From Candidatus Polarisedimenticolia bacterium (lineage in GTDB: Bacteria > Acidobacteriota > Polarisedimenticolia > Gp22-AA2 > AA152), in assembly GCA_036004685.1 (NCBI GenBank), contig DASYRE010000021.1, forward strand, positions 1 to 48,104: DNA of 48,104 nucleotides. The letters are read 5' to 3'. Both the position numbers and the translations under genes were made by a program. The notes below the pieces were generated by a model. That model ran no database searches. It was not told the origin of the DNA and saw only the letters and a list, made by a program, of their open reading frames with translations. This document shows positions 1 through 48,104 of the stretch, piece by piece (position 1 is the stretch's first letter; every line of letters starts with the position of its first letter).

Positions 1-140
1 GACCGCACCTGAATCTTCGGAAATTTCTTCGCCAGCACCATCGTGATCGCCGACGTCAACGTCGTCTTCCCGTGATCCACGTGTCCAATCGTCCCCACGT
101 TCACGTGCGGCTTCGAACGATCAAACTTTTCCTTGGACAT
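1..140 (-). CDS. tuf: Elongation factor Tu, N-terminal fragment (cut by window edge)
   Basis: GTP-binding factor that delivers aminoacyl-tRNA to the ribosome. Only about the first 46 residues are in the window. They begin [20 protein letters not shown] and contain the P-loop GHVDHGKTT that is diagnostic for EF-Tu. The ATG at 138-140 has GGAGG five bases upstream. It is the last member of a tRNA-tuf transcription unit, directly after tRNA-Thr(GGU) with about 43 bases between. The gene continues beyond position 1. EF-Tu is often present in two copies; this one would be the tufB-type copy by context. Confidence 0.97.
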
Positions 141-183
141 CGCGTCCTCCGTCTCGGTCCGTGCCCGGCTTGCTGGAAAGGGT

Positions 184-258
184 TGGAGCCCACGACCGGG
201 ATTGAACCGGTGACCCCGTCCTTACCAAGGACGTGCTCTACCACTGAGCCACGTGGGC
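184..258 (-). tRNA. tRNA-Thr (anticodon GGU)
   Basis: A complete 75-nt cloverleaf: 7-bp acceptor GCCCACG/CGTGGGC, D-arm GCTC/GAGC, anticodon stem CGTCC/GGACG around loop TTGGTAA, T-arm ACCGG/CCGGT with loop TTCAATC, discriminator T and an encoded CCA end. The anticodon GGT reads ACC and ACU. It occupies the thrT position directly before tuf. Confidence 0.97.
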
Positions 259-333
259 GCCCCGGCGGAAAGCCCGGATGGAGCTTCCGATGGTTGAACC
301 CGGCGCTGCCGCTGCGCGCCGAACGAGAATTCT

Positions 334-409
334 TGGAGCGGGAAACGGGATTCGAACCCGCGACCCTCAGCTTGGAAGGCTGACGCTCTAGCCACTGAGC
401 TACTCCCGC
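334..409 (-). tRNA. tRNA-Gly (anticodon UCC)
   Basis: A complete 76-nt cloverleaf with acceptor GCGGGAG/TTCCCGC (one G-U), anticodon stem TCAGC/GCTGA around loop CTTCCAA, T-arm GCGGG/CCCGT with TTCGAAT, discriminator T and an encoded CCA. It corresponds to glyT in the conserved thrU-tyrU-glyT-thrT-tufB order. Confidence 0.97.
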
Positions 410-481
410 CCGATTTTTTCCGCAGATTGAACTCGACGAGTTTCCCGCGGGGATTCCCCCCATCCTCCGGATGGGCGGGGA

Positions 482-568
482 TGGTGGGGAGAGGAGGATT
501 CGAACCTCCGAAGCACTACGGCGGCAGATTTACAGTCTGCTCCCTTTGACCGCTCGGGAATCTCCCCC
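482..568 (-). tRNA. tRNA-Tyr (anticodon GUA)
   Basis: An 87-nt class II tRNA with a long variable arm, as expected for bacterial tRNA-Tyr. The acceptor begins GGGGGAG, the anticodon region GCAGACTGTAAATCTGC gives GTA, the T-arm is GGAGG/CCTCC with TTCGAAT, and ACCA is encoded at the 3' end. It occupies the tyrU position. Confidence 0.97.
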
Positions 569-649
569 AATCGTCTTCGACGCGTGAAGGGGCGCGCCCC
601 GGTTCCAAGGCTTCGTCCCCGGATCCTTCGGCCCGCCCGCTGTCTCACC

Positions 650-726
650 TGGAGCTGGCGAAGGGATTTGAACCCCCGACCGGCTGATTACAAATCAGCT
701 GCTCTACCAAGCTGAGCTACGCCAGC
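650..726 (-). tRNA. tRNA-Thr (anticodon UGU)
   Basis: A 77-nt cloverleaf with acceptor GCTGGCG/CGCCAGC, anticodon stem GCTGA/TCAGC around loop TTTGTAA, T-arm GGGGG/CCCTT (two G-U pairs) with TTCAAAT, discriminator T and an encoded CCA. It is the first gene of the tRNA-tuf unit, about 9 bases from the predicted transcription start, and corresponds to thrU. Confidence 0.97.
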
Positions 727-741
727 TTTAGCAAACCCGTA

Positions 742-770
742 ATGCTAACAAAGCGAGTACTTAGATGCAA
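742..770 (-). promoter_or_regulatory. Sigma70-type promoter of the tRNA-tuf unit
   Basis: Read on the minus strand, TTGCAT (765-770) and TAGCAT (742-747) are separated by exactly 17 bases. An A/T-rich stretch (771-790) lies just upstream of the -35 box, like an UP element, and stands out in this G+C-rich DNA. The start site would be near 735, giving a very short leader before the first tRNA, as is usual for stable-RNA promoters. The hexamers are each 4/6 matches, so this is likely but not certain. Confidence 0.6.
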
Positions 771-789
771 TAGTAATTTGGAAATTGTT

Positions 790-1545
790 TTAAGCTCCGG
801 CGCCCCGGGAGCCCCGCTGGCGGACCACCTCGAAGAGGGTGACTCCCGCCGCCACCGACACGTTCAAGGAGTCCACCCCGCTGGAGAGGGGGATTCCGAC
901 CAGGACGTCGCAGTGCTCGCGCACCAGCCGGCGGATCCCCTTCCCCTCCCCTCCGAGCACGAGCGCCACCGGCAGGGAGTAGTCGAATTCAGTCCATAGC
1001 GTCCGGGCCCCCTGGTCCAGGCCGACCACCCAAATCCCCCGTTCCTTCAGTTTTTCCATGAGCGAGACCAGGTTCCCGGCGACCGCGAGCCGGACTCGAT
1101 CCGCCTGCCCTGCCGCGGACTTGGCCGCGGCGGGAGTCAGACCGGCGGAGCCGTGCGGCGGCAGGAACACCCCGTCGACGCGCGCCGCGGCGGCGGACCG
1201 CAGGATGGCCCCCAGGTTCCTGGGGTCTTCGACCTGATCCAGGATAAGGAAGAAGGGGCGCGTCCCCGCCGTGGCGAGGATCTCCTCCACGCTCACCGGC
1301 CCCGACCCCGAAACCCGCGCCACCACCCCCTGGTGGACCCCGCCTCCGGCGAGGCGGTCGAGCGACTCCCTCGGGACCCGCTGTACAGGGATCTTCTTCC
1401 GGGAGGCCAGGGAGAGAATCTCGCGGACCTTGCGGTCCTGTCTGCCCACCGACACGTGAATCTGCTCCACCCGGCGGCGGCCGCCGCGCAGCGTCTCCAT
1501 CACCGGATGCACCCCGTAAAGCGTCTCAATCTTCGCGCTTTTCAT
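790..1545 (-). CDS. rlmB: 23S rRNA (guanosine-2'-O)-methyltransferase, TrmH/SpoU family (RlmB type)
   Basis: A SPOUT-fold enzyme that 2'-O-methylates a guanosine in 23S rRNA (G2251 in E. coli) using S-adenosylmethionine. The 251-residue protein has an N-terminal substrate-binding domain (starting around YGVHPVMETL), then the SPOUT catalytic domain with motif 1 DPRNLGAILRSA, motif 2 LVLGGEGKGI and motif 3 IPLSSGVDSLNVSVA, where the trefoil knot binds the cofactor. The frame is open further upstream, but that extension lies inside gltX. The ATG at 1545 sits 5 bases after the gltX stop with GAAGG inside the end of gltX as ribosome site. Context (last protein gene before tRNAs and tuf) fits an RNA-modification role. 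A related tRNA or rRNA target cannot be excluded within TrmH. Confidence 0.9.
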   Translation of the reverse strand: MKSAKIETLYGVHPVMETLRGGRRRVEQIHVSVGRQDRKVREILSLASRKKIPVQRVPRESLDRLAGGGVHQGVVARVSGSGPVSVEEILATAGTRPFFLILDQVEDPRNLGAILRSAAAARVDGVFLPPHGSAGLTPAAAKSAAGQADRVRLAVAGNLVSLMEKLKERGIWVVGLDQGARTLWTEFDYSLPVALVLGGEGKGIRRLVREHCDVLVGIPLSSGVDSLNVSVAAGVTLFEVVRQRGSRGAGA

Positions 1546-1550
1546 CCTTT

Positions 1551-3056
1551 TCAAGCCTTCTCGAAAATTTGCAGGACCCTCTGGCAGCGCTCCCGGCATC
1601 CCGGGACGACGATCGGCAGCTTCAGATCCGCTCCCTCTTCGATCAAGGGGACGATTCTCGCGAGCTCCGGACCGGAAGGCAACCCGGTCAAGGCAAGTCG
1701 AAGCGGGTGGTACAGGCTTCGTCCCCGAGCGCCGGTCCGCCGTCCCACCTCGGAGGCCGTCCGGGTGTATTCCTCCCGGGAGAGTCTCGCGCCCGGAGGC
1801 AGCCGATCGAGGAATTCGCGAATGACCCGCCGGGCCGACTCCTCCTGAAGCTCCTGGGCCGGCTCGCCGCTCGTCAAGGTGGCCTCGGGCGCGAATCTCG
1901 CGAGGACTTTCACGGCGTCCGCGGAATCGATTTGATCCAGGCGGCTGATGGACTCCCGGATCAGCTCAAGGACCGCTTCCGCCCAGCGCTCCTCCCGGGC
2001 CCCGGGGCCGTCCGGCAGCAGCCCGATCTCTCGCAGCCGGGGAAGCGCCAGGTCCACGAGGCGAGGCAGGTCCATCCGGCGAAGATGCTGGTTCCCCAGG
2101 TGGTCCAGCTTGGCACGGTCGAAGACCGCGGCGGCTTTCGAGATCCGGGAAAGATCGAATCTCTCGATTAGATCGGGCGGCTCCAGGACCTCGACGCCGT
2201 CCGCCGCGGACCATCCAAGCAGCGCCAGACAGTTGATCACCGACGCCGGAGGGTACCCCTGCTCCGCGAATTGTCGCAGCGACGTGTCCTCGTTCCTCTT
2301 GCTCAGCGGAGCGCGGTCCTCGCCGAGCACCAGGGGAAGATGGGCGAACCGCGGCGTCTGGGTCCCCAGCGCCCGGTACAGGAGAACCTGCCGGACCGTA
2401 TTCGAGAGGTGATCCTCACCCCGGATCACGTCGGTGATCTTCATGCCGATGTCGTCCACCACGACCGCGAAATTGTAGGTGGGCCAGCCGTCGCTCCGGA
2501 AGATGACGGGATCGCCGATCGATTGCGAGTCGACGCGCACCACTCCCCGGATGCGGTCCTCGAAGATCACCGGAGCATCGCCCACCCTGAAACGCTGGGC
2601 CGCTCGCTCCCCGGCCTCGACCCTGCGGCGCGACTCGGCCGAGGGAATCGAGCGGCAGCGGCCCGGGTAGCGCGGCATTCTCCCCGCTTCCCGGTCGGCC
2701 TGCCGATCCGACTCCAGCCGCTCGGCGCTGCAGAAACAGGGATAGGCGAGCCCAGCGCGCGCCAGCTCCTCGAGCGCCTCACGATACATCCCCTTCGCAT
2801 GCCTCTCGGATTGGCGGTAGGGGCCGCGAGGCCCCTCGTCGATCCCCTCGTCCCAGTCGAGGCCCAGCCACTTCAGCTCCCGCACGATCCCCGCTTCGAA
2901 CTCGGGCCTGGACCTCTCCCGGTCGGTGTCCTCGATCCGCAGGACGAACTTCCCTCGCTCGTGCCGGGTGAACAGCCAGTTGAAGATCGCCGTTCGGGCG
3001 TTTCCGACGTGCAGAAGTCCCGTCGGCGAGGGCGCAAACCGGGTCCGGACGCTCAC
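1551..3056 (-). CDS. gltX: Glutamate--tRNA ligase
   Basis: Class I aminoacyl-tRNA synthetase charging tRNA-Glu. With the chosen start the protein has 501 residues. The HIGH-type signature is HVGN at about 16-19 (context FAPSPTGLLHVGNARTA), the GluRS block LRIEDTDRERS follows, and the KMSKR-type loop is PLSKRNEDTS. The C-terminal anticodon-binding region is arginine- and leucine-rich. The start is GTG at 3056, overlapping the ispDF stop by 4 nt (GTGA). An ATG about 126 bases upstream in frame lies wholly inside ispDF and gives a low-complexity arginine-rich head, so it is rejected. In organisms lacking GlnRS such an enzyme may also mischarge tRNA-Gln; the window does not tell. Confidence 0.95.
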   Translation of the reverse strand: MSVRTRFAPSPTGLLHVGNARTAIFNWLFTRHERGKFVLRIEDTDRERSRPEFEAGIVRELKWLGLDWDEGIDEGPRGPYRQSERHAKGMYREALEELARAGLAYPCFCSAERLESDRQADREAGRMPRYPGRCRSIPSAESRRRVEAGERAAQRFRVGDAPVIFEDRIRGVVRVDSQSIGDPVIFRSDGWPTYNFAVVVDDIGMKITDVIRGEDHLSNTVRQVLLYRALGTQTPRFAHLPLVLGEDRAPLSKRNEDTSLRQFAEQGYPPASVINCLALLGWSAADGVEVLEPPDLIERFDLSRISKAAAVFDRAKLDHLGNQHLRRMDLPRLVDLALPRLREIGLLPDGPGAREERWAEAVLELIRESISRLDQIDSADAVKVLARFAPEATLTSGEPAQELQEESARRVIREFLDRLPPGARLSREEYTRTASEVGRRTGARGRSLYHPLRLALTGLPSGPELARIVPLIEEGADLKLPIVVPGCRERCQRVLQIFEKA

Positions 3057-4267
3057 CTTCCCGGCCCTTCGCTCTGCCGGAACAGCAGCGCCACAGCCTG
3101 CGCCGCGACTCCTTCCCGCCGGCCCGCGAAGCCGAGGCCCTCTCCGCGCTTTCCCTTCACGCCGATGCGCGCCGCGTCGCATCCGAGCGCTTCCGCGATC
3201 CGCTCGCGCATGAGGGAGGCGTGCGGCGCTATCTTCGGCTCCTCGAGCACCACGATCACATCGAGATTGCCCAGGGCGAATCCCGCCTGCCGCACCTTCC
3301 TGCCGGCCTGCGCGAGAAGATCAAGGCTGCTCGCGTCCTTCAGGGCCGCATCCGTGTCGGGAAATGTCTGTCCGATGTCGCTCAGGCCGGCGGCTCCCAG
3401 CAGCGCGTCGGTGGCGGCGTGACAGATCAGGTCTCCATCCGAATGTCCGGCCGGTCCCGCCGGATGCGCGATCTCGACCCCCCCGAGGATCAGCTTGCGT
3501 CCCGGGACGAGAGGGTGGACGTCATAGCCGATCCCGACGCGCCACCCCCCCGGCGCGGAGGTTCCCGGCCTCGAAAGCATCGCTTCCGCCCGCCGGAAGT
3601 CCTCCGGCGTCGTGATTTTCAGGTTCTCTCCAAGCCCTTCGACCCGCGCCAAGGGGTGCCCCAGCCGCTCCACCAGCTCCGCCTCGTCGGTCCCCTCGAA
3701 CCCCTCCCGATCCGCCCGGTCGAGGGCGGCTTCGAGGACCTCCCTGCGAAAGCCCTGCGGGGTCTGGGACAACGCGTAGTCGTCCCGGCGAACCGTCTGG
3801 ATCGCGCCGTCCGGCGGCTCGATCCTCTTGAGCGTCTCGCGCACCGGAACGAGCGGCACGGCCGCCCCCCGGCGCTTGGCCGCGGCGAGGACTCTGCGAA
3901 TCAGATCGGGCGTCACGAACGGGCGAACGCCGTCGTGGACCAAAACCAAATCGGCTCGTGTCGCGGCGAGCCCCTTCCGCGTCGAGGCCTGCCGCGTCTC
4001 CCCGCCGCGGACGAAATCGACCGGGCTCCCCTCCGGAACCCAGGCCGACAACCGCACCCGGGCTTCTTCGGGCTCAGGAACCACGAGGAAGATCTGGTGG
4101 ATCTCCCGGCAGAGGAGGAAAGGCTGGAACGCTCGGGCCAGCAGCGGAACTCCGTCCAAGCAGCGGAACTGCTTGGGGGGGCCCGAACCGGCCCTCACCC
4201 CTTTGCCGGCGGCCACGAGGATGGCCGCCGCCGAAAGGGAAGAAGAGCCTTCTCCTGACATTGTCAT
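3053..4267 (-). CDS. ispDF: Bifunctional IspD-IspF: 2-C-methyl-D-erythritol 4-phosphate cytidylyltransferase / 2,4-cyclodiphosphate synthase
   Basis: Two non-consecutive MEP-pathway enzymes in one 404-residue chain. IspD (about 10-235) transfers CMP to methylerythritol phosphate; it shows AAILVAAGKGVRAG, PKQF, LVHDGVRPF and the SQTPQGF block. IspF (about 242-400) closes the cyclodiphosphate; it shows GIGYDVH with metal ligands D249/H251, HSDGD and the conserved H283, then the KGKRGEGLGF end. The step between them (IspE) is not encoded here. Such fusions are known in several proteobacterial groups, so the fusion itself is established. It lies between frr (48-nt gap) and gltX (4-nt overlap), inside a translation operon. 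Alternative start at Met3. Confidence 0.96.
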   Translation of the reverse strand: MTMSGEGSSSLSAAAILVAAGKGVRAGSGPPKQFRCLDGVPLLARAFQPFLLCREIHQIFLVVPEPEEARVRLSAWVPEGSPVDFVRGGETRQASTRKGLAATRADLVLVHDGVRPFVTPDLIRRVLAAAKRRGAAVPLVPVRETLKRIEPPDGAIQTVRRDDYALSQTPQGFRREVLEAALDRADREGFEGTDEAELVERLGHPLARVEGLGENLKITTPEDFRRAEAMLSRPGTSAPGGWRVGIGYDVHPLVPGRKLILGGVEIAHPAGPAGHSDGDLICHAATDALLGAAGLSDIGQTFPDTDAALKDASSLDLLAQAGRKVRQAGFALGNLDVIVVLEEPKIAPHASLMRERIAEALGCDAARIGVKGKRGEGLGFAGRREGVAAQAVALLFRQSEGPGR

Positions 4268-4315
4268 CCGACCTGATGCGACCGGGAGGCAAGGGGGAGC
4301 GCTGGCAAGGCGTCC

Positions 4316-4873
4316 CTACACCGAGAGGATCTCTTTCTCCTTGTGCTGGATCAGCTCGTCGATCTGCTTGACGCAACGATCGGTCAGCTGCTGGATTTGC
4401 TCCAGGGCCCTTTTCTCCTCGTCCTCGGAGACGGTCTTCTCCTTGAGCAGGGTCTTCAGATGGTCATTCGCCTCCCGCCGATGCTGCCGAATGATCGTCT
4501 TTCCCTCTTCTCCCACCTGGTGCACCTTCTTGGCCAGCTGTTTCCGGCGCTCCTCGGTGAGGGGAGGAATGGGGAGGCGGACGATTTTGCCGTCGTTCGC
4601 CGGGGTCAGACCCAAGTCCGATCGAAGAATCGCCTTTTCGATTTCCGGGAGAGCCTTGGGATCCCATGGCTGGATGGTGATCTGGGTCGGGTCCGGGACC
4701 CCGAGCGTCGCGACTTGGTTCAAGGGCGTCGGCGCGCCGTAGTACTCCACCATGATCCCGTCCAGGATGGCCAGCGATGCCCGGCCGGTCCGAATGGAAG
4801 CCAGGTCGCGCCGGGTCGCCTCGACCGCCCCCTTCATCTTCTTTTCCGCCGTTGCGTGAACGTCTTTGAGCAT
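4316..4873 (-). CDS. frr: Ribosome recycling factor
   Basis: Splits post-termination ribosomes together with EF-G. The 185 residues match the usual family length exactly. The N-terminal helix (EKKMKGAVEATRRDLASIRTGRA) contains the conserved RTGRAS, followed by the domain II beta segment VEYYGAPTPLNQVA and the C-terminal helices RLPIPPLTEERRKQL. GAGG lies about five bases before the ATG. It follows pyrH after 22 bases, the widely conserved pyrH-frr pair. Confidence 0.97.
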   Translation of the reverse strand: MLKDVHATAEKKMKGAVEATRRDLASIRTGRASLAILDGIMVEYYGAPTPLNQVATLGVPDPTQITIQPWDPKALPEIEKAILRSDLGLTPANDGKIVRLPIPPLTEERRKQLAKKVHQVGEEGKTIIRQHRREANDHLKTLLKEKTVSEDEEKRALEQIQQLTDRCVKQIDELIQHKEKEILSV

Positions 4874-4895
4874 CTTCGCCTCGCAGGAACGTCCG

Positions 4896-5654
<759 letters not shown>

Positions 5655-6296
5655 TCAGGCCTGCTCGGCCGGAACCGCCGGGCGGGCCGTTTCGGAGGAC
5701 AGCGCCTCTCCGAGAGCGTAGCGGACGAACCGGCGAACCCGGATGTTCTCTCCGGTCTTGGCCATCATCCCCGTCATGTAGTCCTTCACCGACTGGTTCG
5801 GATCCCGGACGTAGGGCTGTTCCATCAGGCAGGTGTCCTGATAGAACTTGGAGACCTTTCCTTCGACGATCTTCGGCAGCGCCGCCTCCGGGCGGCCGGA
5901 ACCACGCGCCTGGGCTCCGTAGATCTCGCGCTCCGCGGCCAACACCGATTCGGGAACCTCCTCGCGGGAGACGTAGCGGGGCTGGGAGGCCGCGATGTGC
6001 ATCGCGAGATTCTTCACCATTTCCTGGAACTCCGCGGTGCGGGCCACGAAATCGGTTTCGCAATTCACTTCCAGCATGACGCCGACGCGGCCGCCCGGAT
6101 GGATGTAGCAGCTCACGATGCCTTCGGAAGTGGTTCGTCCCGACCGCTTTGCCGCCCCGGCAAGACCGCGTTTCCGCAAAATCTGGAGCGCCTGATCGGA
6201 GTCGCCCTGCGCCTCGGCGAGAGCGCCTTTGCACTCCATGATGCCGGCACCGGTGCGCTCCCGGAGGCTTCTGACCATTTCCGCGGTAATCTCCAT
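5655..6296 (-). CDS. tsf: Elongation factor Ts (short form)
   Basis: Nucleotide exchange factor for EF-Tu. The N-terminal UBA-like domain shows LRERTGAGIMECKGAL, and the core carries the EF-Tu-contacting CETDFVAR. At 213 residues it is shorter than the E. coli protein (283) and resembles the short form seen in Thermus, which lacks the duplicated core segment. The ATG at 6296 is chosen because GGAGGAG lies immediately upstream; the in-frame ATG at 6320 has no such site. It sits 116 bases after rpsB, the conserved rpsB-tsf pair. Confidence 0.96.
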   Translation of the reverse strand: MEITAEMVRSLRERTGAGIMECKGALAEAQGDSDQALQILRKRGLAGAAKRSGRTTSEGIVSCYIHPGGRVGVMLEVNCETDFVARTAEFQEMVKNLAMHIAASQPRYVSREEVPESVLAAEREIYGAQARGSGRPEAALPKIVEGKVSKFYQDTCLMEQPYVRDPNQSVKDYMTGMMAKTGENIRVRRFVRYALGEALSSETARPAVPAEQA

Positions 6297-6412
6297 CTCT
6301 CCTCCTGGATCGATTGGCACTCAAGTCGAGCCGCTGCCGCGCGGCGCGGGCGCGAAACGGTGCCTCGCACCCGGTGGCGTCGGCAGGGGTTCCTTCCGGC
6401 CGGGGTTGGGGC

Positions 6413-7384
6413 CTATTCTGAACCGGAGCCGGCGCGCTGGGAAGCTGCGGCCTTGGTCTCGGAAGGGTTTTCCTCATCCGGCTCTTCGGCGGCCGGGGAA
6501 GCGGACCGGCGAATCCGCGGAGCGCCCGAGGCAGTGCGGGCCTTCACCGCCCCGCGCGCTTTCTTCGGCGCGAGCGCGTCGGGGCCTCCGGCGGGAACCC
6601 CTTCCTCCTCCGCTTCGGCCAGCTCCGCCTCCAGCTTCTCGGCGACGCCCGCCTCGAAAGACTCGGCCGGCAGATCCTCCATCCCCTCGCCCTGCTTCAT
6701 GCGCAGATTCCCTCCCTCCAGGAGGGCATCGGCCACGCGCGAGGTGAAGAGTCGAATCGCCCGGATGGCGTCGTCGTTGCCCGGAATCGGATAGTCGATC
6801 TCCTCCGGGTCACAATTGGTGTCGACGATGGCGATGACGGGGATCCCCAGCTTCCGCGCCTCCGAGACCGCGATCTGCTCCTTCTTCGGGTCCACGATGA
6901 AGAGGGCCTCCGGAAGACGATCGAGACGCTTGATCCCCGAAAGCACCCGATCGAGCTTGGCTTTCTCGCGCAGAAGCTGCGCGAACTCCTTCTTCGTGTA
7001 CCCGACCGCCTCTCCGGTGGCGGTCATCTCCTCCAGCTTGCGGAGGCGATCGATGCGCCGCTTGATCGTCTTGAAGTTGGTGAGGATCCCGCCGAGCCAG
7101 CGCTGATTGACGAAATGCATCCCGCAGCGCGCGGTTTCCTCGGCGATGGCGTCCTGCGCCTGGCGCTTCGTGCCCACGAAGAGAACCTGCTTCCCCTCGG
7201 CGCCGAGGCGCGTGACGAACCCGATGGCCTCCTGAAACTGACGGAGCGTCTTCTGGAGGTTGATGATGTAGATCCCGTTTCGTTTACCGAAGATGTACTC
7301 CCTCATCTTCGGATTCCAGCGCTTGGTCTGGTGCCCGAAGTGGACACCGGCCTCCAGGAGCTCCTTCATGGAAACCGAAATCAA
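6413..7384 (-). CDS. rpsB: 30S ribosomal protein S2 with C-terminal extension
   Basis: Small-subunit protein S2. The family signature runs from [20 protein letters not shown] through [14 protein letters not shown] to [12 protein letters not shown]. At 323 residues it is longer than the usual 230-260. About the last 85 residues, after [10 protein letters not shown], form an acidic then Lys/Arg/Ser/Ala-rich tail with no recognisable fold. The start is TTG at 7384: AAAGGAG lies eight bases before it, and the resulting [10 protein letters not shown] matches the family start (E. coli MATVSMRDML). The ATG five codons later lacks a ribosome site. Confidence 0.96.
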
Positions 7385-7437
7385 ACCCAGCTCCTTTCTT
7401 AGGAATTGAGACGGTCGGTGAACATCCCCGACCCTCG

Positions 7438-7830
7438 CTACCGCTTGGAGAACTGGAAGCGGGCGCGGGCGCCGCGCTGTCCATACTTCTTCCGTTCCTT
7501 GATTCGCGAATCTCGGGTCAGAAATCCCGCTTCCTTGAGCTTCGAGCGCAGCTCTCGGTTGTAATCCACCAGCGCTCGCGACAGGCCGTGCCGGATCGCT
7601 CCTGCCTGGCCCGCCATGCCGCCTCCGTCGATGCGGACGTGGATGTCGAACTTGTTCGTGGTCTCGGTGATCAGCAGGGGCTGCCGGATGATGAGCTTGA
7701 GACTCTCGCGCTTGAAATACTGCTCGAGGGGACGATTGTTGACCTGGATGTTGCCCGCGCCGGGCCGCAGGAAAACTCTGGCGGTGGCATGCTTGCGCCG
7801 GCCCGTTCCGTAGTATTGGATTGCTGTCAC
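7438..7830 (-). CDS. rpsI: 30S ribosomal protein S9
   Basis: The 130-residue S9 protein begins [19 protein letters not shown] and ends with the conserved basic tail [17 protein letters not shown] that reaches the P-site tRNA. The middle [23 protein letters not shown] block is also typical. The start is GTG with GGAGGAG just upstream. It follows rplM after 19 bases, the near-universal rplM-rpsI pair. Confidence 0.97.
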
Positions 7831-7849
7831 GACTCCTCCGCGACTTTCT

Positions 7850-8281
7850 TCAGCTCGGCTGAACCGGCTCGGGCTTCTGAGCCTGATGGGGATGGTCCGG
7901 GCCCGCGTAGACCTTCAGCTTCGTCCGGAGCTTTCTCCCCAGACGGTTCTTCGGCAGCATGCCGTGGACGGCGAGCTCCACGATCCTTTCGGGCTTCTCC
8001 GCCAGGAGCTTCCCGGCGCTCACCTGCTTGAGCCCTCCCGGATATCCCGTGTGCCAGCGGTACATCTTGCGCTCGAGCTTGCGTCCGGTCAGGCGGACTT
8101 TGTCGGCATTGACCACGACGACGAAGTCGCCCGTGTCCACCGACGGGGACCACGTCGGACGGTGCTTGCCCATCAGGCGGGACGCGACGTAGGTGGAGAG
8201 CCTCCCCAACGTCTGGCCTTCGGCGTTCACCAGCAGCCACTGGCGGCTGAGCTTCTCCTTGATGGGCACGTAAGTCCGCAT
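7850..8281 (-). CDS. rplM: 50S ribosomal protein L13
   Basis: Early-assembly large-subunit protein. The 143 residues from [15 protein letters not shown] match the family length, with [30 protein letters not shown] and the HTGYPGGLK segment. The ATG at 8281 has GGAGGGAG four bases upstream; an in-frame start 63 bases further up would add an atypical basic head and is rejected. It is the first gene of the ribosomal operon, about 57 bases downstream of a predicted promoter start. Confidence 0.97.
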
Positions 8282-8344
8282 CAACTCCCTCCGGGTCCTC
8301 CGCGGGGCCCTTTCCGGTGCCGCGGCTTGTTCGCAGAAACGCAA

Positions 8345-8373
8345 TTTTTACAACAACCTCGGGGGCCTGTCAA
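8345..8373 (-). promoter_or_regulatory. Sigma70-type promoter of the rplM-rpsI-rpsB operon
   Basis: On the minus strand, a perfect TTGACA (8368-8373) is followed after 17 bases by TAAAAA (8345-8350, 4/6 to TATAAT). It lies in the 101-base gap between argF and rplM, with a start near 8338. The rplM leader would be about 57 nt. I saw no clear L13-binding or S2-type regulatory fold in it. Confidence 0.75.
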
Positions 8374-8382
8374 GCTCATTTT

Positions 8383-9315
8383 TCAGGCGCTTTTCCCGGC
8401 CAGAAGGTGCAGGACCGCTTTTTGGGCGTGCAGCCGGTTCTCGGCCTGTTGAAATATCGCCGAGGTAGGGGCGTCGGCGACGGCATCGGTCACTTCCCAT
8501 CCCCGGTGCGCCGGCAGACAGTGGAGGAAAACGGCTCCCGGGGCTGCCTGGGACATCAGCGCTTCGTTCACTTGATAGGCCTTGAAGATCTTCGCCCGGC
8601 TCTCGGTCTCCGCCTCCTGTCCCATGCTGGCCCAGACGTCCGTGTACACGGCCCCCGCGCCCCGGACCCCCTCGACGGGGTCGCTCACCATCCGGACCTT
8701 CGCCCCCGTCCGGCCCGCATCCGACAGCGCCAGCTCGACGACCTCCTTGGAGGGCTCGTAACCCGGCGGCGTGGCGACGGTGATCGACGAACCCGCCTTC
8801 GCCGCGGCGAACATCAACGAATGGCAGACGTTGTTGCCGTCTCCGACGTAGGTCAGTCGCAGCGCTCGGAGGTTCCCCGTGAGCTCGCGCAGCGTCTGGA
8901 AATCGGCCAGCGCCTGACAGGGGTGGGAATAGTCGCTCAGGGCGTTGATGACCGGGATCTTGGCGTGGCGCGCCAGCTGGACAATCGAGTCGTGCTTGAA
9001 CGTCCTGGCCATGATGGCGTCCACCCAGCGCTCGAGGTTTCTGGCCACGTCGGGGATCGACTCCCGGGCCCCGAGCTGGATGTCGGCCGGCGCCAGGTAG
9101 ATCCCATGACCGCCCATCTGGGTCATTCCCGTTTCGAACGTCACCCTGGTCCGCAGGGAGGGCTTCTCGAAGATCATGGCGAGCGTCTTCCCCTGCAGGG
9201 AATCGCGGAATCGCTCAGGATGCGCCTTCATCGCGTCGGCCAAATCGAGGATTCCGGTGAATTCCGAGGCCGAAAGATCGTGAATCGTCAGCAAATCCTT
9301 GGAGGAAAGCTTCAT
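8383..9315 (-). CDS. argF: Ornithine carbamoyltransferase
   Basis: Transfers the carbamoyl group from carbamoyl phosphate to ornithine to give citrulline, or the reverse in catabolism. The 310-residue protein has the carbamoyl-phosphate loop FEKPSLRTRVTFE (about 50-62), the second carbamoyl-phosphate motif HPCQALADF and the ornithine-loop FLHCLPAHRG. The ATG at 9315 overlaps the arcC stop (ATGA). In-frame upstream sequence is a shadow of arcC. Translational coupling to carbamate kinase means substrate could be made or used in the same unit, which leans towards an energy-conserving citrulline/carbamoyl-phosphate role. Anabolic ArgF cannot be excluded because no arcA or other arg gene is in the window. 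Confidence 0.93.
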   Translation of the reverse strand: MKLSSKDLLTIHDLSASEFTGILDLADAMKAHPERFRDSLQGKTLAMIFEKPSLRTRVTFETGMTQMGGHGIYLAPADIQLGARESIPDVARNLERWVDAIMARTFKHDSIVQLARHAKIPVINALSDYSHPCQALADFQTLRELTGNLRALRLTYVGDGNNVCHSLMFAAAKAGSSITVATPPGYEPSKEVVELALSDAGRTGAKVRMVSDPVEGVRGAGAVYTDVWASMGQEAETESRAKIFKAYQVNEALMSQAAPGAVFLHCLPAHRGWEVTDAVADAPTSAIFQQAENRLHAQKAVLHLLAGKSA

Positions 9316-10286
9316 GAGTTTCTCCCTCGCCCTCGCGCGTCCGGAATGATCCGGGTTCCCGATTTCCCCGACAGGGCCTCCTTCACCTTCTCGACCGAAG
9401 TGATCACCACTTCCCGTCCCGTGGCCTCGACGAAGTCGGCAGCCGTCTCCATCTTGGGTCCCATGCTCCCGGCGGGAAACTGGCCGTCCCGGAGATGCCG
9501 GCGGACGTCGGAGACGGAGAGCCGGTCTACCGGCAGCTGGTCGGGACGTCCGAAGTTCAGATAAACGCGATCCACCGCCGTGAGAATCACGAAAAGATCC
9601 GCCTTCAGCTCGGTGGCGAGCAGTCCGGCCGTCCGATCCTTGTCGATCACCGCCTCCACCCCCCGCAGGACCCCGCGCTCGTCGCGGTAAACGGGCACGC
9701 CGCCCCCTCCGCCGGCGATGACGATGCAGCCCCTTTTCAGGGCGTCGGCGATGGCCCCGAGGCAGAGCACCTCCCGCGGCCTGGGAGACGGGACGAGCTT
9801 CCGGTATCCCCTTCCCGAGTCCTCCACCATCAGCCACCCCTGGCGCTTGGCGAGGTACTCAGCGCGGTAGCGCGTATAGAAGGGCCCGATCGGCTTGCTC
9901 GGCTTCCGGAAGCCCGGATCGGAGCGCTCGACGACCACCTGGCTGATCAGCGAGACGACTTCCCGGCGCGTCCCCCGCGCGCGCAGACGATTCACCAGGG
10001 ACCGTTCCAGGAGATAACCGATGCTCCCCTGGGACTGAGCCACGCACAGATCGAGCGAAACCGGCGGCACCTTCGTCACCGCCTCCTCGACCTGGATGAG
10101 GATCGTTCCGACCTGGGGGCCGTTCCCGTGGACGAGAAGGAGTTCGTCTCGTTCTCCGACGAGGGCGACGAGCCGGCGGGCCAGTCTTTCCGAATTCTCG
10201 ATCTGCTCGGTCTGCGTCCCCTCTTCCCCGCGGCGGATCAGGGCGTTGCCGCCGAACGCCACGACCACCCGCCGGCGCTTCGCCAC
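9312..10286 (-). CDS. arcC: Carbamate kinase
   Basis: Interconverts carbamoyl phosphate plus ADP and carbamate plus ATP. The 324-residue amino-acid-kinase-fold protein shows VVVAFGGNALIRRGEEGTQ, LLLVHGNGPQVGTILIQ, the IVIAGGGGGVPVYRDERG glycine-rich loop and KDRTAGLLATELKAD. The last two blocks are specific to carbamate kinase. The start is GTG at 10286, two bases past the upstream stop. Coupled to argF by ATGA. Known family role is ATP formation at the end of arginine or purine/allantoin catabolism. Confidence 0.94.
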   Translation of the reverse strand: MAKRRRVVVAFGGNALIRRGEEGTQTEQIENSERLARRLVALVGERDELLLVHGNGPQVGTILIQVEEAVTKVPPVSLDLCVAQSQGSIGYLLERSLVNRLRARGTRREVVSLISQVVVERSDPGFRKPSKPIGPFYTRYRAEYLAKRQGWLMVEDSGRGYRKLVPSPRPREVLCLGAIADALKRGCIVIAGGGGGVPVYRDERGVLRGVEAVIDKDRTAGLLATELKADLFVILTAVDRVYLNFGRPDQLPVDRLSVSDVRRHLRDGQFPAGSMGPKMETAADFVEATGREVVITSVEKVKEALSGKSGTRIIPDARGRGRNS

Positions 10287-10288
10287 GC

Positions 10289-11599
10289 TCAGAAGCGGGA
10301 GAGAACGTCGTCCAGGTCGGGTTTGCCGATTTCCTGGAGGTCATAGGTGACCCGGAGCGCCGGCTTGGAAATCGGGATCGTCCGGCGCAGATCGATCGGC
10401 GTGGCGATGATGACCAAATCGCAGTCCGCGGCGTCGATCGTCGCGCGCAAGTCGTTCATCTGCGACTCGCCGTAGCCGACGGCCGGCAGCAGCGTGCCGA
10501 TCTCCGGGTACTGGGCAAACGTCTGGCGGATGCTGCCGACGGCGAAGGGGCGGGGATCGACGAGCTGCGCCGCGCCGAACTTCCAGGCCGCGGCGACCCC
10601 GGCTCCGTACTTCATTTCGCCGTGCGTGAGCGTCGGGCCGTCCTCCACGACGAGCACCCGTTTTCCGGCGATCGCCGAGGAGTCCTCGACCGTCAGCGGC
10701 GAGGCCGCCTCGATCACCACGGCGCGGGGATTCACTTGGCGGATGTTCTCCCGCACCCGGGCCACCCCCTCGGGCGAGGCGGCGTCGATCTTGTTGATGA
10801 CGACGCACCCGGCCCTGAAGAGGTTCGTGGTCCCGGGATGGTAGGTCATCTCGTGGCCGGGACGCAGGGGATCGGCCACGACGATCTCGAGGTTCGCCTG
10901 AAAGAAGGGAAGGTCGTTGTTTCCCCCGTCCCAGACGATGACGTCCGCCTCCTTTTCCGCCTGCCGCAGGATCTCCTCGTAATCCACGCCCGCGTAGATG
11001 ATGGTGCCGCTCTTGATGTGCGGCTCGTATTCCTCGCGCTCCTCGATCGTGCAGCGGTGCAGGTCGAGGTCGGCCAGGGTCGCGAAGCGCTGCACCCGCT
11101 GCTTCTCGAGGTCGCCGTAGGGCATCGGGTGTCGGACGGCCACGACCCTCCGCCCCTTCGCCGAGAGCTTCTTGCACACCAGCCGGGTCGTCTGGCTCTT
11201 GCCGCTTCCGGTCCGCACGGCGCACACGGAGATCACGGGGACCCGGGACGGCAGCATGGTGGAGTCGGCCCCTAGCATCCGAAAATCGGCCCCCGCCGCG
11301 AGCACCCGGGAGGCCCGCAGCATCACGTACTGATGGCTGACGTCGGAATAGGCGAACACCACGTCGTCCACCTTCAGCTCCCGGATCTTCTCCTCCAGGT
11401 CCGACTCGGCGAAGATGGGGATGCCTTGAGGATAGCGGGCTCCCGCCAGCCCGGCGGGGTATTTCCGGCCGGCGATGTTCGGAATCTGCGTGGCCGTGAA
11501 GCCCACGACTTCGACGTCCTCGCGCGTCCGGAAGGCGACGTTGAAATTGTGAAAGTCCCTTCCGGCGGCCCCCATGATCAGGACCCTGCGAGCGCTCAT
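10289..11599 (-). CDS. Cyclic-2,3-diphosphoglycerate-synthetase-like GTPase
   Basis: A 436-residue protein of the family first named for archaeal cyclic 2,3-diphosphoglycerate synthetase; in bacteria such members are usually of untested function. The N-terminal part (about 1-120) looks like a Rossmann-type binding domain (RRVLIMGAAGRDFHNFN). A P-loop VRTGSGKSQTTR follows at about 128-139, with SIMIBI-GTPase-like features further on: VIVWDGGNNDLPFF (switch-like Asp-Gly-Gly) and VINKIDAASPEG (NKxD guanine specificity). ATG at 11599 has GAGGTGAG upstream. It is the promoter-proximal gene of the unit with arcC and argF, so I infer a role around carbamoyl phosphate or its energetics rather than the archaeal osmolyte. 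That is an inference from context only. Confidence 0.8.
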   Translation of the reverse strand: MSARRVLIMGAAGRDFHNFNVAFRTREDVEVVGFTATQIPNIAGRKYPAGLAGARYPQGIPIFAESDLEEKIRELKVDDVVFAYSDVSHQYVMLRASRVLAAGADFRMLGADSTMLPSRVPVISVCAVRTGSGKSQTTRLVCKKLSAKGRRVVAVRHPMPYGDLEKQRVQRFATLADLDLHRCTIEEREEYEPHIKSGTIIYAGVDYEEILRQAEKEADVIVWDGGNNDLPFFQANLEIVVADPLRPGHEMTYHPGTTNLFRAGCVVINKIDAASPEGVARVRENIRQVNPRAVVIEAASPLTVEDSSAIAGKRVLVVEDGPTLTHGEMKYGAGVAAAWKFGAAQLVDPRPFAVGSIRQTFAQYPEIGTLLPAVGYGESQMNDLRATIDAADCDLVIIATPIDLRRTIPISKPALRVTYDLQEIGKPDLDDVLSRF

Positions 11600-11910
11600 G
11601 AACTCACCTCTGCATGAATTGAAACGAAGCGATCCGCTCCGGCCGGAGTCACTGGCTGCCCGACCGGACGGCGGCCGCCCGAGCGGTCGGCATGAACGTT
11701 CGTCGCCGGGCCGCGCGCGGCGGCGACGGGAAGCCGGGTGAGCACTTTCTCCCGGGCGCGATCGGCGTCAGTACTTGAGACCGAGGGGATTGCCGGAAAC
11801 GACCGGCGGAAGGCGGGCGTTGTCCAGCCACCAGAAAGGGAGCGAATCGATCGCTCCGTCCCCATACAGCCTGCGGGGCCTCCGGAGGCGCTCAGCGCGG
11901 CCCTGGAGTA
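11600..11910 (-). other. 310-nt 5' leader of the GTPase-arcC-argF operon, content unexplained
   Basis: No recognised gene. Just after the predicted start is a perfect hairpin, GGAGCG-(7 nt)-CGCTCC. One frame reads open into the leader and ends at 11768 with a non-random-looking tail (residues DSLPFWWLDNARLPPVV among them), but it has no ATG/GTG/TTG start after the promoter. Another frame has an ATG at 11865 and runs 89 codons to a TGA at 11596-11598 that overlaps the GTPase start as ATGA. That peptide is arginine/serine-rich without a recognisable domain. Possible readings are a leader peptide, a structured regulatory RNA, or decayed coding sequence. Confidence 0.4.
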
Positions 11911-11916
11911 GCGCGG

Positions 11917-11944
11917 AGTATACACCAACGATTCGACTTGTCAA
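11917..11944 (-). promoter_or_regulatory. Near-consensus sigma70 promoter of the GTPase-arcC-argF operon
   Basis: Minus strand: a perfect TTGACA (11939-11944), 16-base spacer, TATACT (11917-11922, 5/6), then a G+C-rich CCGCGCT discriminator. The TGA stop of the upstream response regulator (11941-11943) is nested inside the -35 hexamer. Predicted start near 11910. TATACTCCGCGCT is almost identical to the -10/discriminator of the asnB promoter at 44148. Confidence 0.85.
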
Positions 11945-13383
11945 TTTTCGCCGGGGGCGATCTGCAGGTCGCGGAGCTTGCTGAGCAGGGTCTTGTAGGA
12001 GATCTGGAGAAGGGTGGCGGCGCGCGTCTTGTTGCCGCCGGCTTCATCCAGTGCCAGGCGGATCTTCTCCTTCTCGGCGAGGCAGGCGGCCCGGGCGGCG
12101 ACCTCGGCGAGCGACCCCTCCAGCCCGACCAGCTCCCCCATCCGCGGCCCGTCTTCCACCGGAGCGGGCCCTGCCAGGCTCAAGTGCGACGCCCGGATCT
12201 CGTCTCCCTCGCAGAGGATCACGGCCCGTTCCAGGGCGTTTTGCAGCTCCCGGATGTTCCCCGGCCACGGGTACCGGTTGAGGACCTCCATCGCCTCCTC
12301 GGAGACCCGCACCGGGACGCGCCGCTTGGAATCGGCCGAGAACCGCCGGGCGAAATGGGAGGCGAGGATCGGGACGTCCCCCGGACGCTCCCGGAGCGGC
12401 GGGATCGTCACCGGGAAGACCGACAGCCGGAAATAGAGATCCTGGCGGAACGTCCGCCCCTCGACAAGCCGCTTGAGATCCCGGTTCGTGGCGGCCACCA
12501 GGCGGAGATCCACCGATCGCGTGTCCGTCCCCCCCACCCGCTCGAATTGCCGCGCTTCGATGACCCGCAGGATCTTTCCCTGGAGCGCCGGGGAGAGATC
12601 CCCGATTTCGTCCAGGAAGAGCGTGCCGCCGTCGGCCATCTCGATCTTCCCTTTGCGCGCCGCGCCCGCCCCCGTGTAGGCCCCCTTCTCGTGGCCGAAC
12701 AGCTCGTTCTCGAGCAGCGTCTCCGGAATCGCCGCGCAGTTGATGGCGAAGAAAGGCCCGGGCCGGCGGGGGCTGAGGTGGTGCAGCGCCCGGGCGAAAA
12801 GCTCTTTCCCGGTCCCCGATTCCCCGGTGAGCAGGACGGTCGCGTCGGTCGCGGCCACTTTCCCGAGCTGCGCGAGGGCTTCGCGGATGGCGGAGCTTTC
12901 GCCGACGATGCGCGGGAATTCGAGCTCCTCGGCGAAGCGCTCCCGCAGGAACGAATTCTCGACCGACAGATGGCGATGCTCCAGGGCGCGCCGGATGAGG
13001 GCGAGGAGATGATCGGCGTCGACCGGCTTCTCGAGGAAATCGTAGGCCCCTTCCTTCATCGCCGCCACGGCGTCCTGGATGGTGCCGAAGGCGGTCATGA
13101 CGATGACTGGCAGAGAGGCGTCGGAGGAGCGGGATTCCCGCAGGAGCTTGAGTCCGTCGGCGTGCGGGAGTCGCAGATCGGTCAGGACGAGAAGGAACCT
13201 CTCGCGCCCCAGTCTCTCCAGGGCCGCCGCGCCGTCGGAGCAGGCCTCCACCTCGTACCCTTCGTCCTCGAGCGTCTTCTGGAGGACGTTCCGGAGGCCT
13301 TCCTTGTCTTCCACCAGGAGAATCCGGCTCTTCAGCGCGGCAACGGTCGAGGCCGGCGGAAAACTGGGCTCGGGCGAGCTCAT
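11941..13383 (-). CDS. Sigma54-dependent NtrC-family response regulator (PilR-like by context)
   Basis: A 480-residue transcription activator in three parts. Receiver (about 20-135): phospho-acceptor D69 in LVLTDLRLPHADG, conserved T97 and K119. AAA+ sigma54-interaction domain (about 155-390): Walker A GESGTGKE at 187-194, GAYTGA loop at 234-239 (the sigma54-contacting GAFTGA), Walker B FLDEIGDL. C-terminal Fis-type helix-turn-helix (about 435-475) ending KTRAATLLQISYKTLL. Start overlaps the upstream gene as ATGA. It lies downstream of a pilin operon whose promoter matches sigma54, and a histidine kinase lies on the other side, so I infer it is the local activator, comparable to PilR. The recognition sequence is not known; see the inverted repeat at 20033. 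Confidence 0.93.
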   Translation of the reverse strand: MSSPEPSFPPASTVAALKSRILLVEDKEGLRNVLQKTLEDEGYEVEACSDGAAALERLGRERFLLVLTDLRLPHADGLKLLRESRSSDASLPVIVMTAFGTIQDAVAAMKEGAYDFLEKPVDADHLLALIRRALEHRHLSVENSFLRERFAEELEFPRIVGESSAIREALAQLGKVAATDATVLLTGESGTGKELFARALHHLSPRRPGPFFAINCAAIPETLLENELFGHEKGAYTGAGAARKGKIEMADGGTLFLDEIGDLSPALQGKILRVIEARQFERVGGTDTRSVDLRLVAATNRDLKRLVEGRTFRQDLYFRLSVFPVTIPPLRERPGDVPILASHFARRFSADSKRRVPVRVSEEAMEVLNRYPWPGNIRELQNALERAVILCEGDEIRASHLSLAGPAPVEDGPRMGELVGLEGSLAEVAARAACLAEKEKIRLALDEAGGNKTRAATLLQISYKTLLSKLRDLQIAPGEN

Positions 13384-14003
13384 TCCGGATTGCTTTCCAG
13401 GAAGCTCGCCAACTCCTGGCGCGCCGCTTCGAGCTCCTGGGCGGTCTTGCGGATCTCGTCATCGACCCTGGACATGCGTTCGGGGCCCGACAGGCCGTCC
13501 TCCTCGGCCTTCTCCGCCTCCCCCTCGACGACGCGCGGCACGTACGGATTAGCGATCGAAAGGCGCTTTTGCTGCAGGCTCTTCAATCTCCCCTCGAGAT
13601 CCAGGATGCGCTGCTGCATTCCCGCCATCTTCTCCTGCCGCCAGCGCGCCCTCTCCTGCTTGTCGTGAAGGCTTTTCAGGGGATCCTCGGACGGCGGGGC
13701 GGGCGCCGGGCGCGGCGCGCTCGCGGCGGCTCCGGAATGGAACTTCTTCAGGTCTTCGTCGGTGAAGGCGAGCGGCTTCTCGGCGGGCTTTTTCCCTCCC
13801 CCCTTCCCTTTCGCGGCCGCCGGGCGCGTCGCGGGCCGACGGGCGGGATGGGACGGGGCCGTCTGCTTCGTCGCGGATGTCTTTTCAGCCTTCTCCTCTT
13901 TTTCGGCCTCGGGCATGGATCGGGTGGCCGCGGGAAGCCCGGTCAGGAGCAGGCTCATCGAAAGGATCATCACGGGGGTGATGAAGCGGGGCGGTTTCGC
14001 CAT
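13380..14003 (-). CDS. Secreted or membrane-anchored coiled-coil protein, unknown function
   Basis: I do not recognise a family. The 207-residue product has an N-terminal hydrophobic segment (residues about 8-27, ITPVMILSMSLLLTGLPAA) like a signal peptide or anchor. An Ala/Pro/Lys-rich low-complexity stretch (about 33-110) follows, then a predicted coiled coil in two blocks (about 112-150 and 170-205; e.g. MQQRILDLEGRLKSLQQKR). It overlaps the response regulator start as ATGA, so the two are coupled. It begins only about 15 bases after a strong terminator that closes the pilin operon. A periplasmic pilus-assembly or sensory accessory is conceivable, but nothing in the sequence proves it. Confidence 0.75.
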   Translation of the reverse strand: MAKPPRFITPVMILSMSLLLTGLPAATRSMPEAEKEEKAEKTSATKQTAPSHPARRPATRPAAAKGKGGGKKPAEKPLAFTDEDLKKFHSGAAASAPRPAPAPPSEDPLKSLHDKQERARWRQEKMAGMQQRILDLEGRLKSLQQKRLSIANPYVPRVVEGEAEKAEEDGLSGPERMSRVDDEIRKTAQELEAARQELASFLESNPE

Positions 14004-14016
14004 GGGACCCTCGTTT

Positions 14017-14054
14017 CCAAAAGAAAGCCCGGGAAGGAGACTCCTCCCCGGGCT
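14017..14054 (-). terminator. Rho-independent terminator of the pilin operon
   Basis: Minus strand: AGCCCGGGGAGGAG pairs with CTCCTTCCCGGGCT (up to 13-14 bp, one G-U) around a minimal loop, followed by TTCTTTT. It lies 33 bases after the pilX stop and directly before the next start codon, so the coiled-coil and regulator genes must be reached by readthrough or from a promoter inside pilX. Confidence 0.88.
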
Positions 14055-14086
14055 AATTTAGTGTCCCGGAAGGCCTGGGGCAAGCC

Positions 14087-15994
14087 TTACATGTCATTCT
14101 CCCAGCTCGTCGGAATGACCCGGGGAAGCTTCAGGGACGGGGGCGGCCAGCACTTGTCCTTCAGGCAGGTGTCGAACCAGATGTCGGGCGTGCCCGCCGG
14201 TCCGCCGCCCGCCTCGACGATCCCCTGTTTGGTGATGATACTGCCGAAGAACATTCCGTTCCCTTTGGCGTTCCAGTAGCCACTGTTATAGATGACCCCC
14301 GCCATGTGGACGGTGCCGTTCACGTTAGGGCCTTTCGCGGCGCGCCCGGCGGTGGCGGTGTTGATCTTGGCGAATGTGGGATGGGGCATCGCCGTCGGAT
14401 CGGTGGTGGGGTAGGTCAGGTCGAGAAAAGTCTCGCCCGACTGCCAGCCGTCGGTCCCGTTGCTCTCGATGTAGGGCTCTCCGGGCGCGTACATGACGCG
14501 CGTGGGGGGCGAGTTCCCGAGTCCCTGGCTGGAGAGCGTGCCGGCGTTCATGAAGATGAAGCCGGCCGAGTTCCACCCCGAGGTGAAGGTCACGTCCGCC
14601 GTCAGGTTGTCGAAGATTCCGTCGGCGTTCGTATCCACCGGAGCCTGGCCGTTGCTCGTATCGAAGAAAAAGAGCCCGGTCTTCCCCAAGGTGGCGTCGT
14701 TGATGTTGATCAGGGGCGCGCTGGGATCGCCGTTGAGCTGGAAGTTCCCGCCCGAAACGTACTTGTAATAATAGGCGTTCTTGAGCCCCGAAAGGGCAAT
14801 CTGGCGCCAGAAGTTGTAGTCGAGATCGGGGCAAGGAATCGTCGAGAATCCCAGGTTCTGGAAAAGGTTGCTGTGATCGTTGTCGGTGCAGTTCGCATCG
14901 GAGGCGCTCGTGCACGAGAACCCGAAAGGTTGTTGGGCTTGATTCCCCAGAGGAGTCCCGGAGCCGTCGAGGATCTGCCCTCCCGCTTTCGATCCGAACC
15001 AGGGATCCTCGATCGAGTTGTCGTTGGCGTTGATGAACGAGGTCAGCTCCGCGGTGGTGATGTGGGCGTCGGGGAACCCGGGGGCGCCGGAATCGTCGTA
15101 GGGAAAGCCGCTGTCCATCTTGTTGTTCATGGAGGAGGTATTGAACTGGAAGTTGCTCGCGGCGTTGATGAAGCCCCAGTGGACGGCGAGATCTCCCGAG
15201 GTGCTCAGGAAGTTGCACGAGGTGAGTGGTCCGAAATCGCCCGGATACGGGACCTCGGAGAGGACCGCTTTCGTGACTCTCTGCGCCACCTGGCGCTCCT
15301 GCGCCGAGCCGGGATACAGGAAGACGCCCGCGGTGACTTTCACCGTGGCGATGCCGAAGCGCACCTTCTGGCCGCTCAAGTCGATGATCGGCGGGCTGAA
15401 CACCTCGATCCGCGTGATACGGGCCCGCTTGTTGGGGGAGGGATAATTCGGGAAGAGGGTGCCGTTGAGATCGTTCAGGAAGGTGGCCTGGGCGCCCCCG
15501 GCGGCGGCGTCGATCCGCAGGTCGGGCCCCTCGTCCCCGGCATGCGACTCCTCCCCGAGGAACGACATGGCGTTGCTGCCCCGGTAAGCCTTCTCGAAGA
15601 GGTCGTCCGTCCCGTCGCGGTAGATCGGCTTGGCGAGATCTCCGGCGATCCCCTTGACGTTCGCGGTCCCGGCGTTGGCGTCGTGATCGTACCAGCGGAT
15701 GGCGCGGTTCACCTGGGCCGGAGTCGGCACCTTGTAGCCGGTGCCGGTCGGATCGTTGAACCAGTTCAGGACGGTCCGCGCCCCCGACTCGGCCACGAAG
15801 AGCGCCTGCTGCGCGTTCAGCTGGTTCTCGGCGATCTGGCTCTCCGTCTGGGCGAGCATGAGATAGGAAATCCCCAGAAGCGTCAGGATCACCATGATCA
15901 GGACGGCGATGAGCAGCGCCGATCCTCTCTCCCGGCCGCCCCCTGGCGGCGGGGAGATTTGGGCCGTTCGATGGGAACGCGCTGGGCTTCGCAT
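14087..15994 (-). CDS. PilX-like type IV pilus assembly protein
   Basis: The 635-residue product begins with a basic head and then RGSALLIAVLIMVILTLLG, the PilX-type start in which the usual Gly-Phe-x-x-x-Glu cleavage motif is replaced by GSALL. This is followed by the typical ISYLMLAQTESQIAENQ helix that packs into the pilus. The rest is a large soluble domain with repeated Gly/Asn/Asp-rich beta-like segments and a few cysteines. PilX proteins of well-studied pili are around 200 residues, so this one carries a big exposed domain. ATG at 15994 with GGGGGGAG upstream. The frame runs on upstream for 600 codons, but only as a shadow of pilW. Last gene of the fimT-pilV-pilW-pilX unit. Confidence 0.83.
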   Translation of the reverse strand: MRSPARSHRTAQISPPPGGGRERGSALLIAVLIMVILTLLGISYLMLAQTESQIAENQLNAQQALFVAESGARTVLNWFNDPTGTGYKVPTPAQVNRAIRWYDHDANAGTANVKGIAGDLAKPIYRDGTDDLFEKAYRGSNAMSFLGEESHAGDEGPDLRIDAAAGGAQATFLNDLNGTLFPNYPSPNKRARITRIEVFSPPIIDLSGQKVRFGIATVKVTAGVFLYPGSAQERQVAQRVTKAVLSEVPYPGDFGPLTSCNFLSTSGDLAVHWGFINAASNFQFNTSSMNNKMDSGFPYDDSGAPGFPDAHITTAELTSFINANDNSIEDPWFGSKAGGQILDGSGTPLGNQAQQPFGFSCTSASDANCTDNDHSNLFQNLGFSTIPCPDLDYNFWRQIALSGLKNAYYYKYVSGGNFQLNGDPSAPLININDATLGKTGLFFFDTSNGQAPVDTNADGIFDNLTADVTFTSGWNSAGFIFMNAGTLSSQGLGNSPPTRVMYAPGEPYIESNGTDGWQSGETFLDLTYPTTDPTAMPHPTFAKINTATAGRAAKGPNVNGTVHMAGVIYNSGYWNAKGNGMFFGSIITKQGIVEAGGGPAGTPDIWFDTCLKDKCWPPPSLKLPRVIPTSWENDM

Positions 15995-16005
15995 GATCTC
16001 CCCCC

Positions 16006-18801
16006 TCACTGGGTCACGACGGAAAGGTCTTTGGCGATGACCTGGAAGGTGCAGCTTCCGCCGGTGCTGGTGCTGTCGTGGAAGCGGAACCGGATGGTGA
16101 TCGTCTCGCCGGAGTTGCCGCTCGAGCTCACCAGCGAGTTGGTGAAATCGAGCTTCACCTCCAGCGGGCTGGTGCTGTCGTTGGCCTTGTCCAAGAACTG
16201 CGGGAACGAGAAGTTGGCCGAAGCGGGCGACGTGGCCGCCGGCGACCAGGTCTTGGTGGCCGGAGAGATGATCGACGGGTAGAAGAAAGCGTTGAGGGCC
16301 GGATTGAACCCCAGGGTGTTCGTCCAGGTCACGTCGATCCCGTCGATGAACAGATCCTTGGCGGCGTTGTTGATGATCTGCCAAGTGAGATCGCTCTTCT
16401 TGTCGCCGCCCGCCGTTCCCGTCGTCGGGCTGAGGTTGGGGTTCGCCGGCGAGATCTGGCAGGCCAGAACCGAGTCGACGATCAGCGTCTGGGTCCGGAA
16501 GTTGACGCAGCCGTTGCTGTTCTCCACCTCGATGTAGAGGGTGTAGGTCCCCGGAGGAGCCGTCGAGGCGTTCCAGCTCGGGAAGACGAAGGGATACGAA
16601 GTGGCCGTCTGGTCGTAGACGTCGGAGCCGCCGGTGATGCTGGGGATCCGGATCCGGGCGCGCACGTAGGTGTCGCCTCCGCCGCTCACCGAGAGGTTTA
16701 ACGGCACCGATCCCGCCACGTGGGTCGCGTTGGGGGGAGAGAGCGACGGCGTTCCGTTGAACGTGCAGGTCGTCTCTTGGGGTGACGAGAAATATGAGAA
16801 GTTGGGGCAGGCGTCCGACGCCCGCACCATATAGTAATAGGTGTTGTTCTGGATGCGCAGGTAGTCCTTGTCGGACGTCGTGAGGTTGTGGACCAGCGTC
16901 ACGGTCGGGGACTGGACAGGGCTGCCGGGCACGGGCGAGAAGGCGCCCGAGCTCGGCGGCATCCCGACGGTGCCGGCGGCGTAGACCACCTCGTAGCTGG
17001 TCACGGAGACGGTCCTGCTCTGGACGTCCACCATGACGGGGGCCCAGGTGATGGTCACCGTATTCTGGCTCGTCCGCCCGACGTTGATCCCGCTCGGGGA
17101 CATCGGCGGGATGGTGGTGTCGGAGGAGCCGGCGATCGCCGGCGAGTAGGCGCCGATGTTGCCGCACAGATCGGCCGCCGCCACTTTGTAGTAGTAGGTC
17201 TGGCACTGCGAGATTCCAGTGTTGTCGGTGAACTGCAGGTTGCCCGGCGAGAGCGCCCCCTCGTTGGCGAGAGGAGTCCCGCCGGGAGTGAAGCCGCTGA
17301 CGCTGCCTCTCCAGACCCGGTATCCCGCCAGGTCGCGGATCATGGGCGCGTCGGCGTCGGTGCAGCCGGTCGGCCCGGTGGCGTTCGTGGCCACCGCATC
17401 CCAATGGACCTCGATGTCCCCGTCGTGCGCCGGATGCGTGGCGCTCCCCTTCTGCGTCGCCCACCCCGAGGCGGGAGCCGCGGGCGTCGTGGTGTCGGTG
17501 ATCGTTCCGCTGGAGGCTGACCCGGAGAACAGACCCACGTTGCCCGAGGAGTCCTTGGCCTGGACCTTGAAATACCAGGTGCTTCCCTGAGTGAAGTGCG
17601 CTGCGTCGCGCACGTAGGAATGCGTCACGAAGCTGACCACGCCGTTGTCGTAATGCGGGTACGGAGTGTTCGCGACGTACGGGGTGGCGGCGCTGGTCGC
17701 CCCGTAACCCACGTTGTAGCTGGTCACCAGCTCCGAGGCGGGGCGGCCCGTGTAGTTCACCAGCACGCCCTGGCAATGACCGCCGCACAGCGTGGGCGCC
17801 GGAGAGACCTGGCCGGGCGGGGTCGTGTCGGAGTCCTGCATGCCGCTGCGCCCCAGGTTCTCAGGCGTCACGTCGGAGGTCAGGTCGAACTTGCGGTAGT
17901 GGGCGGTGCTGCTCGTCGAGGCTTCCGCCGGATCGAGGTATTTCAGATCGGGATCGGGCGTCATCCCCACCAGGTCGACGACGATGCGGCGGATGCGGGA
18001 GCGGACCGCGATGTTTGGATCGCCGCCGCCGATGTCGTCGGAGGCGTCGGACGGCGTGTTGGGGCTGACCAGGTTGCCTTGGTCGTCGTAGTATTTGAAG
18101 GTCATCGACCTGATGTTGTCGGCGACCGGCTGCTTCACGAAGAACGAGGCCGCCGTCGGGTTGGCGCCGGAGCTGTAAGTCGTCATGTCGTTGTTCAGCG
18201 ATACGCGGTACAGCGTGTAGGGCGGGTCGTCCTCGACCAGCGCGACGTTTCCCAGCCTCACGGGCTCGGCCGTCCCGTCCCGCGGCCCGACGCTGATGTT
18301 CGCGGATTGGTAAACGATCGTGGTGCGGGTCGGATTGTCGATGTCGGCGTTGAACGTCATGGTCGATCCGCCGGTCCAGCCGGATTTCGCCAGGACGTAC
18401 GCCACGATCTCGTCGTTCCCCGTGCTGACGACGTTGTAGGCGCCCTTGATGCTCGCTTCGGGAGCCGTGCTGAGGGTCGCGTCCTCGAAGTCGAGATCGG
18501 CGCGCAGGACCACGGCCGTGTCGTACGCCGCTTCGATTTGCTCGTCATTGCGGCTCTTGCTGCCGTCGGGGTTGTAGTTGTAGCCCGCGTTCCGGAGGTC
18601 CGAGAGGACTCGATCGAAGGCCGCCCGGGTGTTCTGCTGCTGATCGGTGAAGTTCTGTCCCGCCTTGTAGGAGTTCTGGGCGGCGGTGTAGAGAATGAAC
18701 GCCACGGCCGCCGCGATGGCGAAGATTGCCGAAGCGACGAGCATCTCGACGAGCGTGAAGCCGCCCTCTCCGGTTCGTTTCCTGCGATCGCTGCGAAGCA
18801 T
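16006..18801 (-). CDS. Very large PilW-like minor prepilin with fibronectin type III-like modules
   Basis: 931 residues. The N-terminus GEGGFTLVEMLVASAIFAIA is a class III signal: cleavage after Gly, Phe+1, Glu+5, then the hydrophobic assembly helix. Residues to about 310 resemble PilW-type minor pilins. Beyond that come at least three modules with the FN3 F-strand pattern: WYFKVQAKDSSGN (about 408), YYYKVAAADLCGN (about 536) and YYYMVRASDACPN (about 656), each about 125 residues apart, then further beta-rich Pro/Thr/Ser segments to the end. Usual PilW proteins are about 200-350 residues. I infer that this is a pilus-tip or surface-exposed adhesin-like subunit; ligand unknown. It starts 45 bases after pilV. 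Confidence 0.85.
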   Translation of the reverse strand: MLRSDRRKRTGEGGFTLVEMLVASAIFAIAAAVAFILYTAAQNSYKAGQNFTDQQQNTRAAFDRVLSDLRNAGYNYNPDGSKSRNDEQIEAAYDTAVVLRADLDFEDATLSTAPEASIKGAYNVVSTGNDEIVAYVLAKSGWTGGSTMTFNADIDNPTRTTIVYQSANISVGPRDGTAEPVRLGNVALVEDDPPYTLYRVSLNNDMTTYSSGANPTAASFFVKQPVADNIRSMTFKYYDDQGNLVSPNTPSDASDDIGGGDPNIAVRSRIRRIVVDLVGMTPDPDLKYLDPAEASTSSTAHYRKFDLTSDVTPENLGRSGMQDSDTTPPGQVSPAPTLCGGHCQGVLVNYTGRPASELVTSYNVGYGATSAATPYVANTPYPHYDNGVVSFVTHSYVRDAAHFTQGSTWYFKVQAKDSSGNVGLFSGSASSGTITDTTTPAAPASGWATQKGSATHPAHDGDIEVHWDAVATNATGPTGCTDADAPMIRDLAGYRVWRGSVSGFTPGGTPLANEGALSPGNLQFTDNTGISQCQTYYYKVAAADLCGNIGAYSPAIAGSSDTTIPPMSPSGINVGRTSQNTVTITWAPVMVDVQSRTVSVTSYEVVYAAGTVGMPPSSGAFSPVPGSPVQSPTVTLVHNLTTSDKDYLRIQNNTYYYMVRASDACPNFSYFSSPQETTCTFNGTPSLSPPNATHVAGSVPLNLSVSGGGDTYVRARIRIPSITGGSDVYDQTATSYPFVFPSWNASTAPPGTYTLYIEVENSNGCVNFRTQTLIVDSVLACQISPANPNLSPTTGTAGGDKKSDLTWQIINNAAKDLFIDGIDVTWTNTLGFNPALNAFFYPSIISPATKTWSPAATSPASANFSFPQFLDKANDSTSPLEVKLDFTNSLVSSSGNSGETITIRFRFHDSTSTGGSCTFQVIAKDLSVVTQ

Positions 18802-18846
18802 CCCGAGCCTCCTTCTGGTCCGGACCCGATGCCGGACCGCGCCTTT

Positions 18847-19347
18847 CTAGTATCGAATCGCCTGGAGCGAAACGCTCTTCGACCTGCCCAGCTCGTTCCA
18901 GGAGACGGTCACCCGCACCTGCAGCGCCTGGGAGTTGCCCATGTTCAAGGGCGAGGCGCCCCCCAGCGGGGTCACGTCGATGAACGCTTTGGCCTGCGGG
19001 CCGAGCTTGCTGCCGATCTCCGCCTGCCACTGGGTGGCGTTGTTGCCGGACGTGAAGGTATTGACCGACACCGAGGTGGAGCTGTCGGTCCCTCCGAAAT
19101 AGGCGTAGGTGTCGGAATACGACTTCTGCTCGATCCGTTCCATGATCTCGTGACTGATGGCGGCGGCCGTCGTGGTGCTTTTGCCGGTCTTGACCTGCTT
19201 GCCACCCATGATGAACAGGGAGGCGATCGAGATCAGGACCGTGGCCAGCAACCCGAGCGCGAGGGTGACCTCGATCAGGCTGAATCCTCCCTCCCGCCGA
19301 GGCTCGGCGCCGCGTCCCAAGACCTCGCGTGGATCCGGCATGCGCAT
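18847..19347 (-). CDS. PilV-like minor prepilin
   Basis: 166 residues. Prepilin signal REGGFSLIEVTLALGLLATV (Gly-1, Phe+1, Glu+5) with a 25-residue hydrophobic helix, then a short globular domain ending QVRVTVSWNELGRSKSVSLQ, a PilV/PulJ-like strand pattern. Start chosen at ATG 19347 because GGGGAG lies eight bases before it; a second ATG two codons later is possible. Upstream in-frame sequence is a shadow of fimT. Processed by the prepilin peptidase encoded at 21981. It would join the minor-pilin priming complex with the fimT, pilW and pilX products. Confidence 0.87.
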   Translation of the reverse strand: MRMPDPREVLGRGAEPRREGGFSLIEVTLALGLLATVLISIASLFIMGGKQVKTGKSTTTAAAISHEIMERIEQKSYSDTYAYFGGTDSSTSVSVNTFTSGNNATQWQAEIGSKLGPQAKAFIDVTPLGGASPLNMGNSQALQVRVTVSWNELGRSKSVSLQAIRY

Positions 19348-19361
19348 CGTCGTAGCTCCCC

Positions 19362-19853
19362 TCACGGCGTCACCTCGCTCTTCGCCGTGGTGATCCGCCC
19401 CACGGTGTTGAGATCGATCGTCCACTGGTGGGCCACCTGAGCGCTGACCATGTTCTTCAGGGCGATCGTGGCCGCCCCCGTCGTCACCGTCCCGTTCGTC
19501 GTGAAGGTGATGGTCGCGGGGTTGGCGGTCACAAATTGGACGGGAGAAGGCAGAACGATCGTCCGGAGCCTTCCCTTGGAATCGGTCCACGAGTAGCTGC
19601 CCGCGGCGGTGTCGATCGTCAGGCTGGTGGCCACACGCGTCGACACGGCCACCTGCCGGGCGGCGCGCAGCGCGTCGGTCAGCTCCAGGGTCGCCGACCG
19701 GACCTTGTAAGCCCGGTACGATTCGGCGAACGCCGGACCGACGAAGGTGATCATCAAAGCTGCCAGGGCGAGAACGGTCAGCATCTCCGTGATCGAGAAA
19801 CCGCGCTCCCCTCTTGCGTCGCGCCTTACGGGATCGATTCTCTTTCGGCACAT
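19362..19853 (-). CDS. GspH/FimT-type pseudopilin
   Basis: 163 residues with prepilin signal RGERGFSITEMLTVLALAAL (Gly-1, Phe+1, Glu+5), then the GspH/FimT-type globular domain: LTDALRAARQVAVSTRVATS followed by a beta-rich end. FimT/GspH proteins act in minor-pilin complexes that prime pilus assembly, and some bind DNA. AAGGAG lies six bases before the ATG. It is the first gene after the sigma54 promoter, with a leader of about 47 nt. Confidence 0.88.
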   Translation of the reverse strand: MCRKRIDPVRRDARGERGFSITEMLTVLALAALMITFVGPAFAESYRAYKVRSATLELTDALRAARQVAVSTRVATSLTIDTAAGSYSWTDSKGRLRTIVLPSPVQFVTANPATITFTTNGTVTTGAATIALKNMVSAQVAHQWTIDLNTVGRITTAKSEVTP

Positions 19854-19910
19854 CGGCTGCTCCTTGCGTGGCGCGCTCGCGCCGGTTCCGATTCCTCGCC
19901 TTCCGAAGCC

Positions 19911-19926
19911 AGCAAGGGGGATGCCA
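19911..19926 (-). promoter_or_regulatory. Sigma54 (RpoN) promoter of the fimT-pilV-pilW-pilX operon
   Basis: Minus strand ATGGCATCCCCCTTGCT: the -24 element TGGCA and the -12 element TTGCT, with the invariant GG and GC exactly 10 bases apart as required. It is in the 255-base gap between the sensor kinase and fimT, correctly oriented, with a start near 19900. No comparable sigma70 hexamer pair stands out in the gap. The presence of a sigma54 activator gene next to the operon supports it. Confidence 0.85.
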
Positions 19927-20032
19927 TGGAGCGTCGGGGGCTTGACGCGGCTAGATCTGCTCAGGCGGAAGGGGATCGAGGTGGGCCGTCCGGGATCTTC
20001 ACGGCACGGGGTGAGGCACCGGCCCCTGAGGG

Positions 20033-20049
20033 CGTTACAAAACGTAACG
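20033..20049. promoter_or_regulatory. Inverted repeat at enhancer position, candidate activator site
   Basis: CGTTACAAAACGTAACG: perfect 6-bp arms (CGTTAC/GTAACG) around a 5-base spacer. Its centre is about 140 bases upstream of the predicted sigma54 start, within the usual range for NtrC-family upstream activating sites. It is A/T-richer than its surroundings. Assignment to the regulator at 11941 is inference. Confidence 0.55.
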
Positions 20050-20108
20050 GTTCAAGTGTTCCGCTTCCCATCGCCGGTCCGGGCGATGCGGATTTCCCAG
20101 ACGCGACG

Positions 20109-21977
20109 TTAGGCGTTCTCCGCAGCCCGCGGGAGGGGAAGGCGAATCTGAAAGCGGGTGCCCCGCCCGACCTGGCTGGCCACGTCGACCGATCCGTCGT
20201 GGCTGACGATGGTCCTCTGGACCAGGGGAAGCCCCAGCCCGCTCCCCCCGGGGCGGGTCGTGAAGAAGGGGGTGAAGATGTGGGGGAGCACTTCGGGCGG
20301 TATTCCCGGGCCGTTGTCCGACAGCTCGATGCTAAGGTGATTCTCCTCCACCCTGCCGCGGATCGACACGCGGACTCCCTGGCCGTTCGCCGCCTGGGCG
20401 GCATTGCGGATCAGATTGTGAAAAGCCTGCTTGAGGAGGGGCTCGTCCCCCGGCACGGCCGGGAAATCTCCCTCGACGAGGACCCGAATCGGGCGCGTCC
20501 CCTGGACCTGCGACATCTCCCGCGCGAGATCTTCCAAGAGCCCTCTCAGATCCACCTCCGAGAGATTCAGCGGCGCCGGCCGCGCGAACTGGAGGAAATC
20601 CTCGACCACCTTCGAGATTCCCTGGACCTCTTTCAGGATCGAGGCGGCCAGCTCCCGCTCCTCCCCTTCCGAGCGCCGGCTGATGAGCCGGGCGTACCCC
20701 TGGATCGTGGCGAGCGAGTTGCGGAACTCATGCGCGATCCCGGCGGAGAGTTCGCCGAGCTGGGCGAGGTTTTCCTTGAGGGCGACCCGATCCCTCAGGC
20801 TGCGGATTTCGGTGAGATCGGAGAGCAGGCAGACGAGACCGCGGACCTCCCCGCCGCTCCCGTGAACCGGGGACAGTCCGACGCCGAGATGGATTTCTTT
20901 TCCGTCGGGCCGGGCATGCGGAACCATCTCCCGGCTGCGTGGCTGCCCGCGCCGAATCCCTTCGAGGAGGAGCTTCCCCAGCCCCTCCTCCGCGCCGAAG
21001 AGATCCGACGCCAGGCGCCCCGCCACGTCGGCCCGGCTCATCCCCAGAATCTGCAGCGCCGCCGGATTCACCAGGCGGATCCGTCCCTCGCGGTCGAGCG
21101 TCATCATGCCGCTGTTGAGACTCTCGGCGACGCTCTCCGCCGGAAAGTCGTCTTCGCGGGCCGCGCCGCGCGTTTCCTTCAGCCGGTGCAGCTCGAGCTC
21201 CTGTCCTTTGAGCTTCTCCAGCACCGCCTGAAAGGAGGCCACCAGAAAATCAGGCTCCGTCCCGGGGTCGCCGACGGATTGACGGTCGAGCGCTTCCGCC
21301 AGCCGTGCCTGGTCGGCGGTGGCCATCAGTTTTCGGTAAGGCGCGAGAATCCAACGGGCGAAGAAAAAGATCAGGACCGCCAGCAGGCTCAATCCGGCGG
21401 CCTGGATGGCGGAGAGAATCCGCACGCTGCGCTCCACCCTGGCGAGGTTCTCGGCCCGATCCTCCACCTTGATGATCCCGCTAAGCCGCCCGGCCGCGTC
21501 CAGCAGCGGGCGATAGCCGGTCATCGTCGCGTAGGCGATGCCGGCATCGGAACGGAGCGAGGAGAGCACCGTATTGCCGGTCTCCAGGTTCCTCCGTCCC
21601 GCCGGCCCGAGCGAGTCCCAGCCGGGATCGCGCATCCGAACCCTCCCGACCAGGGAGGAGACCAGGACCCTTCCGCCCGGGTCCAGCAGCTCCAGCGAGA
21701 CGAGCCCGTGGGCCGTCGCGATCCGGGCGAACCGGCTCTGGCTGAACGGCGACCCGACGATCGCTTCGCGCTCCCGGGGGAGGCCCGATTCCCCGACCTT
21801 GAGGTCCGATTCCACCGTCTCCGCGGCCAGGCCGATCCTCTGGCGTACCTCTTCGAAGATCGCGTTGCGGCTCACGACCAGCAGGTGAAAGCTCACGTAG
21901 ATGGCGATCGCCAGGAACAGGACCAGCAGCCCCAGGAAGGTCTTGATCTTTCCTTCGTAGGAATTCAGCCGGACCAT
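20109..21977 (-). CDS. Membrane sensor histidine kinase with PAS domain (PilS/NtrB-like)
   Basis: 622 residues. Transmembrane segment 1 at about 13-35 and segment 2 at about 187-210 enclose a periplasmic sensing domain of about 150 residues. A PAS domain follows (about 282-395, LDREGRIRLVNPAALQILGM), then a HisKA domain with H416 in SAGIAHEFRN and an ATPase domain with HNLIRNAAQAA, DNGPGIP, FTPFFTT and GSGLGLPLV. The HEFRN form of the H-box is typical of kinases paired with NtrC-type regulators. The gene follows pilD after three bases and directly precedes the sigma54-controlled pilin operon. I infer it phosphorylates the regulator at 11941. PilS itself has six membrane spans, so this is an analogue rather than a strict match. 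Confidence 0.92.
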   Translation of the reverse strand: MVRLNSYEGKIKTFLGLLVLFLAIAIYVSFHLLVVSRNAIFEEVRQRIGLAAETVESDLKVGESGLPREREAIVGSPFSQSRFARIATAHGLVSLELLDPGGRVLVSSLVGRVRMRDPGWDSLGPAGRRNLETGNTVLSSLRSDAGIAYATMTGYRPLLDAAGRLSGIIKVEDRAENLARVERSVRILSAIQAAGLSLLAVLIFFFARWILAPYRKLMATADQARLAEALDRQSVGDPGTEPDFLVASFQAVLEKLKGQELELHRLKETRGAAREDDFPAESVAESLNSGMMTLDREGRIRLVNPAALQILGMSRADVAGRLASDLFGAEEGLGKLLLEGIRRGQPRSREMVPHARPDGKEIHLGVGLSPVHGSGGEVRGLVCLLSDLTEIRSLRDRVALKENLAQLGELSAGIAHEFRNSLATIQGYARLISRRSEGEERELAASILKEVQGISKVVEDFLQFARPAPLNLSEVDLRGLLEDLAREMSQVQGTRPIRVLVEGDFPAVPGDEPLLKQAFHNLIRNAAQAANGQGVRVSIRGRVEENHLSIELSDNGPGIPPEVLPHIFTPFFTTRPGGSGLGLPLVQRTIVSHDGSVDVASQVGRGTRFQIRLPLPRAAENA

Positions 21978-21980
21978 CCC

Positions 21981-22811
21981 CTAGCCCCCGTATCCCGCGA
22001 GCGCGGCATACCATCGCAACAGCGCCGGACCGGCGGTGAGCGAGAGAAACGCGCCGACCGCCAGGAACGTCCCGAACGGCAGCGCCTGCTTCATCCCGTA
22101 GCGCGATAGGGCCACCCCCGAAAGTCCCCAGACCGAGCCCAGCACCGAGCCGATGAGGATCGTCAGCAGCAACAGCTTCCACCCCAGGAAGCCGCCGACC
22201 ATCGCCAGCATCTTCACGTCGCCCATCCCCATCCCCTCGACGCGCTCTCCGGCGGGCTTGCGGAACTGCGCGAGGAGATAAGCCTCGCCGACCAGATACG
22301 GGATGGAGGCCCCCAGCAAGATTCCCAGCGCCCAGCTTCCCCAGGCCGGAGGTTCAAGGATTCCCCACGCGATTCCCTCGGTCCCTCCCAGGAGGGGGAC
22401 GGCGGCGGAAAGAATGATTCCCGGGTAGGTGATCCGATCGGGAAGGATCTGGTGCTCGGCGTCGATGAAGGCCAGCGCGATCAAGGCCCAGGTGAAGGGA
22501 AGGTAGACCGCCAGGGGGACGGAGAGGCCGAACAGCAGGAACAGCCCGCCGGAGCAGAGCCCCGAGAGCAGCTCCACGAAGGGATAGCGCTGCGAGATCG
22601 GCGTCCGGCACGACCGGCATCGCCCTCGCAGCAGAAGAAACGAAAGCATGGGGACGTTGTCCGCCGCCCGGATGCGCGCGCCGCAGGCAGGGCATGCCGA
22701 AGGGGGGAAGACGATCGACGCGCGCCGGGGGACCCGGTGGATGACGACGTTGAGGAAGCTCCCGATGATCGAGCCCAGGAGGAAGAACGCCAGCGCCAGC
22801 CAAAGCTCCAT
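21981..22811 (-). CDS. pilD: Prepilin peptidase / N-methyltransferase (type IV leader peptidase)
   Basis: Integral membrane aspartic protease that cleaves prepilin leaders after Gly and methylates the new N-terminus. 276 residues: N-terminal GSIIGSFLNVVIHRVP, a two-CxxC zinc cytoplasmic loop (C40, C43, C65, C68), catalytic D117 in IDAEHQILPD and D198 in the GxGD-type motif GMGMGDVK, with about seven or eight membrane spans. ATG 22811 overlaps the upstream stop by one base (TGATG). Its substrates probably include the four prepilins at 14087-19853. The gene is co-transcribed with the sensor kinase. Confidence 0.95.
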   Translation of the reverse strand: MELWLALAFFLLGSIIGSFLNVVIHRVPRRASIVFPPSACPACGARIRAADNVPMLSFLLLRGRCRSCRTPISQRYPFVELLSGLCSGGLFLLFGLSVPLAVYLPFTWALIALAFIDAEHQILPDRITYPGIILSAAVPLLGGTEGIAWGILEPPAWGSWALGILLGASIPYLVGEAYLLAQFRKPAGERVEGMGMGDVKMLAMVGGFLGWKLLLLTILIGSVLGSVWGLSGVALSRYGMKQALPFGTFLAVGAFLSLTAGPALLRWYAALAGYGG

Positions 22812-23656
22812 CAGCGCGCCTGGAGAAGGAGGCGCGACTCCGAAGCGACGCTTCCCGTGCGGGGATCGTAGCGATAGTCCCGACCGTCGGGATCGAGCGG
22901 TAGCTCGCTGAGGAGCCCGGCGCGCACCAGGTCGGCCAGCCTCAACGGAAGCCCCCCCCGCCGCTGCCGGTAGCTGGCGACGCCGCTCTGCAGCGATTCC
23001 AGATCCAGGTCGATGCGCAGATCGTGCACGTGCAGCCAGCTCACCTGGCGGACGTAGTCCGAATCGGCCGTCTGGTAGATCTCGGACCAGTAGCGCAGCG
23101 AGGTCGCCCGGTCGCCGAGACGGTTGAACATCTCGGCATAGAACCGCTTGGCCACCGCGGGGGCGCCCGGTATCCGGACCACCTTTTGGAAGTAATCGCG
23201 GGCCCGCTGGGGGTCGTGCAGCGTGTTGTAGCAGAGAAACCCCGCCGAGAAGGCCAGGATCCACTCCTGCGGGTTCCTGGCGATCCCGTCGTCCAGAAGG
23301 CGCAGCGCCAGATCGTGCCTCCCGGCCTCCACCGACATGATCATCGATCCCACCAGGTAGGGATCGACGTAGTGAGGATCGAGCTCCTCGATGACGTGGC
23401 GGTAGATCTGCTCCAGGTAATCGTAGCGATCGGACGCCTGGTAGTTGGAGTAGTACTGGATCGACCAGAGGTAGATCATATCGGCCATGAGATTGCTGTA
23501 GCCGAAGGTCACCGCCTTGAGGTACTTGCCGCTCGGAAGGTACAGGAGATGCTGCCCGGGCGCCTGCTCCGAGCGCAGCGCCTCGACCTTCCGGGCCGAG
23601 ACGCCCGTGAGGGCCGCGGCGAGCAGAAGGAGGAGGGTCAAGGCGAAGCGCGGCAT
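22811..23656 (-). CDS. Secreted protein with TPR-like helical repeats
   Basis: 281 residues with a clear signal peptide (MPRFALTLLLLLAAALTGVSA). Conserved-looking aromatic-rich region YLKAVTFGYSNLMADMIYLW, then helical pairs of TPR character (e.g. DPYLVGSMIMSVEAGRHDLA, the DPQRARDYFQKVV segment, and AKRFYAEMFNRLGDRATSLRYW). The C-terminal LPLRLADLVRAGLLSELPLDPDG resembles the end found in some pilus-biogenesis and general-secretion proteins. I know of similar proteins next to ABC transporters and pilus genes, but no proven function. It is flanked by the permease (1-nt gap) and pilD (1-nt overlap), so it is probably periplasmic and linked to one of these systems. Confidence 0.75.
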   Translation of the reverse strand: MPRFALTLLLLLAAALTGVSARKVEALRSEQAPGQHLLYLPSGKYLKAVTFGYSNLMADMIYLWSIQYYSNYQASDRYDYLEQIYRHVIEELDPHYVDPYLVGSMIMSVEAGRHDLALRLLDDGIARNPQEWILAFSAGFLCYNTLHDPQRARDYFQKVVRIPGAPAVAKRFYAEMFNRLGDRATSLRYWSEIYQTADSDYVRQVSWLHVHDLRIDLDLESLQSGVASYRQRRGGLPLRLADLVRAGLLSELPLDPDGRDYRYDPRTGSVASESRLLLQAR

Positions 23657-23657
23657 C

Positions 23658-24422
23658 TTAGCTGAAGTCCCTTCTCTGGAAGATCCAGCAGGCGGCGATC
23701 AGCACCGCGGCTCCGTACCCGGCGAGGTAGATCGTCGCCCACAACGGCAGTTCCGGCGGCACCGGCATCCGGTGCACGACCTCTCCCTTGATGTTGAAGA
23801 TCTCCAGGTTCGGAAGAACCAGGTACAGCCCCCGGCAGATCCATTTCCCGGCCGCGCCCGCGAGCCGATCGCGCAGCAGGTTGAGGCTCCAGGAAAGATG
23901 CCCGACGAGGTAGAGCGAGAACGCGAACAGAGTGCTGAGCATCGGCGTCGAGAACGACGAGAAGAAAATCGCGAGCGCCGTCACGAGGAGCAGCTCCAGG
24001 AAGATCATGTAGACCGCCAGCAGCAGCCGGGCGTCGCCGAATCCCTTGAGAAGGAGGATCAGGTAGAACCAGAAGGTCATCACTGCGGTGTTGACCAAGA
24101 GGGTCAGGGCCAGGCCGAAGTACTTCCCCAGGACGAACTGGTAGCGGTGGATCGGCTTGGAGACGATCGTGTAGATGGTCCGCCGATCGATTTCCTTGCT
24201 CACCAGCGACACGCCGATGATGATGGAAGTGAGGACTCCGAAGAGCGAGATCGACGCGAGGCCGAGGTCCTTGATGATTTTCTCCTCGCTGCCCACGGTC
24301 AGCAGGCTGAGAATCTGGGCGAACGCGATGAAGACCAGGGCGAAGACGAGGAGGAGGTAGAGGACGCGATCCCGAATCGCCTCGCGGAACGTGTTGGATG
24401 CGATCGCCCAAATCCGGGTCAC
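23658..24422 (-). CDS. ABC-2 type transporter permease
   Basis: 254 residues with six predicted membrane spans: about 20-40, 57-75, 104-125, 134-153, 160-180 and 228-246. The first cytoplasmic/periplasmic loop has the ABC-2 pattern ISLFGVLTSIIIGVSLVSKEIDRRTIYTIVSKPI, which is common in NosY/GldF-like permeases. GTG start overlaps the ATPase stop as GTGA. Works with the ATPase at 24419; substrate not visible from sequence. Confidence 0.9.
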   Translation of the reverse strand: MTRIWAIASNTFREAIRDRVLYLLLVFALVFIAFAQILSLLTVGSEEKIIKDLGLASISLFGVLTSIIIGVSLVSKEIDRRTIYTIVSKPIHRYQFVLGKYFGLALTLLVNTAVMTFWFYLILLLKGFGDARLLLAVYMIFLELLLVTALAIFFSSFSTPMLSTLFAFSLYLVGHLSWSLNLLRDRLAGAAGKWICRGLYLVLPNLEIFNIKGEVVHRMPVPPELPLWATIYLAGYGAAVLIAACWIFQRRDFS

Positions 24423-25333
24423 CCCTTGATCTCCCTCAGGAAAAGGTCCTCGAGGCGCTCGCGGTGAGGGACGATTCCCTGCAGGCTCCCCCCTTCACGG
24501 AGGATCGCCGCCGCCAGGGCCTTCATCGCCTCCTCGTCCCGGGCGCGGACCAGCGTCTTGTCCCCGTCGCGGGAGATCACCGCGTCAATCCCGGGGAGGG
24601 TTCCCGGGGAGACTCCCGAGAAGGTGACTTCCCAGAAATCCACCCGATCGGCGAGCAGCTCGGAGACCTTGCCGACCGCCTTCAGATCCCCTTTGCTGAG
24701 AATCCCGACACGATCACAGATGAGCTCGGTATCGGAGAGGATGTGGGTGGAGAAGAAGATCGTCTTGCCCGCCTCCTTCAAGGAGAGGATCAGGTCGCGG
24801 ACCTCCCGCCTTCCGACCGGATCCAGCCCCGACATCGGCTCGTCCAAGATGACCAGATCGGGATCGTTGATCAAGGCCTGCGCCAGGCCAATCCGCTGGA
24901 GCATGCCTTTCGAGAATTTTCTGAGCTGGCGATCGGCGCGGTTGGCGAGGCCGACGCGCGCCAGAAGCTCGCGGATCCGCGCCTCGCGCGCCGGGCGCGC
25001 CAGGCCGAACAGCCGGCCGTAGAAGTCGAGGAATTCCCGGGCGGTCAGGTAGTCGTAGAAATAGGGGTTCTCGGGAAGGAAGCCGATCCGGCTCTTCGAT
25101 TGGACCTCGTCATGCTTGCGGCCGAAGATCCGGATCGAGCCGCCGTCCGGGCGAATCAAGTCCATGACGAGCTTGATGGTGGTGGTCTTTCCAGCCCCGT
25201 TCGGGCCGATGAAGCCGAAAATCTCTCCCGCTTCCACCGAAAAGCTGAGATCCCGCAGGATCCAGTACTTCTGGAAGGAGACGTTGGTCCGGTAACTCCT
25301 CGAAATATTGGAGATCTCCAGCACCGGCGTCAT
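24419..25333 (-). CDS. ABC transporter ATP-binding protein
   Basis: 304 residues, energy subunit of an ABC-2 exporter. Walker A GPNGAGKTTT (about 43-52), signature FSKGMLQRIGLAQALI, Walker B LVILDEPMSGLDP and the switch histidine in FFSTHILSD. The C-terminal 80 residues form the small extra domain seen in CcmA/NatA/YxlF-like subunits. GGGGAG lies eight bases before the ATG. First gene of a five-gene unit (ATPase, permease, TPR-like protein, pilD, kinase) read from the promoter at 25370. Confidence 0.95.
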   Translation of the reverse strand: MTPVLEISNISRSYRTNVSFQKYWILRDLSFSVEAGEIFGFIGPNGAGKTTTIKLVMDLIRPDGGSIRIFGRKHDEVQSKSRIGFLPENPYFYDYLTAREFLDFYGRLFGLARPAREARIRELLARVGLANRADRQLRKFSKGMLQRIGLAQALINDPDLVILDEPMSGLDPVGRREVRDLILSLKEAGKTIFFSTHILSDTELICDRVGILSKGDLKAVGKVSELLADRVDFWEVTFSGVSPGTLPGIDAVISRDGDKTLVRARDEEAMKALAAAILREGGSLQGIVPHRERLEDLFLREIKG

Positions 25334-25369
25334 GGCTCAGTCTCCCCTTTTCGGGTCATCCGGGGGTGC

Positions 25370-25397
25370 AATATAAAGAAGATAGGGGCTCTGTCAA
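25370..25397 (-). promoter_or_regulatory. Near-consensus sigma70 promoter of the ABC-pilD-kinase unit
   Basis: Minus strand: TTGACA (25392-25397), 16-base spacer, TATATT (25370-25375, 5/6). Start near 25363, about 30 bases before the ATPase ATG. The TGA stop of the preceding glycosyltransferase (25394-25396) is nested inside the -35 hexamer. Confidence 0.82.
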
Positions 25398-26563
25398 CCG
25401 GAATGGACCACAAGCTCTTGATATAGAGCCTCTTGGCTGCGCACCATGGCGTCGATGTCGAACTCCCCGACCGCCGCGCGCGCTTCTGTCCCCATCCGGA
25501 GCCGGAGATCGGAACAGGCGAGCAGCTCCGCGACCCGCCGGGCGAGGGTGTCGACGTCGTGGGGCTCCGCCAGGTAACCGGTCTCGCCGTCTCGGACCAC
25601 TTCCGGAATCCCGTCGACCCGGGTGGCCACCACCGGAACGCCGGCCGCCATCGCCTCGGGAATCACCCGCGGCAACCCTTCCCAGAGCGAGGTCAGCACC
25701 AGGACCGACAGATTCCTCATGATCGAGGGGATGTCCCGCCGCCATCCCAGGAGGTGGAACCGTCCTTCCAGCTGCTCCCGGCGGACCGCCTCCTCCACCC
25801 CCGGCCTCAGCTCTCCGTCCCCGATCAAGAGGAAATGAGCCGCGGGGATCCGCGCCGCCACCCGGCTCGCCACTTCCACGTAATCGAGAGGCGCCTTCTG
25901 CGGCTTGAGACACGCCACCATTCCGGCGATGGGCGCGGCGGCGGCGATTCCGAGGCGCGCCCGCAGATCCCCGGGCGAGATGCCGTTCCGGAAAGAGGCC
26001 AGATCCACGCCGCTGCGCAGCAGGGCCACCCGGTTCCGCGGAAAGAAGCCCCGCCGGACCCCATCCGCGAGGTTGGCGCGCGAAACCGCCAGAAACCGGG
26101 TCGTCACCGGCGCCGTCGCGGCCTCGAGCCTGCCGAAGACCCATCGCTTGAGGCGGCTTTGCCCGGGGGTGACACCGAAGCCGTGCACCGAGTGGACGAT
26201 GGCCGGGACGCCCGCCAGGTGAGCCGCCCAGCGGCCGAGGATTCCCGCTTTCGACGAGTGGGTGTGCACGATGTCGGGCCGCGCGGCGCGAAAGATGGCC
26301 GTCAGGCGGACCAAGGCGCGGAAGTCGCTCCACGGCTCCGCCTCGCGAATCAGCTCCGGAACGAAAAAGGTGCGAAGATCGGAAATCGACTTCGCCTCAT
26401 CGTCGAGGAGCCCGCCGCGGCCCGCCGCCAGCGCCGGCTCGAAGCGGCGGCGATCCAGGTGCGCCACCGTGTAGAGCGTGTTCTGCTGGGCGCCGCCCAG
26501 CTCCAGGAGCGTGATGACGTGGCAGACGCGGATCCGCCGCTGGGGGGCGGCAAGCCGGCTCAT
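25394..26563 (-). CDS. Glycosyltransferase family 4
   Basis: 389 residues, GT-B fold. N-terminal VCHVITLLELGGAQQNTLYT, the DIVHTHSSKAGILGRWAA segment, and the C-terminal nucleotide-sugar region with GWRRDIPSIMRNLSVLVLTS and the retaining EX7E-type block SLWEGLPRVIPEAMAAGVPVVAT. It resembles CapM/WbaZ-like enzymes that add hexoses to lipid-linked glycans. Last gene of the eleven-gene glycan operon, ATGA-coupled to the FAD protein. Donor and acceptor sugars cannot be told from sequence. Confidence 0.92.
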   Translation of the reverse strand: MSRLAAPQRRIRVCHVITLLELGGAQQNTLYTVAHLDRRRFEPALAAGRGGLLDDEAKSISDLRTFFVPELIREAEPWSDFRALVRLTAIFRAARPDIVHTHSSKAGILGRWAAHLAGVPAIVHSVHGFGVTPGQSRLKRWVFGRLEAATAPVTTRFLAVSRANLADGVRRGFFPRNRVALLRSGVDLASFRNGISPGDLRARLGIAAAAPIAGMVACLKPQKAPLDYVEVASRVAARIPAAHFLLIGDGELRPGVEEAVRREQLEGRFHLLGWRRDIPSIMRNLSVLVLTSLWEGLPRVIPEAMAAGVPVVATRVDGIPEVVRDGETGYLAEPHDVDTLARRVAELLACSDLRLRMGTEARAAVGEFDIDAMVRSQEALYQELVVHSG

Positions 26564-27882
26564 CGGCGATCTCCCGCCGCCCGGCGGAGCGGTGCGCTCC
26601 GGCGCGCTGCTTCCCTTCCCTGCCGCATCGCCGACTCCATTGAGCCGTACTCCCAGGCTCCGAAACGGCCGGTGGAGAAGATCTCGTGACGCTCGAGGAC
26701 CGCCAGGATCCCCGGCAGGGAGTCCCGGCGGAAGTGGTCATAGATCACGTAGGCGGGATCGAGCACCAGGACCTCCCGGGCGACGACCCGATCCGTCCGG
26801 CGCAGGATGCGGGCGCGCCGCAGCCCGTCCAGGACCTCCTCCTCGATCTTCTGCGGGTCGGCCGCCTCGTCCCGTTTCCGGGCGACCTCCACGTAGAGCG
26901 AGGAGCATCCGGACGGCGCGGCCGACCGGGAGTAGTTCGTGGGGGACCCGACGCGGTAGAAGGGATACTCCGGCTCCGGGAAATAGATCCAATGCCCCGG
27001 AAGCACGTCGGGACGCGCCACCCCGAGGTTGAGGTTGATCACCTTCACCGCGCGCAGTCTCTCCGCCCCGCGCCGCGGGATTCCCTCCGGAAGAGGATCG
27101 AGCATCCGGAGCAGCGCGTCGAGCGGCAGCGTCGAGATCAGCCGCTCGTATCCGACGCTTTCCCCCGAATCGAAGGTGACCCGCCGCGCCGCCGGGTCGA
27201 CGCTCCGGACGGCGCATCCCAGACGGATCGATCCGCAGCGCGCCGCCAGCGCCTCCGGGATGCAGGAGATTCCTCCCTTCTTCGGATAGAGAAACTGCGC
27301 GTTGTAGCCGAGGCCGCGGACCTCCGTCCCCAGGGCCCCGCGGATCACTTCATCCAGCGACGGGCGGGGGATCGACCAGGAGACCCAGCCGCATTCCATC
27401 TCGGCGAGATCGACGCGGTAGAGCTTCTCGTTGTAAGGGAACATAAAGTGCCGGGCGATCCCCTCCCCGAACGTCGCCAGCACCCACTGCCTGAAATTCT
27501 CGGGCTCGCCCGACCCCGCTTTCATCATCGACTCGATGAACCCCACGACGCATTCCCGCACCACCTCGCGGGGAAGGCCGTAGGTGTTCGCCTGGAACGG
27601 GTATCCCGTGAGGACCCCTTTCGAGAAGATCAGCGCGCGCCGCTGTACCGCATTGAAGGCGGCGGGGAGGAGATCCAGGACCAGGTCGCGGACCGGTCCC
27701 TCCCGCAAGTGGAGCAAGTGTCCCGTGCAGTCGAAGACGAACCCGTCGACGTCGCGCGAGCGGCACAGTCCCCCCACCTCCGCCTCGCGCTCGATCAGCA
27801 GCGTTTCCTTCCGCGGCAGGTGGAACGCGGCCGACAGCCCCGCCAGTCCCGCCCCGAGGATCAGATGGCGCACCGGATTCAA
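26560..27882 (-). CDS. FAD-dependent oxidoreductase, UDP-galactopyranose-mutase/protoporphyrinogen-oxidase-like
   Basis: 440 residues. N-terminal dinucleotide fold LILGAGLAGLSAAFHL, the FAD-contacting EREAEVGGLCRS, and a C-terminal AWEYGSMESAMRQGREAA that closes the FAD site. Middle region HFMFPYNEKLYRVDLAEM and GYNAQFLYPKKGGI are typical of a glycan-cluster subgroup often labelled protoporphyrinogen-oxidase-like. A true UDP-galactopyranose mutase is usually shorter (about 370) and has a different substrate pocket, so the reaction is open. Start is TTG at 27882, with TAGGAG (overlapping the upstream stop region) seven bases before it; GTG three codons later is an alternative. Confidence 0.85.
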   Translation of the reverse strand: MNPVRHLILGAGLAGLSAAFHLPRKETLLIEREAEVGGLCRSRDVDGFVFDCTGHLLHLREGPVRDLVLDLLPAAFNAVQRRALIFSKGVLTGYPFQANTYGLPREVVRECVVGFIESMMKAGSGEPENFRQWVLATFGEGIARHFMFPYNEKLYRVDLAEMECGWVSWSIPRPSLDEVIRGALGTEVRGLGYNAQFLYPKKGGISCIPEALAARCGSIRLGCAVRSVDPAARRVTFDSGESVGYERLISTLPLDALLRMLDPLPEGIPRRGAERLRAVKVINLNLGVARPDVLPGHWIYFPEPEYPFYRVGSPTNYSRSAAPSGCSSLYVEVARKRDEAADPQKIEEEVLDGLRRARILRRTDRVVAREVLVLDPAYVIYDHFRRDSLPGILAVLERHEIFSTGRFGAWEYGSMESAMRQGREAARRSAPLRRAAGDRR

Positions 27883-27892
27883 CGCTGGGCTC

Positions 27893-28888
27893 CTACAGGG
27901 TCATTTCGATCTTCTTGAGATAGATTCCGAGGCCCAGCGCGACCACCAGCGTCGCCGCCAGGATGCCGGCGGCGGCGCGCGCCGGCGTGAGCATCATCGC
28001 GATCCCCACGGCGCCCAGGAGCGCCGCGGCGAAGCAGCTGGTCCAGACCGTCTGGCGCGTGGTGAGACGCCACTTCCTCAGGCGCAGGGCAAAATGATCG
28101 GGGCTGCCGCGCATGATCGGAATTCCCCGGCGCCACCGGATGACCATCACGAACAGCATGTCGAAGATCGGCACGCCGAGGATCACGACCGGGGAGAGCG
28201 ACGCCACCAGGTTCTTGGTAGTGTAGCTGTTGTTCATGGCCAGCGCCCCCAGCATCAGCCCCAGAAAGAGACTTCCCGCGTCGCCCATGTAGATCCGCGC
28301 CGGTTCGAAGTTGTAACGCAGGAAGCCCGCCAGGCTGCCGGAGAGCGCGGCGAGAAGCAGGGCGATCATGTGGCGACCGCTTCCGGCCGCCACGCACGTC
28401 AGGACGATCGCGGTCACCAGCCCGACGCCGGCGGCCAGGCCGTCCATGATGTCGATCAGGTTGAAGGCGTTGGTGACCGCGAGGAGCCATAGGAACGACA
28501 GGGGAAGCGCCAGCGCCGGAGGCAGGAAGGCGAGCTTGATGGTGACCGAAGCCTTCATCAAGGCGAGCACCGCGACGACTTGTCCGGCCAGCTTCACCGA
28601 CGGGCTGAGAGCGCCGAGATCGTCGATCAGCCCCAGGATGACCACGATGGCGCCCGAGAGCAGGATTCCCAGCACGTCCCTCTCGAACTCCGCGGTAAGC
28701 GCCAGCGACAGGAGGAAGGAGAGGTAGATGGCGATGCCGCCCAAGTAAGGGACGGGCGCCCGATGGTTCTTGAGGCGCCCGTCGGGCCGGTCCACGATTC
28801 CGAAGCGGATGGCGGCTTGCCGCAGAACGGGGGTGAGGTAGTGCGAGAACAGGGCCGCCGCCGCGAACGCCAGCGCCATCCGAATCAA
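27893..28888 (-). CDS. Undecaprenyl-phosphate glycosyl-1-phosphate transferase, WecA/MraY family
   Basis: 331 residues, about ten membrane spans. Family motifs: DRPDGRLKNHRAPVPYLGG, LIDDLGALSP (the DD metal pair), NAFNLIDIMDGLAAG, YMGDAGSLFLG and the C-terminal RGSPDHFALRL. It would place the first sugar phosphate on undecaprenyl phosphate and so prime the glycan made by this operon. It lacks MraY-specific features, so the WecA/TagO branch is likelier. TTG at 28888 is chosen because it overlaps the upstream stop (TTGA) and has GGAGGG five bases before it; ATG at 28879 is three codons later. Confidence 0.9.
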   Translation of the reverse strand: MIRMALAFAAAALFSHYLTPVLRQAAIRFGIVDRPDGRLKNHRAPVPYLGGIAIYLSFLLSLALTAEFERDVLGILLSGAIVVILGLIDDLGALSPSVKLAGQVVAVLALMKASVTIKLAFLPPALALPLSFLWLLAVTNAFNLIDIMDGLAAGVGLVTAIVLTCVAAGSGRHMIALLLAALSGSLAGFLRYNFEPARIYMGDAGSLFLGLMLGALAMNNSYTTKNLVASLSPVVILGVPIFDMLFVMVIRWRRGIPIMRGSPDHFALRLRKWRLTTRQTVWTSCFAAALLGAVGIAMMLTPARAAAGILAATLVVALGLGIYLKKIEMTL

Positions 28889-30027
28889 GCCGCCCTCCTC
28901 GCCGCGCTTCCGGACATCAACTCGCGATAGAGGTCCGCCCATCCTCGGACCATGCCGCGAAGCGGAAACCGCTCCCGCGCCCGCTCGCGGCCCGCCCGTG
29001 CGTAGCGTTCCCGCCGGGCGGCGTCCTGGAGAAGCCGCGTGACCGCCGCCGCCAGGGCTCCCGCGTCGCCCGGCGGCACCAGATCTCCGGTGACTCCCTC
29101 GTCGACGACTTCCGGCAGTCCTCCGGCGCGGCTCGCCACCACCGCTTTCCCCGCGGCCATCGCTTCCAGCGCCGCCAGCCCGAATCCCTCGAGCCGCGAA
29201 GGCTGAACGTAAAGATCGAGGGCTGGAAGAAGATCCGGAACATCGCCTCGCTCCCCGAGGAAACGGAACGCTCCCGGCTCCAGGCGCCGGGCCATGGCCT
29301 CGAGTCGCGATCGCCCCGGCCCGTCGCCGATCACCAGGCACACCGCCGCGGGAACGCGGTCGCGGACCTGCGCCATCGCCTCGATCAGCACCGACAATCC
29401 CTTGACCGGCTCGTCGAGCCTGCCGACACAGCCCACCGCCATCTGGCCGGGGACCAGGCCGAGATTCGCGCGCACCGGATCGCGGCGCGCGTCGTTCAGG
29501 AATCTCTCCGTCTCGACGCCGTTGGGCACGGTCACGATCTTCTCCGGCGGGAGGCCGACCTCCTCGATGGCACACCGCCGCACCGCTTCGGAGCAGACGA
29601 CGAGGCGATCCGCCAGGAAGAAGGTGGCCCGCTCCACGAAGCGCCGGGAAGCCGGAAGCCAGGCATCGGTGCCGTGATGCGAATTCACGATCACCGCGGA
29701 TCCCGCGCCGGCGGCCGTCAGCCTCACGGCCAGGTTGGCCCAGTAGAGGTGGGAGTGGATGACGTCGAACCGGCCCCGCCGGAGCTTCGACCAGAGTCGC
29801 GCCAGGCAAGCGGGGCTGAAGCGGCCCGCACCGCCCGAAGGTTGAGCTCCGGAGCCCTCGGCGCCCGGCTCCGCGCCGCGCCGCGCTCCGTCCTTCAGCG
29901 CCGCCAGCGTGACCTCGAACCCCTCGTCGCGCAACCCGGGGAGGCTACGCCGGAGAATTTCCTCCGCCCCGCCCACGCCGAGGCCGACCGTGAGCAGCAG
30001 CAGGCGTGGAGGGCGCGTCGCGCTCAT
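28885..30027 (-). CDS. Glycosyltransferase family 4
   Basis: 380 residues. N-terminal LLLTVGLGVGGAEEILRRSL, DVIHSHLYWANLAVRL, the PNGVETERF turn, the UDP-sugar region GCVGRLDEPVKGLSVLIEA and EX7E block RLEGFGLAALEAMAAGKAVVAS. ATG at 30027 overlaps the next gene's stop as ATGA. In-frame sequence upstream is a shadow. A Gly/Ala-rich insert around residues 50-70 is unusual. Sugar specificity not visible. Confidence 0.92.
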   Translation of the reverse strand: MSATRPPRLLLLTVGLGVGGAEEILRRSLPGLRDEGFEVTLAALKDGARRGAEPGAEGSGAQPSGGAGRFSPACLARLWSKLRRGRFDVIHSHLYWANLAVRLTAAGAGSAVIVNSHHGTDAWLPASRRFVERATFFLADRLVVCSEAVRRCAIEEVGLPPEKIVTVPNGVETERFLNDARRDPVRANLGLVPGQMAVGCVGRLDEPVKGLSVLIEAMAQVRDRVPAAVCLVIGDGPGRSRLEAMARRLEPGAFRFLGERGDVPDLLPALDLYVQPSRLEGFGLAALEAMAAGKAVVASRAGGLPEVVDEGVTGDLVPPGDAGALAAAVTRLLQDAARRERYARAGRERARERFPLRGMVRGWADLYRELMSGSAARRAA

Positions 30028-31127
30028 GCGCCGCTCCTTCCCACCTGGCGGAACAGATCCAGCAGACGGCGGGCGGAGTCCTCCCAGCGGAAGCTCCGGG
30101 CGCGGCGAACGCCCTCTTGAATTCGCTCCGTCCGGCCGGGCTCTTCCGTCAGCGAGAGCGCGATCCCCTCCGCCAGCGATTCGGAACTCGCGGGATCGAA
30201 GCGGAGCGCCGCCGGACCGCAAATCTCCTCGAACACCGGAAGATCGGAGACCAGGACCGGCGTGCCGACGGCCATCGCCTCCAGCGCCGGGATTCCGAAG
30301 CCTTCGTAGCGCGACGGAAAGACGAGGAGATCGGCGGCGGCGTAAAGCGCCGGGAGATCTTCCCGGGGAACGTAGCCGGAGAGGAGAATGTCACGGCGAT
30401 AGGGGCTGCGGACGATCCGCGACAGCAGGCGGCTCGAGTCGCGCCCCCCACGTCCCGCGATCAGGAGCTGCACGCGGCCTGGATTCCGGGATCGGAAGAG
30501 ATCGTAAGCCTCGACGAGACGGAGGAGGTTCTTGCGCGGATGGAACGACCCCAAGGTGATCAGATACCGGCCGTCGAGCGCATAGCGGTCCCTGACGCGC
30601 TGCTCGTCCCGCCGTCCCCATTCGGCGAAAAAGCGATCTTCCACGCCCGGCGGGATCACCACTGTCTTCGGCCCGGCTTCGGGGTGGAGCGCCGTCAGAT
30701 CACGGCGGGTCGATTCCGAAACGGCGACGATCCGATCGGCCCGGCGCGCCGCCAGGGAGACCCAACGGCGCTGCCGCGCACGCTCGAGGAGGGAATAGCT
30801 TTCCGGGACGTGGTGCCAGGAGAGATCGTGGACCGTCACGATGCGCAGCGGGACGCCGGCGGTCGGGAAAGCGGTGACCGGCGAATAGAACAGATCGAGC
30901 CGGTCCCCGGGGACCGGGGACGGCCGCCGCCAGGCCATCCAGGGCGAGCGAACCCCCACACACTGCCATCTTCCCTCCGGAAGACGGGGCGCCCCCTCGC
31001 GCGCGCCGAAGAGGAGGTACTCCTCGCTGCCGCCGAGGAGGATCAGCCTTCCAAGGATCTCCTGGAAGTAGGTCTCCACCCCCGTCCGTTCGGCCACCAG
31101 AAACCGCGCGTCCATGCCGATCCTCAT
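30024..31127 (-). CDS. Glycosyltransferase family 4 (mannosyl/WbaZ-like)
   Basis: 367 residues. Start MRIGMDARFLVAERTGVETY is the WbaZ/mannosyltransferase-like N-terminus; VTVHDLSWHHVPESY and the ALDGRYLITLGSFHPRKNL segment are typical of that branch. EX7E block RYEGFGIPALEAMAVGTPVLVS. GGAAGG lies six bases before the ATG, and the start overlaps the upstream stop as ATGA. Mannose or rhamnose transfer is a reasonable guess only. Confidence 0.92.
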   Translation of the reverse strand: MRIGMDARFLVAERTGVETYFQEILGRLILLGGSEEYLLFGAREGAPRLPEGRWQCVGVRSPWMAWRRPSPVPGDRLDLFYSPVTAFPTAGVPLRIVTVHDLSWHHVPESYSLLERARQRRWVSLAARRADRIVAVSESTRRDLTALHPEAGPKTVVIPPGVEDRFFAEWGRRDEQRVRDRYALDGRYLITLGSFHPRKNLLRLVEAYDLFRSRNPGRVQLLIAGRGGRDSSRLLSRIVRSPYRRDILLSGYVPREDLPALYAAADLLVFPSRYEGFGIPALEAMAVGTPVLVSDLPVFEEICGPAALRFDPASSESLAEGIALSLTEEPGRTERIQEGVRRARSFRWEDSARRLLDLFRQVGRSGA

Positions 31128-32302
31128 GAGGCGCCTTCCCGCGCGCGGCGGCCGGAGAGAGCCGCGGGGCGCCCGAGGAAAGCCATCAGTTCGGCGTACC
31201 GTGTCCCCCAGTCATGCCGCTCCGCGAAAGCCCGATACTCGCTGCGCCGGCCCCCCGCCAGGGCGCTGCGCGCCGCATCCACCCATTCGGATCCGTTGCG
31301 CGCCAGGAGGGCGGGGGAGGCGATCCGGCGAATCTCCTCGAGATCGGCGGCGACGACCGGGATCCCGGCCGCGAAATACTCGTAGAGCTTGACCGGGTGG
31401 ATGGCCCGGGTCAGCGCCGTGTCCCGGAACGGGATGATCCCAAGATCCGACTCCCCCAGGATCCTCGGCACTTCCTCCGCGGAGACCGGACCCTGGAACT
31501 TCACTGCGGGAAGCTCTTTGGCCCAGCTCCGGCCGAGCCGGTTCGGCCCGGCCAGCACGATCTCCGCCTCGGGCAGGCCGCGGGCGAGGGCGGCGACCGC
31601 CGCAGTGTCGAACCAGCTGTCGATGGCCCCCAGGTAGATGATGCGCGCCGCCGGAGCCGGCCACATCCTCTTCGGAAGAATCGGAAACCGCCGGAGATCC
31701 ACTCCATTGGGAAGCAGGAGGACGCGCGAATTGAAGCGGCTCGCCCTCTCCGCCAGGGAGAGCGCCGTGGCCACCACTCGATCCACCCTTCGCAGAGCCT
31801 CCTCCTCGATCTTCGCGTAGGAGCGCGGCGTGTCGGGAAAGGCGGCGGCGTGATCGCTGACCCGGTACAAGCTGAGATCGAACTTCACTTTCTCGAGCAG
31901 GGGCAGGAGAGGACTGCCGGTCGCCAGCCAAAGCAGATCGATCCGGCCGAATCCCTCTCCTTCCAGGCGCCGCATCAGGCCGGGAACGGTCAGGGAGAGG
32001 GCATGACGGTGCAGCCAGCGACGATCCAGAAGCGGATGGCGGCGGTAGGCGAAGGGGCTCAAGGGAGCGTAGGCAAAGAGGCGCCCGCTCCCGGCGCGGA
32101 GGCGCACTCCTCCTTGCCGCCAGCAGGCTCGCCGGCGCCGCACTTCGTCGTTTCCGCCGGCGAGATTCCAGGGGGCGAGCGGACCGTTGAGCCAGGCCAC
32201 GCTCCAGCCCTCGTCCAGGAAGCGTGCCGCGAACGCCCGGCCGCCGACGCGGATCGGGCTTTCCCAGGAGTGGTGCTCCCACATGATCGCCGCCGGGCTC
32301 AC
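31124..32302 (-). CDS. Glycosyltransferase, GT-B fold (GT4-like, divergent N-terminus)
   Basis: 392 residues. The C-terminal half is clear: LPNGVDLRRF, IIYLGAIDSWFDTAAVAALA, FRDTALTRAIHPVKLYEYFAAGIPVVA, with the KxYEY form seen in TuaH/WcaI-like transferases. The N-terminal half (WEHHSWESPIRVGGRAF...) is less typical. GTG at 32302 is chosen: AAGGGAG lies four bases upstream and the upstream stop is 10 bases away; ATG six codons later is the alternative. Acceptor probably the growing lipid-linked glycan. Confidence 0.85.
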   Translation of the reverse strand: MSPAAIMWEHHSWESPIRVGGRAFAARFLDEGWSVAWLNGPLAPWNLAGGNDEVRRRRACWRQGGVRLRAGSGRLFAYAPLSPFAYRRHPLLDRRWLHRHALSLTVPGLMRRLEGEGFGRIDLLWLATGSPLLPLLEKVKFDLSLYRVSDHAAAFPDTPRSYAKIEEEALRRVDRVVATALSLAERASRFNSRVLLLPNGVDLRRFPILPKRMWPAPAARIIYLGAIDSWFDTAAVAALARGLPEAEIVLAGPNRLGRSWAKELPAVKFQGPVSAEEVPRILGESDLGIIPFRDTALTRAIHPVKLYEYFAAGIPVVAADLEEIRRIASPALLARNGSEWVDAARSALAGGRRSEYRAFAERHDWGTRYAELMAFLGRPAALSGRRAREGAS

Positions 32303-32312
32303 GAGGCTCCCT

Positions 32313-34448
32313 TCATGAAGGGGACTCCAGCGTCTCGCGGGCCCGCAGCGTCCATTCCGTCGCCGCATCGATCTCCTCCCAGGAGATCAGCTCCGAGGGC
32401 TGCCCGCCCAGCGCGCCGACCAGCGCCTCCGTCTCCGCTTCGATCCCTTTGTCCCGGCTCCGCGTGATGCGCCGCGCCTTCCCGCCGGCGTGAATCGAGA
32501 GATCCCGATAATCGTCGAGGACGAGCGAGGTCCCGGCAGCGTGGATCTCGACCCGCTCCTTGGGCAAGGAGGCGTCGCCGAGGCTGGTGTACAAGAGGGT
32601 TCCCAGCGAGCCGTTTTGCATCCGAACAGAAAGGAGGAAGTTGTCGCCGGAAGCGGCGCCTTCTTCGGCGGGGAGGCTCTCCGCCCGAAGCGCAGCGATG
32701 GCCGATCCGGCCAGAAAGGGGATCAGGTCCAGGAAGTGGCACCCCTCCCCCGTCAGCCGCCCCCCTCCCACGGCGGGATCCCGGGTCCAATGATCCGCGG
32801 GGAGGCGCAGCGCGTTCACCCGGACCTCGATCATCAGCGGCCCCCGCAGCCGCGCAATCGTCTCCCTCATCCGGCGGACGAGGGGCGCATACCGGCGGTT
32901 GAAACCCACCGCCAGCAGGCCTGGGGAGCTCCGGCGGACGTCGCGAATCTGCTCGAGCTCGGCGCGGCTCAAGCAGAGCGGCTTCTCGACGAAGACCGAC
33001 TTTCCCGCCCGCAGCGATCGCACCACCTGCTCGGCGTGAAGGTGATGGCGGGTTCCGATGACGACGAGGGAGATCGCCGGATCGCGCAGGACGGCCTCCA
33101 AGTCGGTCGAGGCATACGCCGCTTCGAAGCGATCCGCGGCCAGCCGCGCCCCTCCGCCGGTGCCCGAGACCACTCCGAGGACTCGCACCCCGGATCGCCG
33201 GCGCAGGGCGGGAACGAAGACCTCCTTCATGAAGCCGCCGGCTCCGACGATGGCGACCCCGAGGTCCGACGCCGACTTCGTCGCCGGACGGAGCGGAACG
33301 GTCCGCTCGATCGGCCGGGGGGGCTCGGCGCGCGCCGGGTACGACAGAAGCACCGCCGGACGGGAGGGCGGCACCGCCAGGCTCTCATAGGCTTCGTGAG
33401 CCTGCTGAACGGGCCAGATGCGCTCGATCAGCGGGGCGGTCCTCAGGCCTCCGGCAGCCATCATTTCCAGGACGCAGGCCAGGTTTCTCCCTTCCGTCCA
33501 GCGCACGTAGGCGAAGGGATAGTCCCGTCCCCCCTCTTCGTATGCCGGATCGTATCGTCCGGGTCCATAGGACGTGGAGATCAGGAGGTCGAGCTCCTTG
33601 GCATAGAGGAGCGAGCGATCGGCTTCCAGGCGCACGTCCCCGACGACCACGACCCTCCCTTTCTTGCGGGCGAGCCTCATGGCGAGGTCGAGGGGCTCGC
33701 TCGTGGAAGAAGCGGCGAAAACCATGACGACGTCGAGGCCGCGGCCCGCCGTTTCGCCGAGGCTCTCCCCTTCCGGATCGCACTCCTCCAGTCCTCGGGC
33801 GCCCACGATCCCGAGCTCGCGGGCCAGAGCGGCGCGCCCCGCGCTGCGGTCGAACGCCAGCACCCGGCAGCCGGCGGCGCGCGCGATCTGCGCTCCCAGC
33901 ATTCCCACCAACCCGAGACCCACCACGCCGACCGTCTCGCCCACGCCGGCGCCGCCGCGCCGGAAGCCGTGCAGGGCGATGGCGCCGAGCGTCGCGAACG
34001 CGGCCTCCTCCATCCGCAGCCCGGCGGGGACGGGGGCCATCAGATTCGCGGGAACCGAGATGATTTCCGCGTGGTGGGCGTACTGCGCACCGGCGCACGC
34101 CACCGGCGTCCCCACGGGAATCTGCACCCCTTCGCCCCGCTCCACGATCACACCCGACGCGGAATAGCCCATTTCCATAGCCTCCGGCGGGGAGGAAAGG
34201 GCCCCGGCCCGCCGCAGGATTCCCGGCAGACCTTCGGAACGCACCACTTCGACCGCTCTTCGGAGCGGCGACGGGTGCCGGATCATCCGATCCAGGGACG
34301 ACCGGCCGCTCGCCGCGAGCGCCGCGCCTTCCGTGCCGGCGCTGATCACGGAGTAGGCGGTCACCACCAGGGCCCGATGAGGATCGGGGGCGGGGGCCGG
34401 AACTTCCGCCACCTCCACCTTTCCGCCTCGCACCAGGACCTGCCTCAT
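32313..34448 (-). CDS. Two-domain oxidoreductase: zinc-type alcohol dehydrogenase-like plus Gfo/Idh/MocA-like
   Basis: 711 residues. N-terminal domain (about 1-375): medium-chain dehydrogenase fold with GYSASGVIVERGEG, the NAD(P) loop VVGLGLVGMLGAQIARAAG; the usual catalytic zinc cysteine is not obvious (VISAGTEG replaces it). C-terminal domain (about 395-705): NAD(P) loop VAIVGAGGFMKEVF, the conserved SVFVEKPLC (EKP) and GEGCHFLDLIPFL with the catalytic-type His. This architecture is known from surface-glycan clusters, typically beside a heparinase II/III gene as here. A role in sugar-nucleotide or uronate redox chemistry is inferred. ATG 34448 has GGGGGAG upstream and overlaps the heparinase stop as ATGA. 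Confidence 0.88.
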   Translation of the reverse strand: MRQVLVRGGKVEVAEVPAPAPDPHRALVVTAYSVISAGTEGAALAASGRSSLDRMIRHPSPLRRAVEVVRSEGLPGILRRAGALSSPPEAMEMGYSASGVIVERGEGVQIPVGTPVACAGAQYAHHAEIISVPANLMAPVPAGLRMEEAAFATLGAIALHGFRRGGAGVGETVGVVGLGLVGMLGAQIARAAGCRVLAFDRSAGRAALARELGIVGARGLEECDPEGESLGETAGRGLDVVMVFAASSTSEPLDLAMRLARKKGRVVVVGDVRLEADRSLLYAKELDLLISTSYGPGRYDPAYEEGGRDYPFAYVRWTEGRNLACVLEMMAAGGLRTAPLIERIWPVQQAHEAYESLAVPPSRPAVLLSYPARAEPPRPIERTVPLRPATKSASDLGVAIVGAGGFMKEVFVPALRRRSGVRVLGVVSGTGGGARLAADRFEAAYASTDLEAVLRDPAISLVVIGTRHHLHAEQVVRSLRAGKSVFVEKPLCLSRAELEQIRDVRRSSPGLLAVGFNRRYAPLVRRMRETIARLRGPLMIEVRVNALRLPADHWTRDPAVGGGRLTGEGCHFLDLIPFLAGSAIAALRAESLPAEEGAASGDNFLLSVRMQNGSLGTLLYTSLGDASLPKERVEIHAAGTSLVLDDYRDLSIHAGGKARRITRSRDKGIEAETEALVGALGGQPSELISWEEIDAATEWTLRARETLESPS

Positions 34449-36514
34449 CGTGGCTCCCCCGGGCGCGGCGTCAAGACGTACCGGAGCCGGAAGGGAACGG
34501 CTCCCGCCCGCTCGACCCGGACCACGAAGGCGGGGCGCGTCACCCCGTAGGACGGCGAGTGGAGATCCTCCTCCACGTGAAGCCGGTGCGGCCCGGGATC
34601 CCCGATCCAGGAGAATTCCAAAAGCGGCGCGCCGCGCTCGTCCCGCGCCGACCAGCCTCGCTCTTCCTGCGAGGCGGTGAGGCCGGGAGCGAGATGGAAG
34701 CTGGCAACGAACCGGTGTGTTCCCGCCCCTTCCAGCCGATCTTCAATCCGGAAGCTCCCCTGCCTTCGATCCATGAGAATGCTGCGGCGATGCGACACCC
34801 CCAGGCGGCGGTACCCGGAATGCTCCGCCCGCAGATAGGCGTAGCGTTCCTGGCTGCGCCAGCGAAGCACGCGCGGCGCATCCGCCGGGATCAGGCGGAA
34901 CGGCTCCTCGGGAAAGGGGTTCATCTCTTCACCGTCGACCTGCATGGTGTTGTGCGATCGCGTCGAGCGAAAGCGGTTTCTCTCGGCGAGATTGGGCGTG
35001 TAGCTTCCGGTGCCGCGATCGGCGAGGACCTCGCGGCCGGAGAGGTAGAGATCGAAAGAGAGGGTGTCGTTGTGGGCGTGACCTCCGTTGCCGCCCTGCC
35101 CAACGCCGCCGGCGTCGACCACCATCTGCACCGAGCCCCCGCCAAGCTGGTAGATGCCCGTGTCGGGGAAGGCGCGGCATGGAAAGGATCGCGGCCCGGC
35201 GGGCGTCGCGGCCGCTTCCCGCCACTGCAGGAAGGGCTCTCCCAGGACCCAAGCCCCTTCGACCCAGGCGTCCCCCGCCAGATGGAGCCAGTCGGATCTC
35301 CGGAACAGATAGCCGCCCAGCGCCATCAGCGGACGCCAGTCGCGGCGCGATCGATGGTACTGGGAGAAGATGAGGAAGCGGCCGTCGTCGTTGTCCCCGA
35401 TCTGCGGCAGCGTTCCGTCCGGCCGAATCAGAACCGCCACTCCCTCGAGCATTGTCGCGAGTTTCTCGCTATACGAGGGGGGAAAGGGGTCGTGCTTCTC
35501 CGCCGCCAACAGCGCCGGGAACAGGAGCATCTCGGTCACGAAGGCGTGATACGAGAGGGAGGCTTCGTAGTCCATCCCGTCCCTGGCGACCTGCCGGTCC
35601 ATCTCTTCGATCAGGCTCCGGCGGGCAAAATCCCTCCACTCGCTCGACTCCCGGAATTCGGAGAGTCCCAGGCCGCAGAGATAGAGCCCCGCCAGGTCGG
35701 CGAGGTAATGGTTGCCCCGCACCGGGCCATCCTCCAGATTCCGCACGATGAACCTCCCGTGGAGGAGCAGCGCCTTGAGCAACTCGCCCCAGAAACGGTC
35801 GTCCCCCGCCTGCCGGAGGTAGCCTTCGGCGGCCAGGATCTCCGCGGCCCGCAGGGCCACGTCCATCGTGCAGTTCCAGTTGACTCCGCGGTAAACGGGA
35901 TTGGCGGCGACGAACGACTCGAGATGTCCGACCGCCAGGGCGAGGAACCGTGGATCGCCGCTCACCGCCGCGGCGATCCCGAGAGTGGGAAGATGCTGCA
36001 GCCGGCTGAGCTCCCACGGCACCTTGATGTCTTCACCGCGATCGGGGCGCTGGACGATCTCCAGGGAGTACTGCGCCGGCTCCCAGCGCTTCCCCGACTT
36101 GAAGTCGGTGTGCCAGTCGGGGCGTTCGCCGAGACGCCGCGGGCCGGATCCCAGGAGGTCGAAAACCCCCGCCACCAGCGCCTCCGCCGACCGCAGAATC
36201 GGCTCCAGCGACTCGGGACAGCTCTGGCTGAGGGCGCGGGCCGCCGCGCGGACCTGAAGGGACGCTGGCACGAGGGGCTCGCTCAAGCGGCGCCGCGCCA
36301 CCAGCTCCTGGCGCGACGCGGCCGGAACGGCGAGGGCCGCCAGCAAATCGGCATCGGTGAGGCTGGGGATCTGCCGGCGGTTGCGGACGCGCCGGGCGTA
36401 CCGCACCGCCCTCCCCGAAAGGCGCCGCAACGTCTCGGCGGCGGGAAGCGACAGCGCCTTGCGAACGTCGCGCGCCAGATCCTCGACCCGATAAGCTGCC
36501 AAGGCTCCCCTCAA
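34445..36514 (-). CDS. Heparinase II/III family protein
   Basis: 689 residues. An N-terminal helical part leads to an alpha-toroid domain (about 150-440; MDYEASLSYHAFVTEMLLF holds the conserved Tyr-His). The C-terminal beta-sandwich follows with GGHAHNDTLSFDLYLSGREV and ADRGTGSYTP, the family fingerprint. Such proteins cleave uronic-acid-containing polysaccharides by elimination. In biosynthetic clusters they probably trim or release the polymer. No convincing signal peptide; the N-terminus is basic. TTG at 36514 overlaps the previous stop as TTGA but has a poor ribosome site; TTG at 36502, behind GAGGGGAG, is a close alternative. Confidence 0.88.
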   Translation of the reverse strand: MRGALAAYRVEDLARDVRKALSLPAAETLRRLSGRAVRYARRVRNRRQIPSLTDADLLAALAVPAASRQELVARRRLSEPLVPASLQVRAAARALSQSCPESLEPILRSAEALVAGVFDLLGSGPRRLGERPDWHTDFKSGKRWEPAQYSLEIVQRPDRGEDIKVPWELSRLQHLPTLGIAAAVSGDPRFLALAVGHLESFVAANPVYRGVNWNCTMDVALRAAEILAAEGYLRQAGDDRFWGELLKALLLHGRFIVRNLEDGPVRGNHYLADLAGLYLCGLGLSEFRESSEWRDFARRSLIEEMDRQVARDGMDYEASLSYHAFVTEMLLFPALLAAEKHDPFPPSYSEKLATMLEGVAVLIRPDGTLPQIGDNDDGRFLIFSQYHRSRRDWRPLMALGGYLFRRSDWLHLAGDAWVEGAWVLGEPFLQWREAAATPAGPRSFPCRAFPDTGIYQLGGGSVQMVVDAGGVGQGGNGGHAHNDTLSFDLYLSGREVLADRGTGSYTPNLAERNRFRSTRSHNTMQVDGEEMNPFPEEPFRLIPADAPRVLRWRSQERYAYLRAEHSGYRRLGVSHRRSILMDRRQGSFRIEDRLEGAGTHRFVASFHLAPGLTASQEERGWSARDERGAPLLEFSWIGDPGPHRLHVEEDLHSPSYGVTRPAFVVRVERAGAVPFRLRYVLTPRPGEPR

Positions 36515-39500
36515 AGAAAACGTACCGCTTCAAGGACGCGGGCGGCGTTCCGATCCCAGGTATGCGCCGCCGCCGCCTCCCGGGCGGCCGCTCCGAGGCG
36601 CCGGCGCAGCGGCTCATCGCCCGCCAGCCGCCCCAGGGCCTCCGCCAGCGCCTCCGGATCCCCGGGCGGCACCAGGAGCGCCGTCCTCTCCGGCACCAGG
36701 ACCTCACCGATCTGCTCCAGGTCGCTCGCCACGATCCCCCTGCCCATCGCCATGTACTCGAAGAGCTTGGTGGGCGAGCCGAAGAAGCGGCTGCCGTCCC
36801 GGTTCGGCAGATGCGGCGAGGCGAAGAGGTCGCACGCCGCCAGGTAATCGGGGGCCTCACGCTGCGGCACGAGGCCGGCGAACCGGCAATGCTCTTCCGC
36901 TCCGCTCTGCCGGATGATCTCCCGCACGCGCGGCATGCCCGGTCCGTCCCCGACGAACAAGAGTGCCGCCCGCGGATGAAGCCGGGCGACCCGGCCCCAC
37001 GCCTGCGCCAGGACTTCGGCCCCGTGCCACGGGCCGAAAGTCCCCACGAAGCCGATCACCGTCCTCCCCTCGAGCCCTAGCCGGCGGCGCACCGCATCGC
37101 CGCTTCGCTCGGGATGAAAGGATCGCAAATCGACCCCGTTCGGGCAGACCAGGATCCGGTGGGGCTCCACCCCTTTCGACAAGAGCTCTTCCCTCAGGAC
37201 CTTCGAGACCGCCACCACCAGGTGCGCGTGCCTCAGGTTGGCCCTCTCGATCGCCTCGAAGACCGATCGGTGGGGCAGCGGGCGATCCCAATGGTCGGCG
37301 ATCCAGACTCCGGAGCCGTTGTACTCCAGCACGAGCGGAACGCGCAGCGCGCGCGAGAGCAGGACCCCCGCGATGCTTCCTTCGTCGAAGCGGTGGTAGA
37401 TCATGCCCGGCCGGTCCGTCCGGAAGAGATCCGATCCGGCGCGGCCGAGCGCGAAGGAGTGCTCGAAGCGCGCGGCCGAGCGCGAGACGCGAATCACCGA
37501 GGGAGGAGGAATCACGAAGACGGGCATCTCCTCGCGGGAGATCGCCGCCGGCGGATCGGCGCACAGGAAGCGGATCCGCTGCCCGGCGCTCCGGAACGCC
37601 TCCGCCATCCCGGCGATGTGACCCACCGATCCTCCGGCGCGCAGATCGCGCCACAGATCGGAGCGGAGGTAGAGGACCGAAGCTGCTCGGCGGGCGGGGA
37701 GGTCGCGAACGCGGCGGCGCGGGACCTGCGACAGCCCGGCGAGCACCGCCGCCATCCGCGGCCGCGAAGCCGCCGCCCGCAGCGCGCCGGCCAGGAGCGC
37801 CGGAATCTGCCGGGTGAGCAGCGGAACCCATCCCAGCGTCTCGACGCGTCCCTTGAGATCGCGCAGTCGCCTCTCCCGCGACCGGGCGAGGGCCCCCAAC
37901 ACTTGCAGCCTGAAGACGCGCTCGTGCCAGGCGAGGTCCTCGCTCACGATCTCGAAAATCTCCTCGCGGATGCCTCTCAGCTTCCGCAGAATGTCGCGTG
38001 GCGACGAGCGCAGAAAATCCTCACGCGTCCATTCGCCGGCGGCCGGACGCTCCCCTTCCTCCGGCTTTCGCTCGGGATCGGTCAAGAGCAGCCGCCGCAG
38101 CGATTCGGCGGCTTCTCCGCCGGATCGCTTCCGGGCCCGGCGCACCGGGATCCAATGCCAGATCTCCCCGGAATCGAGACGGCTCCGGCGGCAATAACGG
38201 ACGACGCGCTCGTAGAAGAAGGAGGAGCAGTAGAGATGGTATCCGCGGGAGCGGAATCGCTCGTCCGGAAGCCTCGACGCGGCGCCTCGATCGGCGAGGC
38301 CGGGGTCGGCGAGGATCTCTTCCACGCTTCCCTCGAGAATCCGGTTGGCCATCGGATCGAAGACGAGCCATCTTCCCGCCACGAGCAGCTCCACCACTTC
38401 GTGCGTGTCATGCCGGCGCTTGCCGCGGCCCCGGGGATGGTCCTCGGCCTGCAGCGTTACGTAGCGGGAGGCGATCCCTTCCCGGCGCGCCATCTCGCCG
38501 AGAGCGGCGCAGTAGCCGAGGCACCAGGCGACTCCGCCCCGGAGAATCGCCGTGAGATCGAGACTTTCCTGACTCCGGGAGGGATCCAGCCGCCGGTAGA
38601 GGAACTCCATCAGGTCGGACGCCCGTTGCCGGTCGGTGTATTCCTCTCCGCCGTGCTTCCAGGCCGTCACGTAGAGCATCGCGTTCCCGGATGCGGGATA
38701 GGGGGGCATGTCGAGCGTCTCGACGGTGTCCACCTCGGCGATCCGGACCCGGCTGAACCCCGCTTCGAAGAGCCGGCGCTCGAGATCGGCTCGATCCATC
38801 TTCCAGAGGTGATCGGAGACCGGGTAACGCGGGCCGCGCGCGTCGGGGGGGACGGCCGCGGCGAGCAGGCCCCGCCGGCCCAGGATCCGGTGAATTTCGA
38901 ACAGGGCCCGGGCGGGATCAGGGGAATGCTCCAGGACGTTGTCGGCGTAAACCGCGTCGAAGCTCGATGCGGGAAAGGGAAGAGCGTGGAAGTCGCACCG
39001 CACCACGGAAACCTGGTGGACCTGCCGGGCCTTCTGCAGGAACTCGGCGCCGAAGTCGGCACCGACACAGACTCCGTGCCGGTCGTGGAGGATCTTCGTC
39101 CAATACCCGGCCCCGCATCCCAGATCCAGGATCCGGCCGCGATCGAGGGGGACCCTCTCTTGGAGGCGGGCCGATTGGGCCGCGTTGCGCGCTTCCCCCA
39201 GAATCGCCTCGCGCTCCCGCTCGACCTGGTGTTCGAGACTCTCCCTATCCGACGGGCGCCGGCGGCCGCGCTCCGCGAGACGCTCGTCCACCACGTCCGA
39301 GAATCGCCGGAAGCGCACCTCCTCCCGGCGCGACAGCGTCTCCAGGAACCGCTCGATCTCCGCGAAGCGGAGATTCCCCTTGGTATGCCCGATCGCCACG
39401 ATCGTGTCGTCTCCCTCGGCGTTGAACGCCGGCGCCGGCTCGCGATCGAGTCGCGGATGGCTTCCCACGACCGGCGCCCGGCGCAGGCGCGAGGCGATCC

Positions 39501-40860
39501 GCCGCCAGGCGTCCGGATGCAAGTCCTTGAACCAGGCAACCGGATCCCTCCGCCGGCCGCGGTCGAACGCCTCGAGCAGCTCTTCGGCACCGGCGCCGTC
39601 CAGGCTGAGGCGCTTTCCCCGCATCGATTGGATGGGGAATTCCAGGATCCCCTCCTCGGCCGGAGGGGCGGGGTGGTTGATCTCGTCGGGGGAGGGGAAG
39701 AAGGGGTTCATGGCGGAGCAGGCGCCCCGGAAGTCATAACGATGCTCGAACGAATGTCCGCCCTGCCAGACCGAGGAGTCGGCTTGGATCCCGCACTCCC
39801 AGAGCGCCTGGAAGATCTTCCGGTGCGGCTGGATCCGGTACTTTCCGGCCCGGAAGACGCGCACCCGATAGCCGGGGTCCGCGTCGTGAACGATGCGCTC
39901 GAGCTCCTCCTTCAAGCGCCGGAGCACGGCCGCCGGATCCTCTTCCAGGCAATGGAGGCGGCTCCGCCCCTCGTCCCACCACCAGCTTCCGGAGGCCGCG
40001 TCCCGGCGCGGCTTCGATTCCGGAAGCCACTCGGGATGCAGGTGCAGCTGGAGATCGTGTCCGCGCCTCCGGGCGGCACGTATCTGCTCCTCCAGGGCGG
40101 CCGCCGCCGCCGGATCGCTTTCTCTCAAGAACAGAAGCTCCCCCATCTCCACGAAGAAGGTCAGCGGCGCGCCGAACCGCTCCGCCGTCCGCATGAGCGA
40201 CTCGGCCGGCCGCAGCACGCTCTCCTGCCAGTCGATCCGCTTTCCTGCTGGGATCGGCTGCCAGGTCTCGTAGTCGATCGTCAGGACCAGATCACGCCAT
40301 CTCCGGCGGGCCAGGAAGAAGACGTGGGAGCTGGGAAGCAGATGGCGCGCGGTCACGGCGAAGCGGCGGCAGAGAATCCGCTCGAGCGACTCGGGCGTGT
40401 AGTAGCGGCCGCCGGGCGACCAGGCCGCGAGGAACAGCATCCCTTCGGGGGCGAGAAGACCGCGAACCTCCTCCAGGAGGCGTTCGGCTTCCCGGGGCGT
40501 GAAGTAGGCGATGACGTCGCTGCAGACCACCAGATCGAACGATTTCGGAGGCAGATCCAGATCCTTCAGCCGGCGGGCGTCGCCGCGCAGGAACCGGATG
40601 CCGGGATGAGCGGCCCGCGCCTTGGCGACGGCAATCTCGGAAAGCTCCACACCGGTCACGCGCCGCGCCACGGAGGCGAGCCGGGCGGTGAAGGCCCCTT
40701 TGCCGCATCCGAGATCGAGGGCCGCGTCGAAGCCGCCGGCGGGCCGGCGGTGGTGCAGGAGCTCCAGATAGACCCTATACCGCTCGTCCTCGGCGCCCCC
40801 GATCTGCCAGGGGTCCTCCTCCTGGCGGTAGAGCTCCTCGAAGTTTCTTCTCACGACCAT
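36511..40860 (-). CDS. Giant five-domain glycan protein: methyltransferase, polysaccharide deacetylase, methyltransferase, transglutaminase-like, GT4 glycosyltransferase
   Basis: One uninterrupted frame of 1449 codons. Domains: (1) about 10-185, NodS-like SAM methyltransferase, LDLGCGKG at 48-55; (2) about 190-500, NodB-type polysaccharide deacetylase, TIDYE at 194-198 and LHLHPEW at 272-278; (3) about 565-735, second SAM methyltransferase, ILDLGCGAGYW at 577-587, VLEHSPDP at 642-649; (4) about 770-845, transglutaminase-like fold with the triad C780 (GVAWCLGYC), H820 (THEVVEL), D835 (LVFDPMAN); (5) 850-1055 helical arginine-rich linker; (6) about 1060-1449, GT4 with CPNGVDLRSF and SPTKLFEYMAMGRG. 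ATG at 40860; GTG two codons later gives a GTGA overlap with the flippase stop. The frame is open far upstream, but that lies on the flippase gene and is rejected. Each domain is familiar from glycan loci; this covalent combination is not one I recognise. Confidence 0.9.
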   Translation of the reverse strand: MVVRRNFEELYRQEEDPWQIGGAEDERYRVYLELLHHRRPAGGFDAALDLGCGKGAFTARLASVARRVTGVELSEIAVAKARAAHPGIRFLRGDARRLKDLDLPPKSFDLVVCSDVIAYFTPREAERLLEEVRGLLAPEGMLFLAAWSPGGRYYTPESLERILCRRFAVTARHLLPSSHVFFLARRRWRDLVLTIDYETWQPIPAGKRIDWQESVLRPAESLMRTAERFGAPLTFFVEMGELLFLRESDPAAAAALEEQIRAARRRGHDLQLHLHPEWLPESKPRRDAASGSWWWDEGRSRLHCLEEDPAAVLRRLKEELERIVHDADPGYRVRVFRAGKYRIQPHRKIFQALWECGIQADSSVWQGGHSFEHRYDFRGACSAMNPFFPSPDEINHPAPPAEEGILEFPIQSMRGKRLSLDGAGAEELLEAFDRGRRRDPVAWFKDLHPDAWRRIASRLRRAPVVGSHPRLDREPAPAFNAEGDDTIVAIGHTKGNLRFAEIERFLETLSRREEVRFRRFSDVVDERLAERGRRRPSDRESLEHQVEREREAILGEARNAAQSARLQERVPLDRGRILDLGCGAGYWTKILHDRHGVCVGADFGAEFLQKARQVHQVSVVRCDFHALPFPASSFDAVYADNVLEHSPDPARALFEIHRILGRRGLLAAAVPPDARGPRYPVSDHLWKMDRADLERRLFEAGFSRVRIAEVDTVETLDMPPYPASGNAMLYVTAWKHGGEEYTDRQRASDLMEFLYRRLDPSRSQESLDLTAILRGGVAWCLGYCAALGEMARREGIASRYVTLQAEDHPRGRGKRRHDTHEVVELLVAGRWLVFDPMANRILEGSVEEILADPGLADRGAASRLPDERFRSRGYHLYCSSFFYERVVRYCRRSRLDSGEIWHWIPVRRARKRSGGEAAESLRRLLLTDPERKPEEGERPAAGEWTREDFLRSSPRDILRKLRGIREEIFEIVSEDLAWHERVFRLQVLGALARSRERRLRDLKGRVETLGWVPLLTRQIPALLAGALRAAASRPRMAAVLAGLSQVPRRRVRDLPARRAASVLYLRSDLWRDLRAGGSVGHIAGMAEAFRSAGQRIRFLCADPPAAISREEMPVFVIPPPSVIRVSRSAARFEHSFALGRAGSDLFRTDRPGMIYHRFDEGSIAGVLLSRALRVPLVLEYNGSGVWIADHWDRPLPHRSVFEAIERANLRHAHLVVAVSKVLREELLSKGVEPHRILVCPNGVDLRSFHPERSGDAVRRRLGLEGRTVIGFVGTFGPWHGAEVLAQAWGRVARLHPRAALLFVGDGPGMPRVREIIRQSGAEEHCRFAGLVPQREAPDYLAACDLFASPHLPNRDGSRFFGSPTKLFEYMAMGRGIVASDLEQIGEVLVPERTALLVPPGDPEALAEALGRLAGDEPLRRRLGAAAREAAAAHTWDRNAARVLEAVRFL

Positions 40861-42155
40861 CCGGTGATCCACGCGAGAGCGCCAATCTCCCGCAGATCCG
40901 ACCGGCGCAGCAGCAGCGCGTCTCCGACCGAGCCCCGCAGCCGCCGCTTCCAGAGGACCAGGTGCAGAACGAGCGCCAGGCCGTAGCACAGACTCGACGA
41001 GGCGGAGGCGCCGAGGATCCCCCAGCGTGGGATCCAGGAGAGATTCAGCGCCACGTTCAAGAGCAGGGGCGGGATCCAGATCCAGACGGCCGACCACGGC
41101 ATTCCCGCGGAAGCCAGCTGGGTGGCGATCTGATTCGTCACGCCGTAGGCCCAGATTCCTGGAAGCAGCCACCAGAGGGCGGTCACCGCCGGCAGGAACG
41201 CCGCGCCGTACAGCAATGCGACGGCCGGCTTCGCGAGAAGACCGGCCGCCACGCAAAGCAGCATCAGCAGAAAGGCGGTGTGGCGCGTGACCTTCCTCGC
41301 GAAGACGGGATCTCCCTCCTCGTGCCGCGTGAGGCGGGGGAAGAGGACCATCCCGACGCTCATGGGAAGCAGGTAGATCAGGTCCGCCACCTGGACGGCG
41401 ATCGAGTAGACGCCCGCATCGGAGGTGCCCCGCATCACGTTCACGAGCAGCATGTCCGACCGGACGATGAGAAAGGCCAGAAGCGCCGCCGTATAGGCTC
41501 GCGCTCCGTAGCCCACGCTCGTCCGGAAGAGGACCAGATCGGCCCTCGGCGTTCCGCCTCCCGATTCGCGCAGGAGCTTCTGAAGCACGCCGGCCACGGC
41601 CAGGGCCGCCCCGGCCGCGATGGCGAGATTCAGCAGGAGCACCCAACGAACGTCGCCTTGCATCACGACCAGGACGACGAACAACGCCCCGAGACCAATC
41701 CCCCGGAATGTCACTTCCAGCGCGTTGAAGAGAGGAACCCGCCCGAGCCCCACCAGGAGATTCAGTCCGAACAGAATCAGCAGCTGAAACGGGATGCAGG
41801 CGACCGCCGGGAGTAGCAGCCAGAGCGGGATCTCTCCCAGGACCTGCGGCACGAAAAACGCCAGCGACAGCGTCAGGATCGCCAGCGCGGCGCCGATCGA
41901 CCAGGCGGTCCTCCGGCTGTTCCCCCACAAAGGACCGAGAAGCCCGCGGCAGCGCGATATCTGGTAGGTGTTTGAAGCGTGCAGGCCGAGATTGCCCATC
42001 TGCAGGCCGATCCCGGCGAGCGCTCCCAAGGTCGCCAGGATTCCGCGGCCTCCCGGCCCGAGGCCCCTCGCCGTGAGCACGGAGGAGGCGACCCCGGCTC
42101 CCACCAGCGCCACCCGCGCGGCGAAGGTGGCGGCCACGTCCCCGGAGAACCTCAA
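40851..42155 (-). CDS. Wzx-type polysaccharide flippase
   Basis: 434 residues, about 12-14 membrane helices, MATE/Wzx fold. Typical segments are SVLTARGLGPGGRGILATL near the N-terminus and RSDMLLVNVMRGTSDAGVYSIAVQVADLIYLLP in the middle. It would move lipid-linked oligosaccharide across the inner membrane. TTG at 42155 is chosen: GGAGGGG lies just upstream and it overlaps the asnB stop as TTGA. The longer in-frame reading is a shadow of asnB. Confidence 0.9.
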   Translation of the reverse strand: MRFSGDVAATFAARVALVGAGVASSVLTARGLGPGGRGILATLGALAGIGLQMGNLGLHASNTYQISRCRGLLGPLWGNSRRTAWSIGAALAILTLSLAFFVPQVLGEIPLWLLLPAVACIPFQLLILFGLNLLVGLGRVPLFNALEVTFRGIGLGALFVVLVVMQGDVRWVLLLNLAIAAGAALAVAGVLQKLLRESGGGTPRADLVLFRTSVGYGARAYTAALLAFLIVRSDMLLVNVMRGTSDAGVYSIAVQVADLIYLLPMSVGMVLFPRLTRHEEGDPVFARKVTRHTAFLLMLLCVAAGLLAKPAVALLYGAAFLPAVTALWWLLPGIWAYGVTNQIATQLASAGMPWSAVWIWIPPLLLNVALNLSWIPRWGILGASASSSLCYGLALVLHLVLWKRRLRGSVGDALLLRRSDLREIGALAWITGWS

Positions 42156-44092
42156 ATTCCCCTCCGTCCCGCGACCCAATAGTCGTACCAGCGGCTGAGA
42201 TTGAAGAGATTCCACAGGTGGAAGGCCCGGTCCCTCCGTCCGGAACGGTGCTCCTCCAGCATGCCCTGGATGACGCCGTAGTCGAGAAGGTCCAGCTCGC
42301 GCAGGCGGGAGGAGAGGATCGAGGCCTCCGCGAAGCGGTACAGCTCCCCCGCGAACCATTCGGAGACGGGCGCGCCGAAGCCCTGCTTCTTACGGTGGAG
42401 GATCTCCGGCGGAAGGACGCCGGCGAGAGATTTCTTCAGGAGATACTTCGAGACCCCCCCGCGGATCTTGAGGTCCGTCGGGATTCTCATGGTGTACTCG
42501 ACGAGCCGGTAGTCGAGAAACGGAACCCGGGCTTCCACGCCGGCCGCCATCGTCATCTTGTCCACCCGCATCAGGAGCAGCTCGGCGAGGCGCTGCTTGA
42601 GCTCCAGATAGACCATTCTCTCGCCGAAATCCGCTTCGGGCTTGGCGCGGCCGATCCGCTCCCAGTAATCGGCCACGACCCGGTAGGAGTCGAAGCCGTT
42701 GCAGCGCAGGCGGGCCGACGCCGAAAGGACGTCCCGCTTCTCCTCGCCCTTGAACGCGATGGCGCCTCCCCAGAACGTCGTCTCGCCGCGCGCGGCGCTG
42801 CGCAGGAGCTCCAGCCGGTCCCCGCCGCGGGACAGCAGGCGCGACGCCGTGGCCGCCGAGGCGTGAAGCGCGGCTCGCAAGGAAGCCGGAAGGGAGCGCA
42901 GCGCGCTCCCGAACCGTTTCTCCATGCCGTAGACCGACAGGTACCCCGGATATCCGAAGAACTGCTCGTCGCTTCCCTCCCCCACTTGCACCACGATCGT
43001 GCCGCTCTGCCGCGTCCGCTTGGCGAGATGGTACAAAGGAACGCAGACCCAGTCGGCGAGCGGCTCGTCCTGGTGATGGATGAGCTCCGGGACTGTTTCC
43101 TGCAAATCGCGCGCCGTGAGGACGATTTCGTGGTGGTCGCAGGAGAAGAGGCGCGCCACCCGGCGGGCCTCCTCCAGCTCGTTGTAGGCGGGCTGGCCCG
43201 CGAATCCCACCGAGAAGGTCGTCACCGGACGATCCATCTTCCGCGACATCAGGGCGACGTTGGCGGAGGAGTCGATGCCCCCCGAAAGGTAGACGCCGAA
43301 GGGCACGTCCGACATCATGCGCTTCGCGACCGCGTTCTCCAGAAGCCGGAGGATCTCGGTGCAGATGTCGCTCTCGTCGGTCTCCTCGAGACGCCCGGGG
43401 ACGATGGCGTCCCAGTAGACCTCCTCCCGCATCTCGCCTCCGGCGCCGACCCGCAGGCAGGTTCCGGGACGAAGCTTGCGAATCCCCTCGAAGAGGGTGG
43501 CGGGCGCGGGGGTGGAAACGAAGGTCAGATAGTCGAGAAAGGCCTCGAAGTCGAGCCGCGGGGAGACGGCGGGGTGGGCGAGCAAGGCCTTGATCTCGGA
43601 GCCGAAGACCAGGCCTCCGGGGATCGAGGCGTAATAAAGCGGCTTGACTCCGATCCGATCACGGACCAGGACGAGCTCTTTCTTGGTCGCGTCGTACAAG
43701 GCGATGGCGAACATCCCGTCGAGGTCCTGGAACGTCCGGAGCCCTTTCTCCTCGAAGAGGTGAAGGATCGTCTCGGTGTCGGTCGCCGACCGATAGCGGT
43801 GCCCCCTGGCCTCGAGCGGCCTTCTCAGATCCTGATGGTTGTAGATCTCCCCGTTGAAGGAGATCCAGAGCGTCTCATCTTCGTTCGACATCGGTTGGCG
43901 GCCGGCCGGCGTGAGATCGACAATGGCGAGGCGTCGATGCCCCATGCCCATCCTGCGGTCGGACGAGATCCAGACGCCGGCATCGTCGGGTCCGCGATGG
44001 ACGAGCGTCTCCCGCATCCGGATGAGAATGGGCTCCGACAGGATCGCCTCGGTGGGGATCTCGAAGCTGAATACCCCACAGATGCCGCACAT
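42152..44092 (-). CDS. asnB: Asparagine synthetase-like glutamine amidotransferase
   Basis: 646 residues. Class II glutaminase domain with Cys2 (MCGICGVFSF), LVHRGPDDAG, FNGEIYNH. C-terminal ATP-pyrophosphatase-type synthetase domain with YLSGGIDSS, TTFSVGF, HHQDEPLADW and GEGSDEQFFGY. As first gene of a surface-glycan operon it may amidate a sugar carboxylate (for example a uronamide) rather than make free asparagine. The sequence alone cannot separate these. The start codon ATG lies about 50 bases from the predicted transcription start. Confidence 0.92.
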   Translation of the reverse strand: MCGICGVFSFEIPTEAILSEPILIRMRETLVHRGPDDAGVWISSDRRMGMGHRRLAIVDLTPAGRQPMSNEDETLWISFNGEIYNHQDLRRPLEARGHRYRSATDTETILHLFEEKGLRTFQDLDGMFAIALYDATKKELVLVRDRIGVKPLYYASIPGGLVFGSEIKALLAHPAVSPRLDFEAFLDYLTFVSTPAPATLFEGIRKLRPGTCLRVGAGGEMREEVYWDAIVPGRLEETDESDICTEILRLLENAVAKRMMSDVPFGVYLSGGIDSSANVALMSRKMDRPVTTFSVGFAGQPAYNELEEARRVARLFSCDHHEIVLTARDLQETVPELIHHQDEPLADWVCVPLYHLAKRTRQSGTIVVQVGEGSDEQFFGYPGYLSVYGMEKRFGSALRSLPASLRAALHASAATASRLLSRGGDRLELLRSAARGETTFWGGAIAFKGEEKRDVLSASARLRCNGFDSYRVVADYWERIGRAKPEADFGERMVYLELKQRLAELLLMRVDKMTMAAGVEARVPFLDYRLVEYTMRIPTDLKIRGGVSKYLLKKSLAGVLPPEILHRKKQGFGAPVSEWFAGELYRFAEASILSSRLRELDLLDYGVIQGMLEEHRSGRRDRAFHLWNLFNLSRWYDYWVAGRRGI

Positions 44093-44143
44093 CTCTGAAC
44101 CTCTCGGAAAACGGCATCATGCCGCGAGACAAGTACTTGCAGC

Positions 44144-44176
44144 GCGGAATATATACTCCGCTCTGGGGCTTGTCCA
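44144..44176 (-). promoter_or_regulatory. Sigma70 promoter with overlapping palindrome, upstream of the glycan operon
   Basis: Minus strand: TGGACA (44171-44176, 5/6), 17-base spacer, TATATT (44148-44153, 5/6). The -10 box lies within an 18-bp near-perfect palindrome GCGGAATATATACTCCGC (44144-44161, 8 of 9 positions matching between half-sites), a good place for a repressor. The -10/discriminator TATATTCCGCGCT repeats that of the promoter at 11917 with one change. Start near 44141. Confidence 0.78.
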
Positions 44177-44203
44177 GAAATTGACGGGTTTTTGGACGCA
44201 GCT

Positions 44204-46114
44204 TTAGGAAGGTCCGAGCAGTTCCCGGAGTCGCGCTTCGTAGGGCGGCACATCCCGAACGATATCAGCGGCATAAACACTGTCAGGCCTGTAAGTTAAA
44301 AGGCCATGCCGAATGTCGCGGGCGCGCTCCCATTCCCCCTTGGCGGCTCCGAGGTCGCCCGAGGCTTGCAGGAGAAGCGCCGCCAAAAGCCTCGCCGCGA
44401 GGAATCCGGGCTCCTCCCGCAAGGCTTTCCGGACCTCAACCAGCGCCTCCTGCCCACGCCCTATCTCATTCAGAAAAGTGGCCATTTCCAAGCGGGGCCG
44501 GGGATCGTGGGGGACCCTTCGAACCCCCTCACGGTAGGATTCGAGGGCCCTTCTCAGGGTGGCTTCATCGTGAAACAGCTCCCGAAATGCCCGGCTCTCC
44601 AGGCGCGCGCGCGTGAGGAGAAGATCAGCGGAGGCGGAGTCCACCCGGATCCCCTGGTCCAACTCGAGGCGAAAGCGGGCATACAGTTCCAGCGTCAGTC
44701 CGGCGGGCGGCCGCGCCGCCAGGAAGGCGGTGGCCGGAAATCTCCAGGTCTCTCCTTGATAGCGATTCGCCGCGACCGCCGTCTGGAAATGATTCTCCAT
44801 CTCTTTCAACGAGGCGGCATGCCGCATCGCCTGATCGTTCCGGAAGGCGGCGTAGGGACACAGGACGGCGATCGCCCAGGCCACCGCGACAGGCAGGGCG
44901 GCGAAAAGAGCCTTTTCCTTCCAGCCGCGAAAGAGCCGGCTCTCTGTGACTTCGGTTTCCCGCGAGGCAACACCGGCAAGCACCGCGAGGCTCAGAATCA
45001 AGGCCGGCCGCAGCGACAGGTCCTCGACCGCCGCCTGCACGGCCAGGGCGATCGCCCCGGCCATGAGTCCGGTTCCCATAAGAGGCGATGCCCGTCTCGA
45101 TCGCCCGATCACGGCGAGGATTCGCGCCCCGAGGAACAGCGCCGAGGCGAAACCGACGATTCCGGTCTCCACGAGAAATCCGAGGTAGTCGCTGTGGGGT
45201 GTCTCGAAGTTCCGCGCGTAGCGGACCGGCCCCGCGAGAGGAAAATTGAAGCGGTGCGCCACGTGGCGGAAGACTCCCGGGCCAACTCCGAGCACGGGGT
45301 GCCCCGCGAAGCAGTTCAGGTCCGCTTTCCAGATTCTGGCGCGCTCGTAGGGAAAAGGATCGCCCAGCGCCGCAAAGCGGTGCGCCAGAGCCAGAACCGA
45401 CAAGCCGGCGACCCCCGCGAAAATCGCCGCCACTGCCAGCCGGCGCTTTCCGCTGATCTCTCCGCGGGAGTCCCAGGCCAGCCAAAGGACGCCGGCCGCG
45501 AGCCCCAGCAGCGCCCCCCGCGAGGCCAGCACCGAGAACGCGGCGAGGCAAAGCGCCATCGCCGCGAGGCGCCAGCTGCTTCTTTTTCGATCGCCCGCCA
45601 GCAGCTCGGGAAGCGCGATGAGGCTCGCGAAACCGAGGTAGGCAGCCTGATGATTGGCATTGAGAAGTCCCCAGGCGGCAAGCGTGGCTGGCAGGCGGCC
45701 CGCGGCGGCGCCGAAGAGCACCGCCCCCGCCTGCAGGACTCCCGAGGCAAGCAGGCAGTTCCTCAGCATCCTGTGCTCCGGATCCGGCGCGCCCCACCGC
45801 CGGGCGAGGACGAACGCGACTCCCGCGACCAGGAGATCGAGGCATCGCAGGAAGCTCGCGTAGGGATACGGAGTCCCCCAGGCGGACAGCAGAAGGGCGA
45901 TCACGAAGGCCGAAGCGGGGGCGAGCAGCGACCGGGGCATCAGCGCCGGCGGGCGGGAACCTGCCGGGAGAAGCGCGAGCGCCGCGGCGCCGGCGAAGAC
46001 CAGGGTGTGGATCGCGAAAAGGGCCCCGGGAGCCGCCCCACCCTCCCCGAACGGCAGCGCCAGCAGGAAGAGAGCGGGCACCCAGCCGAGCCGCGGGCGC
46101 TCAACGGGAATCAT
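44204..46114 (-). CDS. O-antigen ligase/polymerase (Wzy/WaaL)-like membrane protein with repeat tail
   Basis: 636 residues. About ten to twelve membrane helices in the first 400 residues. The Wzy_C-type periplasmic loop is visible as GVGPGVFRHVAHRFN followed by FETPHSDYLGFLVETGIVGF (conserved H-S-D/N-Y and E of this family). The last ~200 residues are soluble and TPR-like (YREGVRRVPHDPRPRLEMATFLNEIGRG...). Such proteins polymerise or transfer lipid-linked glycans; some (PglL/TfpO types) transfer to pilin. ATG 46114 overlaps the preceding gene by 14 bases. Confidence 0.85.
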   Translation of the reverse strand: MIPVERPRLGWVPALFLLALPFGEGGAAPGALFAIHTLVFAGAAALALLPAGSRPPALMPRSLLAPASAFVIALLLSAWGTPYPYASFLRCLDLLVAGVAFVLARRWGAPDPEHRMLRNCLLASGVLQAGAVLFGAAAGRLPATLAAWGLLNANHQAAYLGFASLIALPELLAGDRKRSSWRLAAMALCLAAFSVLASRGALLGLAAGVLWLAWDSRGEISGKRRLAVAAIFAGVAGLSVLALAHRFAALGDPFPYERARIWKADLNCFAGHPVLGVGPGVFRHVAHRFNFPLAGPVRYARNFETPHSDYLGFLVETGIVGFASALFLGARILAVIGRSRRASPLMGTGLMAGAIALAVQAAVEDLSLRPALILSLAVLAGVASRETEVTESRLFRGWKEKALFAALPVAVAWAIAVLCPYAAFRNDQAMRHAASLKEMENHFQTAVAANRYQGETWRFPATAFLAARPPAGLTLELYARFRLELDQGIRVDSASADLLLTRARLESRAFRELFHDEATLRRALESYREGVRRVPHDPRPRLEMATFLNEIGRGQEALVEVRKALREEPGFLAARLLAALLLQASGDLGAAKGEWERARDIRHGLLTYRPDSVYAADIVRDVPPYEARLRELLGPS

Positions 46115-47909
46115 CGACGGCTTTCTCCGGCGCGCCGCCGCGCGTGAGAAGGGCGCGCAGCCGCTCTTCCTCCCGAGCGTACAGCTCCCGCGCCGGATAC
46201 TTCCGACGCGCGCTGGCGATTTCCACCCAGGCGTCCGCCGGATCTCCCCGGGCCATCGCGTAGAGCGCCAGGACGTAGTGGCCGAAGGCCCGCTCCGGTC
46301 GGAGCTCGACGGCGCGTCGGGCGGCGGCGGCTCCTTCAGTTCGGCTGATCCCGGCATCGCCGGTGAGAGCGATCTCGGAGAGCAGCGCCGGCGGATCGGG
46401 ATCGCCCGGATCTTTCCGGGCGGCGCGACGAATCAGCTTCGTCCCTTCGGCAATCCTTCCCTGCTCCGCCATCGACCGGCCGGACTCGAGGCTCAGCCGT
46501 GTCGCCGCCTCCCGCCACCCCCAGCCGGCGAGCCCCAGGATGAGCACCAAGAGAGCCATCCTGAAGGCGCGGCCGGGATCGCGTCGCGGCTCGGCCGGCC
46601 CCGAGCCCGCGCCGCCGCGCGCCAGGGCAGCTCCGGCCAGCGCTCCGAAGGTGACGCTCAGCGACGGCTGGTAGGCGGAGAAGTCGACCAGGTTGTGCAG
46701 CAGGAACGCGACCGGCGGGATGCTCAGGAGGACCGAGTCCCATCTTTCGGTGACCGACTTCAGGGCGCGGGAAATCCCCGCCACCAGGGCGATCGACCCG
46801 GCGAGGACCCAGGCGAAGGCCAGGAGACCCCCTTCCGCCGCCGCCTGGAGATAGCTGTTGTGGACGTATGCCGTTTCGTTCATCCCGGGCGAGAGCAGGC
46901 GCGCATAGGCGTCTCCGAAATTGCCGAACCCGACGCCCATCAACGGCGCTCTGGAGAAAATCCTCCAGGCGGCGAGCCAATTTGCGGCGCGCAATTGCAG
47001 GGGGGTGAGGCCCTCCCCCGCCCTCAGGACCGTGAAGCCGGCGACTGCCGCGAGGGAGAGAATCGCCAGTGCCACCAGCGGCCGGATTCGCTTCGACGGT
47101 CTGTGCGACACGAGGAAGGCAGCGGCAAGCATGAGGGATCCGGCCGCTCCTCCCGAAAGAGTCGCCGCGAGGCCCGCGACCTGGACGAGAAGCAGAGCCG
47201 CCACGACGATTCGCCATCGTCCGCGCCCCCTGGATCGGAGCAGGGCGCGGCAGGTCAGCGGCAGCGCCATCGCCAGGTAGATCCCCAGGGACGAGGGAAG
47301 GAGAAACGGTCCGAAGGCGCGCCCCGATTCGGCCCGCAGAATGTGTGGATCCATTTCCGGCTGCCCGAGGCTGCGCAGGCGCCGGGCGGTGTCGGCCAGG
47401 CCGAAGAGGCGCTGATGGATCCCCCAGGCGGCCACCAGCGCGCCGGTCGCGATCACGCTCATCAGGATTCTTTCCCGGTCCGCCTCTCGATCTTCGGAGA
47501 TCGCGCGCGCCGCCGCGAACGCCAGGAAGGAAAGACCGGCGCCCATCAGGACCGACAGGCTCCGATGCGGCTGCGACGAGGCGGCGACCGCCGCCAGGCA
47601 GTAGACGAGGACGATCGACGCGACCCCCCGCCACTCGCGCTGGAACCTCAGGGGATTCCGCGGCGGAAACAGGACGAGGATCCCGGCCCCGGCGGCCAAT
47701 GCCGACGCCAGCTCGAGCCCGGAGGGATGCAACTCGGGAGGAAGCAGCGCCACGCAGCCGATCAGGGCCGCGAGAAAAAGCACCCGGAGACTCCACCTTG
47801 CCTGCGCCGGATCGGGTGTCAAGGCTTCCTTCCAGTTGCGCCGCTCGCGCGCGGCGGCGGCGCGCCGCGCGTGATTGTAGCCGAGCGGCGGCTCGGATGC
47901 TCCATCCAT
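46101..47909 (-). CDS. O-antigen ligase/polymerase (Wzy/WaaL)-like membrane protein with repeat tail
   Basis: 602 residues from ATG 47909. A soluble basic head of about 40 residues, then about twelve membrane helices. Family loop seen as LMGVGFGNFGDAYARLL and ETAYVHNSYLQAAAEGGLLAF. C-terminal ~150 residues soluble, TPR-like (RRAVELRPERAFGHYVLALYAMARGDPADA). It is a paralogue in design of the next gene. Start is uncertain: no good ribosome site before 47909. TTG at 47921 falls in the terminator T-run. GTG at 47783 has GGAG seven bases upstream and would begin just before the first membrane helix. Confidence 0.82.
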   Translation of the reverse strand: MDGASEPPLGYNHARRAAAARERRNWKEALTPDPAQARWSLRVLFLAALIGCVALLPPELHPSGLELASALAAGAGILVLFPPRNPLRFQREWRGVASIVLVYCLAAVAASSQPHRSLSVLMGAGLSFLAFAAARAISEDREADRERILMSVIATGALVAAWGIHQRLFGLADTARRLRSLGQPEMDPHILRAESGRAFGPFLLPSSLGIYLAMALPLTCRALLRSRGRGRWRIVVAALLLVQVAGLAATLSGGAAGSLMLAAAFLVSHRPSKRIRPLVALAILSLAAVAGFTVLRAGEGLTPLQLRAANWLAAWRIFSRAPLMGVGFGNFGDAYARLLSPGMNETAYVHNSYLQAAAEGGLLAFAWVLAGSIALVAGISRALKSVTERWDSVLLSIPPVAFLLHNLVDFSAYQPSLSVTFGALAGAALARGGAGSGPAEPRRDPGRAFRMALLVLILGLAGWGWREAATRLSLESGRSMAEQGRIAEGTKLIRRAARKDPGDPDPPALLSEIALTGDAGISRTEGAAAARRAVELRPERAFGHYVLALYAMARGDPADAWVEIASARRKYPARELYAREEERLRALLTRGGAPEKAVDDSR

Positions 47910-47919
47910 CGGCTGGCGC

Positions 47920-47955
47920 AAAAAAAAGGGCGGCGCCGGAAGTCCGGCACCGCCC
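47920..47955 (-). terminator. Strong rho-independent terminator
   Basis: Minus strand: GGGCGGTGCCGG pairs with CCGGCGCCGCCC (12 bp, one G-U) around ACTT, followed by eight T. It lies 24 bases after the stop of the right-edge gene and only about 10 bases before the next possible start codon. Confidence 0.93.
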
Positions 47956-47978
47956 GCAGGAAGAGAGTGGACGCCTGC

Positions 47979-48104
47979 TTAGGTCTGCGTACCCTGCGGC
48001 CACTGGAAGAACTGGCCGTTGGCGAACAGGATGTCGCAGTTGAAGTCGTTCGTCATGCCGCCCGTGACCGCGCTGGCGATTCCATCCTTCGCCAGGCTGG
48101 TCAG
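47979..48104 (-). CDS. C-terminal 41 residues of an unidentified protein (cut by window edge; possibly a pilin)
   Basis: An open frame enters from the right edge and ends at TAA 47979-47981. The visible end includes GIASAVTGGMTNDFNCDILF and FANGQFFQWPQGTQT, polar with one Cys and several aromatic residues. I do not recognise it with certainty. A compact C-terminus like this, followed at once by a strong terminator and next to pilin and glycan genes, would suit a major type IV pilin, but no N-terminal prepilin signal is in view. Codon use looks like the neighbours, and the frame is supported by its exact stop-terminator spacing. Confidence 0.6.
   Translation of the reverse strand: MTSLAKDGIASAVTGGMTNDFNCDILFANGQFFQWPQGTQT

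Follow-up and report, generated by a model that had tools for sequence, protein, structure and literature searches.

Minor pilins prime pilus assembly and form the tip. The locus described here raises the question of whether the minor pilin genes of a Polarisedimenticolia bacterium share the control of the major pilin gene pilA or stand behind a switch of their own. A stretch of 48,104 nt (the window) was analysed together with the rest of the genome and with related genomes. The regulatory region lies upstream of fimT, the first gene of a fimT-pilV-pilW-pilX operon.

Genes and sites at the minor pilin operon

All genes of this locus lie on the minus strand. The fimT/GspH-type minor pilin gene (19362..19853) matched Pfam GspH, and its match to the NCBIfam ComGD/GspH-like model was below the cut-off. 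It is followed by a pilV-like gene (18847..19365) and a pilW-like gene with a long C-terminal region (16006..18801), both assigned by profile matches, and by a pilX-like gene (14087..16033) with a PilX_N match below the cut-off. A protein of unknown function, g13380 (13380..14003), is encoded between pilX and the gene of the NtrC-type activator EBP2 (11941..13383). A sensor kinase gene (20109..21977) precedes fimT, and the prepilin peptidase gene pilD (21981..22820) is directly upstream of the kinase. An earlier note on this DNA had the operon flanked by a kinase (20109) and a sigma-54 activator (11941), and these coordinates were correct. It had also placed kinase and regulator in different transcription units. 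A strong terminator-like hairpin after pilX (14054-14026, minus strand; 13-bp stem, T-rich tail) makes this plausible in the window genome; the hairpin was not found at the loci of eight relatives.

The exact sigma-54 pattern TGGCAYN5TTGCW was matched once in the 48-kb window, by TGGCATCCCCCTTGCT at 19926-19911 (minus strand), with GG-N10-GC inside the pattern and 0 mismatches; the runner-up had 2 mismatches. This score was reached in 0 of 2000 dinucleotide shuffles of the upstream region. The 3' end of the site is 57 nt from the fimT ATG (19853). The 47 bases given earlier roughly equal the stretch between the predicted start of the transcript (about 19900) and the ATG, which is preceded by a Shine-Dalgarno sequence (AAGGAG). 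RpoN, named earlier as a check, was found encoded in the genome. With the consensus matched in full, the site conserved in relatives and rpoN present, 19911-19926 is identified from its sequence as the -24/-12 sigma-54 promoter that the earlier note had described. The whole genome contained 15 exact matches, all of which ended in T and none in A. The pattern with 1 mismatch was not enriched genome-wide (114 versus 121 in the control), and that count was therefore left out of the evidence. Exact and near matches were clustered on contig C51 (G000:C51:8973-39797), some as divergent pairs, and an activator gene is on the same contig.

The second site is the palindrome CGTTACAAAACGTAACG (20033..20049, listed without a strand), with the full form CGTTAC-AAAAC-GTAACG. 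Its centre at 20041 is 129 bp from the -12 element and 188 nt from the fimT ATG; it is 141 bp upstream of the predicted start, which refines the earlier figure of about 140 bases upstream of the start. Both sites fall in the interval bounded by the kinase stop (20109) and the ATG of fimT. The exact palindrome was a single copy in the 3.84-Mb genome, and thus also in the window, and was reached in 0 of 2000 dinucleotide shuffles. A larger regulon served by further copies was considered and rejected, since there were none in the genome and the pattern with 1 mismatch was no commoner than its reversed control. The palindrome is most likely an enhancer of the fimT promoter, and is treated as a putative one.

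Conservation and spacing in related genomes

fimT was sought in 60 relatives, all metagenome-assembled genomes, and the upstream regions were compared. Loci within a family are related and their counts are not independent, so that families are the fairer unit. Before fimT, 20 loci had a sigma-54 site (0-2 mismatches) with an upstream dyad; they belong to eight families (f1, f2, f5, f6, f7, f9, f11, and f12). In shuffles, the p value of the promoter ranged from 0 to 0.05, and that of the palindrome, taken in its gap window, from 0 to 0.006. Among 41 genomes of the class, the gapped pattern of dyad and promoter occurred in 8, once each and always at fimT, and the reversed control gave 0. The gene order was glycosyltransferase, ABC transporter, TPR protein, pilD, kinase, the two sites, fimT, pilV, pilW, pilX, (g13380), and activator. 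It was retained in every locus long enough to span it.

The distance from the dyad centre to -12 was 125-130 bp in 17 of the 20 loci, 135 bp in f7, and 139-140 bp in f5 and f9. The gap between palindrome and promoter was 103-118 nt in 19 loci; the remaining one (f9) had an overlapping GTCAC-N5-GTGAC dyad at 117. The distance from promoter to ATG was loose (15-90), as was that from kinase stop to dyad (-14 to 64, once 880). The near-fixed gap, set against these loose distances, indicates that the dyad belongs with the promoter. This bears on a further explanation, in which the kinase transcript would carry the palindrome as a 3' element, such as a hairpin or terminator, and the palindrome would be no part of the promoter. 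The palindrome does come soon after the kinase stop in most loci. However, its spacing follows the promoter and not the kinase stop: in G024, where a gene is inserted after the kinase and 880 nt separate kinase and palindrome, the gap to the promoter is still 103. The palindrome also has no T-run and is absent where the promoter is absent. A 3' element was rejected on this spacing and is the most improbable of the explanations considered.

The dyad variants were often symmetric, with TGTTAC/GTAACA in f2 and f5, TGTCAC/GTAACA in f6, TGTAAC/GTTACA in f12, and GTCAC/GTGAC in f9. Weak dyads were seen in f7 and in a single f12 genome. Loss of the repeat with the promoter kept, which the earlier note had named as evidence against its proposal, was seen in part: three genomes of the window organism's own family had 1-2 mismatches in a degenerate left arm, with the right arm and the position retained. 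Conservation was best in the sister family f2, where the dyad (at most 1 mismatch) occurred once per genome in 8 of 8 genomes, at fimT. All 7 f2 loci compared had a second half-site, GTAAC or a variant, whose distance downstream from the first right arm was exactly 29 bp. Four fimT loci without an adjacent kinase gene (G015, G034, and G038 of f6; G022 of f10) had no dyad. No sigma-54 site was present at the three f6 loci, and G022 had only a weak one outside this arrangement. The EBP2 orthologue was absent from these four genomes as well.

Probable regulators of pilA and of the minor pilins

The window ends on its right with the C-terminal part of pilA (47982..48101, minus strand), and contig C41 probably carries the N-terminal part at its end. 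On that contig, an activator and a multi-TM kinase are encoded about 4 kb ahead of a pilA cut by the contig end. Since the cut pilA matches the C-terminus at the window end, C41 and the window are probably neighbours, with a PilS/PilR-like pair just beyond the right end of the window. In three relatives (G004, G005, and G007), pilA, PilR, and fimT are on one contig. Exact or near-exact sigma-54 promoters, with TGACA-N5-TGTCA upstream, precede the pilA genes of the class. From this linkage and the different dyad, PilS/PilR would appear to control pilA.

The earlier note had carried the PilS/PilR logic over to the minor pilins and had suggested a search for CGTTAC-N5-GTAACG before pilA. The repeat was absent there, and in the pilA upstream regions of the class GTTAC-N5-GTAAC was never found within 1 mismatch. 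The window kinase and EBP2 neither adjoin pilA nor share its operator. The kinase beside pilA has at least 4 TM helices, while the window kinase has 2 and lacks the PilS-type multi-TM N-terminus. The recognition helix of the PilR-like activator on C41 is SFRSFRYFAKKY, and EBP2, with ISYKTLLSKLRDL, does not have the PilR-type helix. The window pair was therefore ruled out as PilS/PilR by the separate PilS/PilR-like genes and the different pilA dyad, and the earlier proposal was not upheld on this point. The same two observations suggest that two sigma-54 circuits, each with its own operator, are probably present in this one locus. PilS/PilR might also control the minor pilins, with the fimT dyad as a divergent PilR site; the PilR family offers a precedent, and pilA shares the sigma-54 logic and a similar operator position. 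This is very unlikely, since no pilA dyad came within 1 mismatch of GTTAC-N5-GTAAC, and the pilA dyad persists in genomes without the fimT dyad, the window-type kinase, and EBP2.

The window kinase has a periplasmic domain between its two TM helices, followed by PAS, HisKA, and HATPase domains. AlphaFold (pLDDT 80.6) gave the periplasmic domain a PAS/Cache-like fold, with CitA, WalK, KinD, and similar sensors as the best structural matches. EBP2 has the composition of an NtrC-type response regulator, with a receiver, an AAA+ domain with a GAFTGA-type loop (GAYTGA), and a Fis-type HTH. It was rejected as an AtoC, NtrC, or ZraR equivalog, since its NCBIfam scores were below the curated cut-offs (465/714, 425/558.6, and 396/760 bits, respectively). 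The genome encodes 26 full sigma-54 activators. Orthologues of EBP2 (E < 1e-150), set well apart from the next activator, were found in 19 genomes and were absent from the f4 genomes.

Both sites are conserved and keep their spacing, the gene order is kept, the sites are lost together with the kinase gene, and pilA has a dyad of its own; together these findings argue for a dedicated circuit. The sigma-54 promoter and the enhancer would probably drive fimT-pilV-pilW-pilX through a kinase/EBP2 pair of their own, beside PilS/PilR. RpoN-RNA polymerase would sit at -24/-12 as a closed complex. The kinase would phosphorylate EBP2 in response to its periplasmic PAS/Cache-like sensor. An EBP2 dimer would bind the GTTAC-N5-GTAAC dyad, and a ring would then assemble and, through a DNA loop of about 130 bp, remodel the polymerase. 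We infer the dyad binder, the phosphotransfer, the activation, and the signal.

The assignment of EBP2 as the binder was examined across families. Its HTH is retained in f1, f5, f6, f11, and f12 and is unique among the activators of the window genome; it diverges in f3, f7, and f9. In all 6 f2 genomes having EBP2 (L240, L237, L236, L238, L241, and L245), the protein ends after the AAA+ lid, without an HTH, and the perfect fimT dyad nevertheless persists in this family. An HTH profile search of f2 gave no replacement HTH of the EBP2 type. A gene beside EBP2 that might replace the lost HTH was also considered, and none was seen on three contigs. In f2, either another activator would bind the dyad, or the EBP2 assignment would be wrong everywhere. 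A second minor pilin gene set follows the HTH-less activator at three f2 loci (L331, L332, and L334), and none was noted in the window.

The dyad was also sought beyond the class. A GTDB-wide scan for the dyad, 90-120 nt, and a promoter gave 65 matches, many of which are expected by chance. The acidobacterial matches with a kinase upstream and a pilin downstream had gaps of 107-108, and one of 118. An independent match in another acidobacterial group (L088, gp7) comprised the 3' end of a kinase gene, the dyad, a sigma-54 site, and fimT, with more pilin-like genes and a possible PilY1 downstream. In candidate division CSSED10-310 (L111:3068-3201), the dyad and a sigma-54 site precede a PilX-type pilin gene. 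In eight loci of other phyla (L089, L110, L113, L116, L123, L129, L131, and L146), GTTAC-N5-GTAAC and a sigma-54 site lie 1-226 nt after an activator gene, whose product has a recognition helix of the RKNLWEKRKRWG type, RKxLW[EQ][KR]R. This dyad and this helix may form an operator code for the activator type. In three Fibrobacter loci (L100, L127, and L133), this dyad, together with a sigma-54-like site, stands before an apparent sigma-70-family sigma factor gene.

The loci of other phyla speak for a general role of the dyad as an operator of activators, and they also raise EBP3 (C54:104144) as another candidate binder. EBP3 has AAA+ and HTH domains and no receiver. Its recognition helix (LGINRKTLLEKRKRYGIP / RKTLLEKRKRYG) resembles RKNLWEKRKRWG, and its HTH is closer than that of EBP2 to the type adjoining the dyad in other phyla. 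The sites would then be as described, with the dyad bound by another activator such as EBP3, perhaps in a mixed ring to which EBP2 brings phosphorylation control. The perfect dyad of f2 beside an HTH-less EBP2 fits this, as does the presence of EBP3 in f1 and f2. On the other hand, the EBP3 gene is not linked to this locus, and no sigma-54 site with an N5 dyad adjoins it. The EBP2 HTH is kept in five families, and EBP2 and the kinase track the presence of the dyad. Binding by another activator is thus considered unlikely. For f2 itself, it is a tentative and rather doubtful suggestion that activation is split, with HTH-less EBP2 (receiver and ATPase) and another activator, for example EBP3, as the DNA-binding partner in a mixed complex at one promoter per genome. 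The reading that EBP2 binds the dyad is weakened by the f2 loss, the divergence in f3, f7, and f9, the degenerate left arms, and the EBP3 helix. EBP2 was kept as the most likely binder, since five families retain its HTH and its occurrence, like that of the kinase, follows the dyad.

The separate sigma-54 operators for major and minor pilins are the main point of interest. In these soil and groundwater Acidobacteria, minor pilins behind their own switch could allow tip and fibre to be turned on separately, and a dedicated circuit, if true, would let the cell set the tip:fibre ratio. Operators and their partners are cleanly predicted for a phylum in which almost no genetics has been done, and the f2 case makes it directly testable how HTH-less activators find promoters.

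Comparison with known systems

In the literature outside subscription journals, no sigma-54 activators dedicated to minor pilins were found, nor was this operator. The PilS/PilR-pilA system of Pseudomonas and others shares with the present locus a kinase and NtrC-type regulator, a sigma-54 promoter, type IV pilin genes, and an upstream enhancer. Here, however, the predicted target is the minor pilin operon, and the kinase has 2 TM helices and a periplasmic PAS/Cache-like domain, unlike multi-TM PilS. The HTH is different, the putative operator is GTTAC-N5-GTAAC and not TGACA-N5-TGTCA, and a PilS/PilR-like pair is present separately beside pilA.

FimS/AlgR shares with this locus the placement of minor pilins under a two-component system other than that of pilA. 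AlgR is not known to be a sigma-54 activator, whereas an NtrC-type activator and a sigma-54 promoter are predicted here. The minor pilin operon of P. aeruginosa is under FimS/AlgR (PMC5979040). In commensal Neisseria, Nps/Npa controls pilE, and other pilus genes were reported not to be under RpoN (PMC6528607). This system shares the two-component pair, RpoN-dependent pilin expression, and an upstream activator sequence; the target here would be the minor pilins.

Activators without a DNA-binding domain are known, such as CtcC (PMC7482065), and FlgR acts without DNA binding, as cited in PMC3037356. In Borrelia, Rrp2 is assisted by BosR, a second protein that binds DNA (PMC3037356). No operator of the fimT-dyad kind is described for these cases, whereas f2 keeps a perfect dyad. 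NmpR of Myxococcus xanthus, which serves an oxygen-utilization regulon, uses NtrC-type sites GCGCA-N5-TGCGC that are 14-15 nt apart (PMC11841059). The dyad sequence and the regulon differ from those here. An NtrC-type regulator, sigma-54, and the 5-N5-5 dyad form, which was tested for NmpR, are shared, and the spacing of its sites is similar to the 14-nt spacing to the second half-site in f2.

Follow-up and report, generated by a model that had tools for sequence, protein, structure and literature searches.

A five-domain fusion protein in an acidobacterial surface-polysaccharide locus combines two methyltransferases, a predicted NodB-fold deacetylase, a transglutaminase-fold domain and a GT4 glycosyltransferase

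Nod-factor assembly involves the enzymes NodC, NodB, NodA and NodS (PMC6415152), a set that provides a glycosyltransferase, a NodB-fold deacetylase, an enzyme that can use the exposed amine and a methyltransferase. In WsaE of Geobacillus stearothermophilus, methyltransferase and glycosyltransferase modules are joined in one soluble chain that serves a surface glycan (PMC2943079), and ORF6 of K. pneumoniae O7 and WbdD, the latter a methyltransferase-kinase, are likewise multidomain glycan enzymes with a methyltransferase, their type showing a module order that differs among serotypes (PMC11231755, PMC3482155). The transglutaminase fold is represented in a capsule locus by HvyA of the BTLCP proteins, which carries a Cys-His-Asp triad (PMC4241560), and in biosynthesis by AdmF (andrimid), a transglutaminase homologue that forms an amide according to a passage of PMC5216899 citing Fortin et al. 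2007. Single chains that join a methyltransferase to glycosyltransferases are known, and in none of them has a deacetylase or transglutaminase domain been described. The five-domain architecture reported here is new in this respect: nothing fitting was found in the open-access papers searched, in line with an earlier reading of this DNA (the sequence-only reading), which did not recognise the combination as a described architecture.

The window, i.e. the whole stretch of DNA analysed, is a complete contig of 48,104 bases. The fusion gene lies on its minus strand (36511..40860), with an ATG at 40860, a stop that ends at 36511 and 1449 open codons; on reading, the plus strand of the same interval held no gene. 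From its N-terminus, the protein of 1449 amino acids consists of a methyltransferase domain (MT1), a CE4/NodB-fold deacetylase domain (DEAC), a second methyltransferase domain (MT2), a transglutaminase-fold domain (TG), a conserved linker and a GT4 glycosyltransferase domain. GC3 amounts to 0.81-0.87 in each of ten bins along the gene, and because it is so uniform no frame change is hidden there. M1 is invariant in an alignment of nine sequences, and the start of the gene overlaps the Wzx gene by 10 bases (40851-40860). The complete fusion is present in three other assemblies at 65-68% identity to the window protein, which rules out a chimeric contig and, together with the uniform codon GC, an artefact of assembly or frame. 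Pfam and NCBIfam searches recovered two separate methyltransferase domains, Transglut_core and both GT4 halves, while hydropathy analysis predicted neither a membrane span nor a signal peptide. The sequence-only reading had claimed one continuous frame of 1449 residues with five enzyme domains, and the open frame, its GC3, the domain matches and AlphaFold2 structure prediction uphold this; the same domain order recurs in three other genomes, and the key residues have not been lost, as the signature positions are invariant across nine homologues from three phyla. Its description of the locus was sound for the domains, left the minus strand unstated and is extended here by a conserved segment of some 125 residues (936-1062) that separates TG from GT4.

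The neighbouring genes, all on the minus strand, form a polysaccharide locus. Upstream of the fusion gene, an open reading frame for a Wzx-type flippase (40851..42359, true start probably near 42150) is preceded by genes for an AsnB-type glutamine amidotransferase (42152..44092; 507 of the 817 bits of TIGR03108, below the cut-off) and, by its domain match, a Wzy/O-antigen-ligase-type polymerase (Wzy_C, 44204..46357). Downstream lie genes for a heparinase II/III-like protein that lacks both a signal and a membrane segment (34445..36514), the start of which overlaps the fusion-gene stop, a zinc alcohol dehydrogenase - GFO/IDH/MocA fused oxidoreductase recognised by its domains (32313..34448), three further glycosyltransferases (28885-30222, 30024-31127 and 31124-32368, together spanning 28885..32368) and an MraY/WecA-type polyprenyl-phosphate sugar-1-phosphate transferase (27893..28930), whose frame follows from codon GC and which matches MraY structures at 4.5e-14. 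The last is likely the initiating enzyme on the lipid carrier, and since the locus combines such an initiator with a Wzy-type gene, assembly of the units probably takes place on the carrier lipid, with flipping and polymerisation to follow. SAM and sugar nucleotides are cytoplasmic, and because the whole fusion chain is without membrane span or signal peptide, cytoplasmic action on a lipid-linked glycan is to be expected. We read the fusion, with a probability of about one in two, as an enzyme that tailors the product of a Wzx/Wzy-type surface-polysaccharide pathway in the cytoplasm and that would act on the undecaprenyl-linked glycan before flipping.

This arrangement also bears on the idea that the fusion caps the chain, its methylation of the chain end stopping polymerisation. 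WsaE, WbdD and O7 ORF6, the characterised joinings of a methyltransferase to a glycosyltransferase or kinase (PMC2943079, PMC11231755, PMC3482155), would be its models; however, they belong to ABC-transporter pathways, whereas the window locus has Wzx and Wzy-type genes, with polymerisation outside. WsaE differs further in its three domains without deacetylase or transglutaminase fold and in its use of the methyl group as terminator, and O7 ORF6 and WbdD, also chain terminators, in possessing a kinase and a coiled-coil ruler. A capping role is accordingly quite improbable. An exosortase/PEP-CTERM locus was considered as well and rejected, as the TIGR03108 match and that of the GT4 domain to TIGR04063 fall below cut-off and the exosortase-like genes of the genome are on other contigs. 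The heparinase-like gene (34445-36514) sits within a biosynthesis operon, and the protein might have a cytoplasmic role, perhaps uronate epimerisation, cf. dermatan sulfate epimerase. The polysaccharide locus is cut by the contig end (46336-48104), and it is adjoined at 11941-23264 by a type IV pilus or secretion set with a response regulator, prepilin-like proteins, a PAS-domain sensor kinase and a prepilin peptidase.

MT1 (residues 1-188, 40297..40860) contains the first of the two SAM motifs noted before, LDLGCGKG, at residues 48-55, and is NodS-like: it matches Pfam NodS at 3.8e-13, and its 51.5 bits against the NCBIfam NodS model, below the cut-off of 300, mark it as a relative only. Most of its named PDB matches are N-methyltransferases, and several act on amino sugars, among them CalS10 and the entries 3bxo, 3ofj and 3pfg, which we take to be DesVI, NodS and TylM1, respectively. 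MT1 may therefore be an amine N-methyltransferase, and such relatives next to a NodB-fold domain suggest deacetylation followed by N-methylation. MT2 (residues 546-725, 38686..39225) was identified by Pfam and carries the second motif, ILDLGCGAGYW, at about residues 577-587; its relatives are mixed in substrate class.

No Pfam or NCBIfam model matches residues 189-545 (39226..40296), nor did a sequence profile of this region match the PDB, so that DEAC was recognised by fold comparison alone. Its AlphaFold2 model (mean pLDDT 70.7 with weak stretches, pTM 0.77) superposes on HP0310 (3qbu) with a Z of 20.6 and an rmsd of 3.8 A over 243 residues, followed by other proteins of the CE4 fold: 3rxz (Z 20.3), PuuE (Z 19.0) and ArnD (Z 16.9), which works on an undecaprenyl-linked sugar. 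The predicted fold is clearly that of CE4/NodB, a deformed beta/alpha barrel. The CE4 motifs TFDD, H(S/T)xxH, RxPY, DxxD(W/Y) and I(V/I)LxHD (PMC6415152) have divergent counterparts in TIDYE, HLHPxW, FRAGxY, DSSV and VxIGHTK, with TIDYE in place of canonical TFDD, HLHPxW in place of HSxxH and a different spacing of these two motifs. D196 and E198 of TIDYE, H273 and H275 of HLHP, R337 of FRAG and H492 of GHTK are nevertheless invariant in nine homologues and provide the acid, base and metal candidates. The NodB-like deacetylase domain that the sequence-only reading had seen in TIDYE and HLHPE is thus supported by the predicted fold, and it exposes a CE4-fold family outside Pfam and NCBIfam coverage.

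TG (residues 735-935, 38056..38658) matches Transglut_core (PF01841) with 31.3 bits, above the cut-off of 23 (E 2.6e-7), and the triad C780-H820-D835, already described as intact, is invariant in nine homologues. The TG model (pLDDT 78.4), of papain-like fold, aligns with factor XIII at a Z of 10.1 (4.6 A over 158 residues) and also with other transglutaminases; vasohibin and LapG score only slightly lower. The direction of its reaction can be read in several ways, as the transglutaminase fold also includes hydrolases and acetyltransferases. TG could cut an amide (amino-acyl or uronamide) while DEAC removes an acetyl group, so that the chain would trim and methylate rather than acylate. The cysteine hydrolases VASH, LapG, CPR-C4 and 3isr, matched by the model at a Z near 9, fit this, and the AsnB amidotransferase of the locus could supply an amide for processing; on the other hand, to make and then cut an amide within one operon would be wasteful, and the group with the highest Z consists of true transglutaminases, although their lead is only about one Z unit. 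We hold two hydrolases in one chain to be unlikely. A further option is that TG links the glycan to protein, as the sequence-only reading had suggested, or cross-links chains. Transglutaminases of this fold do cross-link proteins, and the TG relatives that other loci encode as standalone proteins are membrane-anchored, with a possible site of action beyond the cytoplasm, but in the fusion TG is part of a chain without signal or membrane segment, together with enzymes that depend on SAM and sugar nucleotides and hence on the cytoplasm. The protein is hence expected in the cytoplasm, attachment to protein finds no support and we give it very little weight, amide chemistry on the freed sugar amine appearing likelier.

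As a tentative proposal, TG might be a sugar N-acyltransferase that adds an acyl or amino-acyl group to the amine exposed by DEAC, in which case one polypeptide would carry out the deacetylation, methylation and N-acylation for which rhizobia use NodB, NodS and NodA. AdmF sets a precedent for biosynthetic amide formation by the transglutaminase fold; it reportedly works on carrier-protein thioesters. HvyA resembles TG in its triad and in the setting of its gene, but it is a periplasmic, standalone protein with a signal sequence that negatively regulates capsulation (PMC4241560).

The GT4 domain (residues 1063-1449, 36511..37674) shows the two-domain GT-B match, with PF13439 (59.7 bits), PF00534 (80.5 bits) and PF13692 (99.5 bits) all above cut-off, so both halves are present and the earlier claim of a full GT4 domain holds. 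The nearest specific model, that of the XrtA/PEP-CTERM glycosyltransferase (TIGR04063), gave 140 of the 442 bits of its cut-off. The conserved linker (residues 936-1062, 37675..38055) is found as an N-terminal extension in unfused GT4 proteins of the sister family, and by this comparison it belongs to the GT4 protein and not to TG.

Within one Acidobacteriota family, each of the four genomes sampled, that of the window and those of three other assemblies, carries the full fusion. A protein of about 920 residues with MT1, DEAC, MT2 and TG, here called the tetradomain, is present without GT4 in three of eight sister-family genomes and in two MAGs, one from the alphaproteobacterial Beijerinckiaceae (L011) and one from the Nitrospinota (L012); the L011 and L012 versions have no membrane span by hydropathy, and a sister-family version (L116) has one weak hydrophobic stretch. 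It was found in no further genome among 396 drawn from the Acidobacteriota phylum, and it was found only in the seed genome among 289 genomes of the alphaproteobacterial class, among 248 of the seed's family and among 77 Nitrospinota genomes, in scans that scored only the 2-11 best first-look candidates per genome and that weak relatives could escape. The tetradomain is a rare family. Spread by plasmids was considered and dropped, Deinococcus plasmids yielding only weak methyltransferase matches.

In both L011 and L012 a GT4 gene directly follows the tetradomain gene, the same order as inside the fusion. The extended GT4 of the sister family resides in a Wzy-AsnB-GT4-heparinase-oxidoreductase locus (L013, L014, L120), and the tetradomain gene, where present, is on another contig with no neighbouring GT4. 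In a GT4 tree built by a quick method, the window GT4 groups with those of the sister family (SH-aLRT 97) and the GT4s of L011 and L012 fall in two other clades. The tetradomain tree places the fused family apart from the versions of the sister family, the Beijerinckiaceae and the Nitrospinota; these are 50-54% identical to one another and 40-43% identical to that of the window. As the two trees conflict, the histories of the two parts differ. The tetradomain appears to be passed on horizontally and to have come separately to precede three GT4 lineages of one family; only in the window's Acidobacteriota family was it fused to GT4, which was joined to it later.

The flippase is the constant partner. 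The end of a Wzx-type gene overlaps the start of the tetradomain gene by 4-17 bases in nine of nine loci, the Wzx frame being split in two of them (G002 and G009), probably through sequencing error. In the Wzx tree, weak support unites the flippases of the unfused group (80) and likewise joins that of the window to a Wzx from the core locus of the sister family (86). Among four sister-family genomes, a close Wzx is present where the tetradomain is (G004, G009) and absent where it is not (G005, G007). In G004 and G009, two of the three sister-family genomes with a tetradomain (the third has a contig end there), the pair faces genes for an ArnC/GtrB-like transferase (PDB matches of 1.2e-85 to GtrB and 2.3e-47 to ArnC), a methyltransferase and a PMT_2-type GT-C protein, by sequence another lipid-linked-sugar context. 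It recalls the ArnC-ArnD-flippase-ArnT lipid A route, in which a CE4-type deacylase acts on an undecaprenyl-linked amino sugar before flipping; that route differs in its single activities and has no methylation, transglutaminase or Wzy step. The pairing weighs as well on whether it is a nucleotide-activated sugar that is modified, ahead of its transfer by GT4, so that the fusion would channel a donor and not a lipid-linked acceptor. MT1 relatives such as DesVI and TylM1 act on dTDP-amino sugars, and joining tailoring domains to a transferase would achieve such channelling; yet the constant neighbour is a flippase and not GT4, and the sister-family tetradomain has Wzx at its side and no GT4, which makes donor modification a rather doubtful reading. 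The real unit is a four-domain protein, apparently mobile, that goes together with a Wzx flippase.

Counterparts encoded separately were found in other loci. Around GT4 relatives, 78 loci contained heparinase-like (64), AsnB (61), methyltransferase (58), fused oxidoreductase (49), Wzx (44), TG (8) and DEAC (3) genes. Clostridial loci have methyltransferase, GT4 and TG as separate genes between AsnB and heparinase, e.g. in the row AsnB-Wzx-MT-MT-GT4-TG-heparinase of Pelotomaculum (L028); in Desulfoscipio (L016) the row comprises three methyltransferases, GT4, TG, radical SAM and heparinase, the radical SAM gene directly following that of TG (14606-15751). The cultivable Desulfoscipio geothermicus DSM 3669 carries an unfused MT-MT-MT-GT4-TG set. 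DEAC was not found in these clostridial sets, and the four activities are therefore not obligatorily linked. In the Beijerinckiaceae MAG, separate genes for a methyltransferase, a possible CE4 protein, a membrane-anchored TG and a methyltransferase lie beside the tetradomain gene (L118, 458-4635); the standalone DEAC relative is suggestive only, with an hhalign probability of 78% (E 1.8e-5) and nothing by plain HMMER. A Methylomirabilota locus encodes a different fusion, MT-GT4, with 846 residues. Because unfused and otherwise fused rows exist, we assign the activities to a single type of locus in which they are fused in various ways. Bordetella wbmRSTU, considered as an unfused counterpart, was dropped, the one account of it consulted being without domain content.

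The tailoring model draws on the domains, their folds and conserved residues, the operon, the Wzx overlap and the independent partnering with GT4s, as read from sequence or structure models. On a presumed lipid-linked substrate, and probably in this order, a WecA/MraY-type transferase would initiate the unit on its carrier, undecaprenyl phosphate, GT4 would attach a sugar, DEAC would strip the N-acyl group from an amino sugar, MT1 would N-methylate the freed amine and MT2 would methylate a second position. TG would make (or exchange) an amide, in the place held by the N-acyltransferase NodA in Nod-factor assembly, and the finished unit would pass to the adjacent Wzx flippase and be polymerised outside. 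Against this model speak the non-canonical motifs 1 and 2 of DEAC, the mixed relatives of MT2, the capacity of TG-fold enzymes to hydrolyse amides, the membrane anchors of standalone TG relatives and the lack of DEAC in the clostridial sets. Compared with the Nod-factor set, the fusion is one polypeptide with GT4 instead of the GT2 enzyme NodC, a transglutaminase fold in the place of NodA, a second methyltransferase and a Wzx/Wzy locus, and its DEAC and MT1 are only distantly related to the Nod enzymes. The single-chain glycan factory of the sequence-only reading thus survives as a tailoring enzyme with apparently intact domains in a surface-polysaccharide operon, shorn of the attachment of protein by TG.

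If TG were indeed a sugar N-acyltransferase, the transglutaminase fold would have a novel function in glycan biosynthesis. The fusion family represents a natural experiment in enzyme fusion, in which the activities appear in separate genes, in a four-plus-one gene pair or in a single chain, and their recurrence in all three forms suggests a common substrate. The fusion offers a testable setting for the role of transglutaminase-like proteins in bacterial polysaccharide loci, where the protein probably decorates a surface sugar chain just ahead of flipping.
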